A stretch of DNA of 64,000 bases from Craspedostauros australis. Its lineage: Eukaryota > Bacillariophyta > Bacillariophyceae > Mastogloiales > Achnanthaceae. Both the position numbers and the translations under genes were made by a program. Shown here piece by piece: positions 1 to 64,000 of this stretch; position 1 is the stretch's first letter, and each line of letters opens with the position of its first letter. The stretch spans positions 146,161 to 210,160 of the forward strand of contig JAMXDE010000069.1 in assembly GCA_026770025.1 (NCBI GenBank). The letters are read 5' to 3'. The notes below the pieces were generated by a model. That model was not told the origin of the DNA. It saw nothing but the letters and a program-made list of their open reading frames with translations, and did not search any database.

Positions 1-419
1 CGCAGCTTGCGCTTTCTTCTGCGGTCTGGTGTGATGACGGAGGAACCTGGAGTCTGGGCTTTGGTCTTGACTCCCTTTGGTGTTGGCGGGGCTTCCTTGG
101 ATGCAGCTGCCTCGTCCTCCTTCGCCGAGCTTGCGACGGCCTTTCGAACGGGGACGAACAGTGATCTGCGTGCTCTTGTCACCGTTGCATCATGGCTGCC
201 TGTGTCGTCGTCACTGTCGCTCGAGTTGGGGCTCGATATGGAACTAGATGGCGTGATGATGAAGCCTCCGTTGCCTGCGGTATCGGCCGCTGTTGGCGAG
301 ATCTTCGAGACGGCATCTGATGTCATGGCGTTCTTCATCGCATCATCGTTTGTGATGAGTTGCTTGGTCTCCGAGATGGAGTCCAAGTTGGATGGGCGCT
401 TGGCAATTCGTTGGACCAT
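1..419 (-). CDS. N-terminal part of an unknown low-complexity protein, cut by the window edge
   Basis: An open frame runs leftward from an ATG at 417-419 and leaves the window after about 139 codons without a stop. The start has a good eukaryotic context (ACCATGG), which is why it is preferred. The visible protein begins MVQRIAKRPSNLDSIS and is rich in Ser, Asp, Ala and Thr. It has an acidic SDSDDD stretch in the middle and a very basic RRRKRKL patch at the edge, which could act as a nuclear-localisation signal. No domain is recognisable. A plus-strand reading of the same bases (7-567) is also open but has the composition of an antisense shadow. The gene assignment is therefore moderate and the function is unknown. 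Confidence 0.5.
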   Translation of the reverse strand, partial: MVQRIAKRPSNLDSISETKQLITNDDAMKNAMTSDAVSKISPTAADTAGNGGFIITPSSSISSPNSSDSDDDTGSHDATVTRARRSLFVPVRKAVASSAKEDEAAASKEAPPTPKGVKTKAQTPGSSVITPDRRRKRKL

Positions 420-2545
420 GGTTACATTTGACAGAGAGTGGAAGGTGACGGAGAGATGGTCAGCGCAGAGAAGAGTCGGAGACCGGAGTGTTTTGGTGTT
501 GCGGAAAGATGATACAGCCTTGCGAAGTGATTGGGCATGGGTACGGTTCGTGCTCCAGATTCGTTGATTATGAGGGATGCATGCGGCGGCGAAGGTGGTG
601 AGAGTGATGCTCCACACAGGGCTGCTCGTGTTGTTCTTGGCGGTGTTTTCATTGTTCTTGTTGTTGTCAAGCGGTGGTGGAGGCGGCGATGGCGATGGCG
701 GTGGTGGATGTGGATGTGGATGTGGATGTGCGAGAGAGCTGAGATGATGTCTGTTTTCCCGTTGTCCGAGATGTGTTGAAACGATCTTGTCCCAAAAAGC
801 AAATTCAAATTTCAAACCCCGAACTATCCGACGCTAATTGTATTTATTTGGCAATACATTTCATTGGTCAATCTTGTCTGAAGAAGGAACGTGACATGAG
901 AAACGAGCCTGCCAACCATCACAACAAACGGCAACACAATCGTGAACAACAAAGAGATGGTGAACGTGTTGCACAGAACAAGTTGACCTCAACAACGACA
1001 TCAACAAAGGTAATACCACCACCAGCACCAGCGGCAACATCAGCATCCAACTGTCGTGGCACGTTCCACACGGACATGCATCTTTGGTCTCTTTGCACAT
1101 AACACGCAATGAGGAGGCCAGACTCGTGGCGGCTTGATACTGCCAATGCGAGACGCATGTGAAACGGCTAAATCGGCGTCACTATGCGAACACTAGCCTC
1201 GCTGCGACCAATCTGGAATGAGAGGGATAATGCACGTGTCCGACCCAATAACCCCCCTCGTAGAATAGCATCACAAAGTCAGCAGCTCGCATTTGTTGGT
1301 CATGCACACCCTCGAATGTCGTTTGAATCGTGATGGATGGACTCTCCGTTCAACGTGTTTGCCGTTTTTTGGCTTCCGTTGTGGCTGATCTCGTACTGTC
1401 TGCCGCGAACGACGGTCGTTGTCACTTGTTTTCTCTTCGCTGGAAACGAAACATGCCGAATCACCAAAACAGGCGCAGGTCGGCGGAGTGTTGGAGAGAG
1501 CGCGGAGCCAGCCAGTGGCCGGCTCACGTTTTTGTCGACGGTGGGAAACTGTCGGAATCGGTTTTGTGTCGACCATCAATCCATTTTGTGAGCGCACGAA
1601 ACCACGACTGGAGACGCGGGACTCGAATCCGAACATCAGATCCGAACCACGAACCCGAACATCGATTGAGCAAACACAAAACAACAAAAACAACAATCGG
1701 CCAATTCGCGCCAAAACGCACTCAACCAAGACCTTCCATTAGCAACCTGTGCGCTGAGAAGGTGCCTTGTAAATCCAACGCATGGTCCGTTCGTGGGACC
1801 ATGCCCTAAGTGCTAAGCTTTGTACGGATGGCAACGCAACAAAGAAGTCGTTCGTCTATCTAAGTTCGTTCATGGAGCGTTATCCCGTCAAGGTCATCTT
1901 GCTGAACTCAACAAACTTCGGCCAGCGAAATATTCCCAATCTCGCTCCATCTCGATCAACAGCTTCATCTCTCTCTGTCTGCCCGCAATCACTCGCACAG
2001 CACCTCGATACACCGCACTGAACCTCACCGTGCATCCCGCACCTCAAGCAACTAATCATAAATCACTCGTTATCAGATTACAAGAGAAACGGCCATTATT
2101 ATCATCACACATGATCTGATGCACATGAAAAATTGTGTGTCGAAAGAGCTGCGCGCTCCACGAGCATGTTTGTGCGTTTCCTCGTTGCGACAAACATTGC
2201 GAACACTGCGCATTGTTACACGTGGTCGGCGAAATGAAGCGACACCCGACGTTTTGACTTCTGGCCAAACGAATCTGCCGAAATCGTATCTTCGCCTGCA
2301 GGCTTACAACTGAGTCTAGAGAGTCACGCGACAAGCGACACGTTCCCTGCGACGGGTCATAAACGCTACGACGCTTGCTCTGCTGCATCCGTTTGGAGAC
2401 CTTTCGTATGATAAGACGACATTTGAGTTGCTTCATTGCCATTGGCGGAGATGATCAGTGCTCTAACGTTTGCGCATGTTGTAAACTTTGGCTGAATCCC
2501 CGTACACTACGTAACATACTTGGGCGTTTCCAATTACGACGATCA
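420..2545. other. Intergenic stretch with no supported gene
   Basis: Several overlapping open frames of 60-160 codons exist on both strands around 1270-1810, but none has a recognisable domain, a convincing start or balanced composition. A short (GGATGT)n microsatellite lies near 705-731. The region between the partial gene at the left edge and the 3' end of the first SGNH hydrolase is otherwise unremarkable. Confidence 0.5.
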
Positions 2546-4078
2546 TTACCCTGCAAGGATCATCTTCGCGCGCTTCACAATCTCTTCACCCCACAGCCGC
2601 GATCCAAGGTCATCGGGATGCAACTGATCCGGCAGATGCTGCAGCTGCCCGTTGTCCTCGTTGAGAAATATGTTCGTCGCATCGAAGTACTGCAATCTGT
2701 CTGGAGTGCTGCGGGCCAAACACTCCAACCTCTCATTGATGTCGCGTATCTGCGTCATGAGCTTGTTATGTCGCGGCAGGATGGAATTGAGGACGATGGT
2801 GGCATCGGGCCGCAGCTGTTGCAGCTTCTGTACGATGGCAACAATGCCGGCCGTGACAGCGTCGGAAGAGCATTTCTGCGCGCCGAGATCGTTCGTGCCG
2901 ATCAACAACCAAACGACCTTGGCTTGCAGGCTTTGGAATTGGTCGTGTTCGAGGCGGTACATCAGATTTGCGCACTGCGTCGTGCAGGAACACGTTCACG
3001 GTGGTGTGCGAAATGGCAGAATGGTTATGACATGCGACGTCAGACAAAGTATGTTGAGCGAGAGGCTTGCTGCAGTTTTCACGTTGAAGGGAGGTCAGAC
3101 GATGCGGCGTGGAAGTCAACAACCACAGCAATGCCTCGCTCTTGCTCGTGCCTCTCTCCTATCACATAGCATCACGTAGCAAAACAATATGACAAAACTC
3201 ACCGTATCCGCTGCAATCCCCAAAACGATGCCGTCAATTTCACCACCGCCATCCCGCGTGAAGAGTTCGTTGTACACGACTGCATTGGGTTGATATTTGG
3301 GGATGGGTTGATGCATCCCGGTGCCCAACCAGTGCTCCGTGATTGAATCACCCAGCAATATCACGTCAGCTGTCGCATTCGCGGCCATCTGCTGCGTGAA
3401 TTGAAACGTCTCGTGCCACCTGGCGTTTTGGTCAGGGTGGCGGCTTGAATCCTGCTGCTCAGCGGCAATGGTGGGATTGGCGCAGTGGCAGAAGCGCGGC
3501 TGGTTGGCGCAGGATTTCAATTCGGGATCGGAACGGAAAGGTTGCAAGAACGCTTCGACCGATGGATTGAAGTAGGTCTCGATGCAGGCAGGGGATCCGC
3601 CATTGGAGTCGTTGTTGTTGTCGTTGTTGCTGTTGTTTGCAACGGCATTCACAACTGGTGTTGGAAGTTGCCCTGATTGCGACATTATCGGCAATGCCGT
3701 AGGTGCAGAAGTTGGTATGCTGGGCTCCAGCGCACTGCTGCCACCAAAGAATCCAAAAAGAAATAGAAGCACCACCACCATCACCACGATGGTTATCATG
3801 AGAACGAAAGCGATCCTGCAGCATGACTTGCTCTCGGTCAATTGACGTCGGCGCGACAGCTGATCCAGTCGTATTCGCACATCATCATCATCATCGCTGT
3901 CACCATCGTAGATCTGATTGTAACGTCGTTCGCGTAGCGACAGTCTCTTTGGCCTCGTTTGTTCCACCTCCAAGACCCCCTTGTTGGTTGTGGATGGATC
4001 CACAAGCGGTGCCATGTCCTCATTCTCGTCGTCATTGTTGGACGAGAAGCTGCTGTGGATTGATTCTTGAGCAGACAT
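2546..4078 (-). CDS. Membrane-anchored SGNH/GDSL hydrolase, PAF-acetylhydrolase-like (copy 1)
   Basis: Two exons, complement(join(2546..2974,3203..4078)), give a 434-residue protein. The intron has GTGAGT and CAG ends and falls in phase 0. The N-terminus is cytosolic and acidic (ENEDMAPLV, DSDDDDDV), followed by one membrane span at about 89-111, so a type II protein with its catalytic domain in the lumen or outside is likely. The SGNH blocks are all present: GDSIT at 243-247 (catalytic Ser), GIAADT just before the intron, GTND at 318-321 and DQLH at 408-411 (catalytic Asp/His). The order GIxxDT-xxNLxxRL resembles the platelet-activating-factor acetylhydrolase IB catalytic subunits. Its substrate is unknown; a lipid or polysaccharide ester is plausible. 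A paralogue lies immediately downstream on the same strand order (4417-5693), suggesting tandem duplication. Confidence 0.85.
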
Positions 4079-4416
4079 GGTGGTGCGCTGCGCTTAGTGG
4101 CGGCGCGTCTGACTCGTACTCCTCTCTGCCTGCCTGCCTGCCTGCCTGTGATTGTATGGCACCATGCATACCATATAAGTACGACCTGCTCTGGAGTAGT
4201 TGCCGATCCCCCCATGCGCATGAATGGGTCTCTCCTGCTTGATGTTCCATCATCGCCACTCATCACCTCTCCCTCTCCCATCATCACGACGCCACCAAGA
4301 GCGCAGGATGGTCATTTTCCTCCTCTTCTTTCTCTGAGAAGAAGTCGAACAAGTCGAAGGCCGTGGACAAAAGATTCGTCGAGTCGTGGACAATGCGTGA
4401 AACAAAAGCGCACCTC

Positions 4417-5693
4417 TCATTCCGCAACGATCTCTCGCACACGTTGCACAATGCGGGCACCCCACACGCGTGATCCTTCTGCTTCGGGATGCAGCTGATC
4501 CGGCATGTAGAGCGTTGCGTTTGGGAAGATGGTGGAGGCATCGAAGTACGCGCTGCCGGCGTAGCATTGCAATCGTCGATTGACGTCATGGATCTGCGGC
4601 ATGAATTGCGGTTTGCGCGGCAGAAGGGAGTTGACGACGATGTGGGCGTTGGGTTGCAGACGTCGCAACTGTTCGACGATGGACAGGATTCCCGCCGTGG
4701 TAGCATCGGCCGAGCATTGGAGGAGACCCAGATCGTTCGTGCCGATCAGCAACCAGAATGCCTTGGTTTTGAGGCCTTGCAGCTGATCGTGCTCGAGACG
4801 GTAAGCGAGATTGGCGCACTGTACCATACGTCCAGGCAAAATATTGTATGTGTTTGTATTTGAATCATTCCCTTCAATCGCATGTGAGATGAACATAGGC
4901 GAGAAGGAACGCACAAGACATGACGAGACGCACATTGCAAGAAAGCACACACACTCGTACGCACCGTGTCCGCGGCAATGCCCAACGCCACACCGACGAT
5001 CTCACCACCGCCTTCCTTCGTGAACAATTGCCGGAACACCTGTGCGTTGCCTCGGAACCGTGGCATACGACGATTCATGCCGGTGCCCATCCAGTGTTCC
5101 GTGATGGAATCTCCCAGCAGGATGACATCGACCGTTCCGTATCGTCGCGTGGCATTCGCGGCAATGTCTTTCGTGGCTTGAAAGGCGGCCTTCCATTGTT
5201 CGGCGTTGGCGCGTCGGTGTTTTGGGATGGTGGGGTTGATGCAGTTGCAGGCACCTGGGTTGACGCAGGATCTCAGTTCCGGGTTGACGCGGAACGGCAT
5301 CATGAAATCGTCGATGCTTTGATCGATCTGTTGCATGTGGCATGCGTCGGAATGACTGACGCTGCGTGCATCTCCATGGTGATTGGTTGCTGATGCGATC
5401 GGTTTATCGGCATCTGCATTCATAGCTTTCGCAACATCCTGCTGCTGCCAGCCAGATTGGTGGATGGAAGCTGAGACCATGATGGCCGTGAGGAGCAGAA
5501 CGGCCACAAAGCACTTGTGCATGTTGCAAGATTTGAACGGTGGTTGTGGTTCGAAGAAGTGCGCGTGTGAAGGATCGTGATGATCCATAACAGCCGTGGT
5601 TGATGTTGCGACGTTCACATGATGCGTTGCTTCTTGCAACGTATTGCTATGGCGGTGCTCCTTCTTGCGTCTGCGACCGAATTGTGGATTCAT
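4417..5693 (-). CDS. Membrane-anchored SGNH/GDSL hydrolase (copy 2)
   Basis: Two exons, complement(join(4417..4818,4965..5693)), encode 376 residues; the 146-bp intron (GTGCGT...CAG) sits at exactly the same codon as in the copy at 2546-4078. The ATG at 5693 is chosen because the preceding in-frame codons look like leader; an upstream in-frame ATG at 5798 would add 35 residues. There is a His/Lys-rich tail, a membrane span at about 61-76, then a Cys-containing linker and the SGNH domain: GDSIT 194-198, GIAADT 238-243, GTND 269-272 and DQLH 350-353. It lacks the Asp-rich tail of the other copies. All catalytic residues are kept, so it is expected to be an active esterase or lipase of unknown substrate. 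It is transcribed away from the plastid-protein gene at 6312, across about 620 bp. Confidence 0.85.
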
Positions 5694-6311
5694 TGTTGAC
5701 GTTGCCACGAGAATGATATTAGTACAGTATCGGAAGGCGATGAGAGCACGGCAAGACTGCAATACTCCAAATGGATTGCCACATGCGCTCGGAGCCAAGA
5801 GAGAACGATGATGGCAACGACAATGTCAACAATGACGATACCAACAATAGGTAGATCCATCACGAACTGCAAGAGATCTTCTGCGATGTGACGTGATTTC
5901 GTCTTTGAACGGTAGCTCTACTGAAAAGTATCTCCGACAATTGGAGTTAAATAAGGGCAGCAGAAACCTCATTTTGAATACCTAATCAGACAATCGATTC
6001 TAGACAAGTATGCCGGCGGCCTCGAGTTGATGCACGGCAACGCACGACAGTGAGAATTGACGATTCTGAAAGAGAAAATGGCTCCGCCCACAATGACAAT
6101 CACGTCACACCACAACACGTCACAACGCATCACAACGCAACACATCACAACACAACACATAGCCGACCGAAGACGGTTGATCACATCACAAACAACATCA
6201 TTCGGAGAGTCTCTTTGCGAAACGCAAGGATTCAACACCGCTTCAGAAACCTGCAGGAGAACTTGCACCACGTCTGCGACGATGCAACACCCACGAACGA
6301 GCAGCTTCAAC
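5694..6311. promoter_or_regulatory. Divergent intergenic region between an SGNH hydrolase and a plastid-protein gene
   Basis: The genes on either side point away from each other, so both promoters must lie here. Bases 6097-6165 are an irregular run of CACAAC and CATCAC units, probably part of the 5' leader of the plus-strand gene. A similar run precedes the dehydrogenase at 10159. No TATA box or other site can be assigned with confidence. Confidence 0.4.
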
Positions 6312-6605
6312 ATGATGTCGTTGGCAAGACTCGCGATCTTGGTTGCAGGCGTCGTTGCGCTGCAATGCACATCCGCATTCCAGGCACCTCTTCCGAGATC
6401 GGTTGCAGCAACACGCAACAGCCATGTTGTTAGCACGTCCATGCTGTTAGCGCAGCGCGACGACAGCAACGACAGCAACGACGGCACGAACCAGGTGGAT
6501 TACGGCAAGGTCCTTGGGATGCTCTTCAATCCCGTGAATCCGTACGCGTGGTTCTTGTACTTCTTCATTGGGATCTTTGCGTATTCCGCGGTGGGTCCAT
6601 CGTGA
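6312..6605 (+). CDS. Small plastid-targeted membrane protein of unknown function
   Basis: The frame encodes 97 residues from the ATG at 6312; an in-frame ATG at 6282 would add ten. The start reads MMSLARLAILVAGVVALQ, a signal peptide, followed by CTSAFQAPL, which fits the ASAF cleavage motif (Phe at +1) of bipartite plastid presequences in diatoms. After a short acidic DDSNDSNDG linker, the mature part NPVNPYAWFLYFFIGIFAY is a single C-terminal membrane span, so a thylakoid or inner-envelope location is likely. The size and layout resemble small photosystem or biogenesis subunits, but I do not recognise the family. The stop codon overlaps a strong splice donor (GTGAGC at 6602). Splicing to 6641 would replace the stop with a 50-60-residue hydrophilic tail ending at 6800, so the 3' end is uncertain. 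Confidence 0.65.
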   Translation: MMSLARLAILVAGVVALQCTSAFQAPLPRSVAATRNSHVVSTSMLLAQRDDSNDSNDGTNQVDYGKVLGMLFNPVNPYAWFLYFFIGIFAYSAVGPS

Positions 6606-8932
6606 GCGGTGGCAGTGCGGTGCGATGCGATGTTGTGCAGTTCGGATGCGGAGAAGCGATGTGGGTGGAGTACTGATGCTTCCGCAGCACCTTCACGAGA
6701 TCTGGCAGCTGTGATTGCAGAAGTCCGAGCGATGCAACGCAAGGGCATGTCAGGGGGGATGATTCAGTTGCAGAGGAAGCAGAAGGAGATTTGCCCGTGA
6801 TTGGGCAACCGTGTCATCTCGACACGATCTTGTCAATGAAAGGGAGGAGCCGTGTGGAAGTTGAGGGAGACAAGCGTGCACTCTGTTGGAGAGCGCATTC
6901 GATTCGCTTGGACTTGATTGACACCTTGGCGCTTTCACAGTAATCTATTACACCAAGTTAGGATAACACACATGCGAGTACACAACACAGACTATTGCTA
7001 GAGGAGATGATCGTTGTTGTTGTGTGTAATTGTGCTTCTATTTCTATTGGTTTGTTTGGCGTAAATTGTTGGCTTCTGTGCGATCTATCTGGGGTGATTG
7101 GTATGTGATCAAAACTGGAGTATGTGCAGATGGGGAGCATGTGATTGCTGCCTCCCGATTGGCTGAATGGCTTGAATCATGGGAGTGTTCCTTCCCAAAC
7201 CACGCCATCGTTGCGTGGAGTGAAAAGAGACGGCCGTCGCTTGCTTTGGTAAAACTGTGGAGCGAGTGTGCTGATTTACATCTCGACGCACTTGCGTGGC
7301 ATGACAGGGATGCTGTCCGTCTTGGATTGTGGAAATCTGCGGCATGGTGTCATGTCTTCATCTGCTGCGGCTGTCGACCATCGATCATCGTAGGAGTGAT
7401 GCGATCGCGAGGCGTTCAACGTGATGCATGTGCTTGGTGACAGCGGCTGGACTCGGGCATTGTCGCTGATCAGGGAGACGTTCTCCATGGACACCTCCTT
7501 GAGGAGCTTGGAGAGGTATGGGCTCATTGATTGACACATGTTGATGATTGTATTGAAGAGGAGTGTATTGGTAGCTGGTGATTGTTGCTGTAGTTGTGGT
7601 TGCTGAGGTTGTGATCCTTTGCTTTTGTGATTGCAGAGAAATTATGAGCAGTTGATGTTTCGTGATGAAAGAGAGAGAGTCGTTGTCGCGTTCTCGTGCT
7701 TGCTGGCATTGCGTGGTTGTGTCTCTTCTCACCCTTGTTTGTCACGCAATAACACGGTTGTGGCTGGTTTGCAAAGCAGCGAGATAGCGTGTGGGACAGG
7801 AGCGGGAGTTGCGCTCGGAAAGTTCGTGTTTGTCACGATTTCTGTCTACAGCATCATGACACCGCTACCTCTGGGGAAGCGGCATAGGAACATCTCAGCC
7901 CGCAGAGCGTTTTGGACAGACAAAACTGAGGCGCGATATGAAGTCTTTGCTGACCAGAGAATGCTCCGCGACATTTGGGTCGCTCGTTCTCCTCACGTTT
8001 CATTGGTGCGTGGAGAAACCGACAAGAAATAGTTCCACCGCATCAGAGAATGACCACCGAAGAAGGAACACGGAACCTTGTTCCTCTTGACCCAACCCGT
8101 ATCCCGGGTTAATCCACCAAGCCATCTTCCGCATCAAGCCCTCAATCGCTCTTTGTCACGCTTCTTCACCTTCTGCGAATTGGGAGAGTACACTCTTTAC
8201 CATCGTCCTCATCCGCCCTTTCCTCGAGGACCTTGGATCAAACTACATTCGTGAACGCGTTGGGCGTCTGCGAAGACATTCTACCTCTTCTATTGTCTTC
8301 TTTCCGTGAAAACAAATCCAAACTGCTCGACAACAGCAGTCTATGTGCTGGGAGAACTCTATCGGTTTCTGGAACGAGAAAGTCACTACCGTTTTTGACA
8401 ATTCCCCCATGGGCCTTTTCCATCGAGCACGAGTATGAGGACCATTTCATGAAAACATGGAACTGGAAGATTAAGTATTTCGCCGACTGACGAAGATTCG
8501 GCGAGTTCGTCATGGTTGGAAGCGCAGGTCACAAACAAGCTGCACGTCTGATGTGGAAGCACGAAGAGTTGGAGAAGTCCAAGAACGAAACGGTACAGAA
8601 TTGACTCCTTCGAATGACACTCCGGCCGAAGAAGTGAAGCAAACAAGAACATCGCGACGAACGACGGTTTGTGCGGCGTTCTCGTTTCCACCATCAGCCA
8701 ACAACTCCGACGCTTTGCGTCTTCCCATCTCCACACACGGTACCACGAATACAAGACCATGACCAGTCATCACCACTTGCCATCATCACCAGCCACCCTG
8801 CTGCGTACCCCGCACCCACACAAGTAACAACGAAAGAAGGAAAGAACTCAAGAACGCAAGGGAACGACAGAAGCCAGAGAGAAGCAGCAAAGCGGGTGAG
8901 CAAGACGGTGCCACAAAGCGTCAAGGGACGCA
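6606..8932. other. Long intergenic region without a supported gene
   Basis: Apart from the possible 3' exon of the plastid protein at 6641-6800 (frame ending RKQKEICP), no frame on either strand shows a domain or coherent composition. Antisense-overlapping open frames at 8233-8776 are of equal quality on both strands, so neither is accepted. The last 200 bases before 8933 are A/C-rich and probably the leader of the next gene. Confidence 0.4.
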
Positions 8933-9862
8933 ATGAAGGTCCATGGCGCTGTGAGCACCTTTCTCACGGTCTTTTCTGCATGCATCCTGCATTGCCTCGC
9001 CTTGGATGGTGCTTCTACATGGACTGCTTTGCAACGAGGGGCACCGCGACGCTACCTGACGAACCATGGCTGCTGTGGACATGTGCCAATCCTGCATTGG
9101 CAGGACTCCCATCGGCAACACCGGCGGAGACATCAACATGAGAGTCATGCTCGCAGCTGCGGGCATTCACGGATTCTGCGTCGGCCATCATTCCGTCCAA
9201 ACGTCAAGCTCTTCGCTGATGTGAAGTCGCAGCAGCAAGATGGAGGCGATGAACCAACAGAAGAGTCTTCGCAAGCTGCAACGCAGCGATCTGCCACGAC
9301 AGTCGACAGCAGCACCATCGACCAGGATTACCTCTACTTGGAACGATTCCGACGACGCCGACTCGACGTGGAACGCAAGGATTCCTGGATCCCTCCACCC
9401 GATGCGGCATTGGGACCCTGCGAATTCGTGCACTGCTTGCTCGTCGATCTCAAGACGCGCAGGAACTGCCGCACGTTGATCGATTGCTCGACGCCATCGT
9501 GGCGCGATCTGCTTTGCCGATCCATCGCGGCGCCCATCGATACGACGGATGCCGTGTTGTCGACGAAGCTGAAGCCGGTCCTGTGCCGCGCGACGAATCA
9601 GTTCGCGATCCTGCTGGATGCCGGGTGTCAGTTCGATACGGTCTTTCCCACGGAACCGTTGGATTACGGTGACGGCAATGCGTGGGTCGAATGCCGGTTG
9701 CGGCACAAATCCAACGACGAGCTGCTCGTCGTGACGGGATGGGCTTTGCGACGGCGATCAAGCGACGGTGCCTGGCTGGTGGATGGCCTCGATTGGCAAG
9801 ACTTCCGTGAGGACTTTCGACCTGGCATTGGACGCGAGGAGTGGGAGAGGATCTGCGGATGA
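8933..9862 (+). CDS. Conserved-looking protein with signal peptide, unknown function
   Basis: A 309-residue frame opens at an ATG with a signal-peptide-like start (MKVHGAVSTFLTVFSACILH). Residues about 25-90 are basic and Ser/His-rich, like a plastid transit region, though no clean ASAF Phe is visible. The C-terminal half (about residues 160-309) is compact. It contains a hydrophobic strand pattern, the segment GDGNAWVECRL, and a strongly patterned end with Trp-rich GLDWQDF and RPGIGREEWERICG. This part looks like a small alpha/beta-barrel such as the SnoaL/DUF4864 type, but that is only an impression. An undetected intron in the N-terminal half is possible. The SDR gene follows 300 bp downstream on the same strand. 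Confidence 0.6.
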   Translation: MKVHGAVSTFLTVFSACILHCLALDGASTWTALQRGAPRRYLTNHGCCGHVPILHWQDSHRQHRRRHQHESHARSCGHSRILRRPSFRPNVKLFADVKSQQQDGGDEPTEESSQAATQRSATTVDSSTIDQDYLYLERFRRRRLDVERKDSWIPPPDAALGPCEFVHCLLVDLKTRRNCRTLIDCSTPSWRDLLCRSIAAPIDTTDAVLSTKLKPVLCRATNQFAILLDAGCQFDTVFPTEPLDYGDGNAWVECRLRHKSNDELLVVTGWALRRRSSDGAWLVDGLDWQDFREDFRPGIGREEWERICG

Positions 9863-10062
9863 TGGTCATGTTGTGGAAGAGAAATGGTTTTGTTCTGTGA
9901 AAAAGGTATCCTGTGGAAGGCAGTCAGGTCACGACATCAACTCATCCACGTCACACAACAAGTCAACAAACCAGCTCATTCGTCATTTGCGGAACATCAA
10001 CGCAGAACATCAAGAGAAAGGACAGAGGATCAGCAACATCATTGAGCAACATCAGTTTAGAC

Positions 10063-10158
10063 AACGCTCACATCACATCACATCACAACACAACACTCGC
10101 ATCCCACCACTACACATCACATACCAGCACAATACAGTACAGTGCAGTACAGTACATC
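10063..10158 (+). repeat. Simple-repeat leader upstream of the SDR gene
   Basis: The bases immediately before the SDR start are irregular tandem CACAT/CACAAC units followed by CAGTA/CAGTG units. The start codon context is ACATCATGA. The frame stays open upstream to 9913, but only because the repeat lacks stops; the conserved SDR N-terminus begins at 10159. Confidence 0.5.
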
Positions 10159-10911
10159 ATGAACGGACTATACGCAGTTGCTGGGGCCACAGGAGCCATC
10201 GGCCGCAGCCTCTGTCACAAGATCTTGGCGAACGGCGCCACGCCTCTCCTGATCGGTCGCAGCGCGGACAAGCTCTCCGCTCTCAATGACGAGCTCGGAG
10301 GCAGCTGTCCCGTCATCTCGGACGTCGACTTCTCATCGCCACAGGAAGCCGGCGCCAAGCTCACGGCGGAGCTCAAGGGACAGAACCTCTCCGGGCTGGC
10401 CTACGCCGTCGGTTCCATCACGCTGAAGCCACTGCGCGGATGCAAACCAACGGACTTCGTCGACAGCTACAACCTCAACGTCGTCGGAGCGGCCGAAGCA
10501 GTCAAGGCCTCGCTGAATGGCCTGAAGAAGGGCGGCAGCAAGGACCAGCCCTCGGCCGTCGTCTTCTTCTCCAGCATCGCGGCGCGCAGCGGATTGGCCA
10601 ACCACGCCGTCATCGGTTCCAACAAAGCGGCCGTCGAAGGTCTCACCGTGTCGCTGGCGGCGGAACTGTCGCCTGCCATCCGCGTCAACTGCGTCGCGCC
10701 CAGTCTCACCGGCGGCGGATCGGAGATGGCCAAGCCCATGACGGACAATGAGAAGATGGCCGAAGCTATCGCCAAGGCTCATCCGTTGCCGCGTTTGGGG
10801 AATCCCGACGATAGTGCGAACGCCGCCAGCTACTTGCTGTCCGCCAACAGCGCGTGGACGACGGGGTGCATCCTTCCCGTGGACGGTGGTCGGTCGTCGC
10901 TGTTGAAGTGA
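10159..10911 (+). CDS. Short-chain dehydrogenase/reductase-fold protein lacking the catalytic Tyr
   Basis: The protein has 250 residues, normal for a single-domain SDR. A Rossmann nucleotide-binding start is clear: AVAGATGAIG with Gly at 9, 12 and 15, the GxxGxxG spacing seen in atypical SDRs. The NAG-like position is YAVGS (82-86) and the catalytic Ser lies in FFSSIA (137-142). At the YxxxK motif the sequence is IGSNK (152-156), so Lys156 is present but Tyr is replaced by Ile. The C-terminal RVNCVAPSLT and PVDGG segments are typical of classical SDRs. Binding of NAD(P)H is likely; normal Tyr-based catalysis is not, so a different proton donor or a non-catalytic role must be considered. No targeting peptide is seen, suggesting a cytosolic protein. 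Confidence 0.8.
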   Translation: MNGLYAVAGATGAIGRSLCHKILANGATPLLIGRSADKLSALNDELGGSCPVISDVDFSSPQEAGAKLTAELKGQNLSGLAYAVGSITLKPLRGCKPTDFVDSYNLNVVGAAEAVKASLNGLKKGGSKDQPSAVVFFSSIAARSGLANHAVIGSNKAAVEGLTVSLAAELSPAIRVNCVAPSLTGGGSEMAKPMTDNEKMAEAIAKAHPLPRLGNPDDSANAASYLLSANSAWTTGCILPVDGGRSSLLK

Positions 10912-11137
10912 ATAGCATGCAGCATACTCGTACGCTGGTGCGATACGATGCTGTCCGAGACAGGAGTACGTAGAGCGGAGACCAGTAGTGCGGAAACTGT
11001 GGACGCACCAAAGGAGGCAGTGTTGCAGAACGCAACCGGTACGCCAACAAACCATCAACGAACAACAACGCAAATCAGCTCAACTCAACTCAAATTAAGG
11101 CATGCGACGAACCCGTGTGTTATTATCATTATCGTGC

Positions 11138-14100
11138 TCAAATGGTATCGATTAGATGCAGTTTGGAATCCCTCGCACCAAACACGATCTTGTGGCATAC
11201 CTCGGCTTCCACCGGGTTGGACCAGTTCTCGGCAGAGAATGCCCGATCCGAACGTAGGATCGTTCCGTCGACACTCGAAACGAACACCAGGTGCCCGCCT
11301 GTCGTGGCGACGAATACCTTGCCGTTTCTCAGCGACAGTGGCTTCGTGTAGATGGTGCTGTGGCACGATACCGCCCACGAAATCGAACCATCTGGTTGAA
11401 CGCAATGCAACGTGCCATCGTAGGAACCGACCAACACAGCAAGGCCATCGGCATGGCGTTCAGGTGCCGAGAGGGCGCAATCCGAGACTTTTGTCGTCAT
11501 GATACACTCGCCGGTTTGGATGTCGATCCTATGCAGGCTGCCCCATGAATCCGCAGCAATCATGATGCTGTTGTCCATCCCCAACATGTCGTTGTAGATG
11601 GGACCGACGGTGTATTGAAGGATTTCGGAGATCCGCAATTGTCCTTGGTTGTCCTCACAGCCGTCGGCGCTGTTGTCATCACGATTTTTCACAATCATGA
11701 GGCCACCGTCGTAGTCCGATACACCAAGGACGAGAACTTCAGCACCATTTCGCTGCCGTGCCAGAGGTGAGCATGATACGGGATGAGGGAGTTTAATGCA
11801 GCACTTGGTGTCCAAAGCGCCCGTCTCCACATCAATCTTCCTCAACTCATCGCCTGACACGACCCAGACTTCCTCTCCCTCTTCTCCTTGATCTCGTTCC
11901 CACAGTATCGGTGCTAGACGAATCTCTGGAATGCCATCCGACATTGTGCGTTGCCATTCGATGCGTTTCAGATCGGCTGAAAGTCGAGCAATCATTCCGC
12001 CGTTATCTGCAGTGATGGAATAACCACAGATCAAGATGGAATCACTGTTCGGAATGTGCGTCGGTCCAGCCTGCAATCGAAACTCCGGAAAGCAATGATG
12101 GGAAACCACTTTGGTGGTCGTGCAATCGATGAGGACGATCACGCCGCCTTGGCATACTGCATACACCATGCCATCACGAGTGCTGCCGTTTTCGCCCGTC
12201 GTCACAAGCGGCGTGGCATCGACGCAGGCCTGCATCTCGATCGTTGCATGCCGTTCGGATACCTTTTCACGTGGACTTGGCGTGTACCTCGCAATCGTTG
12301 CCAGTTCTTCTCGTTTTCTCCGCTTCGCCGGTTTGCTGCTGTCCATGGTTCCATTCCACATGGACCGCAAATCGGAAAGACTGTCCATGGTCAAGATAGC
12401 CATGACCGTGATGGCCGTTGTGGGAGATTTGGACCTCAGCGAATAGAGCAATGCTATGGCAGTGGCGCTGTTGCCACCGAGATCTACGAACGATTGATTC
12501 ATCGCAACGTGATCTGTTGGAATTTGCAAGATGATTGATACAATCTGCGCGAAAGATGAAGCCTCATCGATATCCCGTTGTGCGTCGCCCATCTGCTTGA
12601 GCTCTTGTCCCAACTCCGATCGAACGATCTGGCGAAGCTTGTCTCGATCAATCTTTGCGGCACCGCCGACCTTGCGTGGAATCGTGGAATGCCACACGAC
12701 ACGTCGTGGGATCCAGTTCCATGGTAGATTGTGTTGGCGTTGCATATTCTGACGCGAAAAGTCTTGAACGATGGAACGATCGCAACAGACAACGTACACC
12801 TCCTCATCGACAAGAACCGCGGCAGCCTCCACGGTCGCAGCCGTGGTGTGCTCCAAAAATGCCGCAAGAACTTGCTGCGGCGATGTCCAAACGCCGTTGC
12901 GCTTGATGACCTCATCGGTACGTCCTGTGATGTAGTACATCCCGTTGTGACAAAAGCCAACATCACCCGTGCGAAACTCCGACATTGCTTGTACCGTGCC
13001 ATCCATTCCAACGTACCCGTTGCACAAAGTCCCAGATACGATGACAAGCTCATCCGTCGCATCATCGATGCGCAATCGATTGCCAGCGATAGGCTTGCCC
13101 ACCGAGATGGTTTGGCGCATCATGGCTGTCGCTGCTGTCAACACCGCCGCACAACAATCGCCCGTGGACTCTGTCTGTCCGTAGAGGTTGATCAATTCGA
13201 CAGTGGTGTCGCTGTTATAGTGTTGGAATCGTTGCCACACCTGCCGCGCACAGATCTCACCCGATATCAAGATGCGTTGCAAGGCATGCTGCGTGCCGGT
13301 CGTCATGAATTGCGACAACTGGCTCGGCAGCATGAGGATTTGGGTGCACTGCGTTTGGCGAATGATGTTGGCGATGTCGCCACCACCACCACCACCGTTG
13401 GAAGGAGGACTGGCCACGAGCAGAGATTCGGGTTGCAGGATCGCGTTCCATAGTTCGGTGATGCCATCAACGAAGGTGAGTTTGCTTCGTCGTGCGATTC
13501 TGGAGGATTGTGAGAATGTAGTTTGGAACCATGCGAGGCGTCGGATTGTGAATCGGTGCGACCCAACGACAGCCTTCGACGTGCTGGTCGTGCCAGATGT
13601 GAAGAGGATGTAGAGATCGTCGTTGGTGCTGTCATCATTGTTGTTGTTGTTGTTGTTGTTGAGTGAAAGAGGGGGAAGATCTTGCGGTACCGCGATCTGT
13701 TCTCGCATCGCGCCGGCACTGTCCAGATACAGGATGGAGTGCACATTGGCTTGCTGAAAGATGGACAGGATGGGATCTTGATCATCCTTGCAGACCGTGA
13801 TGGCGATGATGTTGCATGGCAGTGCATTGCCGTCGGATGCATGATCGCCGTACTTGCGCAACAAATCCACGACGGGGTTCAACCGCCCCATGCTGTGCTG
13901 TTCCATGCACGAGGCGGGCACGAAGGGAATCTGTATCCTCATGCAGGCCAGGGTGGCCACAACTTCGGCAGCCGGCCATCCTTGACAGTCGACCAGCACG
14001 CAGCTCGGACGATACCGAAAGTGCATCTGGCGCGCCAGGGCTTTGGAATGTTCTTGCAGTTCGAAGTAGCAGTACGATCGCTGATGGTCGTCATTGGCGC

Positions 14101-14287
14101 TGGCATTGCCGCTATTGTGATCGCCACCAACGATTTCGATCGCATTCAAGTCGCCGATGGAGAAGCAGAGACGATCGAACTGCGTCACGATGGAATCAAG
14201 TTCATTGCCATCTTCGTCATTGCCGCTGCTGTTGCCCTTTCCGCCGCTATCGTCGGCATTGCTGTTATCGCTCATGTTGGACGACAC
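11138..14287 (-). CDS. AASDH: AASDH-type adenylation-carrier-beta-propeller enzyme (ACSF4 / U26 family)
   Basis: A single exon encodes 1,049 residues in three parts. Residues about 30-560 are an adenylate-forming domain: LYILFTSGTT (225-234), YGQTE (369-373), FRTGD (438-442), GRTDEVIKRNG (455-465) and the C-terminal catalytic Lys in AAKIDRDK. Residues about 575-645 are a carrier domain with DLGGNS (602-607), whose Ser607 would carry phosphopantetheine. Residues about 690-1049 contain repeated beta-blades of the PQQ/pyrrolo-quinoline-like propeller type (GGVIVLIDC, GSLHRIDI, GTLHCVQP, GGHLVFVS). This order is that of animal AASDH, the beta-alanine-activating enzyme, so activation of a small amino acid and its loading on the carrier is inferred. 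No condensation or reductase domain follows. The long Asn and Gly runs in the A domain are simple-repeat insertions. Confidence 0.85.
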   Translation of the reverse strand: MSSNMSDNSNADDSGGKGNSSGNDEDGNELDSIVTQFDRLCFSIGDLNAIEIVGGDHNSGNASANDDHQRSYCYFELQEHSKALARQMHFRYRPSCVLVDCQGWPAAEVVATLACMRIQIPFVPASCMEQHSMGRLNPVVDLLRKYGDHASDGNALPCNIIAITVCKDDQDPILSIFQQANVHSILYLDSAGAMREQIAVPQDLPPLSLNNNNNNNNDDSTNDDLYILFTSGTTSTSKAVVGSHRFTIRRLAWFQTTFSQSSRIARRSKLTFVDGITELWNAILQPESLLVASPPSNGGGGGGDIANIIRQTQCTQILMLPSQLSQFMTTGTQHALQRILISGEICARQVWQRFQHYNSDTTVELINLYGQTESTGDCCAAVLTAATAMMRQTISVGKPIAGNRLRIDDATDELVIVSGTLCNGYVGMDGTVQAMSEFRTGDVGFCHNGMYYITGRTDEVIKRNGVWTSPQQVLAAFLEHTTAATVEAAAVLVDEEVYVVCCDRSIVQDFSRQNMQRQHNLPWNWIPRRVVWHSTIPRKVGGAAKIDRDKLRQIVRSELGQELKQMGDAQRDIDEASSFAQIVSIILQIPTDHVAMNQSFVDLGGNSATAIALLYSLRSKSPTTAITVMAILTMDSLSDLRSMWNGTMDSSKPAKRRKREELATIARYTPSPREKVSERHATIEMQACVDATPLVTTGENGSTRDGMVYAVCQGGVIVLIDCTTTKVVSHHCFPEFRLQAGPTHIPNSDSILICGYSITADNGGMIARLSADLKRIEWQRTMSDGIPEIRLAPILWERDQGEEGEEVWVVSGDELRKIDVETGALDTKCCIKLPHPVSCSPLARQRNGAEVLVLGVSDYDGGLMIVKNRDDNSADGCEDNQGQLRISEILQYTVGPIYNDMLGMDNSIMIAADSWGSLHRIDIQTGECIMTTKVSDCALSAPERHADGLAVLVGSYDGTLHCVQPDGSISWAVSCHSTIYTKPLSLRNGKVFVATTGGHLVFVSSVDGTILRSDRAFSAENWSNPVEAEVCHKIVFGARDSKLHLIDTI

Positions 14288-14867
14288 GAGAATGTTCCAT
14301 CAATGCCGGATCCATCTCGGCATCTCTCTCCTTGCGTGTGGACTCCTTGTTGATCCTGGCTGTTTGATGGGTCTGTCTTGGCATGGACAGATGGAAGGGT
14401 GGATCCAGAACGGTTGGACGAATCAAGGAAGGTATCTTTTGGGATGATTGACTCACTCGACTCGAATTTGGGTGGAGCGAAAACGGAAAGGAAGAACAGA
14501 AACAAGAAGCGTGAAACGTCGCGCAAAACACTGTTGTGATGCGTGTCAGTACTCACATCGCATTGCTGTGATGGATGGATGGAAGGATGGATGGATGGGT
14601 CAGTGCCAAACACATCAACCCTGACTATTCCACTGCACGACTACTCATTTTAACTCAAGCCGATTGTTGGCTGGCTGATTGACTGATTGACTGAAAGGCA
14701 AGGCGAAGAGTTCATCGGTGAAAGATACGCGATCATCGTTGACGTCATTGCTCGATTCCCATCAGACTCCCTCTCGTCTGAAGCCAACTCTACGACTACA
14801 TCATATAACAGCATCTGCCAACGGATCGTCGTACTCCACACATACGTATCATACACACACCTCCATC
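14288..14867. promoter_or_regulatory. Divergent intergenic region with GGAT microsatellite
   Basis: The AASDH-type gene and the unknown gene at 14868 are transcribed outward from here. A (GGAT)n tract lies at about 14570-14600. No convincing reading frame or defined promoter element is visible. Confidence 0.4.
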
Positions 14868-15686
14868 ATGTGCCGATCGGCTGAAGGCAAGGAGGATGGA
14901 GCGGCCGCCGATCATATCACCGGCAACAGCGACAGCGACAACACTGATGGTGGTATCGATGGATGTGACACCAACAATGCCGATGGCAGCGACCAATACC
15001 ACGACATGGGGGATGAGGACTATCCCAACGAACCGCTCGACCATCTGATGCAGCGCTACGTCAACATCACGGCCACCACGGCGTTGCACGTCCTCCCGAC
15101 TCCACCGATCGGCTGCGGCATCTTTCGCAACCTCAAACTTCTCGGCATCTTCCCCACGGCGCGTTGGCTGACCGACCCCACCATGCCCGCAGATGTCAAG
15201 GAGCTGTTCGGTGGCACGCCGTTCTTCGCGCTGGGCCGCTACAAGGTGGCCTGGATGGATCTCATGGACGGCACCCAGCGATGGCATTCGTTGACCTTCA
15301 TCATCAACGACGGCGTGCCGGGCCTTTGCACCGGATATTGGGGCGGCGTCTTCGTCAATGCCCGCTGCTGGGCGCGATGCATCACGACCGATGAAGACGA
15401 GACGACCGTGCGACAACAACCGCGTGCTTCCACCTTTGTCGATCACGCGCATTTGGAATTTGATGCAGACCGATTTGCGTCAGGCACCGCGATTCCGGGC
15501 GTGTGCAGCACGCAATTGGAGCGGTTGCTGGGATTGGCCGTCGAGTACCTGTTGTTGCGGGCGCGATGGGATCTGTTGCCGCAGCAGCTCGTCCAGTTTC
15601 TGTATCGCGACGCGCAAGGCGATCGGCGGCAGGCGCGGCGGCAGTTATCGTTGGCGTCCAAGAAGTACAAGCGGTTTGTGCGGTGA
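14868..15686 (+). CDS. Unknown protein, 272 residues
   Basis: The ATG at 14868 (CATCATGTGC) starts a frame with an acidic, Asp/Asn/Gly-rich N-terminus (residues 1-50) that looks disordered. It is followed by a compact domain with GCGIFRNLKLLGIFPTARW, a Trp-rich central part (KVAWMDLMDG, RWHSLTFIINDGVPGLC, GYWGGVFVN) and a helical, Arg-rich C-terminus (LLLRARWDLLPQQLVQFLYR). The codon use and composition are those of the neighbouring genes, and the antisense frames lack such structure, so it is probably real. No signal peptide or membrane span is seen. I do not recognise the family. Confidence 0.65.
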   Translation: MCRSAEGKEDGAAADHITGNSDSDNTDGGIDGCDTNNADGSDQYHDMGDEDYPNEPLDHLMQRYVNITATTALHVLPTPPIGCGIFRNLKLLGIFPTARWLTDPTMPADVKELFGGTPFFALGRYKVAWMDLMDGTQRWHSLTFIINDGVPGLCTGYWGGVFVNARCWARCITTDEDETTVRQQPRASTFVDHAHLEFDADRFASGTAIPGVCSTQLERLLGLAVEYLLLRARWDLLPQQLVQFLYRDAQGDRRQARRQLSLASKKYKRFVR

Positions 15687-16120
15687 CGATTCCTACTACT
15701 CCATACAATTAATTCATTCATTATGGATGGATGGATGGATGGATAGTTGGATGGATGGGTACTCTAGTGCAGTTGATGTCGTTGCAGAGGTCTATCTCTC
15801 CAGACAACATTCGCCACACTGCATCCGAGCAACAAAATGGACAAGTTCGACTCAAAGTGACTAAATTCTTGAATTCGCGCCAATTCTGCACACAAACTCG
15901 GAACAAACTCGCACATGTGCGCAATCCCATCAAAGACGTCGTCGCTGGTCACCTTCCGAGCCAATGCTTTGACCATGCACGGTTGCGATTGCCCTTCACA
16001 AGCACAGCGGCGAAGATCACCCAACAGAAGGCGTTCCTTTCCTTTCATCTCAAGTATAATAGATTATACTTGACGCAGCAAAGCAAAGCACAACGCAATT
16101 CAACGCAATTCAACGCAACC
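15687..16120. other. Intergenic region with TGGA microsatellite
   Basis: A (GGAT)n array occupies about 15723-15760. The bases just before 16121 are A/C-rich with three CAACGCAA(TT/CC) repeats, probably the leader of the acyltransferase gene. The frame of that gene is open further upstream to 15731, but the extension is basic, featureless and starts inside the microsatellite. Confidence 0.4.
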
Positions 16121-17269
16121 ATGGAGAATAAGATGGAAGCCAAGATGAATGCCGAGATCTTCTCGATCGGCATTGCCATTACCGCAATCTGGGCCATCCA
16201 ACCATGGATCATGAAGCATGGCGTCTTATCCAAACCCCGGCTCAGCATCGGCATCGTCATCCTCTTCAACGTCCTGCTGACAATGTACCTGGGCAACATG
16301 CTGCACGTCGCCATCCAAGATATGGAGGTCCGCACGCTCTACCTCCTGCTGGTGTGGTATCCCATCGCAACACAGATTCTGCGATACATGCATGCCTTTG
16401 CGGTCGGCGGTGATGTCTTCCAACGGCACTTTCAGTTGACGACCTTGCGACGCACGATCTTATTCACCTTGTCCGTTCCGACGCTGGTATTCCATTCCGA
16501 AAAGGAAGAAAACGTTGCGAAAACCAAGAACACGGCCGCAGCCAGCCTCCGCGACGACCTGCGATCCTGCCTCACCGACTTGGCCCAAATGTTCCTCATC
16601 TGCGGCATCGTCGTGAAGTTCCGACTGGACGTGACGTTGCCCCAGCCTGTCCGACGCCTGATCCGCATCTACATAATGGGACTGTCGGTCGCCAGCCTCA
16701 AGCTCTTCTTGGAATTGCCCATCAAGCTTGCGTTGCTGCGTGCCACCGACATTGCCCGCATCATACCGCTGTACGATCAACCACAGCTGGCCGCATCGCC
16801 GCGCAATCTATGGCACCGTTGGTCGGTATCGATCGGGTATCATCTCAAACATGGATTTTATCGCGGTGCGCAGCAAGGACACGCGGCACGGTGGGTGGCG
16901 ACGGCCGTGCCCTTCATCGTCAACGGCGTGCTGCATGCGACGTGGTGGGCCTACGTGATTATCGGCACGATGGATGATCGCTACATTTACTTGCTGTTCC
17001 TTTTTCCAATGACAGCGATCGGGGTCGAAGATATTGTGGTCAAGAAGGCAGGCGCGTGGTTCACATCATCGCAGCGTGATGGCATGGCGAAGGCGAAGAC
17101 AAACGCAACGCAAGAGCTGGCACTGTGGCAACGCACTGTCAACTTGATCGTGCTTTGGGTGGGACTGTATTGCATCGTCGGCATGATGTCCTCGGTGCAT
17201 GGGGTGCCCACCGAGCTGGGAGAGGTTTGTCGCAAGGATTTGAGATTCCTCAAGCTCGATCTGGATTGA
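16121..17269 (+). CDS. Wax-synthase-like membrane-bound O-acyltransferase
   Basis: Start at ACCATGG (16121) gives 382 residues with about seven to eight hydrophobic spans (11-29, 40-60, 72-90, 112-124, 155-166, 182-205, 262-282, 290-305, 345-365). The segment SPRNLWHRWSVSIGYHL (226-242) followed by FIVNGVLHATWWA (265-277) matches the signature of plant-type wax synthases (MBOAT superfamily). There a Trp/Arg-rich loop precedes the active-site His (His272 here) in a membrane helix. The reaction inferred is transfer of an acyl group from acyl-CoA to a fatty alcohol, diacylglycerol or sterol at the ER. The substrate cannot be told from the sequence. The gene ends tail-to-tail with the glycosyltransferase, 194 bp apart. 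Confidence 0.75.
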   Translation: MENKMEAKMNAEIFSIGIAITAIWAIQPWIMKHGVLSKPRLSIGIVILFNVLLTMYLGNMLHVAIQDMEVRTLYLLLVWYPIATQILRYMHAFAVGGDVFQRHFQLTTLRRTILFTLSVPTLVFHSEKEENVAKTKNTAAASLRDDLRSCLTDLAQMFLICGIVVKFRLDVTLPQPVRRLIRIYIMGLSVASLKLFLELPIKLALLRATDIARIIPLYDQPQLAASPRNLWHRWSVSIGYHLKHGFYRGAQQGHAARWVATAVPFIVNGVLHATWWAYVIIGTMDDRYIYLLFLFPMTAIGVEDIVVKKAGAWFTSSQRDGMAKAKTNATQELALWQRTVNLIVLWVGLYCIVGMMSSVHGVPTELGEVCRKDLRFLKLDLD

Positions 17270-17463
17270 TGACCGTTTACCCCACCCAAACACCATACTC
17301 GCATCATCATGATGCAACTGCATAGAGAAGAGAACACCATGCGTTCGCGAGATCATACAATACTATTGTAGAATAATAGTCTATGTGCCGCAAATAGCTC
17401 CGCGTCGTCTTTCCCATCCCATCTCAAGCATCCGATACAAACGCTGTAGCCAGTAGCCCTGTT

Positions 17464-19908
17464 CTATAATCTCTTTACTAGCCCTTTTCTCTGTGTCGTC
17501 GGCGTCGACAAGCTCACCTTGATGAATCCAGTAGCCCGCGACACTTTCGTTGCTGCCCGCGGCTCGTACCCCAATCCCATAACCTTGGCGATGAAGCGGA
17601 ACCGCACGCGCGGTTCAAACGTCCGCGGCACGAACTCGACCAACGTGCCGTGATCCGGCAGGAACATGGTATGGATGTTGCCGGCGCCATGCACGGCGAA
17701 CAGGATATCCGTCTGCGCGATCTGACGTATCTGATCGGCGACGGACATGGTCTCGAAGCACACGATATCGACGGTGTGATCGGGCACGAGCGATCGGATG
17801 TACTCGATGTCGGCGGTTTCATTCACGAGCGTGCGATCCGTCATGCCGTTGCTGCGGGGATGGGCCATGTAATCGCGTCGAATCAGGAACGTGGCGCGCT
17901 TGTTGTACGTGTTGGAACGCTTGATGTTCAATTTGTCGAGGACGAAGTCGCGGAACTGGTGCAGGTACGATTCGCCTTCGCACGACGTGGCCCACGAGAT
18001 TGCCTTGACGCCTTCGTCGCCCAAGGCCGAAGCGGTGTTGACGACGATGGCGTTGGACAGGACCTCGTTGTCAGGGAGCTGCTTGAGGTAGGTGACGTCG
18101 TCAAAGATGGCCTCCCACATTTCATCGATGCTGGATCGCGCGTGACCGTCCAGAAAGACGATGCGATGTTGGTCGACCTGAAATTTTTGCATGACGACGA
18201 AGGTGTTGTATATCTTGGATATGCCCATGCAGGGATTGGCATAATCCCCGCGATCGACGAAGAGATGGGTGCGGGTGGGATGCAGATGCAGTCCCGCATC
18301 CTCCAACGCTTCGCTGTTGCCAGTGTCAAGCTCGGCCAGCGGCTCATCGACCTCGGCGGCCTCCGTGAATGTCTTGATGGCACCAGCCAACCTCTTCTGC
18401 TCCATGAATCCTCCGGGAATCGGCTGTTGCAACAGAACGGCGCCTTCACTGAACCCCAGCGTCTCCTCCTCATTCAGACGCCCCGCGACCTCGTTCACAT
18501 CCTCACCACCTTTCGAACCCCGCACGTAATCGGGACGAACCCGGATGGTGCCGAGCTGGCACGATCTCCATCCGATGGATGCGTGCGCGATGCAACGGCC
18601 GTGATTCTCCAGAATGAAGCCCACGCTGTCCGATCCAAAGAGCTGGCTGCAGGTGAGACGCCGCCGCCTGCTTTTGGGTTGGGGACCAGCAACGATTTGC
18701 GGTGCCAAAGCGGCAGCCTCGGACCTGTCCTTGCCAGGCTTGGCGATGATGTGCGTGACCGCGAGATGCGCGACGTGGTAGTGTTCGGCTTGCAGGACTT
18801 GGTATTGCAAGGTGGACAAACCGCTGGTGACGTCGTCATTGTTTGGTTTGTTCGGCACATTCGATGGCAGGGTCGGTTTGGATTCTGCGGAAGATTGCGT
18901 CGCATGAAAGGCATGGCCCACGAAGGCTTGATGAAAACGCTTCGTCGTGCGCAATACCCGCTGCGCCATGTTGTCGGCCTGCTGCGATCCATCCTGCAGG
19001 GTGTTGGAAAATCCATTGACATTGACAAACGTAGCGATGGGAAAGAGGATGGGACCATCGGCGACATCGAGAGACGAGGAAAACATGACCGCGTCCGTCG
19101 ATTGCTCACTCTGCGTGACGATCCATGCCTTGTCGTCTTCCAGCAACTGCGTGGGTCTGTCACGGAAGAAGTAGCCAAACAACGCCGATGCCTTCGACGG
19201 AAGATGGTGCACGTCATGCAGGATGATGTAATCCAGATCGCACAGCCTTCGTTTCTGCACGCCGTAATCGTAGCCGATGTTCATGAGCAGACCCTTGTTG
19301 AAGGGCAGATCCGTCTCGGCGGATTGTTCCACCACGATGACTTGGGCGATCTTGACCAGCGCCGCTGGGAGCAGGGCCGTCATGGATTGCAGCCAACGCT
19401 CCAGCAGCTGTCTCTCATTGCCACCTTCCGCCGGCGACGCCGCCCGTATCGCAACGATGATGACAGGTCGGTAGGCGTACTGCATCGCAACGCCGACATT
19501 GACCATGTTGCAGCGCGGTGTTTCCCACCCCGCTCCTGTGTACACCTCCGTGTCGACCTCTGCGGGCGTTGCATCCACCGATTCATCGTCGGAACGTCCT
19601 TCATCTCCCATCGGCGCGTACTGCGTCGCTGCATCCACAATGACCGTTGGCAGTCTCGAAATTGGTGCCTTCTTTCGCATTCGGAACAGTGCTGCGTGGG
19701 GTTGCTGCGCGCTGTGCGGACCAGCGCTTGGCTTGCTCTTGGCTTTGGCCTGCTGTTGGGCAGTGCCACCATCCTTCGTCGTCGTCGTCGTCGTTGTCGC
19801 TTTCTGGTCCATGGTCTCCAGCTTGAACACGAGAATCGCCGTGACGATCAGCTGAAAGAAGGCAGCGACCAGCAGCACCTGCATCGTTCGTGACATGCCC
19901 TTGTTCAT
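17464..19908 (-). CDS. Golgi-type double glycosyltransferase: GT7-like plus GT61-like domains
   Basis: A single exon encodes 814 residues. A signal anchor at about 9-28 predicts a type II Golgi protein, followed by a Thr/Lys-rich stem. Residues about 145-330 resemble the beta-1,4-galactosyltransferase (GT7) fold: PFNKGLLMNIGYDYG (202-216) corresponds to FNRAxLLNVGF, and DYIILHDVHHLP (226-237) to the metal-binding DVDLLP loop. His replaces the second Asp. Residues about 555-780 resemble GT61 (DUF563): a Tyr/Asn-containing entry (YANPCMGISKIYN), then DILFAVHGAGNIHTMF (HGAG at 740-743) and VEFVPR. The protein could add two successive sugars to a glycan, but acceptor and donors are unknown. A 747-codon antisense frame covers most of it and is taken as a shadow. 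Confidence 0.75.
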   Translation of the reverse strand: MNKGMSRTMQVLLVAAFFQLIVTAILVFKLETMDQKATTTTTTTKDGGTAQQQAKAKSKPSAGPHSAQQPHAALFRMRKKAPISRLPTVIVDAATQYAPMGDEGRSDDESVDATPAEVDTEVYTGAGWETPRCNMVNVGVAMQYAYRPVIIVAIRAASPAEGGNERQLLERWLQSMTALLPAALVKIAQVIVVEQSAETDLPFNKGLLMNIGYDYGVQKRRLCDLDYIILHDVHHLPSKASALFGYFFRDRPTQLLEDDKAWIVTQSEQSTDAVMFSSSLDVADGPILFPIATFVNVNGFSNTLQDGSQQADNMAQRVLRTTKRFHQAFVGHAFHATQSSAESKPTLPSNVPNKPNNDDVTSGLSTLQYQVLQAEHYHVAHLAVTHIIAKPGKDRSEAAALAPQIVAGPQPKSRRRRLTCSQLFGSDSVGFILENHGRCIAHASIGWRSCQLGTIRVRPDYVRGSKGGEDVNEVAGRLNEEETLGFSEGAVLLQQPIPGGFMEQKRLAGAIKTFTEAAEVDEPLAELDTGNSEALEDAGLHLHPTRTHLFVDRGDYANPCMGISKIYNTFVVMQKFQVDQHRIVFLDGHARSSIDEMWEAIFDDVTYLKQLPDNEVLSNAIVVNTASALGDEGVKAISWATSCEGESYLHQFRDFVLDKLNIKRSNTYNKRATFLIRRDYMAHPRSNGMTDRTLVNETADIEYIRSLVPDHTVDIVCFETMSVADQIRQIAQTDILFAVHGAGNIHTMFLPDHGTLVEFVPRTFEPRVRFRFIAKVMGLGYEPRAATKVSRATGFIKVSLSTPTTQRKGLVKRL

Positions 19909-20468
19909 TGCGTTGCTCCTTTGTTTCTGTGTTTCTTTGCTTGTTTGATATGGATGGATGACAATGGATGGAAATAGATAGATGAAAATGGATGGACGAG
20001 TATGGTATGGTATTACTCAAGAGCATGGAAAGCACTCTCCAACTTATGATCTTCGGAGAGAGAGGCATCACAAGACCACCAAACGTCGCTCGGCGAAGGC
20101 GAATCAGCGCGTTTTCTGGGTTGTTCCCAGCTTATTTGAACATCACTTTTTCGATCTGTCCGTATGTCACCATGTGTCGCGAGAGATGTCCGAAACGTGC
20201 GTCGAACAAACCATGATGAAAGCAGGCGAGACGGTGTGAAAGATAAACCTACAATAGCTACGGTAGACGTTACGGTTGAATAGATTATATAATATTGTAT
20301 CATACGCGCTTCCATATTGTAGATTACAAACGATTAGTCTCCGTTTTATTCCAACGCTGGACGGTCATGGGTCGGCGTCATCTTGGCATGGCACGAGTAC
20401 GATCTACCTGTGCGTCCCTGTCTGTGCTCATCCTCCAAGGGAAAGCCATTGCGACGGTTCTGGCCACG
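19909..20468. other. Intergenic region, no gene seen
   Basis: The stretch contains a GGATGG/GAAATGGATGG-rich leader next to the glycosyltransferase start and an A+T-rich block at 20279-20303 (TAGATTATATAATATTG). Short frames here have no recognisable content. Confidence 0.4.
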
Positions 20469-21074
20469 CTACACGGCTTTCTCGTTTGCATCGCACCGAC
20501 GTATCAAAGCCATCCCTTCCTCCAATTCCTGATTCAGCACCTCGTTGACAGCACGCAGCATGTCATTCGGATCCTTGGGACGACACAAGACGGAGTTCAT
20601 TGGATACTTCGCGTCCAGATGGATGATGATGCCGCACGTGTGCTTGTCTGCCGATGTGATGTTTTGCATCATCGCCGTGCCCCACAGCCCATCGATCTCG
20701 ATGGTGCGATCCGAGCAGATACGATAGCACCGTACGTGGATCAGCAGATTCATGAAGATGGAAGAGATCATTACAACCATGATGAACAAACAGATGTCTT
20801 CTTCGCGATACAATGTTTGCAGCCGCTCGTGTCGTTCTTCCTTGCTGAGACCGAAGCGATCCAATTGGCTGTTCGCCAGCGCGATGCGATCGCGCATCAT
20901 GAAATCGAAGATGCCGTACGCCAAGAGGATCAAGATGATGACATTGCGAAACTTGGCTTTTGACTCGTAAATGAGTCGTCGCGATTGTGGTTGTGGTTGC
21001 GGACGCAGTGCTCTTGTGAGAGGCGATGTTTCAGTTGCGGCTGTGTCTTTCTGTCTTGCTTGCTTTCTTGCATA
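20469..21074 (-). CDS. Small two-span membrane protein with a PH-like C-terminal domain, 5' end unresolved
   Basis: The minus-strand frame is open from 21074 to a stop at 20469-20471, but no ATG lies in it, so a first exon further right or an unrecognised splice site is needed. The reading contains a Pro/Gln-rich start, ESKAKFRNVIILILLAYGIF (first span), DRIALANSQLDRFGLSKEER (charged loop) and DICLFIMVVMISSIFMNLLI (second span). A beta-rich tail follows (RTIEIDGLWGTAMMQNI, CGIIIHLDA), resembling bacterial-type PH domains in membrane proteins. The plus-strand frame over the same bases (20295-20963) has shadow-like composition. Function unknown. Confidence 0.5.
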   Translation of the reverse strand, partial: YARKQARQKDTAATETSPLTRALRPQPQPQSRRLIYESKAKFRNVIILILLAYGIFDFMMRDRIALANSQLDRFGLSKEERHERLQTLYREEDICLFIMVVMISSIFMNLLIHVRCYRICSDRTIEIDGLWGTAMMQNITSADKHTCGIIIHLDAKYPMNSVLCRPKDPNDMLRAVNEVLNQELEEGMALIRRCDANEKAV

Positions 21075-22035
21075 TCAGCAATGTTGTTGTGCATCATACA
21101 TGTAGTGTGGTATGCTCTTGTCAGGTTGGATGTCACAAGTGTCAGAGGTATGATACGATCTACTCTACACAGTAGCAATGCTCTGAGCACATATGTCGTT
21201 GCGGGGGCAACTCGCGCTTGTCGCGTTGAGCAAAGAATGACGCGACCGGAGGTTACGGCGATATAATAAATGAGTCTGATATGAATCTACGATTCGACAA
21301 ACGTGAGCCAATGAGCCTTTTTCCAAATAACATGGATTAAACGTAATTACCGTTATATCAAGAGGCTTATATTGTTCCTCTCGGACATTTGGAGACACAT
21401 GCAGTCGCGACACAAGTAGTCACAAGTCATTGCGCAGGCTTATTCATTGGGCTTGTACGACTCTGGATCAATACATGTTGAATTCCACGTCTCCAATACT
21501 ATGATTCTTGTGTGCGGAGACGACCACGACTTTCCACGCTTTAAGAACGCGAAGGCGCGAGTGCGACGACGTCGAAGGCATTGCGCGTGCACGCATGTGA
21601 CCACGACTACCGCTTGCTCGTGTGTTGCGCAGCGGTGGTAGAGATGAACAAGGAGGAACGAAAATGCTCGCACTTTGCGCAGCGAGATGTGCTGCCACCG
21701 TTTCGATAACGGAAGTTACTTTGCCTCCGACGATCATAATACGTTCATAGCTCGTACAACTACAAGCGGTGCCATTGCATTGGACTTCAATCCATCGGCT
21801 TGCATTGCATCCACCATTTGTGCATTTCTTTCATCACCATCTCTGTTCCCCTTCCTCTTTCTCATTTCCATTTTATAGCACACGTCAATCCTCCAACCAG
21901 TATCAGCATTAGCAAGAACAGTGGCAAGAACAGTAGCAAGAACATTAGCAAGAACAGGAGCAACAACAAACCACCCAAACACCAACCAACACTCTCCATG
22001 ACCATCGGCGTCGCCGTGGCTGCTGCTGTCTAACC
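21075..22035. other. Intergenic region, possibly holding an upstream exon
   Basis: No frame over 90 codons is convincing. The missing first exon of the minus-strand membrane protein may lie here. Bases 21895-21965 are a run of AGCAAGAACA units forming the leader of the ArfGAP gene. Confidence 0.35.
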
Positions 22036-24992
22036 ATGATTGCAGTGGAGACGACGATGTCCAGCGAGGCGCAACTGAAGCTGCGGCTCAAGGCCGTGGC
22101 CAACCTGCCGGCGAATCAGGTCTGCTGCGACTGCGGCGACAAGAAGCCGACATGGGCCTCGCTCATCGTGCCACCGCCGCATGCGCCAAAGCAAAGCCGC
22201 GCTGTGGGAGCATTCTGCTGCTTCCATTGCTCCGGCGCTCATCGCCGGCTCGGCGTTCACATTTGTTTCGTGCGCAGCGTTACGTTGGATGATTGTGAGT
22301 ATCATGTATTGAGCATTGGTATCGAGTGTTGGTGTCGAGTGTTGGTGTCGAGTATTGGTATCGAGGAGAGTATGCTAGAGTTGAGTAGTACTCTCTCTCT
22401 CTCTCTAGCGTACTTTTCTTACTGTTCTTTGCAGTGTTCTGTTGGAGAATCAATGAACTAATATGTCACAATATATCATAATATGTGCTATACTATACTG
22501 GTATCCACTCACTTCCTTCCATTTCGCACCTTCTATTCTTTCTTGCACTTCTGCCTCCAATCTAACTGCAATATCCAGGGAAGGAAAAGGAAGTCATCGC
22601 AATGGAACTCGGCGGCAACGAACGCATCAACCAAGCGTTCGAAGCCAAGTACGAAGCAGGCAATGCTGACGGCACCTTGAAACCGCATGTTCGTTCCAGC
22701 CTGGACGAGCGCGATGCCTTCATCAAGGCCAAATATTCGAAACGCGCCTTCTTTGATCAACGCGCTTACGAGGATATGATGGCGCAAGTCCTGTGCGAAA
22801 TAGACGACGGAACCTTAGCGCGGCGGACGCAGCAACTGCTGCAAATGGGCGATGGAGATTCGTCGCATCAGCAGCAACCGCGTCGCAGGGCACAACGCCG
22901 CTCTTCCTTGCCCACCTTCTCTCCCGCCGCGAACGATAACAGCTACGATGATCTCTTCGCCGGCGAGACGATGACGGACATGTTCTCGGATTCGAAGCGC
23001 AACTTGTTTGAAGGCGTCGATGTCATGGATTTCGCGGACCCCAACGAAAGCACCTGCACCTTTGGCTATGACGACAGCAACGACGGCAACGACAGCGACG
23101 CCGCGGTCGACGCGACGAGCCGCAAGACGGCCATGGCGGATGTGCAGACGTTTGGTTCCGTCAACGATTCATCCCGCATGATCGAAGTCACGCAGTTCGT
23201 GGTACAGGACAATGCTTCGCGCTCGCGCAGAAATAGTCCCGGCGACATGATGGACAGATCTTCCGGTCACTCGCATTCGAAAGGCACCAGCATGAAACAT
23301 CAGGTTATGGAATTGAACAAGGCGGCTGCTCCTCGCACGTCACGACAAACCAAAGGCCGATCGCATCCCGGTATCGCGCGCAGCCAATCCTTTTCCGCTC
23401 GCGCGGCGCAAAAGCAACCGCGGCAATCCTCCAAAACCGTATCGAAACGTGCGGCATCATCGCGCAACCTCGTGGCATCTACAGGGCATGAGCGCAAGAG
23501 GGTCCCGATGCGACGATCTTCGCTTGGCGGCAATAGTCACAGCTCCATCACGACGAGCGATCATGGTTCCAACCGCAATCTCAGCACGTCGGCACATCGG
23601 TCCGGATCATCGAGTTCGCTCATGCAGCACGATGAGACAGCGGAACGCGATCAATCGTCATCAAACAACAACAACGATCGATCGCAGGAGATGGACAATG
23701 GCAACAACAAGTCATCCCGCTCCTCGAACAGACGGCGCACAGATGACAAATCGAGGCGTTCTTCACGACGCACCGTGCCGTTGCGCGACACTTCATCGCA
23801 CCGATCGCGCTCCCGAAGCGTGCGGGCCAAAGGCCGAACCGCAAAATCAAGCAATGCCAACGATGGCGTTGAAAACGAAACCGCAGCAACCAGGGTCCCG
23901 TCCAAAAGCGCGTCCATGCTGTTGCTGCAAACCCACAGCAAACATTCGAAGCGCCGCCTAGGATCCGCCCGCCCGCCATCGCGCACCAGCTCCTTCGAGT
24001 CGGATGGCACGGATGGCGACGACTGCACGAGTACGGCATCGTCGCGCAAGTACAGCGGAACCGGCAGCGTATGCAGCAACAGCAACGATTACTTCATCGG
24101 TGGCGACGATGACGACGACGATCGCAGCCGATATTCGCGTGCCTCCACGGGACCCCGATCGCGCAGTCGCAGTCGCCGAGGAGGGCGGCGCCATCATCAT
24201 GCAGCTGCGAGGATGGTGGTGGAAGCCAACGCAACGGAGCCGCGCCAACCAACGGAACTCCAAAACACGATGAAGCGAGATCCACGCCATTCGACCCGGC
24301 GATTGAAGGAGCGTTCGAAATCTAGGGACGGTATGAGCCGCAGCACCCGCAGGAGACGAAGCAACGGCGAAGATGGTGCGGAAGCAAGCATGACGGGAGG
24401 CAGCGTGAGGCGCACGCCGCGATCTCGCAGTCTTGGAGATTCTCAAGATGACCTCTTGCAGGAAAGCCATGTCAGTTTGGAGACGACCAGCAGCACATCC
24501 GGAGTTGTGGATGGAGATCCGTCACGCATGGATCGCGCCCGGCTGCGTCGCAGCCAACGGCATCAGCACAACACTCCCAGCGTGACCAACAACAGCGGCG
24601 ATGAGAGCAGCGAGCCACTCAACACCGCCAGCAGCGTCAGCCGACGACGACCGGAACACATGCAACGACAGAACGGCCTTTCGCGAGAAACAAGCAACCA
24701 ACACTGTTCCCATGATGATTTGGAATTATCGTCCGCGATTAAGGAGAGGAGAGCACCACCGCAGCGATCGCGTTCCTCCGCCTCGCCCAGCACGATGTTC
24801 GGGAATGCAACGGCGGGCCGAGTGAAGAAACGATCCGCGCTGTCGTCATCGACTATGGAGTGGCTCGCGAAGGAAGACGAGCTGCTGACCGCCAAGCTCA
24901 AAAACAACGGGACCGCGCAAGACGCGGCGTCGAAACAAGATCAGAGCACATCCGCCGAGACGACGTCCTCCAACAGCTCCATCGAATCATGA
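22036..24992 (+). CDS. ArfGAP-domain protein with a long Ser/Arg-rich tail
   Basis: Two exons, join(22036..22294,22579..24992), give 890 residues. The 284-bp intron (GTGAGT...CAG) splits a Trp codon within the conserved [18 protein letters not shown]. The ArfGAP zinc finger spans residues 20-125: Cys30/Cys33 and Cys62/Cys65, the Arg finger at SGAHRRLG (Arg70), then ELGGNERIN. It would stimulate GTP hydrolysis on an Arf small GTPase in vesicle traffic. Between the two Cys pairs there are 28 residues instead of the usual 16, with a Pro-rich insert ([13 protein letters not shown]). Residues about 190-890 are low-complexity and rich in Ser, Arg, His and Asn with many RSxS and SRR patches, probably disordered and heavily phosphorylated. 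No other domain is visible. The ATG at 22036 (ACCATGA) is preferred; 22057 is an alternative. Confidence 0.85.
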
Positions 24993-25615
24993 AGCAAGTG
25001 CCATGCCATGGCGTGTCCTCATAACTTACAACTACTCCTATTTCACCATCCTCTGCTATGTCTGACGCAACAATTAGCAGGAACATCCACGACGAGTGCA
25101 GTCATGTCCTGCCGCACAGTCATCGAGTTGTTATGATGTGCTTGTACAAGCGCTCGCGCCTCTGGACACAAAGACTGAGCTATTGGCAGAAGCGAATATT
25201 AAACTGTAACATGGCATAAAGTGGGTGCATGCCATGTGATTGCACGGCCTTGCTTTGCTCAGAAGCGAAAGCCACCACTCCAACGGTGTCTGTATGTTTG
25301 TCTAGATTCATCGTGAAGGCTGTCCACGTCGCCAATCGTGATTGCCTTTGTTCTCACGACTGAACTTGAGAACAAGAACACTTGAAAAAGAACAGATGGC
25401 GAACGCCAAAAGACACGAACCCGCAAAGCGCTGAAATCTTTTTCTTTGTGGTTGTCTTCGTTGTTGATGCCTCCTCTCTGCCGCGAACTTCTGCGCGAGA
25501 GGTTGGGTTGATGGACACAACGATTGGGTGGCGCATTCTTTTGTGGAATACGACTGCTCTTTGCTGTTGTGGCCTCCTCTGCACAACCTCAATACTCTGA
25601 CAAAGTTATCTCAGC
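24993..25615. other. Intergenic region, no gene seen
   Basis: Frames at 25308-25600 exist on both strands with no recognisable content. The sequence just before 25616 is the leader of the plastid protein gene (TCAGCATGC context). Confidence 0.4.
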
Positions 25616-26779
25616 ATGCAGCGCATCGAATTCATCGCAGCAGCCGTCCTGGCCTTGATGGCCACACCATCCGGCAAAGCCTTCCATCTGCCATCCCCGG
25701 TCATTCGCAACCGAAGCATCGCGAAGCATGGCGACGATGTGCGCGCCTTCGCAATGGAAGCGCCGCACAACCATGAGACGCCCGCTCCGGAGCCGCAGGG
25801 AGCAGGCTGGTCCATCGAGGAGGAGTGGGCCCTGCTGGATCAACTGCCCAAGTTCACCGTCGGAGAAGGCGGTAACGCTCGCACCTTCTGGGCGCAGCTG
25901 CAGCTGGCAACCCCGCTCCTGTCCAATCGCGACGAGGCCGAACTGCTGCAGCATTGTGCGGCAGCTCGAAGCGGCGAGTCCACGCAGACCATGGTGTTCG
26001 GACCATCGCCGCCGATGCTGAATCACTGGACGGTCGCGGCCGATGGGCGCATCTCCGGACAAACGGAAGAGGGCAGGTCGGTGTGGATGACGACGCACGT
26101 GATCGGGCGGTTGCAGGGTGACCCTCTCGTGGATTCTTCGTCCGTGGGTTCCGGCGCAGTTTGCCAGATGATGCCTGGTGGATACATCGAGGCCGTCGGC
26201 GGTCGCGTGTACGAGCTGGGCCATCCGCTCAAGGTCAGCATCCAATCCAACATGAATGGGGATGCTTCGCCGCAGGATACGGCAAGGCGCACTGCGCTCG
26301 CCCATGGTTCCAATTTCTGGGGCAATGCGCACAATTCGGCAGATGGAGTGAACGATGGTTTTGGCACCAGCCGCAACAAGACGCCTTGGTGGTTGCCCGC
26401 AACGACCGCCACGATCGCATCGATGGTATCCGTCTCCGTCCTATCTGCCTGCATCGGATACGGCGCGGGCTTGTCGATCCTATCGGATGGCAGCCACACC
26501 GAATCTTCCATGACGCAAGTCTCGGCAGCGCACATCACACCAGTCTCCATAACGACGGCGACCTCCATGTCGGCATCGAGCATCAGGACAACATCAGACA
26601 ACAAAATCGAACCATCCATCTCCGAACAGCGCGCACGCACGGAGGCTCGTGTGCTGCGTGAGGAACGCGTGATGCAAGTCATCAGCGGGAAATTGGAGCA
26701 GGACATGTCGCAGCTTGTCAAGTTGCGGCAGCTCGAGCATCAGCAATTCCTGCAAATGCAGTGGAGCGACGAAATATGA
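25616..26779 (+). CDS. Plastid-targeted single-span membrane protein, unknown function
   Basis: The 387-residue protein starts MQRIEFIAAAVLALMATPSG, a signal peptide, followed by KAFHLPSPV, an ASAF-type site with Phe at +1, and a basic, hydroxylated transit region. A globular part (about 60-210) contains WSIEEEWALLDQLPKFTVGE and TFWAQLQLATPLLSNRDEAE. It also has the repeated-looking PGGYIEAVGGRVYELGHP segment, which resembles a short beta-structured module. One membrane span lies at about 263-285 (TIASMVSVSVLSACIGYGAG). The C-terminus is a charged helix (RARTEARVLREERVMQVI...), likely a coiled coil. It should reside in a plastid or periplastid membrane. The family is not recognised. Confidence 0.7.
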   Translation: MQRIEFIAAAVLALMATPSGKAFHLPSPVIRNRSIAKHGDDVRAFAMEAPHNHETPAPEPQGAGWSIEEEWALLDQLPKFTVGEGGNARTFWAQLQLATPLLSNRDEAELLQHCAAARSGESTQTMVFGPSPPMLNHWTVAADGRISGQTEEGRSVWMTTHVIGRLQGDPLVDSSSVGSGAVCQMMPGGYIEAVGGRVYELGHPLKVSIQSNMNGDASPQDTARRTALAHGSNFWGNAHNSADGVNDGFGTSRNKTPWWLPATTATIASMVSVSVLSACIGYGAGLSILSDGSHTESSMTQVSAAHITPVSITTATSMSASSIRTTSDNKIEPSISEQRARTEARVLREERVMQVISGKLEQDMSQLVKLRQLEHQQFLQMQWSDEI

Positions 26780-27329
26780 ATGCAACTTGGATTTCGGCGT
26801 GCAGGAGCAGCGTGCAGACAGAGGTACGCAAAAGATGGGTAGGTACATCGACCATCGTGTTAGATTACATAATATTATATAATACATGAACACTTTAGAA
26901 TAGGAAGGATACTGTATACAGCGGGAACATTGTATTGGGGACCCTCCAGAAAAGTATGGTGCACATGCTCCGTCATGCAAAGACGACACAGTAGATTGCC
27001 AGCGTTATCAGAATTCGATGTTGGTCGTGGATACGGGATGATGGGTGGTCTGTCATTCGTCAGTCTCAGAGAATGATGTTGAACCACCAACGCATCAACA
27101 CATCACTTCTTTTCCGAATTTGTTTCTGCCAGAAGCTGAGAATACAAGGCACATCATTGTTGTGGTCGCAGGTCATACCCTTGCAGAGGACATCATGGAT
27201 CGAGGTCTGCCTACTTGGACATCACTCGGCCATCGTCGGACTTGCGCAATTGATCCAGGCAAACAGAGTGGCAACCATCTCGCAGCAGACGCCTTCGGGA
27301 GCCAATCCCAGCGTGCCAATAGACTACCG
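26780..27329. other. Intergenic region with A+T-rich block
   Basis: An A+T-rich, partly palindromic block (TAGATTACATAATATTATAT) lies near 26862-26885. The frame of the next gene is open from 27045, but the first ATG that yields a targeting sequence is at 27330. Confidence 0.4.
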
Positions 27330-29228
27330 ATGACCCCGACAATCAGACCAGCGCTGCGACCAGACTTGAGGCGGCGAACACGCACGTCTCGACCCATTGC
27401 GCTGGTTCCTGTCGCGGCTGCGTTGCTGCTTTGCGTTCATGCAAGCAGCAGGGTGTCGGCCTTCATGGTCCACTCGCAGTCCTGCCGCGCACAGCCACGA
27501 TATGCGCAGGCCCATGATGACTCCATCGATGCCGTGGCGCAGCAATTCCAAGACATGTCGGTGGCAGATATCCAGCAGACGCTCGTTCAGAAAGGTCTGC
27601 AATTCGCCGACGACCCATGCGATCAGCCGTTGCAGAAGGTTCCGGGCTGCGTCGCCGACGTCCGCGTGCGCGCGATCGCCACGGGGCAGACCATCGCAGT
27701 CACAGGCACGGCCGATGCTTTGATCAGCCGCGGATTGTTGGCCGTCGTGGCGCGGTGGATGGAGATGACCACGTTGTCGCAGATACTTGCGCAGGATGCT
27801 GCCACGTTGGCGCAGCAGTTGGGAATCTCCGCGGCGCTGTCGCCGGGACGCAACGATGGCATTGCGAGTATGGTGCGCGTTCTGCAGGATCAGATACGGC
27901 AAGACGCGGTGGCGCCGTTGCATGATGCCGCGAATCCAGCCGAAAGGAGCGAGGCAACGAGCGACAGGCCCAAGGTGGCGCTGCTGTTATCCGGCGGTGT
28001 CGATTCCTCCGTCGCGTTGCGGTTGCTGCTACGAGACGGATACGACGTCACGCCGTTCTATCTCAAGATTTGGTTGGAGGACGAGTTGGCGCATCTCGGT
28101 GAATGTCCTTGGGAGGAGGATGTCAAGGTGTGTCACGCCGTGTGCGGGCAGGCTGGCATCGGGCTCGTCACGCTGTCGCTGCAGGCCGAGTACAAGAAGC
28201 GCGTCATGGACCACACCATCCAAGAGGCAGCGCAGGGGCGCACGCCCAATCCCGATATCCTGTGCAATTCGCGTGTCAAGTTTGGTTGCTTCCTCGAAAC
28301 GCTGACGCAGAATCCGGACGTCTACGGCTCCTTCGATTACATCGCCAGCGGCCACTATGCGCAGCTGCAGCACGATGCGACGACGGGCACGCAGCAGCTG
28401 TTCCGTGCGCCGGATCCGGTCAAGGATCAATCCTACTTCCTGTGCACGTTGCGGCAGGACCAGCTCGCCAAAGTCAAATTCCCCATAGGCCATCTCGAGA
28501 AATCCAAGGTCCGCGAACTCGCTGACGAATTCGAACTGCCCAACCGCCACAGACCGGACTCGCAAGGACTCTGCTTTCTGGGCAAGCTCAAATTCAGCGA
28601 CTTCCTCGAGGCCAATTTGGGAGTCCAGCCTGGATTGATCCTTGATGCCTTCACCAACGAGACCATCGGACAGCACAACGGCGTCTGGTATCACACCGTC
28701 GGACAGCGCAAGGGGATTGGCAATTCGTTGCATCCCTTGGCAACATCACGCGGTCCATGGTACGTCGTCGCCAAGGACCCTAAGCACAACATCGTCTACG
28801 CCAGCAATCAGTACGACGAAGAGGCATTCACGCAAGCGCGGTCCAAGTTCCAGGTCGAAGACGTGCATTGGATCGACGGTGGTCCACCGCAACAGCATCG
28901 GATACATCCAGCCGAGAATGACACGAGCAGTGGCGATGCTGACAACTTCATAACGAGTACAACCGTTGAGCCATCAACGTATCGATTCGCCATGAAGATT
29001 CGCCATGGCCCCCGCTTGGTCAGTGGGTCCGTGCAGTGGGATGCATTTCAAGATACCGCAACGATCGAACTGGATCACAAGGACGGTGGCTTGGCACCGG
29101 GACAGTACGTCGTCTTTTACGATCCCGAAACAGCGCAGTGTTTCGGCAGCGGCATCATCAGCGAACGCCATTGGGCGCGGTTCTTGCAAACATTCCAGCA
29201 GCGCGACGAAGAAGCGGTTCCTCAGTGA
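27330..29228 (+). CDS. mnmA: Plastid tRNA 2-thiouridylase MnmA fused to an N-terminal SufE sulfur carrier
   Basis: The ATG at 27330 gives 632 residues. An Arg-rich leader and hydrophobic core end at RVSA/FMVHS (Phe45), an ASAF-like plastid-import site. Residues about 65-190 match SufE: PGCVADVRV with the sulfur-accepting Cys107, DALISRGLLAVVARW, QILAQDA and the end motif LSPGRNDGIASMV. Residues about 212-630 are MnmA: PP-loop LSGGVDSS (220-227), NPDILCNSRVKFG with catalytic Cys312, HYAQL, DSQGLCFLGKLKF with Cys415, WYHTVGQRKGIG, and a C-terminal beta-barrel. MnmA adds sulfur to U34 of tRNA-Lys/Glu/Gln, with adenylation by ATP. SufE passes persulfide from a cysteine desulfurase (SufS). The fusion suggests direct channelling of sulfur from plastid SufS to tRNA. 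Both catalytic Cys pairs are intact. Confidence 0.9.
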   Translation: MTPTIRPALRPDLRRRTRTSRPIALVPVAAALLLCVHASSRVSAFMVHSQSCRAQPRYAQAHDDSIDAVAQQFQDMSVADIQQTLVQKGLQFADDPCDQPLQKVPGCVADVRVRAIATGQTIAVTGTADALISRGLLAVVARWMEMTTLSQILAQDAATLAQQLGISAALSPGRNDGIASMVRVLQDQIRQDAVAPLHDAANPAERSEATSDRPKVALLLSGGVDSSVALRLLLRDGYDVTPFYLKIWLEDELAHLGECPWEEDVKVCHAVCGQAGIGLVTLSLQAEYKKRVMDHTIQEAAQGRTPNPDILCNSRVKFGCFLETLTQNPDVYGSFDYIASGHYAQLQHDATTGTQQLFRAPDPVKDQSYFLCTLRQDQLAKVKFPIGHLEKSKVRELADEFELPNRHRPDSQGLCFLGKLKFSDFLEANLGVQPGLILDAFTNETIGQHNGVWYHTVGQRKGIGNSLHPLATSRGPWYVVAKDPKHNIVYASNQYDEEAFTQARSKFQVEDVHWIDGGPPQQHRIHPAENDTSSGDADNFITSTTVEPSTYRFAMKIRHGPRLVSGSVQWDAFQDTATIELDHKDGGLAPGQYVVFYDPETAQCFGSGIISERHWARFLQTFQQRDEEAVPQ

Positions 29229-29678
29229 GCGGTGGTTGGATGCCACTGGAGCACCATGCAGTATTGTAGTCAATGCGTAGGATAGTGGCGGCGGTAGATG
29301 GCATCACTAGTTATGTGGTAGAATACGGTTACTCTTCACCAACACAGCAAGGCTTTGGCTGGTTCAGTTTCGAGTGATCGGTGGCGCGGTCGACGATGGA
29401 CGCAACTTCCAATTTCTGGTCGGATACAGTTACAAACTGATGCACTGCATTTCCCGCCAGCGGGACGATACCACACTGCACTGCGCCGCACTGCACAGAA
29501 CTCGCCAGCCTACTTGTACCATACATTTCGTTTGAGCAAAACGGAACGACTACAGTCATTCAATGTAGAGTAATGCTAGCTTTATACTCCAAGAAACACC
29601 ACCGTTCCCTGGCTCGAAGTTGGATCATACGTACTCGTACTGGTGTCAGTACGGATACGGCGCCTACATGCTGGCTCT
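29229..29678. other. 3'-to-3' intergenic region
   Basis: This lies between the converging MnmA and P450 genes. It holds small frames without content and no recognisable terminator or RNA gene. Confidence 0.4.
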
Positions 29679-31148
29679 TCATGGATTGATCCTCTTGACA
29701 CGCAGCTTGGTTCCGATGTACTTGAATGTCATGAAGTACGAAAGCTCGCCTTCCTCCACAACCTCGAACTCGTACTTCGACAGCACCTTCGGCATCACGG
29801 AGTACATCTCCGCCTTGGCCAAAGTCTGGCCGACGCAGTTGCGGTTGCCATGAGCGAACGTCATCATGCTCTTCAGCATGTCGTTCGTCGCGGTCTCCCA
29901 GCGCTTCGGGCTGAACTCGTCAGGGTTTTCGAACACGTGCTCACTGCGATGCGGCAGCATGTGCGGGAGGAACACGTTGGAGCCGCTTGGAAGCTCCACC
30001 TTCGTGTTGCTGGTCTCATCGAGGAGGACGAAGTCGCGGTTGAGCTTCCGGCCCGATCCCAACGCGATGACGGGGGCAATTCGGTTGGACTCCGTGATGA
30101 CGTGTCTCATGCTCTCCTTGGCCGCCTCAGCATCATCGCCGAGCAACGATTTCTGCAGGTGCGTCATCGTCTCGGGATGCTTGGCCAACAACGTCACCGT
30201 GCTGGCCATGGTGTAACCCGTGGTATCGAAACCGCCAATGAGGAAGAGGACGACGTCGGAGATCTTCTCGAGCTCAGTGCGGTAGTGCGGATTGCTGTCG
30301 ATGAGCTTGATGGCGGTATTGTTGGTGGACTTGTTGGGGTTGTTCTGGTAGGCTCGCAGGATCTTCCTGCCAAATTCGGTGACGGCGTCTCCACATCGGC
30401 GGGCCTCGCGCACGGAGGGGATGAATGCTCCAAAGATCTTGCGCAGTGGGCTGAGGGACTGAGTGTAGGCGTACTCGCGGTACGCGATGAGGGAGTCGGA
30501 AGAGAACTGGTAGTACTCTTCATCGGTGGAGTTGTACTCGAAGCTGGCCTCCATGACGGAGTGAAAGACGAGCTTGGGGAACTCGTGGCCAGGATCGAAG
30601 GTCTTGTCGGTATCGGCGAGAGGCTCGAGGACCTCGTCGATGAACTTCTGCGCGTACTTGTTGCAGATGCTGTTCATGCGGCTGACCTCGCTGGATGCGA
30701 AGGCTGGCATGACGCCCTTGCGGAATGGTTTGCATCGTGGATCCTCAAAAGTGCGCGTGATGAGGGATGGACACCCGACTGCGCCGTCGAACGACTTGTA
30801 CAGAGCCCTGGACTTGTCCGTGGTCTTGTCCAAGAAGATCTCGCGCTGCGCTTTGGCATCGCCGACGATGTACAGGCCACCTGGCATGGGGATGTTGAGC
30901 TTGAAGATGGATGCGCCGGTGGCCTTTGCCGTGTTGAGCAAGAACCATGGCGAATCGCCTCCCATCATGGATGACATGGTCTCGAACATGCCGACCTTCG
31001 CGTTGGGCGGAGCATTCTTTGGTTGCGGTTTGTGGACGATGGTGTACAGCGCGAACGTGATCGCTGCGACGAGGACGGCCACGATGATGGAAGTGTCGGA
31101 CATGGAAGGGATGGAAGGGATGGACATGGAAGAGATGAGGTCGCTCAT
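29679..31148 (-). CDS. Cytochrome P450 monooxygenase
   Basis: The single-exon frame gives 489 residues from the ATG at 31148. An N-terminal membrane anchor (about 19-40, TSIIVAVLVAAITFALYTI) is followed by a basic, Pro-rich hinge (HKPQPKNAPP). P450 signatures are complete: I-helix FLIGGFDTTG with Thr for oxygen activation, ExxR in ITESNR, the PERF-like EFSPKRWE, and the heme-binding loop FAHGNRNCVGQ with the Cys438 ligand. It would sit on the ER with an NADPH-P450 reductase as electron donor. The substrate, perhaps a sterol, fatty acid or carotenoid, cannot be told. The frame continues upstream to 31328, but the added part is His/Thr-rich leader. A 443-codon antisense frame is a shadow. Confidence 0.88.
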   Translation of the reverse strand: MSDLISSMSIPSIPSMSDTSIIVAVLVAAITFALYTIVHKPQPKNAPPNAKVGMFETMSSMMGGDSPWFLLNTAKATGASIFKLNIPMPGGLYIVGDAKAQREIFLDKTTDKSRALYKSFDGAVGCPSLITRTFEDPRCKPFRKGVMPAFASSEVSRMNSICNKYAQKFIDEVLEPLADTDKTFDPGHEFPKLVFHSVMEASFEYNSTDEEYYQFSSDSLIAYREYAYTQSLSPLRKIFGAFIPSVREARRCGDAVTEFGRKILRAYQNNPNKSTNNTAIKLIDSNPHYRTELEKISDVVLFLIGGFDTTGYTMASTVTLLAKHPETMTHLQKSLLGDDAEAAKESMRHVITESNRIAPVIALGSGRKLNRDFVLLDETSNTKVELPSGSNVFLPHMLPHRSEHVFENPDEFSPKRWETATNDMLKSMMTFAHGNRNCVGQTLAKAEMYSVMPKVLSKYEFEVVEEGELSYFMTFKYIGTKLRVKRINP

Positions 31149-33037
31149 GGTGTCTGATGTTGTTGATGATGTTGTGGTGATTGTGGTGTTGTGATTTTGT
31201 GAGGGATGGAAACCGTGATGGGAGTATTGATACTCGTGCGTTGGTGGATGGTTGTTGGCTTCGGAGTGATTGCGATTGCGGATTATGTCTTGATGAATGG
31301 TGCTGGGGAATGATTCCTTTCGCTGCACCCGTATCTACCTGCAGAAACATGCCTGAGGTCGCGTCCTCTCAGAGGCTGTGGATGCGCCAACCCGCCGATG
31401 ATCATCATGACAGCGGTGCTCCCACCGATCATGACCCATCGCGCAATCAGCTCAACTGAACTGAACGCAACTCAACTCAACTCAACTCAACTCATGTCAC
31501 TACCAAATCCAGACAGAATTTTGACAAGCGGATGTGAACAGGCGGAGGAGGAGGAGACAGAGATGAAGGGAGAGAGGAAGAGGGTGCTGCAGAGGACTCA
31601 AGAGAGAGAGAGAGAGAGTGACGATGTCGGCAGTCTGATCCATTTCGTGTCAGAGCCAATCGCTCGTTTGATGGACCATTCGCCTTTGGCACAATTTGTC
31701 TTGTGTGACGCGCAAAGACATGTCCAGAATCTGCACAAGCAACTCTGGACAACCAGGATAAATGATGGTAGCGATGGAGCAGAATGATGAGGTTGGACTG
31801 ATTAACTCACTGTGTCAGCTACTTGCTGTGCCTTGTTTCTGTTTGGAGTTGTACCCGGAGTGCACAAACACCACTATGTCTGATAAATCTCAGCGTTTTC
31901 GCACAAGTCACACGGCATTCACTGGTCGACTTGTTCGTGACACGTCGACACAAAGGACAGTCCCAACATGACGGTTCGTGTTTGGTTTGGAAGGACAATC
32001 GAGTGAGGCATGCGTCATTTGATGTCCGAGTTTGGCATCAGCAGAAAGGATGAATGAGACGCCAGAAAGGATCAATGTAACAACAACCGCGACGTGCAAG
32101 TCCAATCATGATGGATGCCATTGTTGTGCTTTCGAATTGATTCCATCCGGCGATACCTTCGACATCGCCGATACATGAGCATGAATGATCAGTTGTCCCT
32201 TCGTTGTCATCTTCTTCTCGTGGCGACATGTTGTGGACTTTGCGAAATCGGCCGTCTTCCTCTGTTTGTATTTGGTTGGCCAGGAGCAACAGCAGCATCA
32301 TGCAGATCAACCACTGCATGCCGATATTATCGAGCGTAGTAGACATGGAGTTGATCTGGACTACTCCCGATGGACATGGCAACAGAGAGCACGAAGAGTC
32401 AACTTTCGCACGATGGCTGATTGTATTGAAGCCTCTGTGCGGTTGTATATCTGTTTGTCTTGAAGTTCGAGTCTTGGTTCTAAATTAGAGCACACTCATT
32501 GTATTCCAATATCTACAATAGAGGGACACCCTATATGGTCATTGATGAAGACAGACAATCACAAACAGCCATTCACATGTAACAAGACATACAACCGTGC
32601 AGACGACTGACAGCCACTCAGATATTCAACCTGTCGCACAAGAAGACGAACCGAAGGGACATCACCCTTACGACCCTTGCGAGTATGCCCACCAGTTGAT
32701 CTTCAGACTGGTGGAAAGGACATTCCTTATTGCATGGTATTATAGATCTTTCATGTCACTCTGTTTATCGCTTGGGCCTGCTTTTCGTTGGAGCGCAGCG
32801 TCATTGTTTTGTTGATCGCTGTGCCGTGTCGGTATTTGTGGACATCCGCGGGGCATGCGCGGGGCATATGGATACTGGAGCAGCGGCGACAGCGCAAGGC
32901 ATCAGCATTGCCGGCGGCAGCGCGTCAAGAGAACTACACAGAATAGAATAGACCATGGAGCATGTTGAATTTGAATAGAATTGAGTAGGCTCTAAATTCA
33001 TTTGTGCAACATGCCCTGCACAGCGACATCTCCAAAA
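31149..33037. other. Intergenic region with simple repeats, no supported gene
   Basis: Contains (CAACT)n at about 31452-31494, a GA-rich tract near 31545-31618 and A+T-rich blocks at 32510 and 32940. The frame at 32597-32815 starts with a plausible hydrophilic stretch (QEDEPKGHHPYDPCEYAHQL) but then turns into noise; it may be a lone exon, without further support. Confidence 0.4.
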
Positions 33038-34541
33038 TCAGGAGTTGTCCAGAAGCGACCGACCATCGCCAGCATTGTTGTTGTTGTTGTTGTTGTTGTT
33101 TCGATTATCAATCTCCAGAATTCGCTTCACAATCTTTCTGCCCCAAATCTTGGAACCTTTCCCATCCGGATGCAGGCCATCCACCATGTGCTTGACTTCT
33201 CCGCTCGTCGTGTTCTGAAAGATGGACGTCGCATCAAAGAATTCGACGGACCGCGTCAAGCTCGCGTAGCACTGCAACCGCTCGTTGATCTCATGTGTGG
33301 GTGCGTGGAGGTCCTTGCCTCTGCTGGGCAGGATGGAATTGATGACGATCGTGGCGTTGGGCCGTTGCATGCGCAGTTCCTCCACGATGGCGATATTGCC
33401 CGCGACGACGGCGTCGACGGAGCAGTGATCAGTGCCCAGATCGTTCGTGCCGATGAGCAACCACACGATTTTCGTCTGCAGAGTGCCTAGTCCATTATTT
33501 CGCAGTCGGAACAGCAAGTTGGAGCACTGCGTTCGAGTGTGCATATTTGCGATGTGCGAATGGATGGCATGGGAAGTGTGATAGTAGGTGTCGCAAGAAC
33601 ATGGCGCAGGGAAATGGATACGCGTGTGTCAGCATGTACATTCGGTGCGGGAACAGTGTCAAACAGAACATAGATGCAGTGCAGCGGACTGGGCATGGTA
33701 CCATGCGCACTGCCATACTCGCCATTTCCAAACCTCCCAACGCACAAATCCCCTCCAGCACAACGCGATACCACAGGCACGCACACGAATGAACAACGCA
33801 GATACATCTCGCAATTCCGCTCACCCGTTCCGCGGCGATTCCCAATACGACGCCGTCCACTTGGGCGCCGTTGTCCATGTTGAAATAATCCTGGAACACC
33901 TTAGCGTTGGGCTGGTAGGTGGGGCTCGGTTGGCCGAAATCGGTCCCAAGCCAATGTTCCGTGATGGAATCCCCCAGCATCACGACATCCACACCCTCCG
34001 CTCCAAACTTCTGCGCCGCGTCCTCGGCATCCGCCTTCGTCTTTTCGAATGCTTTGTTCCACGGTTTCACCAATTGTTCCATTTGCAGAATGCGCGGCGT
34101 CGTGGGATTGAAGCACCTGCAGTCGTTCTCGATGATGGGAAGACACGACGTGAAATTGGCATCGTCCCAATACAGCTCCATCAACTCCTCAAAGGTCTCA
34201 CCGGACTCCGTCTCGGCGCACGAGGGCACGAAGACCGATTCGTTTTCTGGCTCCTTCGACGAAAACACGCCATCCGTCATCGTCATGCTGCCGGCGTAGA
34301 TGATGCCCACGAGGATGGGCAGCACCACGGTGACCGTCAGGACGGATGTCACGATGAGTCGGTTGCTGGAGGATTTCCATATCGACAGAGCCGGCGGATT
34401 GTCGGTGAAGACGCCGTCGTTGTCGGCACTCTCGCTGTCATCATGATCTGGCGGCTCGATCTCCAACACGGAGGTCACCAGCGGTGCCATGTCATCATCC
34501 TCATTTTCTGCATCATCATCGGGAGCAAACGCGGGCGACAT
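33038..34541 (-). CDS. Membrane-anchored SGNH/GDSL hydrolase (copy 3)
   Basis: Two exons, complement(join(33038..33526,33825..34541)), encode 401 residues. The 298-bp intron (GTGAGC...CAG) lies at the same codon as in the copies at 2546 and 4417. The cytosolic tail is very acidic (DDDAENEDDDMAPLV, then VLEIEPPDHDD), matching copy 1 in layout, with a membrane span at about 62-83. Catalytic blocks are GDSIT 190-194, GIAAER 234-239, GTND 265-268 and DGLH 355-358. The second block has Glu-Arg where copies 1 and 2 have Asp-Thr. The C-terminus ends in a poly-Asn run (about 382-390) encoded by a GTT/AAC microsatellite. Activity as a lumenal or extracellular esterase is likely; the substrate is unknown. 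It lies about 28 kb from the tandem pair. Confidence 0.85.
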
Positions 34542-35070
34542 CTCTTTTGTTGCGCGTTGTGTGCGTGGTGTGTCGTTGTCGTTGTCGTTAGAGATGACGT
34601 GTGAGCGCGGATGATTTTAGATTAGTGTGAATTAGTGTGAATTAGTGTGGATGAACATGCGTTTGCGATGGCATCATCGTCACCATCGTCGATGCCGACA
34701 ATCGTGATGGAATTGGCACAATTGGAAGTGGAGAACTGGACAGTCTTTGCATTTTAGGTTCCATTTTAATCGTGCTTATGACCCATACCACGACTCAAGT
34801 CAAGCGAACCTATGGAGGCAGTCTAGATCGCAGAAATCTGCATGCATTGGCATGTCTCATTGCATGTCAGCTCCTCGTATTCTGCTCTAAGCTGTTGCTC
34901 TATCATATTCTGGTGGCTCTATGGTATATTGCATGATATCATATGCTCTACTCTATTTACTATACGACTAGGAATCATGATGTTTGTGAGGGTGTCTTCG
35001 CAGAAGTTGGTTGGAAACAGGGTGTCACGAGTCACCAATGTATTGGAGTCATCCTTTCCTCTCTCTCTCT
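34542..35070. other. Intergenic region, no gene seen
   Basis: Contains three copies of an 11-bp ATTAGTGTGAA unit at about 34621-34650 and a GAGTCACCA-rich stretch before the hydrolase 3' end. No coding signal. Confidence 0.4.
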
Positions 35071-35586
35071 CTACTTGGAGCTCGAGAAGTGTGCCAGCGC
35101 CATCTTCGAAATGGATTCCGCCACAACTTCCGGTTGCTCCTCGTAGATCTGGAATGCTGCCTTGGCGATCTTCACGAGCGGTTGCGCATTGATCGTCTTG
35201 ACGGTGTCCTCACCGACTCGGATGGGACAGATCTTGTCATCGATTCCATGCATTACAGTGATTGGGACAGATGCCGATCGGTCCACATTCACGGTCGCGA
35301 GAATGTCCCTCGCCTCGTCTCGTGTCAGCCACACCATCGCGGCGGAGTAGTGCACCGCCATGCTCTGATCGTTCTTGTTGCTGTCGATCTTTGCCACCTC
35401 CAAGACTTCCGGCTTGGTCGACGGCGAGAATCCCATCTTCAAGAACCCCAACGTCAGCAACGGATGCAACCACGTGAGAAGCCACACGGGAAGGATCTTG
35501 AAGATCATGGGCCCGCCATTCTTCAACATGGGATGCACACCACGGAATCCCGTGCTCGAAAAGAGGAAGCCGGCAGTCGCGGCACG

Positions 35587-35592
35587 GATATC
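35587..35592. repeat. Left target-site copy GATATC
   Basis: The same six bases occur at 40856-40861 directly beside the other end of the transposon. Removing one copy restores the host gene frame. Confidence 0.75.
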
Positions 35593-35720
35593 CATAAAGA
35601 GAGATTCTGTCTGGGGAGACCAAAAATGGCCATTTTGGGCTCAGGAGACAAAGTTACCCGGAGGTTCGCCAAAATCCGGTCTGAGGAGACAATTTTCAGT
35701 TCCACGTGATAAATCTCCAC
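35593..35720 (+). repeat. Left terminal and subterminal repeat region of the transposon
   Basis: It begins CATAAAGAGAGATTC, the partner of the right end. Inside are GGGGAGACC (about 35612), CAGGAGAC (about 35642) and GGTCTGAGGAGACAATTTT (about 35678). These spaced, similar motifs are probable transposase-binding sites. Confidence 0.65.
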
Positions 35721-35983
35721 GATAGGATTTTTCGGTCGAATACTTCGACTAAAAGAAACTCTGCCAGCTCTTCGTTCTGACATCTTCTCCTCCAAGATTT
35801 TCTTCATCGTCATTGTTTCTTCGCTTTCCTCCAGATGGCAACAACCCTCCCTCTCCAACCTCCTTGCCTGCTGTGGTTCATTTCATCCCATCATCAACCT
35901 CGCACCTCCTTGCTTATCATTCGCAGCATCCCCCATACTGCCTTCTTCTTCCAGCTTGCCTTCTTCGATACGTCACCTTCATC

Positions 35984-38900
35984 ATGGCATCTTCTCTTCC
36001 ACCTGATGCTCCCAATGCCAATGACAACTTGCCCACAGCTTCCACTCCAGTTGCAACGACCGTCCATGGCACCGTCTCTCCATCCCAGCAGCTTCATCCC
36101 TTTGGACAAGTTTTGGATGATGGAATGGGTGATGCAGGCAAACACACCCATGAAGAAGAACGAGATGGCATCTGTGTCAACAGTGATGACGAGGGTGCAG
36201 TGCCTACAGTGGTGCCTCCAGATCCTGTTGGCGATTTTGGAGTCCAACCGTGCTCGCTTCCTGGCTACAGCCATTGCATCGTCCTCCCTCCAAAGAAGGG
36301 GAGTAGGGAGATCTCTGTGGAGTGGAAGGTGCTCTCAGCCTACGAGCATGCAACAAAAGTGACTGTTGGAGAAGCACACAAGCTCGCTCTCCTTCATGCA
36401 AAGGAAGAGATTCGTTCACTGCGAACAGCTGTCTTGCAGCGCTTCCCCAAGAGTCCTCCTGGGTCTCCACCATACGTGCCAACACCCCATGACTTGATCC
36501 ACGATGTGCTGGGCCCCACATCTCCCATTTTCATCCGTGCATTTGGCCCAAGTGGGCTGGGTTTCTCATATCCTGAGTACATGGAGTTCCTCTATGCCAT
36601 CACATCACAGATGGTGGAAGGCTGCACCGTTCGTCGGCTCTACGATGGCGGCAACACTACCACGCTTCCCAGCTTTCCCACCAGACAGCACTACGTCAAT
36701 CTCTGGGACCGTATTCGACGCAATGGAAACCCTGTCTCTCGGAATGGCCATCGCTTTGTTTGGACCGAATTGGAAAGTGCTTTCAACTTGACGCTTGAGA
36801 TTCTTTGTCTTCGTCATCGTTGCCCGAATCGGATCGTCACATTGGATGATGACAAGGTCCATTGCAGCAGCCGTGCAGAGAGCAGCTATCTGCTTGGCAT
36901 GAGACATACTCATGCAAATCGTAATGGGTAAGTGACGAACAGCATTGTGTGTTTTGTTGCAGAGGGGTGGCATCTCCATTTCATATTTCAATTCCTCACC
37001 CCAGGTCTCCGTCTCGTTTTGGTCTTCTGCATTCCTTCAGATTAACCCTGAACACTCTTGTCCAGTCTGCTTCTGGACTTGTTGTGGGGTTGGCTGCTTG
37101 CCGAGATGGGTTCGATGACGACACCTATCGGTTGTTCACCCAACTAAAAGAACCAGATGGTTCTTTTCGAAATCTAACCCTCATGACAGATCGAGGATAC
37201 AACTGCCACAGCACTACCGCCTTCCTCACTACCAGGGGTGCCAATCTGGAGGGTACACACATGCGAGCTGGATACCTACCATTCACCTTCGGCCCATCCA
37301 TTGGCAAGGGTGCACTCCAGATGAATATTGGGAGGAAGGGGCCAAGGATGGTGCATAGCGCTGTCACCAACAGCATTGGCAAACGACAATTGACATGCTA
37401 TGGATACCGACTTAACGAACAAACTGTACTTGCACTCTCCACAAGATCGAGTGGCTTCGAGTGGGACCTCACCCTCAGCAACGCCAGTGACCAACAAAAG
37501 TACCAAGACATGGTGGAGAACAAGCATGGGAACAATCAAAGATCCCCACACTACCCACACTTCTTCCAAACATTCACTGTCAATCCAACACGATCGTCGG
37601 CAGTCAGAGCTGCCATATCCCAAACTCCCCTTGGCACAACCGGTGTTGTGGCTGCCGCATCCAAGAATGTCAAACAGCGTTGGGCAGATATGGTGTGGGA
37701 TCTGCCTGTGGATGGACTCACCTGTGGCCAGGGTGACCATCTGTGGTTCGTCCACCGCCGCTTCGCGTTCACGAGCACCTCCACCTACAGCATGATACAG
37801 AAGGTGCTTGAAAGCGGAGAGTGGTGCAACACCGACAATGCCACCATATTCAATCAAACTGCATGGGAGTGCATTGGCCGCTACTTGGGATATGATGTGC
37901 TTGGTCGGAAGGCGAAGTACCACAATGCGTTGCAAGCAGAAAAAGCGAGATTGCGCGCACTTGATTTATACTCCAAACTCACAACTCCCACCTTCGATTC
38001 CCGTCATGTTGAAATTGCACTTCTCTCCTCTCTCCGTGACGACGCCCCTGAAGAGGATGCCTTCCCTGACAAAGACTTCATCGAACTCATGGTTATGTTC
38101 TACCGCAGCAAGGCCCAGCGAAGCAGAGCCACACGATGCAAAATGCTCCGCACCATCCTCGCTGATGACGACAAGGTTCGACGGCGATTCGTGGCCATCA
38201 GCGACGCCTCCCTCAAGAAAGACCTCAAGGCTCGTCTCCCCAAAACCAATGTGACGAAAATGCCACGAGAGAAGGTTGTGGAGAGATTGGTTGCCCTGGG
38301 GATGAAGGAGATCGAGCAGGAGCCCGACCATCCATCCAGTTTCCAGGCGGGAAGCACCACTTCAGAGTGGATGCACAAGCTTGACCACGACCTCACAACT
38401 CTCATGTTACAATCGTGGTTCATGAAGTCGGTTCGGGGCAAGGCCGGAAAGCTCGCCAAGCTGGGCCACAAAAACGAAGCTCCCCTCATGAAGCAGGCCC
38501 TCCACTGTGTTGGAGTGGGCGGCGAGGGAAGGCAAGTGAAGGCGACGTACCAAGTGGGGGTGGTGCGAAACACCGATGCACCGTACGCCCGCGCCTCCGT
38601 CGACTTCCTCGCGATCGTCGGTGATCCAGAGGACGACAGCGACGATGAAGTCTTTGTTGTGGAGATCAAGACTCGGGCAACGACAGACACAGAAGATCTC
38701 GAAAGACGGCACCAGCGGAAGGCCGATTGGGAGCATGGGACGGAGGGAAAGAGTCATGTGTTCGTGCATCTCCAAGACGACAAATGGAGGGCATTGTTCG
38801 AAAAGAAATCAGAGATGATTCAACTGCTTCATCATGCCTTCGTCTTTGGGGTGACAGGTGCAATGATTGTAATTGGTACGTTCAAGCATGAAATGGATGG

Positions 38901-40398
38901 AGCTCCTGCCATGAATTTCGAAAGTCGATTCGTGGTGCTCACTCAAACTGTTCTTGCGTTTCTCCTCTGATCCACTCGATCCCACCTCCTCCTACCATCA
39001 GGTGATGCAACCGCTAACACCATAAGATCAATATCCACACAATTCAAACCTGATCTACTTCAATCATATGGAATTGTGCTACAAAATCTGTATGAGCTGA
39101 AGTTGGAGTTTGCATACGCGGACTCCGCTGCTGCATCCCGCGAGGCAGCGTCAGGCAAGACCCTGCGAAAGCATCTGAATTCGAAACGCAACCCCCACAG
39201 GGGCTCAACCGGGGGGCGACACATTGCGGCATTGACAGAAGAGGATGTATTCCACCAATTGATGATATGGAAGGCATGCCAGGAACTACCAATGCCGGTG
39301 CCAAAGGTTCACACCTTGGTTCCATCGTTTGTAGCTCGTTGGAATTCATTCAAGGGCGGCTCCGATTTAATCACCAGAATGGTGAGGCAGCACAAGGTGC
39401 AGCCGCCATTCGCAACCTTCCAGTGCCAAGCTGTGGTACGGATTGTGGAAGTCATCCTTCTGTTTCTGCACAAGCTAATGCACTACTGTTGCACAGACGA
39501 TATCCACACAAACAAAGACCTGGAGAACGCAACGGTGCTGCAGACCTACCGTGACATGCTGAATCATCGCAGCAGTGTTGCTGATTCGTTGGAAACATTG
39601 CGAAGGGCATTCGGAGTCATCGTCGCCCAAGCCGCTGGCAGCAACAGAGAAGCAGGTGATGACAGCGAATGCGCAAACTGGTTTATTCAGGGAGCAATCA
39701 ACAACACAGGAGACACAGATTCGGATACAGACAATCAAATCTACGATGGTAGACCAACTGTTGAAGGCGAGGAGAGGGACGGAAAGAGCATCCGGAACCT
39801 GCTGTCTGGGAATCCAGCTGCCCCAACACCCGCCATGGCTGCGCTCGAACGACGTCTCCGCACGGGCAGCCATGAGCCCATCTTTTGTGAAAACGTGAAG
39901 AAACCCTGCGTCGTATGTGGGGTTGTAACGAAATGGATGTGCATGCAGTGTCACTTTTTCGCCTGCGTGCCTCCCACTGCAAATCACAAGAGATGGGGAG
40001 TTGCAAATGGAGTGCATACCAGCATTTCAATGTCAAATCTACGAAAGAAGGCGAACGAACGAATCATTGCAAGCAACACATGTTTCCGAATGCTCCACGG
40101 AAGCAACAGATCATGGACAAGGAAGACCAAGGCGGATTACACTGAGTGGAGTGCGAAGCAACCAGACAGGAAAGGAGGGAAGCGCAAGACTCCATCAGCA
40201 GTGCAAACAAGCAAAGATATCCAATCGAGCCAAGGAAGGAAACGAGCGAAACCCTCATCCCAGACACCTGCTGAGACTTCACCAGCACCACAGAGACGGC
40301 GGACGCGCTCGGAGACAACTCCGCAACGACCGCGAACGCGCGCAGCAGCTCAACAAGGAAAGTACAGCCATGGGAATGGGTCGAGATGTAACATATAG
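35984..40398 (+). CDS. Transposase: DDE/RNase H-like with an internal PD-(D/E)XK nuclease domain
   Basis: Proposed join(35984..36927,37041..38875,39002..40398), 1,391 residues. Introns are GTAAGT...TTCAG (acceptors at 36962 and 37004 also keep frame) and GTACGT...CATCAG, the latter removing the only in-frame stop (38968). Residues 1-200 are Pro/Ser-rich then helical. First catalytic Asp: VTLDDDKV (about 286-292); second: LMTDRGYN (Asp365); third: WNSFKGGSD (Asp1048), like the GGVD of piggyBac. Between the last two, residues about 810-930 hold ASVDFLAI (Asp836) and VVEIKTRA (Glu856, Lys858), a PD-(D/E)XK nuclease core of the lambda-exonuclease/YqaJ kind. A Cys-rich finger follows (CVVCGVVTKWMCMQC, about 1230), then a basic tail. 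It would cut and rejoin the element's ends; the role of the second nuclease is unknown. Confidence 0.8.
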
Positions 40399-40767
40399 CA
40401 AAGTAATAACACACAAACGTCCATCAAATACGGGGTAGTGAATCGTTCCTGTGAAGAGGCGTGGTCACAAATCATTGTGATGCAAGAGGAAGAACGCTGC
40501 GGAACGATCATGTCCTGTGAAGAGCGTGGAGGACATGGATAAGCATGCAACGAACATATGTATACGAAGAACTGTGATGAGATGCAAGTGGCTCAATGCA
40601 TCCAGGAGAAGCATTGAGCCATAGTAAATAGGAGGGCATGCCAGGATATTGTGAGAAATCGGAAAAAACGATATGAGGGGGGAAAAAAGTGAGCGCGAAC
40701 AAATAGTTTTAGTCGAGGTGGTCGAAGAAAATGCCATCGCGATAAAACGTCGCGTTGCTTGATTTTG

Positions 40768-40855
40768 GTCTGAGGAGACCAATTTTGGCACCCCTCGAAT
40801 CCGCTTGGTCTCCTGAGACAATTTTGGACTTTTATCGTGGACGAATTTCTTTATG
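40768..40855 (-). repeat. Right terminal and subterminal repeat region of the transposon
   Basis: It ends GAATTTCTTTATG, the inverse of the left end. It carries GGTCTGAGGAGACCAATTTT (about 40768) and GGTCTCCTGAGACAATTTT (about 40806), matching the motifs near the left end. Confidence 0.65.
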
Positions 40856-40861
40856 GATATC
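40856..40861. repeat. Right target-site copy GATATC
   Basis: This pairs with 35587-35592. Being palindromic, it leaves the exact target length (2, 4 or 6 bp) ambiguous. Confidence 0.75.
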
Positions 40862-41278
40862 GGGGAAATCGCGCACGAGCTTCAGGATGGTTTGGGCCGC
40901 GTAGGAATGACCCATGAAGAGGATCGGCTTGCTGAGGCCGACCCGCGCCGTGATAAGACCCGCGATGTCGCGTTCGATTTCGATGTCGGTGAAATCCGAG
41001 GCCGACGGCGATCCCGGCGTGCGACCGCAACCCAGTTGATCGAACATCCAGACGGCCATCTTGGTGGACGGCGACGCGGCGAGAAGATCTGCCAAGGGTT
41101 CCCAAACTCCGCCGAATTGCTTGCAGGATCCCATCATGCCGTGCGCGCAAACGAGGTTGATGGTGGTCTCAGCGATGTTATCCGTTCCGATGAGGAGACA
41201 TCTTGCGAACATGGAGCGTCCTGGACGGACCTCGGTAATGGCGGAGAAGTGTTCGTGGATCATTGTGGATGTTGTCAT

Positions 41279-42513
41279 TTTTGCTGTTGGTGGTTGTTTG
41301 TATAATATAATATTCCTCTGTTCCGAAATGATTTCCACTTATCTATTTTATCATCGGTTCGACACCGTGTCGTGGTGGCCGACTTTGGGAGCTGCGGGAG
41401 ACCAATTTCCCAGTCGCCTCCCACCCTGGTCTGACGCATCCTTGTTGACCTTTGGTACCCATCGCAGTATCATCAATAGTTGATGTACCAATGTATGTAG
41501 ATACCATTTAAACCATACCATAAAACAGAGGACAGCATCTCCACATTTAGACTGCTTGTCCGGCGCCATGTCTCCACGTTTCTATCATTGAAACACTGTG
41601 CAAGAGTTGGTTCGTGTGCTTTCACTTGTTCGAGTGCTTGGAAGGTTAATTCTTGGTGTGACGCCACACTCTGTTCCGTAAGTACAAACCGTCCTCCAGT
41701 TCCACAGACGAAATAGAACACTTGGCAACATGCAAAGAACGACGCAATGACAAAATTACGAAACATCGATTTTCTATTTGACATTTTATTTGTGTTCACA
41801 AGTACGCAATCGATATTTGTTTGAAAGGAAACGTGAGAACTCCCCTCGTGTTGAGGACATCGGTGGTTTTGTGACCTGTCGCAGACATCATTGCGTTCCC
41901 GCCCAATAAGAGGTTTGACATAACGCCACGAACCAACCAGCCAATCATGATGGTCGGTTCATGCAACGCCATAGTTATTGTTAACTGATGACGCCTTCGG
42001 GCTTCCGAAGGGTTTGTCCGACACGTCACGTTGATCATGTCGTGAGTTTTCCTTCTCCATTTTTTACGTTTCGAAGCCAATTTTTTTGTGTTGTCGTTTT
42101 GGTTGCGTCGTGAAAACGTGATTTCTGACTGATTGCAGCACTCATCCATTTCCCGAATCGTGTAATTATCGTGCTATATTCATATTTTTATGGTTTCTAC
42201 CGACAAAATGCCTGGTGTTGTCCAATTGTTGTTTGAATTTGTCAGTATCGTGTGTGTTGTGTGTATGATTTCGTGCTGATGATGGATTCGTGACTACGGG
42301 GTTGTGATGTTGTTTGTTGTGTCAGCTGTTGTTGCTGTCGATGACATCTGTCATCGTACATGTGTACAGATGCCAACACCCCACACGCTTGTGTTAGCTA
42401 GTGGAAACATTCCACTCTGTCGTACAGAGAAGACTGGGATCACCGCACTCCACTGGCGGCATTCACTGGCGAACGTAGAATGATGGAATGCATCCCATGA
42501 GTAGGTCCGTATG
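41279..42513. other. Spacer between the split hydrolase and the copia-rich region
   Basis: No gene is supported. The sequence becomes A+T-richer and T-rich on the plus strand. The part next to 42514 may be 3' flank or LTR of the decayed copia body, but no matching partner repeat was found. Confidence 0.35.
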
Positions 42514-45103
42514 TCAAAAGAACAGAATCACAGGCATCTGCTTGTTGCACAGATCCGAAGCATTGGGGTTGGATGACACATCGGCAATGAGGATGAGATC
42601 TCTGTCCACCCAATCGCAGACCGCAAATGTGTGTACATCGATATGCCTGGAGTTCCTCAGCGGTTGGTTGGCGTTTGCCATCATTCTGGCGCCTTGGTTG
42701 TCCTTGTAGATAAGTATGGCATGCTGTTGGCACATGCTGATCTTGTCCAGGATGGACCGAAACCAGATCACCATCTTGCCATTGTTGCTGGTGACATTGA
42801 ACTCGGCTTTAGAGGTAATGAGAGAAACAGTGGGTTGGACGCAGGTTTTCCACGCAACAGCAGGGCTGCCAAGAAGCAACACCATGCCTCTGGTGGATTT
42901 ACAATGCCTTGTATTGGCACCCCAATCGGCGTCCACATATACGTAGAGGAAAGTCGCCTGGATGGTGGCCTGGTCTGCCAGGCTGTGGTGCTTGTTGTTG
43001 GCAGGCACGAGTTGTTTCAGTGCTGCCACATCTGCAAGCTGCGGAACAGGAGACTGTCACCAGTAGGTGATCCCATAGTCCCTGGTGGATGCAACATACC
43101 TGAAGAGGTATTTGACGGCTTTGTAGTGTACACGTGCAGGGTTCATCAAGACTTGGCTCAGCTTCACCACAGGGAAGAAGATGTCAGGGTGACAGGAAAC
43201 CATGGCCCAGATGAGCTTGCCAATGGCTTAGTGGTAGCTGAAGGACTTGGATTGCAGACCATGATGCTTGGCTTCCATGTTGGGTAAGACTGCCTGATCC
43301 AATTGCCACACATGTCCATTGTCTGTGCGCATGGGTAGGCATTGTGTAGACTTCAATCAATGCCAATTGTGTTGCTTGAGCGCCTTGTCGATGTATGTGG
43401 AGCAGTGCACATTCACATGTCATCAGGCCTGAGTGAGATCCAGTCCGTTGTAGTGTGCAAACAGACTGTGCCAAGTGATAGGATAGTTCAGTCGAGCATC
43501 GAGCATGTCACAGAACTCCTTGTAAAAGGTCTCATCCTTGGTTGCCACTGCAAAGTTGTCCACCTGCCAGGGCACGTACACATTGTGGGTGTGAAGGTTT
43601 CCAATGTGCAAACATGGTGCTTGAGTTGTTGCAGTGAACCCCATGTCCTTGAGTAGCCAATTGGTATGTGGACTCTACTGTAGCGGTGCTTCAGGATGCT
43701 CTGTAGATTCTTGAGAAAAGCACAACCATGTGTTGACCCAGAGCAACGTCATGCTTGTGCTTCCACCAGCTGCGGAACTGATCATCGATTTGCATGTAGT
43801 GACGTTGTGCGCTGGCAGGCGCTTTGGCGACTGCATTCGCGATGCCAGCTCCGTACACGAGCAGTCCTTGCACTTCAACAATGGCCACCAAGATGCGGAA
43901 CTCCATGAGGTCAGGAGTAGCAGCGTATGTGTGACCAAAGATGTGCACATTGCCTCCCCAGGTGGACCCATCAGAAATAGCACAAGCCTTTTTGCGGTTG
44001 CTCTCTTGCGTCTATACGACGTAGAACCAAACCCAGTTGAAGACCGTTGCGCCTGGTGGTTCCTCGATGAGCTCGCGGAACATGCCTTGGTGATAGCATT
44101 GCTCCATTTTCTTGAATTTGGCTTGTTGTCACTCATCCCAGCCATCGCGCTGGAGCAGTTTGCGCCAGGTGAGCTTCGGAGCAGCCTCCACTTGACATGC
44201 AGTTGGTGAGATAAGATGGAGGATGGAGCCAATATGCCCAAGTTGGTCAAAATACATTTGTGGAACACTGTGCTGTGTGAGGGAGTTTCGAACATCACCG
44301 AACGCAAAGACCGCGTCGCACGCATCCAGTACAGCCTGGGTGAGATCCAGCAGCAAGCGGATGTCATGGTCGCTGATGGCCAACAAGTAGGCACCCTTGA
44401 GCCAGGATCTCCACTGCAGAATGCGCACTGCAGCTGAACCTGGTTTGCATCATGTGAGACGCAGACGTCCTCAGAGCTCATCAGGCACAAATTCCAACCC
44501 TGCAGTTGGATCGTTTCTGGAGAGGCGGATGCGCTGTTGGAATGCCCTTTCGTAGGGATCCCCAGTCATGCGCACGATGTAGGCACTGTCAACACTGTCA
44601 ACACTATCAACACTGTCAACACTGTCAACACCATCAACAAAGCATGCTGCTGCAGCTGCATGGAGCATGTCACTATCATGCGGAATGTAGTTGGCGCACT
44701 TGATAGAAAGGCGCATGACTGTCTGTCTTGGCTTTCTCAGCACCTGAACCATGTATGCCATTGCCATTGTGAGGCAGTTGAAACCTGAGGTCGAACAGAA
44801 GTCGTGGTCCTGGCGGACGTTCATGGGCAGAGAAGTGGGCCTCATCGAAGATCAGGTTGCCAGCGGTCTTGATACACCCCGAATCCAAGTCAATATATTT
44901 ATGGAGCATGGGTGTGGCAGTATGACCCACAAAGATGCTGTCGCAGGTATGGATGTCCAGCTTTGCGGCAGGATGGCTGCGCTTGCACACAACCACTCTG
45001 GAACCAAGACTTGCGGGTGGCTCAGGTTGGGCTTTATGCCATGAGGAAGCTGGTACAGAGTGGTGTCAATGATGGAGTGCCAAAGCCTATTCTTGACATA
45101 CAC
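42514..45103 (-). pseudogene. Decayed Ty1/copia pol (integrase end, RT, RNase H)
   Basis: Read right to left, the fragments follow copia order. Integrase end: NRLWHSIIDTTLYQLPHGIK (about 45100-44980), AKLDIHTCDSIFVGHTATP (about 44960), then a linker. RT start: LTWRKLLQRDGWDE (about 44160) and the catalytic region with VDNFAVATKDE (about 43565), where the usual YVDD is VDN. RNase H: VYVDADWGANTRHCKSTRG (about 42935), LITSKAEFNVTS and the DNQGARMMANA segment (about 42690). Several frames are needed, with at least two in-frame stops (TGA and TAG in the RT part) and frameshifts, so it is inactive. It lacks gag and protease. Confidence 0.8.
44584..44638 (-). repeat. 9-bp tandem repeat encoding Val-Asp-Ser units
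   Basis: About six copies of CACTGTCAA with one or two changes. On the minus strand they read in frame as VDGVDSVDSVDSVDSVDS inside the linker of the decayed copia polyprotein. Confidence 0.8.
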
Positions 45104-45144
45104 CGCATGTGCAAGGGCACAAACTTGGAACTTGGGATGCAGGG

Positions 45145-45480
45145 TGTTGGCAAGTTCCGTTCATGGATGCTCTTGCGACTGTTGACGATGGTGGTGGTGG
45201 TGGTGGTTACGATTCTGTTTGCTATTTCAGTATGTTGCTCCGATGCCTCTCGGAGTCTCCCAATGCTCTTGGTGTCTCCCAACTATGAGTTGGCACGCGA
45301 GATGCTCTCTTGCTGTTTCTTGTATTCTCTCTCTCTTGCATGTTGGTACTACGCAATATTCCGTACTCGATATGTACTCCGTATTCGATACGTAGTCAGT
45401 CCGCTCATCCTCCACTGGCCCACTACTCTGCGTGTAGTTGCCAATATCTCGTCCAAACTCCTCCTTGCATATCCATGATC
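45145..45480 (+). repeat. Truncated copia LTR copy A
   Basis: Starts TGTTGGCAAGTTCCG, the same end as the LTR copies at 51943, 58094 and (inverted) 60814, and continues with the shared Tyr/Ser-free CT-rich block and TACGCAATATTCCGTACT. It stops at about 45480, roughly halfway through the full LTR, where a second LTR start begins. Confidence 0.65.
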
Positions 45481-45482
45481 TC

Positions 45483-45746
45483 TATTGGCAAGTTCTGCTC
45501 ATGGGTATTCTTGTGATTGCATACGACGGTGTTGGTGGTGGCGGTGGTTACAATTCTGCTTGCTATTTCATTGCGTTGCTATTCCAATTCTGTCTCGGAG
45601 TCTCCCGACTATGAGTCGGCACGCGAGATGCTCTCTCGCTGTTACTCATATTCTCTCTCTTTCTTGCGTGTTCGTACTACGCAATATTCCGTACTAGATA
45701 CGTGCTCCGTTGTCAGGATGCACATACACATATTCGCATCCTGACA
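45483..45746 (-). repeat. Short copia LTR copy B, next to the end of the RT-RNase H frame
   Basis: Begins TATTGGCAAGTTCTGCTC and ends ATCCTGACA. On the minus strand it starts TGTCAGGATGC directly after a purine tract (AGGAAGGG), as expected for a 3' LTR after the polypurine primer. Compared with copy C it lacks about 500 internal bases. Its last 36 bases form a perfect 11-bp stem. Confidence 0.55.
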
Positions 45747-45766
45747 CCCTTCCTGTGTGCATTCGG

Positions 45767-48391
45767 TCATTCGAATGTTCTCGATGTATCAAGGTACGAC
45801 TTCTCATGTTCTCGTTGCAAGTCGGCCTTGATGTTCTTGGTGAATCCGTCGCTTGTGTTCTGCTCGGATTTGACGAAAATGATTTCGATGGTCTTGTTGG
45901 TTACCATGTTCCTCACGTAGTGATGGCGCACGTCGATGTGCCGCGATCGTTGGGATGTTGATGGGTTCTTGGCGATGAAGATCGCTCCGATGTTGTCCAC
46001 GCGGACCTTGATCGGTGTCTTCACTGGGACGCCCACACTTTCGAGTAGCTGCACGACAAAGAAGATCTCCTTTGCTGCTTTGGAAAGGGCAACGTATTCT
46101 GCTTCGGATGAGCTGAGTGTCACAGCCTTCTGTGCCTTGGATTGCCAAAGGATTGGTACTTTGCACAGGTATAGGATGAACCCTCCTACGCTGATTCTCG
46201 TGTTCTTGTCTCCTGCATATTCGCTATCACAGAAGAGCTCCATGTCCCAGCTGTCGTCGTCTGGACGTGCTGGATGGATCTTCAATCCATAGTCCTTTGT
46301 ATCGATCACATATTTGATGATCCAATACATCTCCTTCATTGCGGCCTTGGTGGGCCCGATCAATACCTTGGAGAGTTCCCTCACAGGGTTTGCGATGTCT
46401 GGTCGCAAGTGCTTGATGAGGAAGAGTAGCATACCGACACCTTGGGGGTATTCGGCATGTTCTTCCGGTCCGACCTTCTGCAGTCCGTTATCTTCGGATG
46501 GTTGCACGATGATTTGACCCGGGGTTCCCGGTGTCCCATAGCGTTGCATCTTCTCAACCTTGGTTCCGAACTCTTCGATGAGATGTCGGATGAGGTGTGG
46601 TTGACGCAACGTTGCTCTGGTCTTGTCATGGTTCAGTTCGATGTTGCAGCTGAGGTAGTCTCCGAGTCCGCGCTCGATTGTTACCTTGAACTTGCTGCCT
46701 TGGATGTCCTTCAGGAATGTCTCCAATGCCTTGGAGTCTCCGCAGCAGAAGCAATCGTCCACGTAGATGGCCACGATCATGCTTCCTTCGTTCGTCTTCC
46801 TGTAGAACAGGCACGGGTCCGCTGCGCTCTGTTCGAAGTTGATATTCTTGAGGGTCGACACCAACATCTTGAACCATTGCCTGGCGCTCTGCACAAGTCC
46901 GTAGATTGGCTTGTGTAGGGTCAGGGCTTCGTCTGGTTGATGATCCATCCCGTTGGGACAGTTCATGTAGATCTCCTCGTCGAGGTCTCCGTGTAGGAAT
47001 GCCGTTACGACATCGACGAGTGCGCAGTCCATCTTCTTGATTAGCATGATCACCATCATGACTCGATATGTTACATCGTGGATGACGGGTGAGTAGTGTT
47101 CTTGGAAGTCTACTCCTGCGACTTGCGAATAGCCACATGCAACGAGTCGCGCTCGATGTGTGCCGTCACGCTTCAACTTGAAGACCCATTTGCACTTGCA
47201 GCATCTGCGGCCGCGTGGGATGGCGTCTCGTTTGATCTTGCTGTACACCTTGCGTGTATCCATGGAGCTGAAATCTTTCTTGATGGCTGCTCGGTATCCC
47301 TTTCGATGGATGGGATCCGGATGATTGAACGCCCCATCGAACGTCGTCGGTTCGATGTGCTTCTCGGATTCTTCGTTCTGGTCCTGAATCGACAGTCCGA
47401 TGTCGATCGCTGGTATCTCGGCAACGATTGCATTCATCCCGTATAGTCTGTTGGTGCTGTGATGGATAACCTCTGTCTCTTCTATTTCGTCTACGATTTC
47501 ATCATCATCTGTGTTCTTGTTGTCATCACTCAGTTTGTCAGCTAACTTGTCGCTGAGTTTGTCGGTCTCCTCGTTTGATGATGATTTGTTCTCATCACCT
47601 CGTTCCTTTTGACCTGGTCTGTTGTTGTCTGCAAGCGCGCACAGTGCTTTGGGAATCTTCTTCCCTGCAGTTGCCTTGGGATTGTTCTGTCCCTTCCTGC
47701 CTCTTGCTTCGTGGCATCGGAGTCTCTCCTTTCTGTCTATGTCACGCTTGCTTGGTTTGGTTGGTGGAGGTCTTGATGGTGTACCACGCGCAGGCCTCGC
47801 TGGTGTGTTCAGAGGAGTGATGCCCTTGTCATCGTTGGCTTCGTCGCCGGATGGTAGGATCTCGTCATCCTCAGGGTCGGACTCGCTCCGATCTTCCTCG
47901 TTCTCGAGCGGTTGGGTCGCTGCTTCCTTGTCCTCATCATTTCTGTCCGATAGGATGTGATACTTGTTCTTGTTGGCAAAGGATACTCTCCTTGGTTCTG
48001 TCGTTTGATGCATTGCCGTCCTTGGCGTTGCTCCCTTCCGTCCAATGGTTGTGAAGCTATCTGCATTCGTCATTTCTGAATCGTTGAGTGTGTTTGGTGC
48101 TTGCGCCCAGCCACAGAACTGTCCATATGATTGGTTGAGCCATTTGATGTCGCAGGAACAGACCAGTGACTTGGTCGATGGTCTGTACATGTTGTACACT
48201 CCTGATGCATGTTGGTGTGCATATCCAATGAACACCATCTCTTCTCCTCTATTCTTGAGCTTGGCGGTGATCCCGCCGTAGGTAGTCTTCACGACACCCA
48301 CTTCTCCAAATGTGCGGAGTGCATCTGCGTATGGTGGATTGCTGTCAAAGAATTGGCAATGGCAGTGGCAGTGCTTGCAGCTGCTGCCCAC
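45767..48391 (-). CDS. Copia reverse transcriptase-RNase H frame (with integrase C-terminus)
   Basis: The 874-residue open frame begins with the end of integrase (NPPYADALRTFGEVGVVK, EEMVFIGYAHQHASGVYNMY) and a charged low-complexity linker. The RT follows (WVFKLKRDGTHRARLVACGYSQ, VDVVTAFLHGDLDEEIYMN, and the catalytic YVDD in MIVAIYVDDCFCCGD). The RNase H comes last (MELFCDSEYAGDKNTRISVG, TLSSSEAEYVALSKAAKE, IKVRVDNIGAIFIAKN, HYVRNMV). All catalytic Asp/Glu of RT and RNase H appear present. In an active element this would be part of a longer pol; its true upstream joins are broken, so this frame alone lacks a natural start. Confidence 0.8.
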   Translation of the reverse strand: MGSSCKHCHCHCQFFDSNPPYADALRTFGEVGVVKTTYGGITAKLKNRGEEMVFIGYAHQHASGVYNMYRPSTKSLVCSCDIKWLNQSYGQFCGWAQAPNTLNDSEMTNADSFTTIGRKGATPRTAMHQTTEPRRVSFANKNKYHILSDRNDEDKEAATQPLENEEDRSESDPEDDEILPSGDEANDDKGITPLNTPARPARGTPSRPPPTKPSKRDIDRKERLRCHEARGRKGQNNPKATAGKKIPKALCALADNNRPGQKERGDENKSSSNEETDKLSDKLADKLSDDNKNTDDDEIVDEIEETEVIHHSTNRLYGMNAIVAEIPAIDIGLSIQDQNEESEKHIEPTTFDGAFNHPDPIHRKGYRAAIKKDFSSMDTRKVYSKIKRDAIPRGRRCCKCKWVFKLKRDGTHRARLVACGYSQVAGVDFQEHYSPVIHDVTYRVMMVIMLIKKMDCALVDVVTAFLHGDLDEEIYMNCPNGMDHQPDEALTLHKPIYGLVQSARQWFKMLVSTLKNINFEQSAADPCLFYRKTNEGSMIVAIYVDDCFCCGDSKALETFLKDIQGSKFKVTIERGLGDYLSCNIELNHDKTRATLRQPHLIRHLIEEFGTKVEKMQRYGTPGTPGQIIVQPSEDNGLQKVGPEEHAEYPQGVGMLLFLIKHLRPDIANPVRELSKVLIGPTKAAMKEMYWIIKYVIDTKDYGLKIHPARPDDDSWDMELFCDSEYAGDKNTRISVGGFILYLCKVPILWQSKAQKAVTLSSSEAEYVALSKAAKEIFFVVQLLESVGVPVKTPIKVRVDNIGAIFIAKNPSTSQRSRHIDVRHHYVRNMVTNKTIEIIFVKSEQNTSDGFTKNIKADLQREHEKSYLDTSRTFE

Positions 48392-48402
48392 AGGCCATGC
48401 CT

Positions 48403-49867
48403 CTATTTGTTGTTGAGTTGTGCTCCGTTGAGCATGGAGCGGATCTTGGTGTAGAGATACGCAAACTTGCGTTCTACTCTACCATTCCGCTGTGGCGTGT
48501 TGGACGCCATGGACTCGAATTTTGCATTCAGTCCTGCATCGATGAGAGTATCCTGCGTGGATTTGTTCTCTCCGCTGTTATTGCCTTGGAAAATGATTTG
48601 TTGATCACCTGTGTGTGACTTGATCGTCTGCATGAATCGTTTGATACCCTGGTTGGTCCCTCTTGTTCTTCAGAAAGAAGCTCCAGCAGTAGTCCGTGAA
48701 GCCGTCCACGATCAAGGTCCAGTAGCGTTTATCTCCGAAGCCTATGTGTTTAGTGTAACTGATATTGATAAAGAGGCGTTCGCCACAGCGAGTCGCTCTT
48801 GGGATTCTAGTCTTTGAGATGTTCTTCACTCTCGCATTCGCAACAGCACAGTCGCGACACACCAGCATCTCGCCGATAATCTTCCATCCGTATTGAGCGG
48901 CTGTCTGCTTCATGGTCTCGAGTGGTGCGTGACGGAGCATTCAATGCAAGTTCACCGCGCTCACCTCCTTGGATGGGCTCTTGATGATGGCTGTGGAAGC
49001 CTTGTCATCCTCAGTTGGCATGATGGGATGCATCTGCACTCCTGTGATGAATCCGTTGGATGTTGGCAAGATGCAATCGAAGATGATCTTCTTCCCAGCT
49101 CTGTTGACGATGTCCATCAGAATGCCATTGTTTCCAATCTGGTAACTGTTGTATAGTGCCTTGTTTGTAGAGAAAAGGTTCACCACCATCTTGGGTGTGT
49201 ACTTCACATGATCGAGCCGGAAAATGTGGCCAGTGTTGTCGCGCTGCTTGACCTTCAAGCGGATGGATCCGATCTTGGGAGAGTCCAGCTTCGTGCTGTC
49301 TCCCACTTGGATGAAGGACTTGATGTGCCGCACGTTGAAGAGGCTGGCGTCTGAGTTCATGATGTTACACGAGGCTCCGCTGTCAGCAAGCCAGGTGTCC
49401 TTGTTGACCTTGTCCTTGTACTTGGTGCTCAGCTTGTGAAGCTGTTCCATGGCAGCCGCTGCCATGTCGTCGTCGTGATCTTCTTCGTTCCCGTCGTCCA
49501 TCCTGTGGTAGTCCATGCCGTCGTAGTACGGTTCTCCGACTGCTGGAGTCATGTCTTCTCGGTGAGTTCCTGTCACCGAATCGCATGGCATGACTTGTGG
49601 TCGCTCGCGCAGGAGTACCTGCATACATCCTCCAAGGACGTAGTGCAATTCCGTCTCTGGAATGAGCTCGTCTTTCCTCCAACAGCCGGTTGAGGATCAC
49701 TGTGTTGGCGAGAATCTCTTCGATTGATCGGAAATTGTTGGACAGTATGGTGCCAATCACGCGCACCCATATGTGTTACAGTCCCCCGTTGATCATCGCT
49801 GGGAAGAGACGCATGCCTGCTACCATCACGGCGTCGTGGATGAGCTGTTGTTGCATTGTCTCTGCTG
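48403..49867 (-). pseudogene. Copia protease-integrase segment, frameshifted
   Basis: Protease is visible as WLADSGASCNIMNSD (about 49400) and the pre-integrase region as KYTPKMVVNLFSTNKAL. In the integrase zinc finger the frame hits a TGA at 48941-48943 (VNLH-stop-MLRHAPLET), with the rest of the HHCC motif (LRHAP... CRDC) continuing in the same frame. The core shows YWTLIVDGFTDYCWSFF. A shift near 48650 leads to GNNSGENKST, where the expected catalytic Asp is Asn, and then PQRNGRVERKFA with the Glu. Another shift joins the RT frame. At the 5' end (about 49690-49790) the frame with TILSNNFRSIEEILANTVIL overlaps the end of gag in another frame. Confidence 0.75.
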
Positions 49868-51862
49868 TCAATGTAGGATATGGGATCGTATCATGCCTGT
49901 GTATGGTGTCGAAGCCTCGGCGTTCTGGACTGGTGGGAACGAGATGTCTGTTGGAAAGATGACTCTCTTGTTTGAATTGAATCTGTCTACTTCTTGTTCT
50001 GATTCATCGCTGCTGTCTTCGTAGATGATACCCATTCTGTTGTTCCTCGCCACTGGAGGAGGCGGCGCCTCACCGCCGTTTGTCTCGTCGCCAGAGATGT
50101 CTTCGTTGTCTTGATCCGCGCTGTTCTTGTTGGTGTCGGCATCGTCTGCGTTCGTGGCCGCTTCCAACTCAATGGCGATGGTCTCTGCTCCCATCTCAGC
50201 TGCGTCGCCGGACAGATCAATGATGTTGTTCACATTGAAGCAGTACTTGTAGCTGGCTTTGCGACGTTGGTCGACTTCATGGATGATTGGCTCGTTGCTG
50301 AGCCACGCTGACACGACCTCGTCGTCGTGTACTTCGTCATCGTTTTCGAAGTGTTGGAAGTGATCGAAGAATGAATCCTTGATGTCGTCAGATACCTCCA
50401 AGCAGAGCATCATGTCCAGTATAGAGAGCATCATCTCATGGCTGCTCTTCTCATGTCTTTCCTTCGCTATGTTGGCCTGCTCGTCGGCCTTCTTCTTTTT
50501 GTTGAACTTCTTCTTTCGGCACTCTACCTCGCGATGTCCAATGATGCCGCAGTAGTGGCACTTTCCGTTGAATCTGCTTCCCTTGCCTTTATTGTTTCGG
50601 TTTCCGTTCTTTCTGTTGTTGTTGGCGTTTTTCTTGTTGTTTGCCTTCTTCCGTTCGGGACAATTTGCAGATTGATGACCATACACACCACAGTTGTGGC
50701 AGATTCCCTTGAAGTTGCTGGTGCTTGCAAAGCCAGCATTGTTAGTCTTCATGCTGCTGTCTTGAAATTCGTCGACGTAGGCCTTCCCTCCTTGGTTGGT
50801 TGTGTATACTGTGCGAAGTAGTGCTCTGATTGTGTTGATTGTGACGACAGTTGGGTTGAATGTGAGTTGATGTTCGAAGTTGACGACTTGTGCTTTGTAC
50901 TCGGCACTCACTGTGCTGAGGAGCTGCATGATCATTTCCTCATTGCTGATCTCGTGCCTGACGTCTTGAAGGCAGGAGTGCAATAGCTTGAGCCATGCGA
51001 TGTAGACATCTGGATCAGTGTCCTTCTTCATCTTCTTGTTGTTGAACTGCCTCTTGAGCTTGATCTTGGTGGCAGCATTGGATGGCTTGTACTTCTCCGT
51101 GAGAAGTTTCCACACCTTGTGTGGGTTCCCCTCAGGGAATATGTCGGAGATGCATTGGTTGTTGTATTGGATGGCTTGCTTGCCTGTACCCTTCTCTGCA
51201 TCCATCATGAGGATCAGATCGCTGAAGCAGTTGGCTGCCAGCTCGTAGGTCTCCTCCAATACTTCCTTGTCTGCTTCTGTGGCAGCTCCAATTTCGCTCT
51301 TGGTTAGGATCCTCGTCTTCCCCAACATCACATCTCTTGTTCTCTGCACACGCATGTACGCCTTCGCTTGGGACTCCCAGGCATTGTAGTCCTCCTGACT
51401 ACTACTGAATAGCGGCGCCTTGATGGGTTGCTTGTTCACGTTGGCTGATGTCGCCATGTTACTCCGTTGCTTTGTTGATGTTACGTGCACGCTTGTGATC
51501 TCCGTTTGTTTCTGTGTGATCACTTTTTCAATTTTCGCTCGTGTTTCCGCGGAGATGTCTTTCGTCACAAATTCTCCTCCTCGTGTTGTCTCACTTTCTC
51601 TGCTCTGTTTGGCCGTGCGAATGCTCTTCGCCACACCTGTCTCTTCTTGCTTGATATTTGTGAGAATGCTCTTCTGCACAAGTCGTAGTCTCGCAAACCA
51701 ATCCTTGTTGGTCTCGTCGATCGCGCTTACTTCTGCGCTAGAGAGGACAGTGGGCGCACCTACTTCCTTCTGTGGTTGAAGTGGAGTCTCACTCGCACCT
51801 TCTTCTTGTTTGATAGTTGGGTTGGACAGAGGGATGTCTTTCAATTCCTCTTCCTCACTCAT
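49868..51862 (-). CDS. Copia Gag polyprotein with two zinc knuckles
   Basis: The frame encodes 664 residues from MSEEEELKDIPLSNP. A Lys/Glu/Thr-rich start is followed by the gag capsid-like region (KAPLFSSSQEDYNAWESQAKAYMR, KVWKLLTEKYKPSNAATKIKLKRQF, VYIAWLKLLHSCLQDVRHEIS). Two CX2CX4HX4C knuckles follow (CHNCGVYGHQSANC and CHYCGIIGHREVEC), separated by an Asn/Lys-rich stretch. The C-terminus is acidic. It would bind and package the element's RNA. The frame is unbroken, unlike the protease-integrase part. Confidence 0.85.
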   Translation of the reverse strand: MSEEEELKDIPLSNPTIKQEEGASETPLQPQKEVGAPTVLSSAEVSAIDETNKDWFARLRLVQKSILTNIKQEETGVAKSIRTAKQSRESETTRGGEFVTKDISAETRAKIEKVITQKQTEITSVHVTSTKQRSNMATSANVNKQPIKAPLFSSSQEDYNAWESQAKAYMRVQRTRDVMLGKTRILTKSEIGAATEADKEVLEETYELAANCFSDLILMMDAEKGTGKQAIQYNNQCISDIFPEGNPHKVWKLLTEKYKPSNAATKIKLKRQFNNKKMKKDTDPDVYIAWLKLLHSCLQDVRHEISNEEMIMQLLSTVSAEYKAQVVNFEHQLTFNPTVVTINTIRALLRTVYTTNQGGKAYVDEFQDSSMKTNNAGFASTSNFKGICHNCGVYGHQSANCPERKKANNKKNANNNRKNGNRNNKGKGSRFNGKCHYCGIIGHREVECRKKKFNKKKKADEQANIAKERHEKSSHEMMLSILDMMLCLEVSDDIKDSFFDHFQHFENDDEVHDDEVVSAWLSNEPIIHEVDQRRKASYKYCFNVNNIIDLSGDAAEMGAETIAIELEAATNADDADTNKNSADQDNEDISGDETNGGEAPPPPVARNNRMGIIYEDSSDESEQEVDRFNSNKRVIFPTDISFPPVQNAEASTPYTGMIRSHILH

Positions 51863-51942
51863 TCAGCCTGCTGCTCTTGAATGATGTGGTCTTCTTTGCA
51901 CGATCCGATCCGCGGGCTTGCCCTGATCTATCGTTTACAAAC

Positions 51943-52700
51943 GTGTTGAAAAGTTCCGTAGACGGATACCTTGCAATCGTGGAAGACAGTGATGGCTGTT
52001 ATGATGACAATTGCTATTTCATGACATTGCTCCTCTGATGCTCTTGGTGTCTCTCTCTGACTATGAGTTGGCACACAAGATACTCTCTCGCCATTACTCG
52101 TATTCTCTCTCTCTCTCTCGATATTTCGCGTCCACAACAAGCAATATTTCATACTCGATATGTGCTCTGTATTCGACACATGCTCAGCCGTCTTGTCCTC
52201 TACTGGCCACTACTCTGCGAGTATTCGCCAATGTTTTTGTCCAAACTCCTCTTTGTATATCTACGATCTTGATGTTGCTTGGCCATTGAATCTTTGCCTT
52301 CTTGATCTGATGTGGAGACAGCTGCCAACGTGGGTGACATGATGACATCCTGTCAATGTCAGCTGTTGTCTTCCATGGTCCTTCAGATTCCAGATTCCAT
52401 TGATGATGCAGTGGTCTGGCGAGAGTGTCGTCATTTGAGGTTTAGTTGGGAAACATATCAAGCCTGACTCGATATCACATGTTTTGTTGATGGATGAACA
52501 GACAATGTTCCTTATGCTCTCATAAATGGTTGTTCACAAATTTCCCCCAAAATTTTGGTGGTTTTTGTGTGTCCGAAGTCGTGATGTGATTTCGATCAAT
52601 CACAGTTCACTATCAACACGAATGTAGTTGCGCCGTCTGTGTGTATAGTATAAGAGAACAATGAGTGAGCGATGCACATACACATATGCACATTCCAACA
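51943..52700 (-). repeat. Full-length copia LTR copy C
   Basis: Plus-strand ends are TGTTGAAAAGTTCCG and CATTCCAACA, giving TGTTG/CAACA inverted tips typical of LTRs; 758 bp. It lies just upstream of gag in minus orientation and shares long blocks with copies D (55941) and E (58094). Confidence 0.7.
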
Positions 52701-53976
52701 TTGGTAGCCTCATCTGCAGGGACATCATCATTGGCAGGAGCCTTAGAAATCCTGGCATCACTGTCTGCAGTGGTGTCAACTGCATCAAGTGTGGGATCTG
52801 GTGGTGGCGCAATGCATGTTGGCAGAGTGATGCCATTGGCACTTGGAACAGTGGTGAAGTGGTGCAGATACATGCGTAACTTGCAGGCCTGGAAGTTGGC
52901 GACCCAATCATCGTTGCCATCATATCCACAAGCATGAAACCATGATCAAAGCTTCCACCTGCCATGGGCATGGACAAGATTGCCACATCAATGCACCAAT
53001 TGGGCATGGAAAGAAGTCATCATCACTGTTGAGCAAATTGTAGAATTCACTGTTGGTGATAGTCTTGAGGTCATCTCACATGAGGGGAACCCACGTCCAA
53101 CTGAGCCACGCAGAGATGAGGGAGGCATCAACAAGAGCATGGCGCTACCATTGTTGAAGCCATGATGGAAGGAAGAAGGAAGCAAGAATGGAGAGCATGG
53201 GCAAAGACGTTGAGGGAAGATACTGTGAATGCGACGGAATGCGATCGTCCCTGAGCACTTGCGAAGAGAGGAAGTAATGAAAGATTCACGTGACACGTGA
53301 AAAAGCCATCACTTGTCACTATTGTGCGAGTGTGGTGTGTTTGAGATGGTACTAATGATGGATTTAGAGTATTTGGAGATGTGATGATCTAGGTCTGTGG
53401 CAGCCGAGGTGCCTCCATCAGCATCTGTCATCATACGGAAGCACGTATGCCAACAGCGAGTTTGCAAAAGTTGAACACAACAAAGCCAACTAAAAAGACA
53501 CAAAATACTAACTTCGACCAATTCGCGCTGTCATTATTTGTATTTTGGCACATTTCTGACAGCTGCATCATCCAACAACATAAGAAAATTAACAATATGA
53601 ACGCTTTCGAACACCTGATGTGACGTCACGACACAGAATTGCGGGAAGACATCCACGAACAGAGGAGAGGGGACGGAACGCATCGATGATAAAAACCTGT
53701 CGGAGTGACACACAGGATGGTATCGCATTCTGCTGTCGTCGGTACCTGGCACCGTCGGAGACCAGAAACGAGCGCGCGAGTTTCGAAGGAAGGAAGATTC
53801 ACTAAAAACAGGCAATTTGGTTACCGCAACCCCCACTTTGGATGACGTCGTTGGTGTCTCAACACATGTCGCAAAAAGATAAGTGGAAATCATTTCGAAC
53901 GGAGGAATAGTTCGGTAGTGGGGGAGTGCTGTTTTTATTGTTGATGCGTTTGTAGTTGATGCGTTTGTTTGTTTTA
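52701..53976. other. Region between copia pieces, no supported gene
   Basis: Short frames on both strands (52600-53320) have weak copia-linker character at most (minus strand DDVPADEATNVG near 52720). Nothing can be assigned with confidence. Confidence 0.35.
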
Positions 53977-53978
53977 TG

Positions 53979-54018
53979 AGCCCCATTCAGTCACAAACCA
54001 ACGAGTCGCGGGGGGAGA
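53979..54018 (+). repeat. Left copy of a 40-bp inverted repeat
   Basis: Contains CCCCATTCAGTCACAAAC and AACGAGTCGCGGGGGGAG. The inverse, with two small indels, is at 62043-62083. Confidence 0.65.
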
Positions 54019-54539
54019 CATTTTTTGGCCCGTTGGTCCGTCCTTCCGAGGCTCCTCGCAGTGCGCCGTGTTGTAGCAATGCTCCGTCGGTCCGACTTTT
54101 GACGAGAACCGTCAATCTTCCGTCAATGCCGGTTCAACAAAAACGGGTTGCGGCAAGACTTCGTGTTGAGGGTCCACCCAACATTTCCACCCAATTTGGG
54201 CCATGTTTTTGTTGTTCTCGTTCGGCACGTCACGGAGTTGTGTTGTGCAAGCAGGCATGCTCGTTTTGCGAAACCATCACCCATCGCCCGCTAGATTTTA
54301 GTACTGGATGTTTTTTTATCACACATCCGAGCCGTCGCTGCCTGAACCTTCGCGATTGCTGGTGGTCGTGTTGACGGACAGACATATATTTTGCGCTTTT
54401 TACTGTTGTCGGTGCGAAAGAGTCGTTTTTGCTTCGGGTGGTTTTTTTCAGTCGGGTGATCATGGTGGCCGACAGAGGAGTATTGCACAACAAAGTCGCC
54501 AACGCAGTAACCAGCCAAACAAAGTGCCGAAGCGCACAC

Positions 54540-55185
54540 TAATTCGATTGTAAGTGGTATAGTTTGCAGTGAAAGCTGGCACGCCCCTTCATCTTGAGGA
54601 TGACTCCCGTCGAACAGAGCAGTGACGAAAGTGGCGAGTGCTGGTCTTGCCAGTTCTTTTGTGAGCATATCTGCAAAGTTTTTGTGCTGGCGGAACGTAT
54701 ACCGGCACTTACATACCAGCTCACACAGATTCGCGGACTTTGCAAAATGATATCGCTGCATGCTTCTTTTGTAGCAGGTTCTCTGTGATCATCATGTTCG
54801 AGATCGCAGCATTGTTGTCACATGATGTGATTACTGGCAACTTGACTTGCACCTCAGCAATTGGAGTGCACATTGTAGCACAATGATCTCTTCTGCCACA
54901 GATCCCATGACATTGAATTCGGCACCGTATGTGAAGTTGCGGCTGATGATTGCCTCTTGCTTGAGAAGTATACTGGTGTTCTTCCAAGGCATAGAATGAT
55001 GCCAGCATTGGATCTTCATGTGACTCAATCATGTGCATGATCGCATTGACGAATGCATACATTGGCAGTTGTAGGTAGATCAGCTTTGGCGATCTGTTGT
55101 TGATTTCCCTCTGATGCTTCCAGTATTCCTCCTTCATCTGCGAGGCATTTCTGGATTGGATGGTGTTTAGCATTGAAGTTGTCAA
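54540..55185 (-). pseudogene. Copia RNase H remnant
   Basis: Two overlapping minus frames show VKLPVITSCDNNAAISNMM, HAAISFCKVRESV and, after a shift, YTFRQHKNFADMLTKELARP, which is the C-terminal end of copia RNase H (the TKxL tail). The shift near 54740 and the missing RT show it is dead. Confidence 0.7.
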
Positions 55186-55190
55186 ATATC

Positions 55191-55940
55191 ATTGGCGAGA
55201 GTCAATCTGTGTTGCAATGTGGATTTGTGCTCCAGATATCCCCATACTTTGATGGCTCTCTCAGGTGTCCTTTGCGAGATGATGCAGTGAAACGTGAAAG
55301 TGGAAGAAGTTGCAAATGCAAAATCAAAACGTCCAAGTTGAACAACTCAGTTCATCATCCCAATGAGCTGCTGGAACTAGTGTTGTTAGTCAGGTGTTAG
55401 TAATTTGGAGTCATCCGTTTCCAGATGATTCTTGTTCTGCATGGGACCAATGTGGTTGTGTATTGATCTCTGTTGTTGTTCAAACTTGTCCAATGCATTT
55501 GCATAGTATTTGCTGCAGGCAGTCTTGCAGCAGATACTGTGATAACGCCTGATCCACAGCCACCGTTGGACCTCAGAAGCCAATCGGCCACATGAATGAT
55601 GTCATTCTGCTTCCGCTGATGCTGCACGAGAGTGTCAGCATGCACCCTGCGGCATTGGCTGCAGTGGGTCGCCATCAGTGTGTCCACATGGCATGTCATG
55701 ATGCTCAAAATATCAAGCCATCCCAACAATACGGCGTTTGACATCGACATGTTGTCATCTGGCAACAATCCACATGCTGACATCACCTGGAACAGCATGA
55801 ACGACCAAGAGCAGCTACATGTCTTCGACATGCCCCTGCACATCGTGATCGTCGCATTCCGTAGTGGCGATCCAGACTGCGGCATTCATATCTCATGGAT
55901 ACCAGCGAACATGAGGTGTGGACCCTGGGCAGATGTGGCA
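55191..55940. other. Region before LTR copy D, no supported gene
   Basis: Open frames exist on both strands (55397-55935) but without recognisable motifs. It may be further decayed transposon sequence. Confidence 0.3.
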
Positions 55941-56764
55941 TATTGGCAAGTTCCGCTCACGGATACTCTTGCGACTGTTGACGGTGGTGGTGTGGGTTGT
56001 TACTATTTCGTTTGCTATTTCATTGCGTTGTTCCGGTGCCTCTCGGAGTCTCCCAATACTCTGGTGTCTCTCAACTATCGTCCGACTATGAGTTGCATGT
56101 GAGATGCTCTCTTGCTATTTCTTGTATTCTCTCGCTCTTTCTCTCTCTCTCCTCTCTCTCTCTCGTGTGTTGGTACTGCACGATAATCAGTGGTTAGATA
56201 CATACTCTGTATTTGATACATACTGCCATCATTTTCATCCTCTACTGGTGCACTACTCTGTGAGTATTCGCCAAGTCTCAATCTGAACTCCTCCTTGCAT
56301 ATCCACAATCTTGATGTCACTTGGTCATGAATCTTTGCCATTCTTGATCTGATGTGGAGACAGATGTTGATGTGGGTGACATGATGACATCCTGTTGATG
56401 CCAGCTGTTGTCTTCCATGATCCTTCAGATTCCATATTCCATCGATGATGCAGTGGTATGGCGAGGATATCATCATTTGAGGTTTAGTTATGAAATACAT
56501 CGATCCTTGCTCGATGTCATGCATTTCCGGTTAGTTGATGGACAGACTGGCATCCTGATGCTCTCAGAAATGATTGTTCACAAAATGTCTTCCGAAATTC
56601 TGATTTTTTGTGTGTGCCGATTTTGTGATGTGATTTCGATCAACCACAGATCATTCACAGATCAATCACAGATCACTCACGACACAAAATGTTTGCGCCG
56701 CTTTGGCGTAGATCATACAAGAACAATGGGTGAGCAATGCACATACACATATGTACATTCAACA
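55941..56764 (+). repeat. Copia LTR copy D
   Basis: Begins TATTGGCAAGTTCCGCTC and ends ATGTACATTCAACA. It shares with copy C the long 3' part (GAGACAG..GTGGGTGACATGATGACATCCTG region, quoted only in part) and the GCACATACACATATG end. About 824 bp, complete in length. Confidence 0.7.
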
Positions 56765-57235
56765 GGCAAGGCAGCAATCACAGGGCACACATTCACGGCT
56801 ACTCTGGCTGCTACGGATTTCTTGGCTGTTCTTTGCTGTCACAACCATGGAGAACAAGACCATCTACAGCGCTGACGTTTACAATGCATTTGCTGAGGCT
56901 TCTTGTGGTGCACAGAAGTACTACATGCATGTTGACAGCCCCTTTGCTGACTGGTGGCAGTCGTAGGGACGCGCACCCATTCCGTGTGGCTGCATGACTC
57001 TCATCAACAAGAATCTTCAGGGTCAATTCCTGAGCACTATGGCAGTGGGCGGTACACATTGATGCACAGCTGCTCGCATAAAAAAAAATGGGTTTCAGTG
57101 CCCCATCAATGCATCTCTATGCCTATACGCGCGCTTCAAAGAACAGGCGACATGCTCTTTCTATGTCAGGTTGATGACTTTGCCATTGGCATGCGATGCG
57201 ATGTAGCGGCTTGCTCGCAGATTCTGCGATGAGCT
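56765..57235 (+). pseudogene. Copia reverse transcriptase remnant
   Basis: Plus-strand fragments show IYSADVYNAFAEASCGAQ, YYMHVDSPFADWW and, in another frame, HQCISMPIRALQRTGD and LCQVDDFAIG (the YVDD position). The order and strand fit an element whose 5' LTR is copy D. Most of gag and integrase are missing. Confidence 0.7.
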
Positions 57236-57850
57236 TGGATTTCGTTCCTGTTATTCCCATGAAATAATTCAGCGTTCTCCAACTTCTTGGTGCGGATCTG
57301 ATCCAAACTTCCACACATGTCGCATCCACAATATACAGCGGTCTCATAATGTTTTTTCAAATGGCCATGGCAGAATAAGATGAATGGTGCGCTCAACTCC
57401 AATTTGGGATGATTGGCAATGCGCAACATATGCATAGCTGATTATTCGGAAGCCTTGGATGCATGCGGCTCAAGCAGGCACAGTGCATAATTGAATGCTA
57501 TTGTGAGGGCTATGGGCAACCTCATCTTCCATGATCACCTGTAGGCCAGCCATCGCTTTCCCATCGTGAAACTCTTGCAATTCTTGGCGAGGGCCTGCAT
57601 AGATCATTTCGCTGTCGCCAATCAGGTTTTCTCGATATCTCCTTCCAAACACTCCTCTCAAGCATCGCGCTGCATTGCACCGACGCTGTCCCTGCACTAC
57701 CGCCACATGTCCCCATGTCCAGTCTACCGCAAAAAAGCAGATGCCACGCACGATGTATGTATTATGCCATCCACAGAACACCCCAATGTCCTCTAAAGGA
57801 TGGCTGACAGTGATTGTGCCATGGCCACTCATTCACACAGTCAGTGTTGT
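57236..57850. other. Decayed interior of a copia element, no clear domain
   Basis: Lies between the RT and RNase H remnants of one plus-strand element. Frames are short and shifted. Confidence 0.35.
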
Positions 57851-58052
57851 CCATCGGTTTTTCATCTCGCTGCTGCTGCCCGTCGCATGGAACCGAGAGT
57901 TGCAGATCACGGTCGCCATGTTCAGCACAGAGGCTGAACTTCTCTGTGCTTTCCGATGCCTGGTCGCATGGCATGAATGCATTTCGTTTGGCATCCTTGG
58001 CAAGCTTGGTGTACTTCCGCGGTGTGGTACGGTGCTGTATGAGAACAACTGA
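57851..58052 (+). pseudogene. Copia RNase H remnant
   Basis: The frame reads SLLLPVAWNRELQITVAMFS, TEAELLCAFRC and a YENN end, the conserved TEAE-containing core of copia RNase H. It sits 40 bp before LTR copy E, which would be its 3' LTR. Confidence 0.65.
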
Positions 58053-58093
58053 ATTGCGCTCATGATGGGCCAACAGCACGCAGCCCTCGCGTC

Positions 58094-58880
58094 TGTTGGC
58101 AAGTTCCGCTCAGGTAACCTACGAACGTGAAGATGGATATTGGTTGATAGTCGTCTGTTTGCTATTTCATTATCGTTGGCACTCCGATACTCTTGTGTCA
58201 CGTTTCGTTCTCTGCCCGATGCTCTCGGCGCTTCATCTGTTTCGTAGATTCAGTCCTCCGACTATGAGTCGGTCCGGGCGAGATATCCTTCTCGTCGCTC
58301 CTCTCTGTATTCTCGTCTCTCTCTCCTCTCAGCATCGTGTGCTCGTGCTACAACGATACTCCGTGTTCGCTGCTACTCCGCATTTGACACTCCGTTCATT
58401 CAGTACTGGCTTCTACTCATGAGTACTTTACCATTTGAAGTTCACCTGCAGTATCCATGGATCTTCATGGGTCAATCGTATCTTCGCCTCCTGTGCTGAC
58501 TTGGAGACAGCTGTCGACGTGGTGACATGTTGACATCCTTCGACGTCTGTAGGCGTCTTCTGCTCTCCAGATGTCATGTTCCATTGGTGTATTCAGTAGT
58601 TCTGTCAGATGATATTGTCATCTGGGTTTAGTTGGGAAGTCCTCGAAGATTCTCGTTGGGTACATTGATGCATGGACGACGGAGCTTCTGATTCTCTCAG
58701 AAATCGTTATTGTGCAAATTTCCTCCAGAAATCTTGCCCCTTTTCGTGTGTTCCATTTCCACTGTAATTCTGACGAATCACAGTATACTAATCGACACGA
58801 GTATAGTTATACCGTCCAGTGCGTATTGAGAGGAATAGCGGTGACCGATGGCACATATATACGTACATCTGACCTATACC
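58094..58880 (+). repeat. Copia LTR copy E
   Basis: Starts TGTTGGCAAGTTCCGCTC. It ends near CACATATATACGTACATC; the exact end is uncertain. It is the closest relative of the inverted copy F. Confidence 0.65.
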
Positions 58881-60030
58881 ACATGTACATCTCGACACGC
58901 GTCGCACACACCATGGCGCCTTCGACATTTTTGCTGTTCAACAGTGGGTGGAAAACAACCCATTGCCTTCGCAAACTTGTCTGCTTTGATCGCTGCCGAC
59001 ATGTCTACAAGCAGACCTCTCCGCCCCTCTTCACGAGGAACTGGGACCACCGTCTCCGGAGTGATGTCCTGTGTGGGCCATCAACATTAAGCGAGCGGCG
59101 GCTGCAACTGATAGAGTAGTTCATACTTCGATCGTGTGGGTCGTCCCAGTCCATCATTGTAAGCGGGTGTCACAGTCTGGAAATTTTCCATCTGTGTGGA
59201 CAGAGCTTCACGCTTTTACTCCACCTCACAAATCCGAATCATAATTCTTGTTTCTCTGCGTTGTACAGGTCTCTCACACATGTCACTCATCACAATTGAT
59301 GCAGATAGCTATTGTACCAACATGAGCTTGCTTGGGTTGGAGGAGTCACCCATGCAATTTTAATATGTTTTTGTATTGCGGTGATGCTTTGTTTGTGTAC
59401 TTCATTGGCACTCCATCGGCAGCAGTTACATCCAGCTTTCCACTGTCGCGAAGATCGGAGATTATGGGGTCCATCCAGTTCTGAGGTTTGACCTCTGTAA
59501 AGTAACTGTGTATGGACATACATGACAGGCCTTCCAGTTCAATGCATCCTCAAGATGAATGATGATGGAGAGGAGCTTGATCAACAAAGGTTGATGTTGT
59601 GTTGGACATTTGTGGTAGCCTGTCCACACTGTTCGACAAAGTGTGTTGAATTCCAACCCATGCTGACACCATCGTCTCTCCGCCGTCCGTGCGACTCCCC
59701 AATAAAACAATACAGCTGCGCAAAGCAAAGTAGGCTGGATGCATGATTTAGGGCAGATGGCGATGCAGTGGAGCGGATGCCAAGCAATCCATGGGACCAC
59801 AATCCAGGCGCGCCCTCGAACTACTCACAATTGCAGGACAATGTCCCAACCTCATGTGCACACGACACTGATGCAATGGCAGGATCAGACCAAGGTCAAG
59901 CGTCCCAGACTTCCGATGACACGATGCCTGTGCTTCTCCAATATTTTCAGATGCTGTGAACATGCCTGCCAACCACCATCCCTGCAGTCTCACCCACTTT
60001 GGGACATGATCCCCAACCTGACAGACCCCA
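58881..60030. other. Spacer between two facing LTR copies, with a copia RT scrap
   Basis: On the minus strand at about 59478-59345 a frame reads WMDPIISDLRDSGKLDV and PMKYTNKASPQYKN, like the start of copia RT. The rest shows no domain. Confidence 0.4.
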
Positions 60031-60814
60031 TGCCGAGATGTACATGTGAGTATATGTCGAAATGTACGAGTATATGTCATCGCTCCACCCATTATTCTCT
60101 CTACACACTTGGACGGTATAAATACATCGGTCATAGTATGCTGTGATTCGTCAGATTACAGGGGAAATGAACACACGAAAAGGAGCAAGATCTGAGGAAA
60201 TTTGCAAATGACGATTTCTGAGAGAATTGAAGATCGTCCGTCCATCCATCAAGGGTACCAAGAGAATCTCGAGGTATTACCCACTAAACCTCAGATGACG
60301 TATCATCTGAAGGCGCTGCTCACCATGGAACATACATCTGGAGAGCAGAAGGACGCCTACTGACGTCGACAGGATTCATCGGTGTCACCACGTCGACATC
60401 TGCCCAAGTCAGAGCAGGAGGCAAAGATCTTATGACCGAAGGGCATCAAGATCATGGGGGGGGGGGGGTCGATCAGAAGGTGAACTTCAAAATGGTGATT
60501 ACTCTGAAGTAGGAGCCATACTGAATGAACAGAGTGTTGAATGTGGGAGTACGCATCGAGCACAGGAGTATCGTGTAGCCGAGAACCGATGTGAAGAGAG
60601 AAGAGAGTACAGAGAGGAACAGAGAGCATCGCGCGTACCGACGTCATAGTCCGAGACTGAATCTACAAAACGATTGAGCACCGAGAGCATAGGGCAAGAC
60701 AGAAACGGATGTACACCGAGAGGGTCGGAGTAGCAACGTATGAAATAGCAAACAGACGACTATCAACCAACACCATCTCCACGATCGTAGGTTACGTGAG
60801 CGGAACTGCCAACA
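60031..60814 (-). repeat. Copia LTR copy F, inverted relative to copy E
   Basis: Its right end GCCAACA is the inverse of TGTTGGC, and GTTACGTGAGCGGAACTGCC mirrors the start of copy E. The left end (around 60031) mirrors the ACATGTACATCTCG boundary seen after copy E. A 13-base G tract interrupts it. Confidence 0.65.
60456..60468. repeat. 13-base G tract inside LTR copy F
   Basis: Homopolymer run; its length should be treated as uncertain in any assembly. Confidence 0.9.
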
Positions 60815-62389
60815 CGCCCAGCTCATTCCGTGGGTCCAGCCTGCACCAAGCCTGAGGCAATGTGTCACAGCCACAGCAGTGCTTGTGAACTGGAGATGGA
60901 AACTATAGGCGGAAGCACCCTGAGACAATTCCCCTGCACCACAACATCGCCAGCAAAAGACTGCCCAATGGACACAGCCTCTCTCCCACATGATCATAAT
61001 ACGGACACATCCGTTCCCACTAATGCAGACATTGAGAATAACAAGCAGATCAAGCGCCCCCCCCCCCCCCCCTCCCCGCGCATAACTTAATAGTTATAAT
61101 CAGTGAGGTATATATATGACACCATCATTTTGAACCTCAGGAGTAGAGCATTGATGAAGCATTGAAGGACTGTATCTTCTGGGTGGTATGAGGAACTGGG
61201 GAGGGAAAGGTGGACCCTACCGCTCTCATCACTTTGAGCAAGGGATTCAGTTTACATATGGGCTTGGTCACGTCCTACGTAGAGTTCGTTCTCAAAAGAA
61301 TTTGTCTACATGATGTCTACAGCGTGATATGTGTATGATGCAGGTTCACATTCAAATGAGATGTTGTTCGCTTATTTCGTCGTTGACACTATCAAACGTT
61401 CATTTGATTATCAGTCAATCATTTGGCTCGCTCTCCTAATGTTCGGGCGACGGTTCAAGCCGCCTGCCAGATGCAACCAATCGGCGCGTCTTTGGTGAGA
61501 AAGGAACGGAACAGAAACGAAACAACACGATCGTCATTCGTCTGGTGTATGTACATGGCAGAACATCCGTCTGGACGCATGACCTCCAAAATGTCAATCA
61601 GTAGGAAACACACGATTGGATCAAATAATTCGAATATTTTCACAAGAGTCAACAGAGAACGCACGAAAGAGCAACATGCAAAGGATGATTCATGTTAAAC
61701 GTGATATTATCTCGTTGTCCCAAAAAGACAATCTTGTCTTGTTGACAACTTCGAAGATCAACAAAAAGTTTCAGCTTCTCGATACTTGCGCTAGCGTCCT
61801 CTTTGGAATCCACAAGAAACCACAGCTGGCAACTGTGATGCTGCATTTCTCGTCGATCCGAAGCCCATCAACGAAATCGTGTTCTGACACCATCAGTCGT
61901 TCACTTCGTGCGTGCATACAAGAGTTACTGAAACCCACAGCAGCATAACTTTATTAATATAAAGATGATCCACCTCGGACATTTTTTATATATATCACAA
62001 TACGCTGCATAATATTCTGCAATAACTGAAAACGCATGTAGACGCTCCCCCCGCGACTCGTTGTTTGTGATGAATGGGCTCTTATGAGATGAAATTGGGC
62101 TTCACAGATGTGATTTTGGTGTCACAGGTATGAACGGAAGAATGCGATTGCGATTTCGCCGTGAATGACCAGGCAACATCGTGGAGAAACAAGACGCGAC
62201 AGGCCAAGGCCGTTCCGCGTTTGGAAACAGGTTGCCATGTAGGAATCTGGAAGGTTTCCGTTGCGCCGATACACACTCGTCTCTCTCTCTTGCTCTTGCT
62301 AGTGACAGGTGAAAACAGTGGCGACGGTTGTGTTTAGATTTTGTGAGCGATTCATTACAATTACGATACTTACGACATTGTGTGACATC
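60815..62389. other. Region without a supported gene
   Basis: Holds a 16-base C tract (61057-61072), A+T-rich sequence around 61940-62030, and small frames at 61423-61950 on both strands with no recognisable domain. Confidence 0.35.
62043..62083 (-). repeat. Right copy of a 40-bp inverted repeat
   Basis: Inverse of 53979-54018 (CTCCCCCCGCGACTCGTT core). The pair is about 8.1 kb apart and encloses copia debris. Confidence 0.65.
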
Positions 62390-63950
62390 ATCCTTGAGGA
62401 TCTCTTCAACACACTGCACGTCTGCTTGCCCCACGCACGGCTCCCTCGCGTCGGATGCAGTTCATCTGGCAGATGCTGCAACTCCTCCTTTGCGTCATCG
62501 AGAGATCTGGTCGCAGCGAGTAAGACCACATTTTCCGCGTGGGCGTAGCAATTCAAGCGCTTGTTCGTTTGACGAATGGGTCCATGTAGGCGGAATCGCG
62601 TGGAAGATGGAGTTATGACGACACGCGCTTGGTCGCAGCTTTTGCAGTTGTTGCAGATGGCGATGTGCGCCGTGACGGCATCCGACGAGCATTGGAGAGG
62701 GCTGAAGTCGTTGGTGCAGTAGGAGCCAGAATACTGTCGTTTTGACTTTTGCAATTGGTGGTGCGTCAATCTGTACATAACGTGGGCGCACTGTGCGGAG
62801 GTCGGTGTGCGCGTGTAGTATGCGTGTGTAGCAGATATATTGTGTTTGTCGTCGCGACGAGTAGCAGTCAGCAATCAGGAGTGAACGATGATGCGATGGG
62901 TGCATAACGCCATGACGGAAGGTATCAAAGTGTTCATACCGAACAACACACGGAACGCTGCGTCGTAAACCAACAGAAATAGGTAAAACAATACCACTCA
63001 CCGTATGCCGGAAATACCCACCGGCAAGCATTGATATCGCTGCGCACGACGTCCGTGAACAATTCGAAACTCTCGGCATGTTCGGCATACTTCGTTTTCG
63101 GGTGTTCATGCCGTCCCAGCCAAGCTTCCGTGATGGAATCCCACGAGAACACATCGACCGTCGAATCGCCTTGGCCTCCTCGAACTTCTTAATGGACTTG
63201 ATGCGTCCTTCAACTCCTTTGTCGGGGGGATATTGTCTGTGTTGGAAAGCCTGCAACCCGACGGTTGGATGACGCATTTGCAAAGCTCGTCTTCCACGAC
63301 GCAGGAATTGATGTCGGGTGTGGATTGAAGGCTGTAGAACGCGTCGATGTCATGTTGAATGGCTTCTTTTCGCATGCGGACAGGTCTCGTCGCGCTGTAC
63401 TGCTGATGCAGAATGGCGGTCGGCGAGGATGGCGTTGGCGTCGATGCGCGTGGGTGTGGAGGACCGTGGCGGCAATTCGTGGGTGTGAGGACCCCGCCGG
63501 ATCCTCACGGACGCGGCGTGGGACCACGCGTCGGAGTCAACGTGGGGACCACGCGTCGAATCAAGTGGACACGAGTCGGACTAAGCGTGGGCCACGCGTC
63601 GGACTCAACGTGGGGAAGTTCGTGTTTCGGCTTGGGTACATTCGACTGACACCGCTGCATCTGCCGCCGCACATGCTATTCCTACCGCCACCACCACCGC
63701 CAGAAACCGAACTGACCAATCAAGAACGGAATGAGAACGATGGCGACGACGAGAAGCACGGGCGACCACTTGGCGTTGCTGCACGATGATGATCATCCGC
63801 CGCCGTCGTCGCGACAAGCGACCAATCGTGCGCGCAAATCATCGTGTTGGCGTCGTTCTTGCGGCCGCGCAGAGCGGGTCAATCTCCAGATTGCTGCGCC
63901 GCGTTGGGAGGCGACGAGCGGCGCCATGTCATTGTCGTTATAGGGAAGCC
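62390..63950 (-). pseudogene. Broken fourth copy of the SGNH/GDSL hydrolase family
   Basis: From the right, minus-strand pieces match the intact copies. An acidic start with NDNDMAPLVA (about 63940) comes first, then in another frame NLEIDP, and a membrane span VLLVVAIVLIPFLIGQF (about 63735). A Cys-linker follows (PDINSCVVEDELCKCVIQPS, about 63300), then WDSITEAWLG in place of GDSITEHWLG (about 63145). A degraded second block precedes a still recognisable GTGAGT donor (about 63003). Exon 2 starts after CACAG (about 62795) with CAHVMYRLTHHQLQ, CTNDF for GTNDL and HLPDELHP (about 62465). At least three frameshifts and loss of the catalytic Ser context make it non-functional. The family intron is still visible. 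Confidence 0.8.
63517..63615. repeat. Tandem repeat of about 24 bp, four copies
   Basis: Units of 24, 24, 21 and 23 bp with the core CGTGGG(G)ACCACGCGTCG followed by (G/A)A(G/A)TCAA. It lies inside the SGNH pseudogene, between its membrane span and its catalytic part, and is absent from the intact copies. Confidence 0.75.
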
Positions 63951-64000
63951 GGCCTCTTGCCGTCGCTGACGTCCTCGAAGGGTTGGCACCAGGTCTTGGT

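What the first reader, a model, noticed from the sequence alone, without database searches (positions are those of the whole stretch)
35984..40398. A transposase with a PD-(D/E)XK nuclease domain built into its DDE catalytic domain
Seen: after removing two GT-AG introns the three frames join into one protein. VTLDDDKV, LMTDRGYN (Asp365) and FKGGSD (Asp1048) look like a DDE/D triad, and SVDFLAI...VEIKTRA (Asp836, Glu856, Lys858) sits between the second and third Asp. Known: some RNase H-fold transposases have insertion domains at this position, but I know of none whose insert is a complete restriction-type nuclease. Inference: the second nuclease could cut the non-transferred strand, trim ends or act at the target.
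Basis: partly seen in the sequence, partly recalled or inferred. Interest (0 to 1): 0.92.

Follow-up and report, generated by a model that had tools for sequence, protein, structure and literature searches.

The report
piggyBac-like transposase with inserted exonuclease
A jumping gene in this eukaryotic genome, with relatives including one labelled as from a diatom, encodes a transposase of the piggyBac kind into whose cutting domain a second complete DNA-cutting enzyme, resembling phage lambda exonuclease, has been built, suggesting that the ends of its DNA are processed in a way not seen in piggyBac itself.

Summary
The window carries a complete 5,265-bp transposon (35592-40856) flanked by 4-bp ATAT duplications. 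Its one gene has two introns and encodes 1,391 aa. Ten diverged family members in the same genome share both intron positions, and 17 homologous proteins, one labelled Skeletonema menzelii, share the domain order as far as each extends.

It works like piggyBac but targets ATAT, not TTAA, so I file it as a piggyBac-related lineage. Some Dada transposons carry a 3'-5' exonuclease after the second catalytic Asp, a precedent; a lambda-type insert in a piggyBac-type enzyme appeared in none of the paper searches made. Nuclease function is inferred: most likely processing of 5' (non-transferred) strands.

The parts
35588..35591 (.). left target-site duplication ATAT
   Evidence: single ATAT in two empty sites of another copy
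35592..35600 (+). left terminal inverted repeat CCATAAAGA; first base of the element
35609..35690 (.). left subterminal imperfect palindromes GTCTGRGGAGAC at 35609 and 35679, candidate binding sites of the C-terminal zinc domain (inference)
35984..36927 (+). exon 1, residues 1-315 (codon 315 split): N-terminal helical part and first catalytic strand, D288 (36845-36847) in TLDDDK
36928..37040 (+). intron 1 (GTAAGT..CAG)
37041..38875 (+). exon 2, residues 315-927: rest of the first RNase H half with D365 (37189-37191), three-strand insertion domain, most of the nuclease
37708..39252 (+). inserted YqaJ/lambda-exonuclease-type nuclease domain, residues about 538-1010 (spans intron 2; limits approximate)
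37744..37776 (+). nuclease motif W550-x3-R554-x4-T559-S560
   Evidence: 24 of 24 rows
38464..38478 (+). nuclease motif GHxNE, E794
   Evidence: E794 28 of 28 rows
38602..38604 (+). nuclease D836
   Evidence: 28 of 28 rows
38662..38670 (+). nuclease E856-x-K858
   Evidence: 28 of 28 rows
38821..38835 (+). nuclease motif Q909-x2-H912-H913
   Evidence: 28 of 28 rows
38876..39001 (+). intron 2 (GTACGT..CAG)
39002..40398 (+). exon 3, residues 927-1391 (codon 927 split) and stop: end of nuclease, last catalytic helices, C-terminal zinc domain
39352..39366 (+). K1044-G-G-S-D1048, third catalytic Asp on a helix-GG-helix as in piggyBac
   Evidence: 27 of 27 rows; helices 881-889 and 891-902 of the P0005 model
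39907..40098 (+). C-terminal Cys-rich domain: C1229 C1232 C1240 C1243 C1248 C1287 H1292
   Evidence: 24 or 25 of 25 rows at each position
40768..40819 (.). right subterminal imperfect palindromes GTCTGAGGAGAC (40768) and GTCTCCTGAGAC (40808)
40848..40856 (-). right terminal inverted repeat; last base of the element
40857..40860 (.). right target-site duplication ATAT

Best explanation
This is a cut-and-paste DNA transposon, recently active to judge by near-identical copies, whose transposase descends from, or is sister to, the piggyBac transposases. SHOWN (by alignment and by predicted structures of homologues): the RNase H-type core is interrupted after its fifth strand by a piggyBac-like three-strand insertion domain, and then by a complete YqaJ/lambda-exonuclease-type nuclease with its conserved catalytic residues; the chain then returns to the helix-GG-helix that carries the third Asp and ends in a Cys-rich domain. 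The element inserts into and duplicates the palindromic tetranucleotide ATAT. INFERRED: the DDD site cuts the transferred strand and joins it to ATAT, through a hairpin intermediate as in piggyBac. The second nuclease, held inside the same complex next to flanking DNA, acts on the 5' (non-transferred) strands. It either trims the 4-nt 5' flaps left at the new site or resects the 5' strands at the donor break. I put the architecture at about 0.93 and 5'-strand processing as the role at about 0.5.
Against: No biochemical or RNA evidence exists here. Profile-profile comparison with piggyBac was weak: for the segments 100-480 and 255-480, 1 of 400 shuffles reached the score, but the reversed profiles scored almost as high (28.95 vs 29.39; 23.67 vs 24.28). 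The segment 255-560, the second catalytic half and the Cys-rich part were reached by 222, 86 and 21 of 400 shuffles. No protein matched PF13843, the Pfam family of classic piggyBac. The Pfam hits to YqaJ and DDE_Tnp_1 whose scores were seen lie under the curated cut-offs (P0007, L030). Of five AlphaFold models the best was kept (mean pLDDT 81.8; the others 70.9-75.6). Polarity 5' to 3' is borrowed from the lambda exonuclease fold; Cas4, MGME1 and herpesvirus nucleases share that fold. An exonuclease that ate the 5' overhangs would spoil the seamless repair that a palindromic ATAT would otherwise allow.
Confidence: 0.6

Rival explanations
1. TnsA-like division of labour: the inserted nuclease makes the second-strand (5') cut at each transposon end, so that no hairpin is formed, while the DDD site cuts and joins only the 3' ends.
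For: TnsA, which cuts the 5' ends in Tn7, is a separate nuclease that works with a DDE enzyme (PMC9527255, passages). The nuclease follows the insertion domain, which contacts target DNA in piggyBac. The active site is invariant.
Against: The nearest folds are lambda-type exonucleases (TnsA not being listed is no evidence by itself). The piggyBac-like three-strand insertion domain and helix-GG-helix are kept, and piggyBac makes its double-strand breaks itself, through hairpins.
Confidence: 0.2
2. The nuclease resects the 5' strands of the donor break so that it is healed by homologous recombination from a sister or allelic copy, which restores the element at the donor site and turns cut-and-paste into net gain of copies.
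For: Lambda-exonuclease-type enzymes are recombination nucleases (established knowledge; phrog_434 'RecE-like recombination exonuclease'). The family is abundant: 109 matching stretches, pieces and not copies, in this genome, and deletion derivatives that lack the nuclease core have multiplied (11 places).
Against: No donor footprints or gap-repair products were looked for beyond three joined-flank searches. Internal deletions, which gap repair can make, are also common in other transposons.
Confidence: 0.22
3. The nuclease domain is a non-catalytic structural or DNA-binding wedge.
For: Inserted domains in other DDE enzymes often only shape DNA (established knowledge).
Against: E794, D836, E856, K858, Q909 and H912-H913 are each the same in 28 of 28 proteins, although the nuclease core is only 23-29% identical between the window and P0001, P0003 and P0007, and the nuclease part has dN/dS 0.14-0.18 between intact copies.
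Confidence: 0.04
4. The three reading frames belong to separate genes or a pseudogene and the domain order is an artefact of joining.
For: 7 of the 11 full copies carry 1 to 3 in-frame stops after splicing, and no RNA data were available.
Against: Four copies are intact, intron places are shared by 10 diverged members, homologues recorded as single proteins exist, and selection keeps the frame.
Confidence: 0.02

Closest known systems
piggyBac and piggyBat transposases (PDB 6x67, 9c0f)
   Same: RNase H core with DDD, helical N-terminal part, three-strand insertion domain, KGGxD on a helix-GG-helix, C-terminal Cys-rich domain, palindromic 4-bp target
   Different: Target ATAT instead of TTAA; a nuclease of roughly 470 residues lies between the insertion domain and the third Asp; D365 to D1048 are 683 residues apart against 101 for D346 to D447 in piggyBac; no PF13843 match
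Dada transposases of Laccaria bicolor and Ectocarpus siliculosus
   Same: A complete nuclease domain placed after the second catalytic Asp of a DDE transposase (PMC3706591, passages)
   Different: Dada carries a DEDDy 3'-5' exonuclease of DnaQ-like type, has a DDE triad and targets small RNA genes; here the insert is of the PD-(D/E)XK, lambda-exonuclease type and the target is ATAT
ISL2EU (PHIS superfamily)
   Same: Transposon that encodes a DDE transposase and a YqaJ nuclease (PMC4482050, passages)
   Different: In most ISL2EU the YqaJ domain is in a second ORF, the TSD is 2 bp (AT) and the transposase carries a THAP domain; here it is one protein with a 4-bp TSD
Tn7 TnsA + TnsB
   Same: A second nuclease works together with a DDE transposase, cutting the 5' ends (PMC9527255, passages)
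   Different: Two proteins in Tn7; TnsB is of another transposase family (recalled); lambda-exonuclease fold here
Lambda exonuclease / YqaJ / RecE / LHK-Exo
   Same: Fold over 208 of 225 residues and an invariant E, D, ExK, Q motif set
   Different: Stand-alone recombination enzymes; here split by a helical insert and built into a transposase
KolobokP (His-Me nuclease) and KolobokD (DEDDh exonuclease)
   Same: DDD/E transposons that carry an extra nuclease (PMC9587614, abstract and section 11)
   Different: Other nuclease folds and another superfamily; the position of the nuclease in the KolobokD proteins was not read

Membership tests
piggyBac superfamily | RNase H-type catalytic domain with the piggyBac arrangement (N-terminal helical domain, three-strand insertion domain) | tested here: met
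piggyBac superfamily | DDD triad, third Asp in KGGxD on a helix-GG-helix | tested here: met
   D288 18 of 18, D365 19 of 19, KGGSD 27 of 27 rows; helices 881-889 and 891-902. Distances between the Asp could not be measured
piggyBac superfamily | TTAA target and duplication | tested here: not met
   ATAT in 11 of 11 full copies, 24 of 25 left ends, and single ATAT in two empty sites
piggyBac superfamily | Match to Pfam PF13843 above its cut-off | tested here: not met
   No match for the window stretches or for any of 45 rows at E 0.1; classic piggyBac ORF L040 of the same genome matches at 6.4e-49
piggyBac superfamily | Sequence-profile relationship | tested here: inconclusive
   1 of 400 shuffles reached the score for two segments, but the reversed profiles are nearly equal; other segments no better than 21 to 222 of 400; 3 of 300 in an earlier comparison
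piggyBac superfamily | C-terminal cross-brace Cys-rich domain | tested here: inconclusive
   Seven conserved Cys/His; P0005 lacks this part, so its fold was not compared
piggyBac superfamily | Seamless excision through 4-nt hairpins | not testable with these tools
   needs biochemistry
YqaJ / lambda exonuclease family | PD-(D/E)XK fold of the lambda-exonuclease type | tested here: met
YqaJ / lambda exonuclease family | Conserved E, D, ExK and Q catalytic residues | tested here: met
   28 of 28 rows at each; the role of each residue in lambda exonuclease is recalled
YqaJ / lambda exonuclease family | Pfam PF09588 match | tested here: inconclusive
   2 of 45 rows, best 5.6e-4; the one score seen (P0007, 18.3 bits) is under the 22-bit cut-off
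YqaJ / lambda exonuclease family | 5'-3' exonuclease activity | not testable with these tools
   needs purified protein
Dada | Insertion into small RNA genes; in some members a DEDDy exonuclease | tested here: not met
   Target is ATAT, in the window inside a protein-coding frame; the nuclease is of PD-(D/E)XK type
ISL2EU | 2-bp AT duplication and YqaJ in a second ORF | tested here: not met
   4-bp ATAT, single joined gene

The most novel reading that the evidence does not exclude
A separate lineage of eukaryotic transposases, sister to piggyBac, in which a recombination-type 5'-3' exonuclease is a fixed part of the transpososome. It cuts and joins at ATAT and at the same time resects the donor break, so that donor repair by homologous recombination is coupled to transposition inside one enzyme.
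Probability: 0.2. Interest if true: 0.88.

Novelty: new variant of a known kind. Interest (0 to 1): 0.74.

Why it matters
piggyBac enzymes are widely used tools whose seamless excision rests on self-complementary 4-nt overhangs. A natural relative that keeps a palindromic tetranucleotide target (ATAT) but has built in a DNA-end nuclease makes testable how target choice, hairpin processing and donor repair are coupled. It also shows that the region after the second catalytic Asp of DDE transposases has accepted whole nucleases more than once (Dada with a 3'-5' enzyme, this lineage with a lambda-exonuclease type). Eleven full-length copies, the ten others 95.5-99.9% identical to the window's and four of the eleven with open frames, suggest recent activity.

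Tried and rejected
Tried without result. Pfam on the window exons: no match except a chance ArfGap at E 0.58. PDB by sequence with A2: only chance hits, mostly zinc fingers, best E 0.91, and none with A3. Viral-contig scans with A1, A3 and the window exon 2: no relatives. Search for TTAA or ATAT ends of the classic piggyBac loci L035-L040: no convincing pair, so the target of the classic elements in this genome is unknown. Empty sites for the L010 and L011 copies: none; for L011 the two flanks match different repeats. In one search ATAT ends were found for 5 of 12 loci; the other 7 (L023 of the window's own family, L025, L029, L031-L034) gave none, for some perhaps because the fetched stretch was short. 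The three homologue searches scored only the 7,984 to 7,995 candidates sharing most words, so more relatives may exist.

Considered and rejected. Separate genes or pseudogene (see rivals). Nuclease limited to 800-930: the fold match begins near or before the W550 motif. Filing as piggyBac proper: TTAA and PF13843 were tested and not met. 'No known transposase has a complete nuclease there': Dada is a precedent.

Not in print: ten paper searches were answered (with no paper; one search failed and is not counted). Judged by titles and starts of abstracts, none lists a piggyBac-type transposase with a YqaJ or PD-(D/E)XK insert. Some lists were cut (one search shows 20 of 104), and only openly licensed PMC papers are held. 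Academ transposons are recalled to carry a Cas4-type nuclease; no paper on that was read.
Full report
OBSERVATION. D365, D836, E856, K858 and D1048 lie where stated. In the ranges searched, 5 GT-AG combinations keep the frame open for each intron. Without RNA the chosen pairs are supported three ways. In ten diverged members of the family in the same genome (about 30-58% identical) the best open model has introns of 94-179 bp at the same two positions; the models were picked by score against the window protein, but the unguided tblastn matches also break or change frame near residues 315 and 927 in most of them. Homologues P0001, P0003, P0006 and P0007 are recorded as single proteins that run through both positions. 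Intron 2 of near-identical copies differs by up to 13.5% while the exons differ by 3.3-4.3% (window vs L014).

THE ELEMENT. The gene lies in a 5,265-bp transposon, 35592-40856, with TIR CCATAAAGA and ATAT on both sides. It interrupts an antisense reading frame; joining the flanks over one ATAT gives one continuous frame, and two diverged paralogues (63 and 59%) run through that point uninterrupted. The frame looks like an alpha/beta hydrolase (recalled motif, no family search made). In the genome there are at least 11 full copies of 5,262-5,265 bp, the window's included; the ten others are 95.5 to 99.9% identical to it, and all 11 have ATAT on both sides. Of 25 exact left ends in the genome, 24 are preceded by ATAT. 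For the copy in L009 two paralogous empty sites, 97 and 96% identical to the joined flanks (218 and 220 bases), hold a single ATAT, so the target is ATAT and the duplication is 4 bp. Of twelve other loci tested, five (members about 43-58% identical to the window) show ATAT|CCAY ends; seven gave none. Deletion derivatives that lack element bases 2992-4688, and with them the nuclease core and most of the C-terminal part, are also flanked by ATAT (4 of 4 with both ends in view). Both ends carry imperfect palindromes GTCTSNNGAGAC, placed like the internal repeats that the piggyBac Cys-rich domain binds (PMC7351741, passages); their binding is inference.

RELATIVES. Of the 7,995 candidates scored from 5.8 billion proteins, one matched the window protein (P0001). 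Searching with P0001 and with a profile gave 16 more, one named by its source as Skeletonema menzelii, a diatom (recalled). No relatives were found in viral contigs in three scans.

SEQUENCE CONSTANCY. Over 28 proteins (window, ten family members, 17 homologues): D288 18 of 18, D365 19 of 19, D1048 27 of 27; W550, R554, T559 and S560 24 of 24; E794, D836, E856, K858, Q909, H912 and H913 28 of 28. In the most diverged members L031-L034 the nuclease core is the best-kept region compared, 44-46% against 23-36% for the N-terminal part and first catalytic half and 33-38% for the last; in L024, L026, L027 and L029 the last catalytic segment is better kept than the nuclease core. Between the window copy and the three other copies with open frames (L012, L014, L015) dN/dS is 0.167, 0.197 and 0.200, and over the nuclease 0.141, 0.175 and 0.175. 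Pfam YqaJ is found in 2 of 45 rows (best 5.6e-4), DDE_Tnp_1 in 2 of 45 (best 1.3e-4), RecE-like phrog_434 in 2 of 16 (6.5e-5). The scores seen singly are under the Pfam cut-offs (P0007 YqaJ 18.3 of 22; L030 DDE_Tnp_1 18 of 23).

EVIDENCE AGAINST A SIMPLE PIGGYBAC FILING. No PF13843 match, although that family is common in the same genome (160 matching stretches at E up to 10). Profile comparison with classic piggyBacs was weak: 1 of 400 column shuffles reached the score for the segments 100-480 and 255-480, but the reversed profiles scored nearly the same; the segment 255-560 was reached by 222, the second half (1000-1130) by 86 and the Cys-rich part by 21 of 400; the nuclease as negative control by 95 of 200. 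An earlier comparison had 3 of 300. The kinship thus rests on the predicted fold, motif order and element structure. The target is ATAT, not TTAA. I therefore say that it works like piggyBac and is probably related to it, and do not file it as piggyBac.

MECHANISM. Shown: one protein, two conserved active-site sets, ATAT target, repeated insertion, selection on both parts. Inferred: as in piggyBac, the DDD site nicks at the transposon 3' ends, forms and opens 4-nt hairpins and joins the 3' ends to the tetranucleotide, leaving 4-nt overhangs (PMC7351741, passages; that these are 5' overhangs is established knowledge). The inserted nuclease, whose closest fold is a 5'-3' dsDNA exonuclease (polarity recalled), follows the insertion domain, which contacts target DNA in piggyBac. 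The likeliest role is therefore work on 5' ends: flap trimming at the new site, or resection at the donor break. A TnsA-like second-strand cut is the main alternative (TnsA: PMC9527255, passages). None of these was tested, and no excision event was observed; the empty sites show the target before insertion, not excision.

KNOWN RELATIVES OF THE IDEA. Dada transposons of Laccaria and Ectocarpus have a DEDDy exonuclease between the second catalytic Asp and a DxxH motif (PMC3706591, passages). Most autonomous ISL2EU carry YqaJ in a second ORF (PMC4482050, passages). KolobokP and KolobokD carry other nucleases (PMC9587614, abstract and section 11). None of the ten answered paper searches listed a piggyBac-type transposase with such an insert, judged by titles and starts of abstracts. 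The Ectocarpus repeat survey lists piggyBac but does not name YqaJ (PMC12477816, passages). Novelty: a new variant of a known kind.

Noticed in passing
window 40861-41278 (-) and 35068-35591 (-): Host reading frame (looks like an alpha/beta hydrolase, recalled motif) interrupted by the element; uninterrupted paralogues at C43 (63%) and C15 (59%). A place near the end of contig C69 carries the same insertion junction.
   Followed up: partly
window 29682-31334 (-): Cytochrome P450 gene (PF00067, 1.5e-38).
   Followed up: no
window 33041-33628 (-): GDSL-type lipase/acylhydrolase frame (PF13472, 3.3e-11).
   Followed up: no
window 45770-48478 (-): Retrotransposon frame with RVT_2 (2e-42), of Copia type by recall.
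   Followed up: no
L019-L022 and other places: A lineage of internal-deletion derivatives (element bases 2992-4688 missing) that lost the nuclease core and most of the C-terminal part yet multiplied (11 places covering query 1-515/516 at 91-93% identity); probably moved in trans by full copies.
   Followed up: partly
L022 around 2267-2270: Two deletion derivatives stand head to tail and share a single ATAT.
   Followed up: no
L011 around 2290-2400 and 7665-7775: The two flanks of this copy belong to different repeat families, which suggests insertion at a repeat boundary or recombination between copies.
   Followed up: no
L031:1462-4197 and L034:1912-4971: These members have long Ser/Thr-rich low-complexity stretches ahead of the nuclease core, so the helical insert region seems to tolerate large expansion.
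   Followed up: no
genome G000, C25:34761-35165: A YqaJ-type frame (PF09588, 1.6e-17), possibly stand-alone and a relative of the inserted domain; not compared.
   Followed up: no
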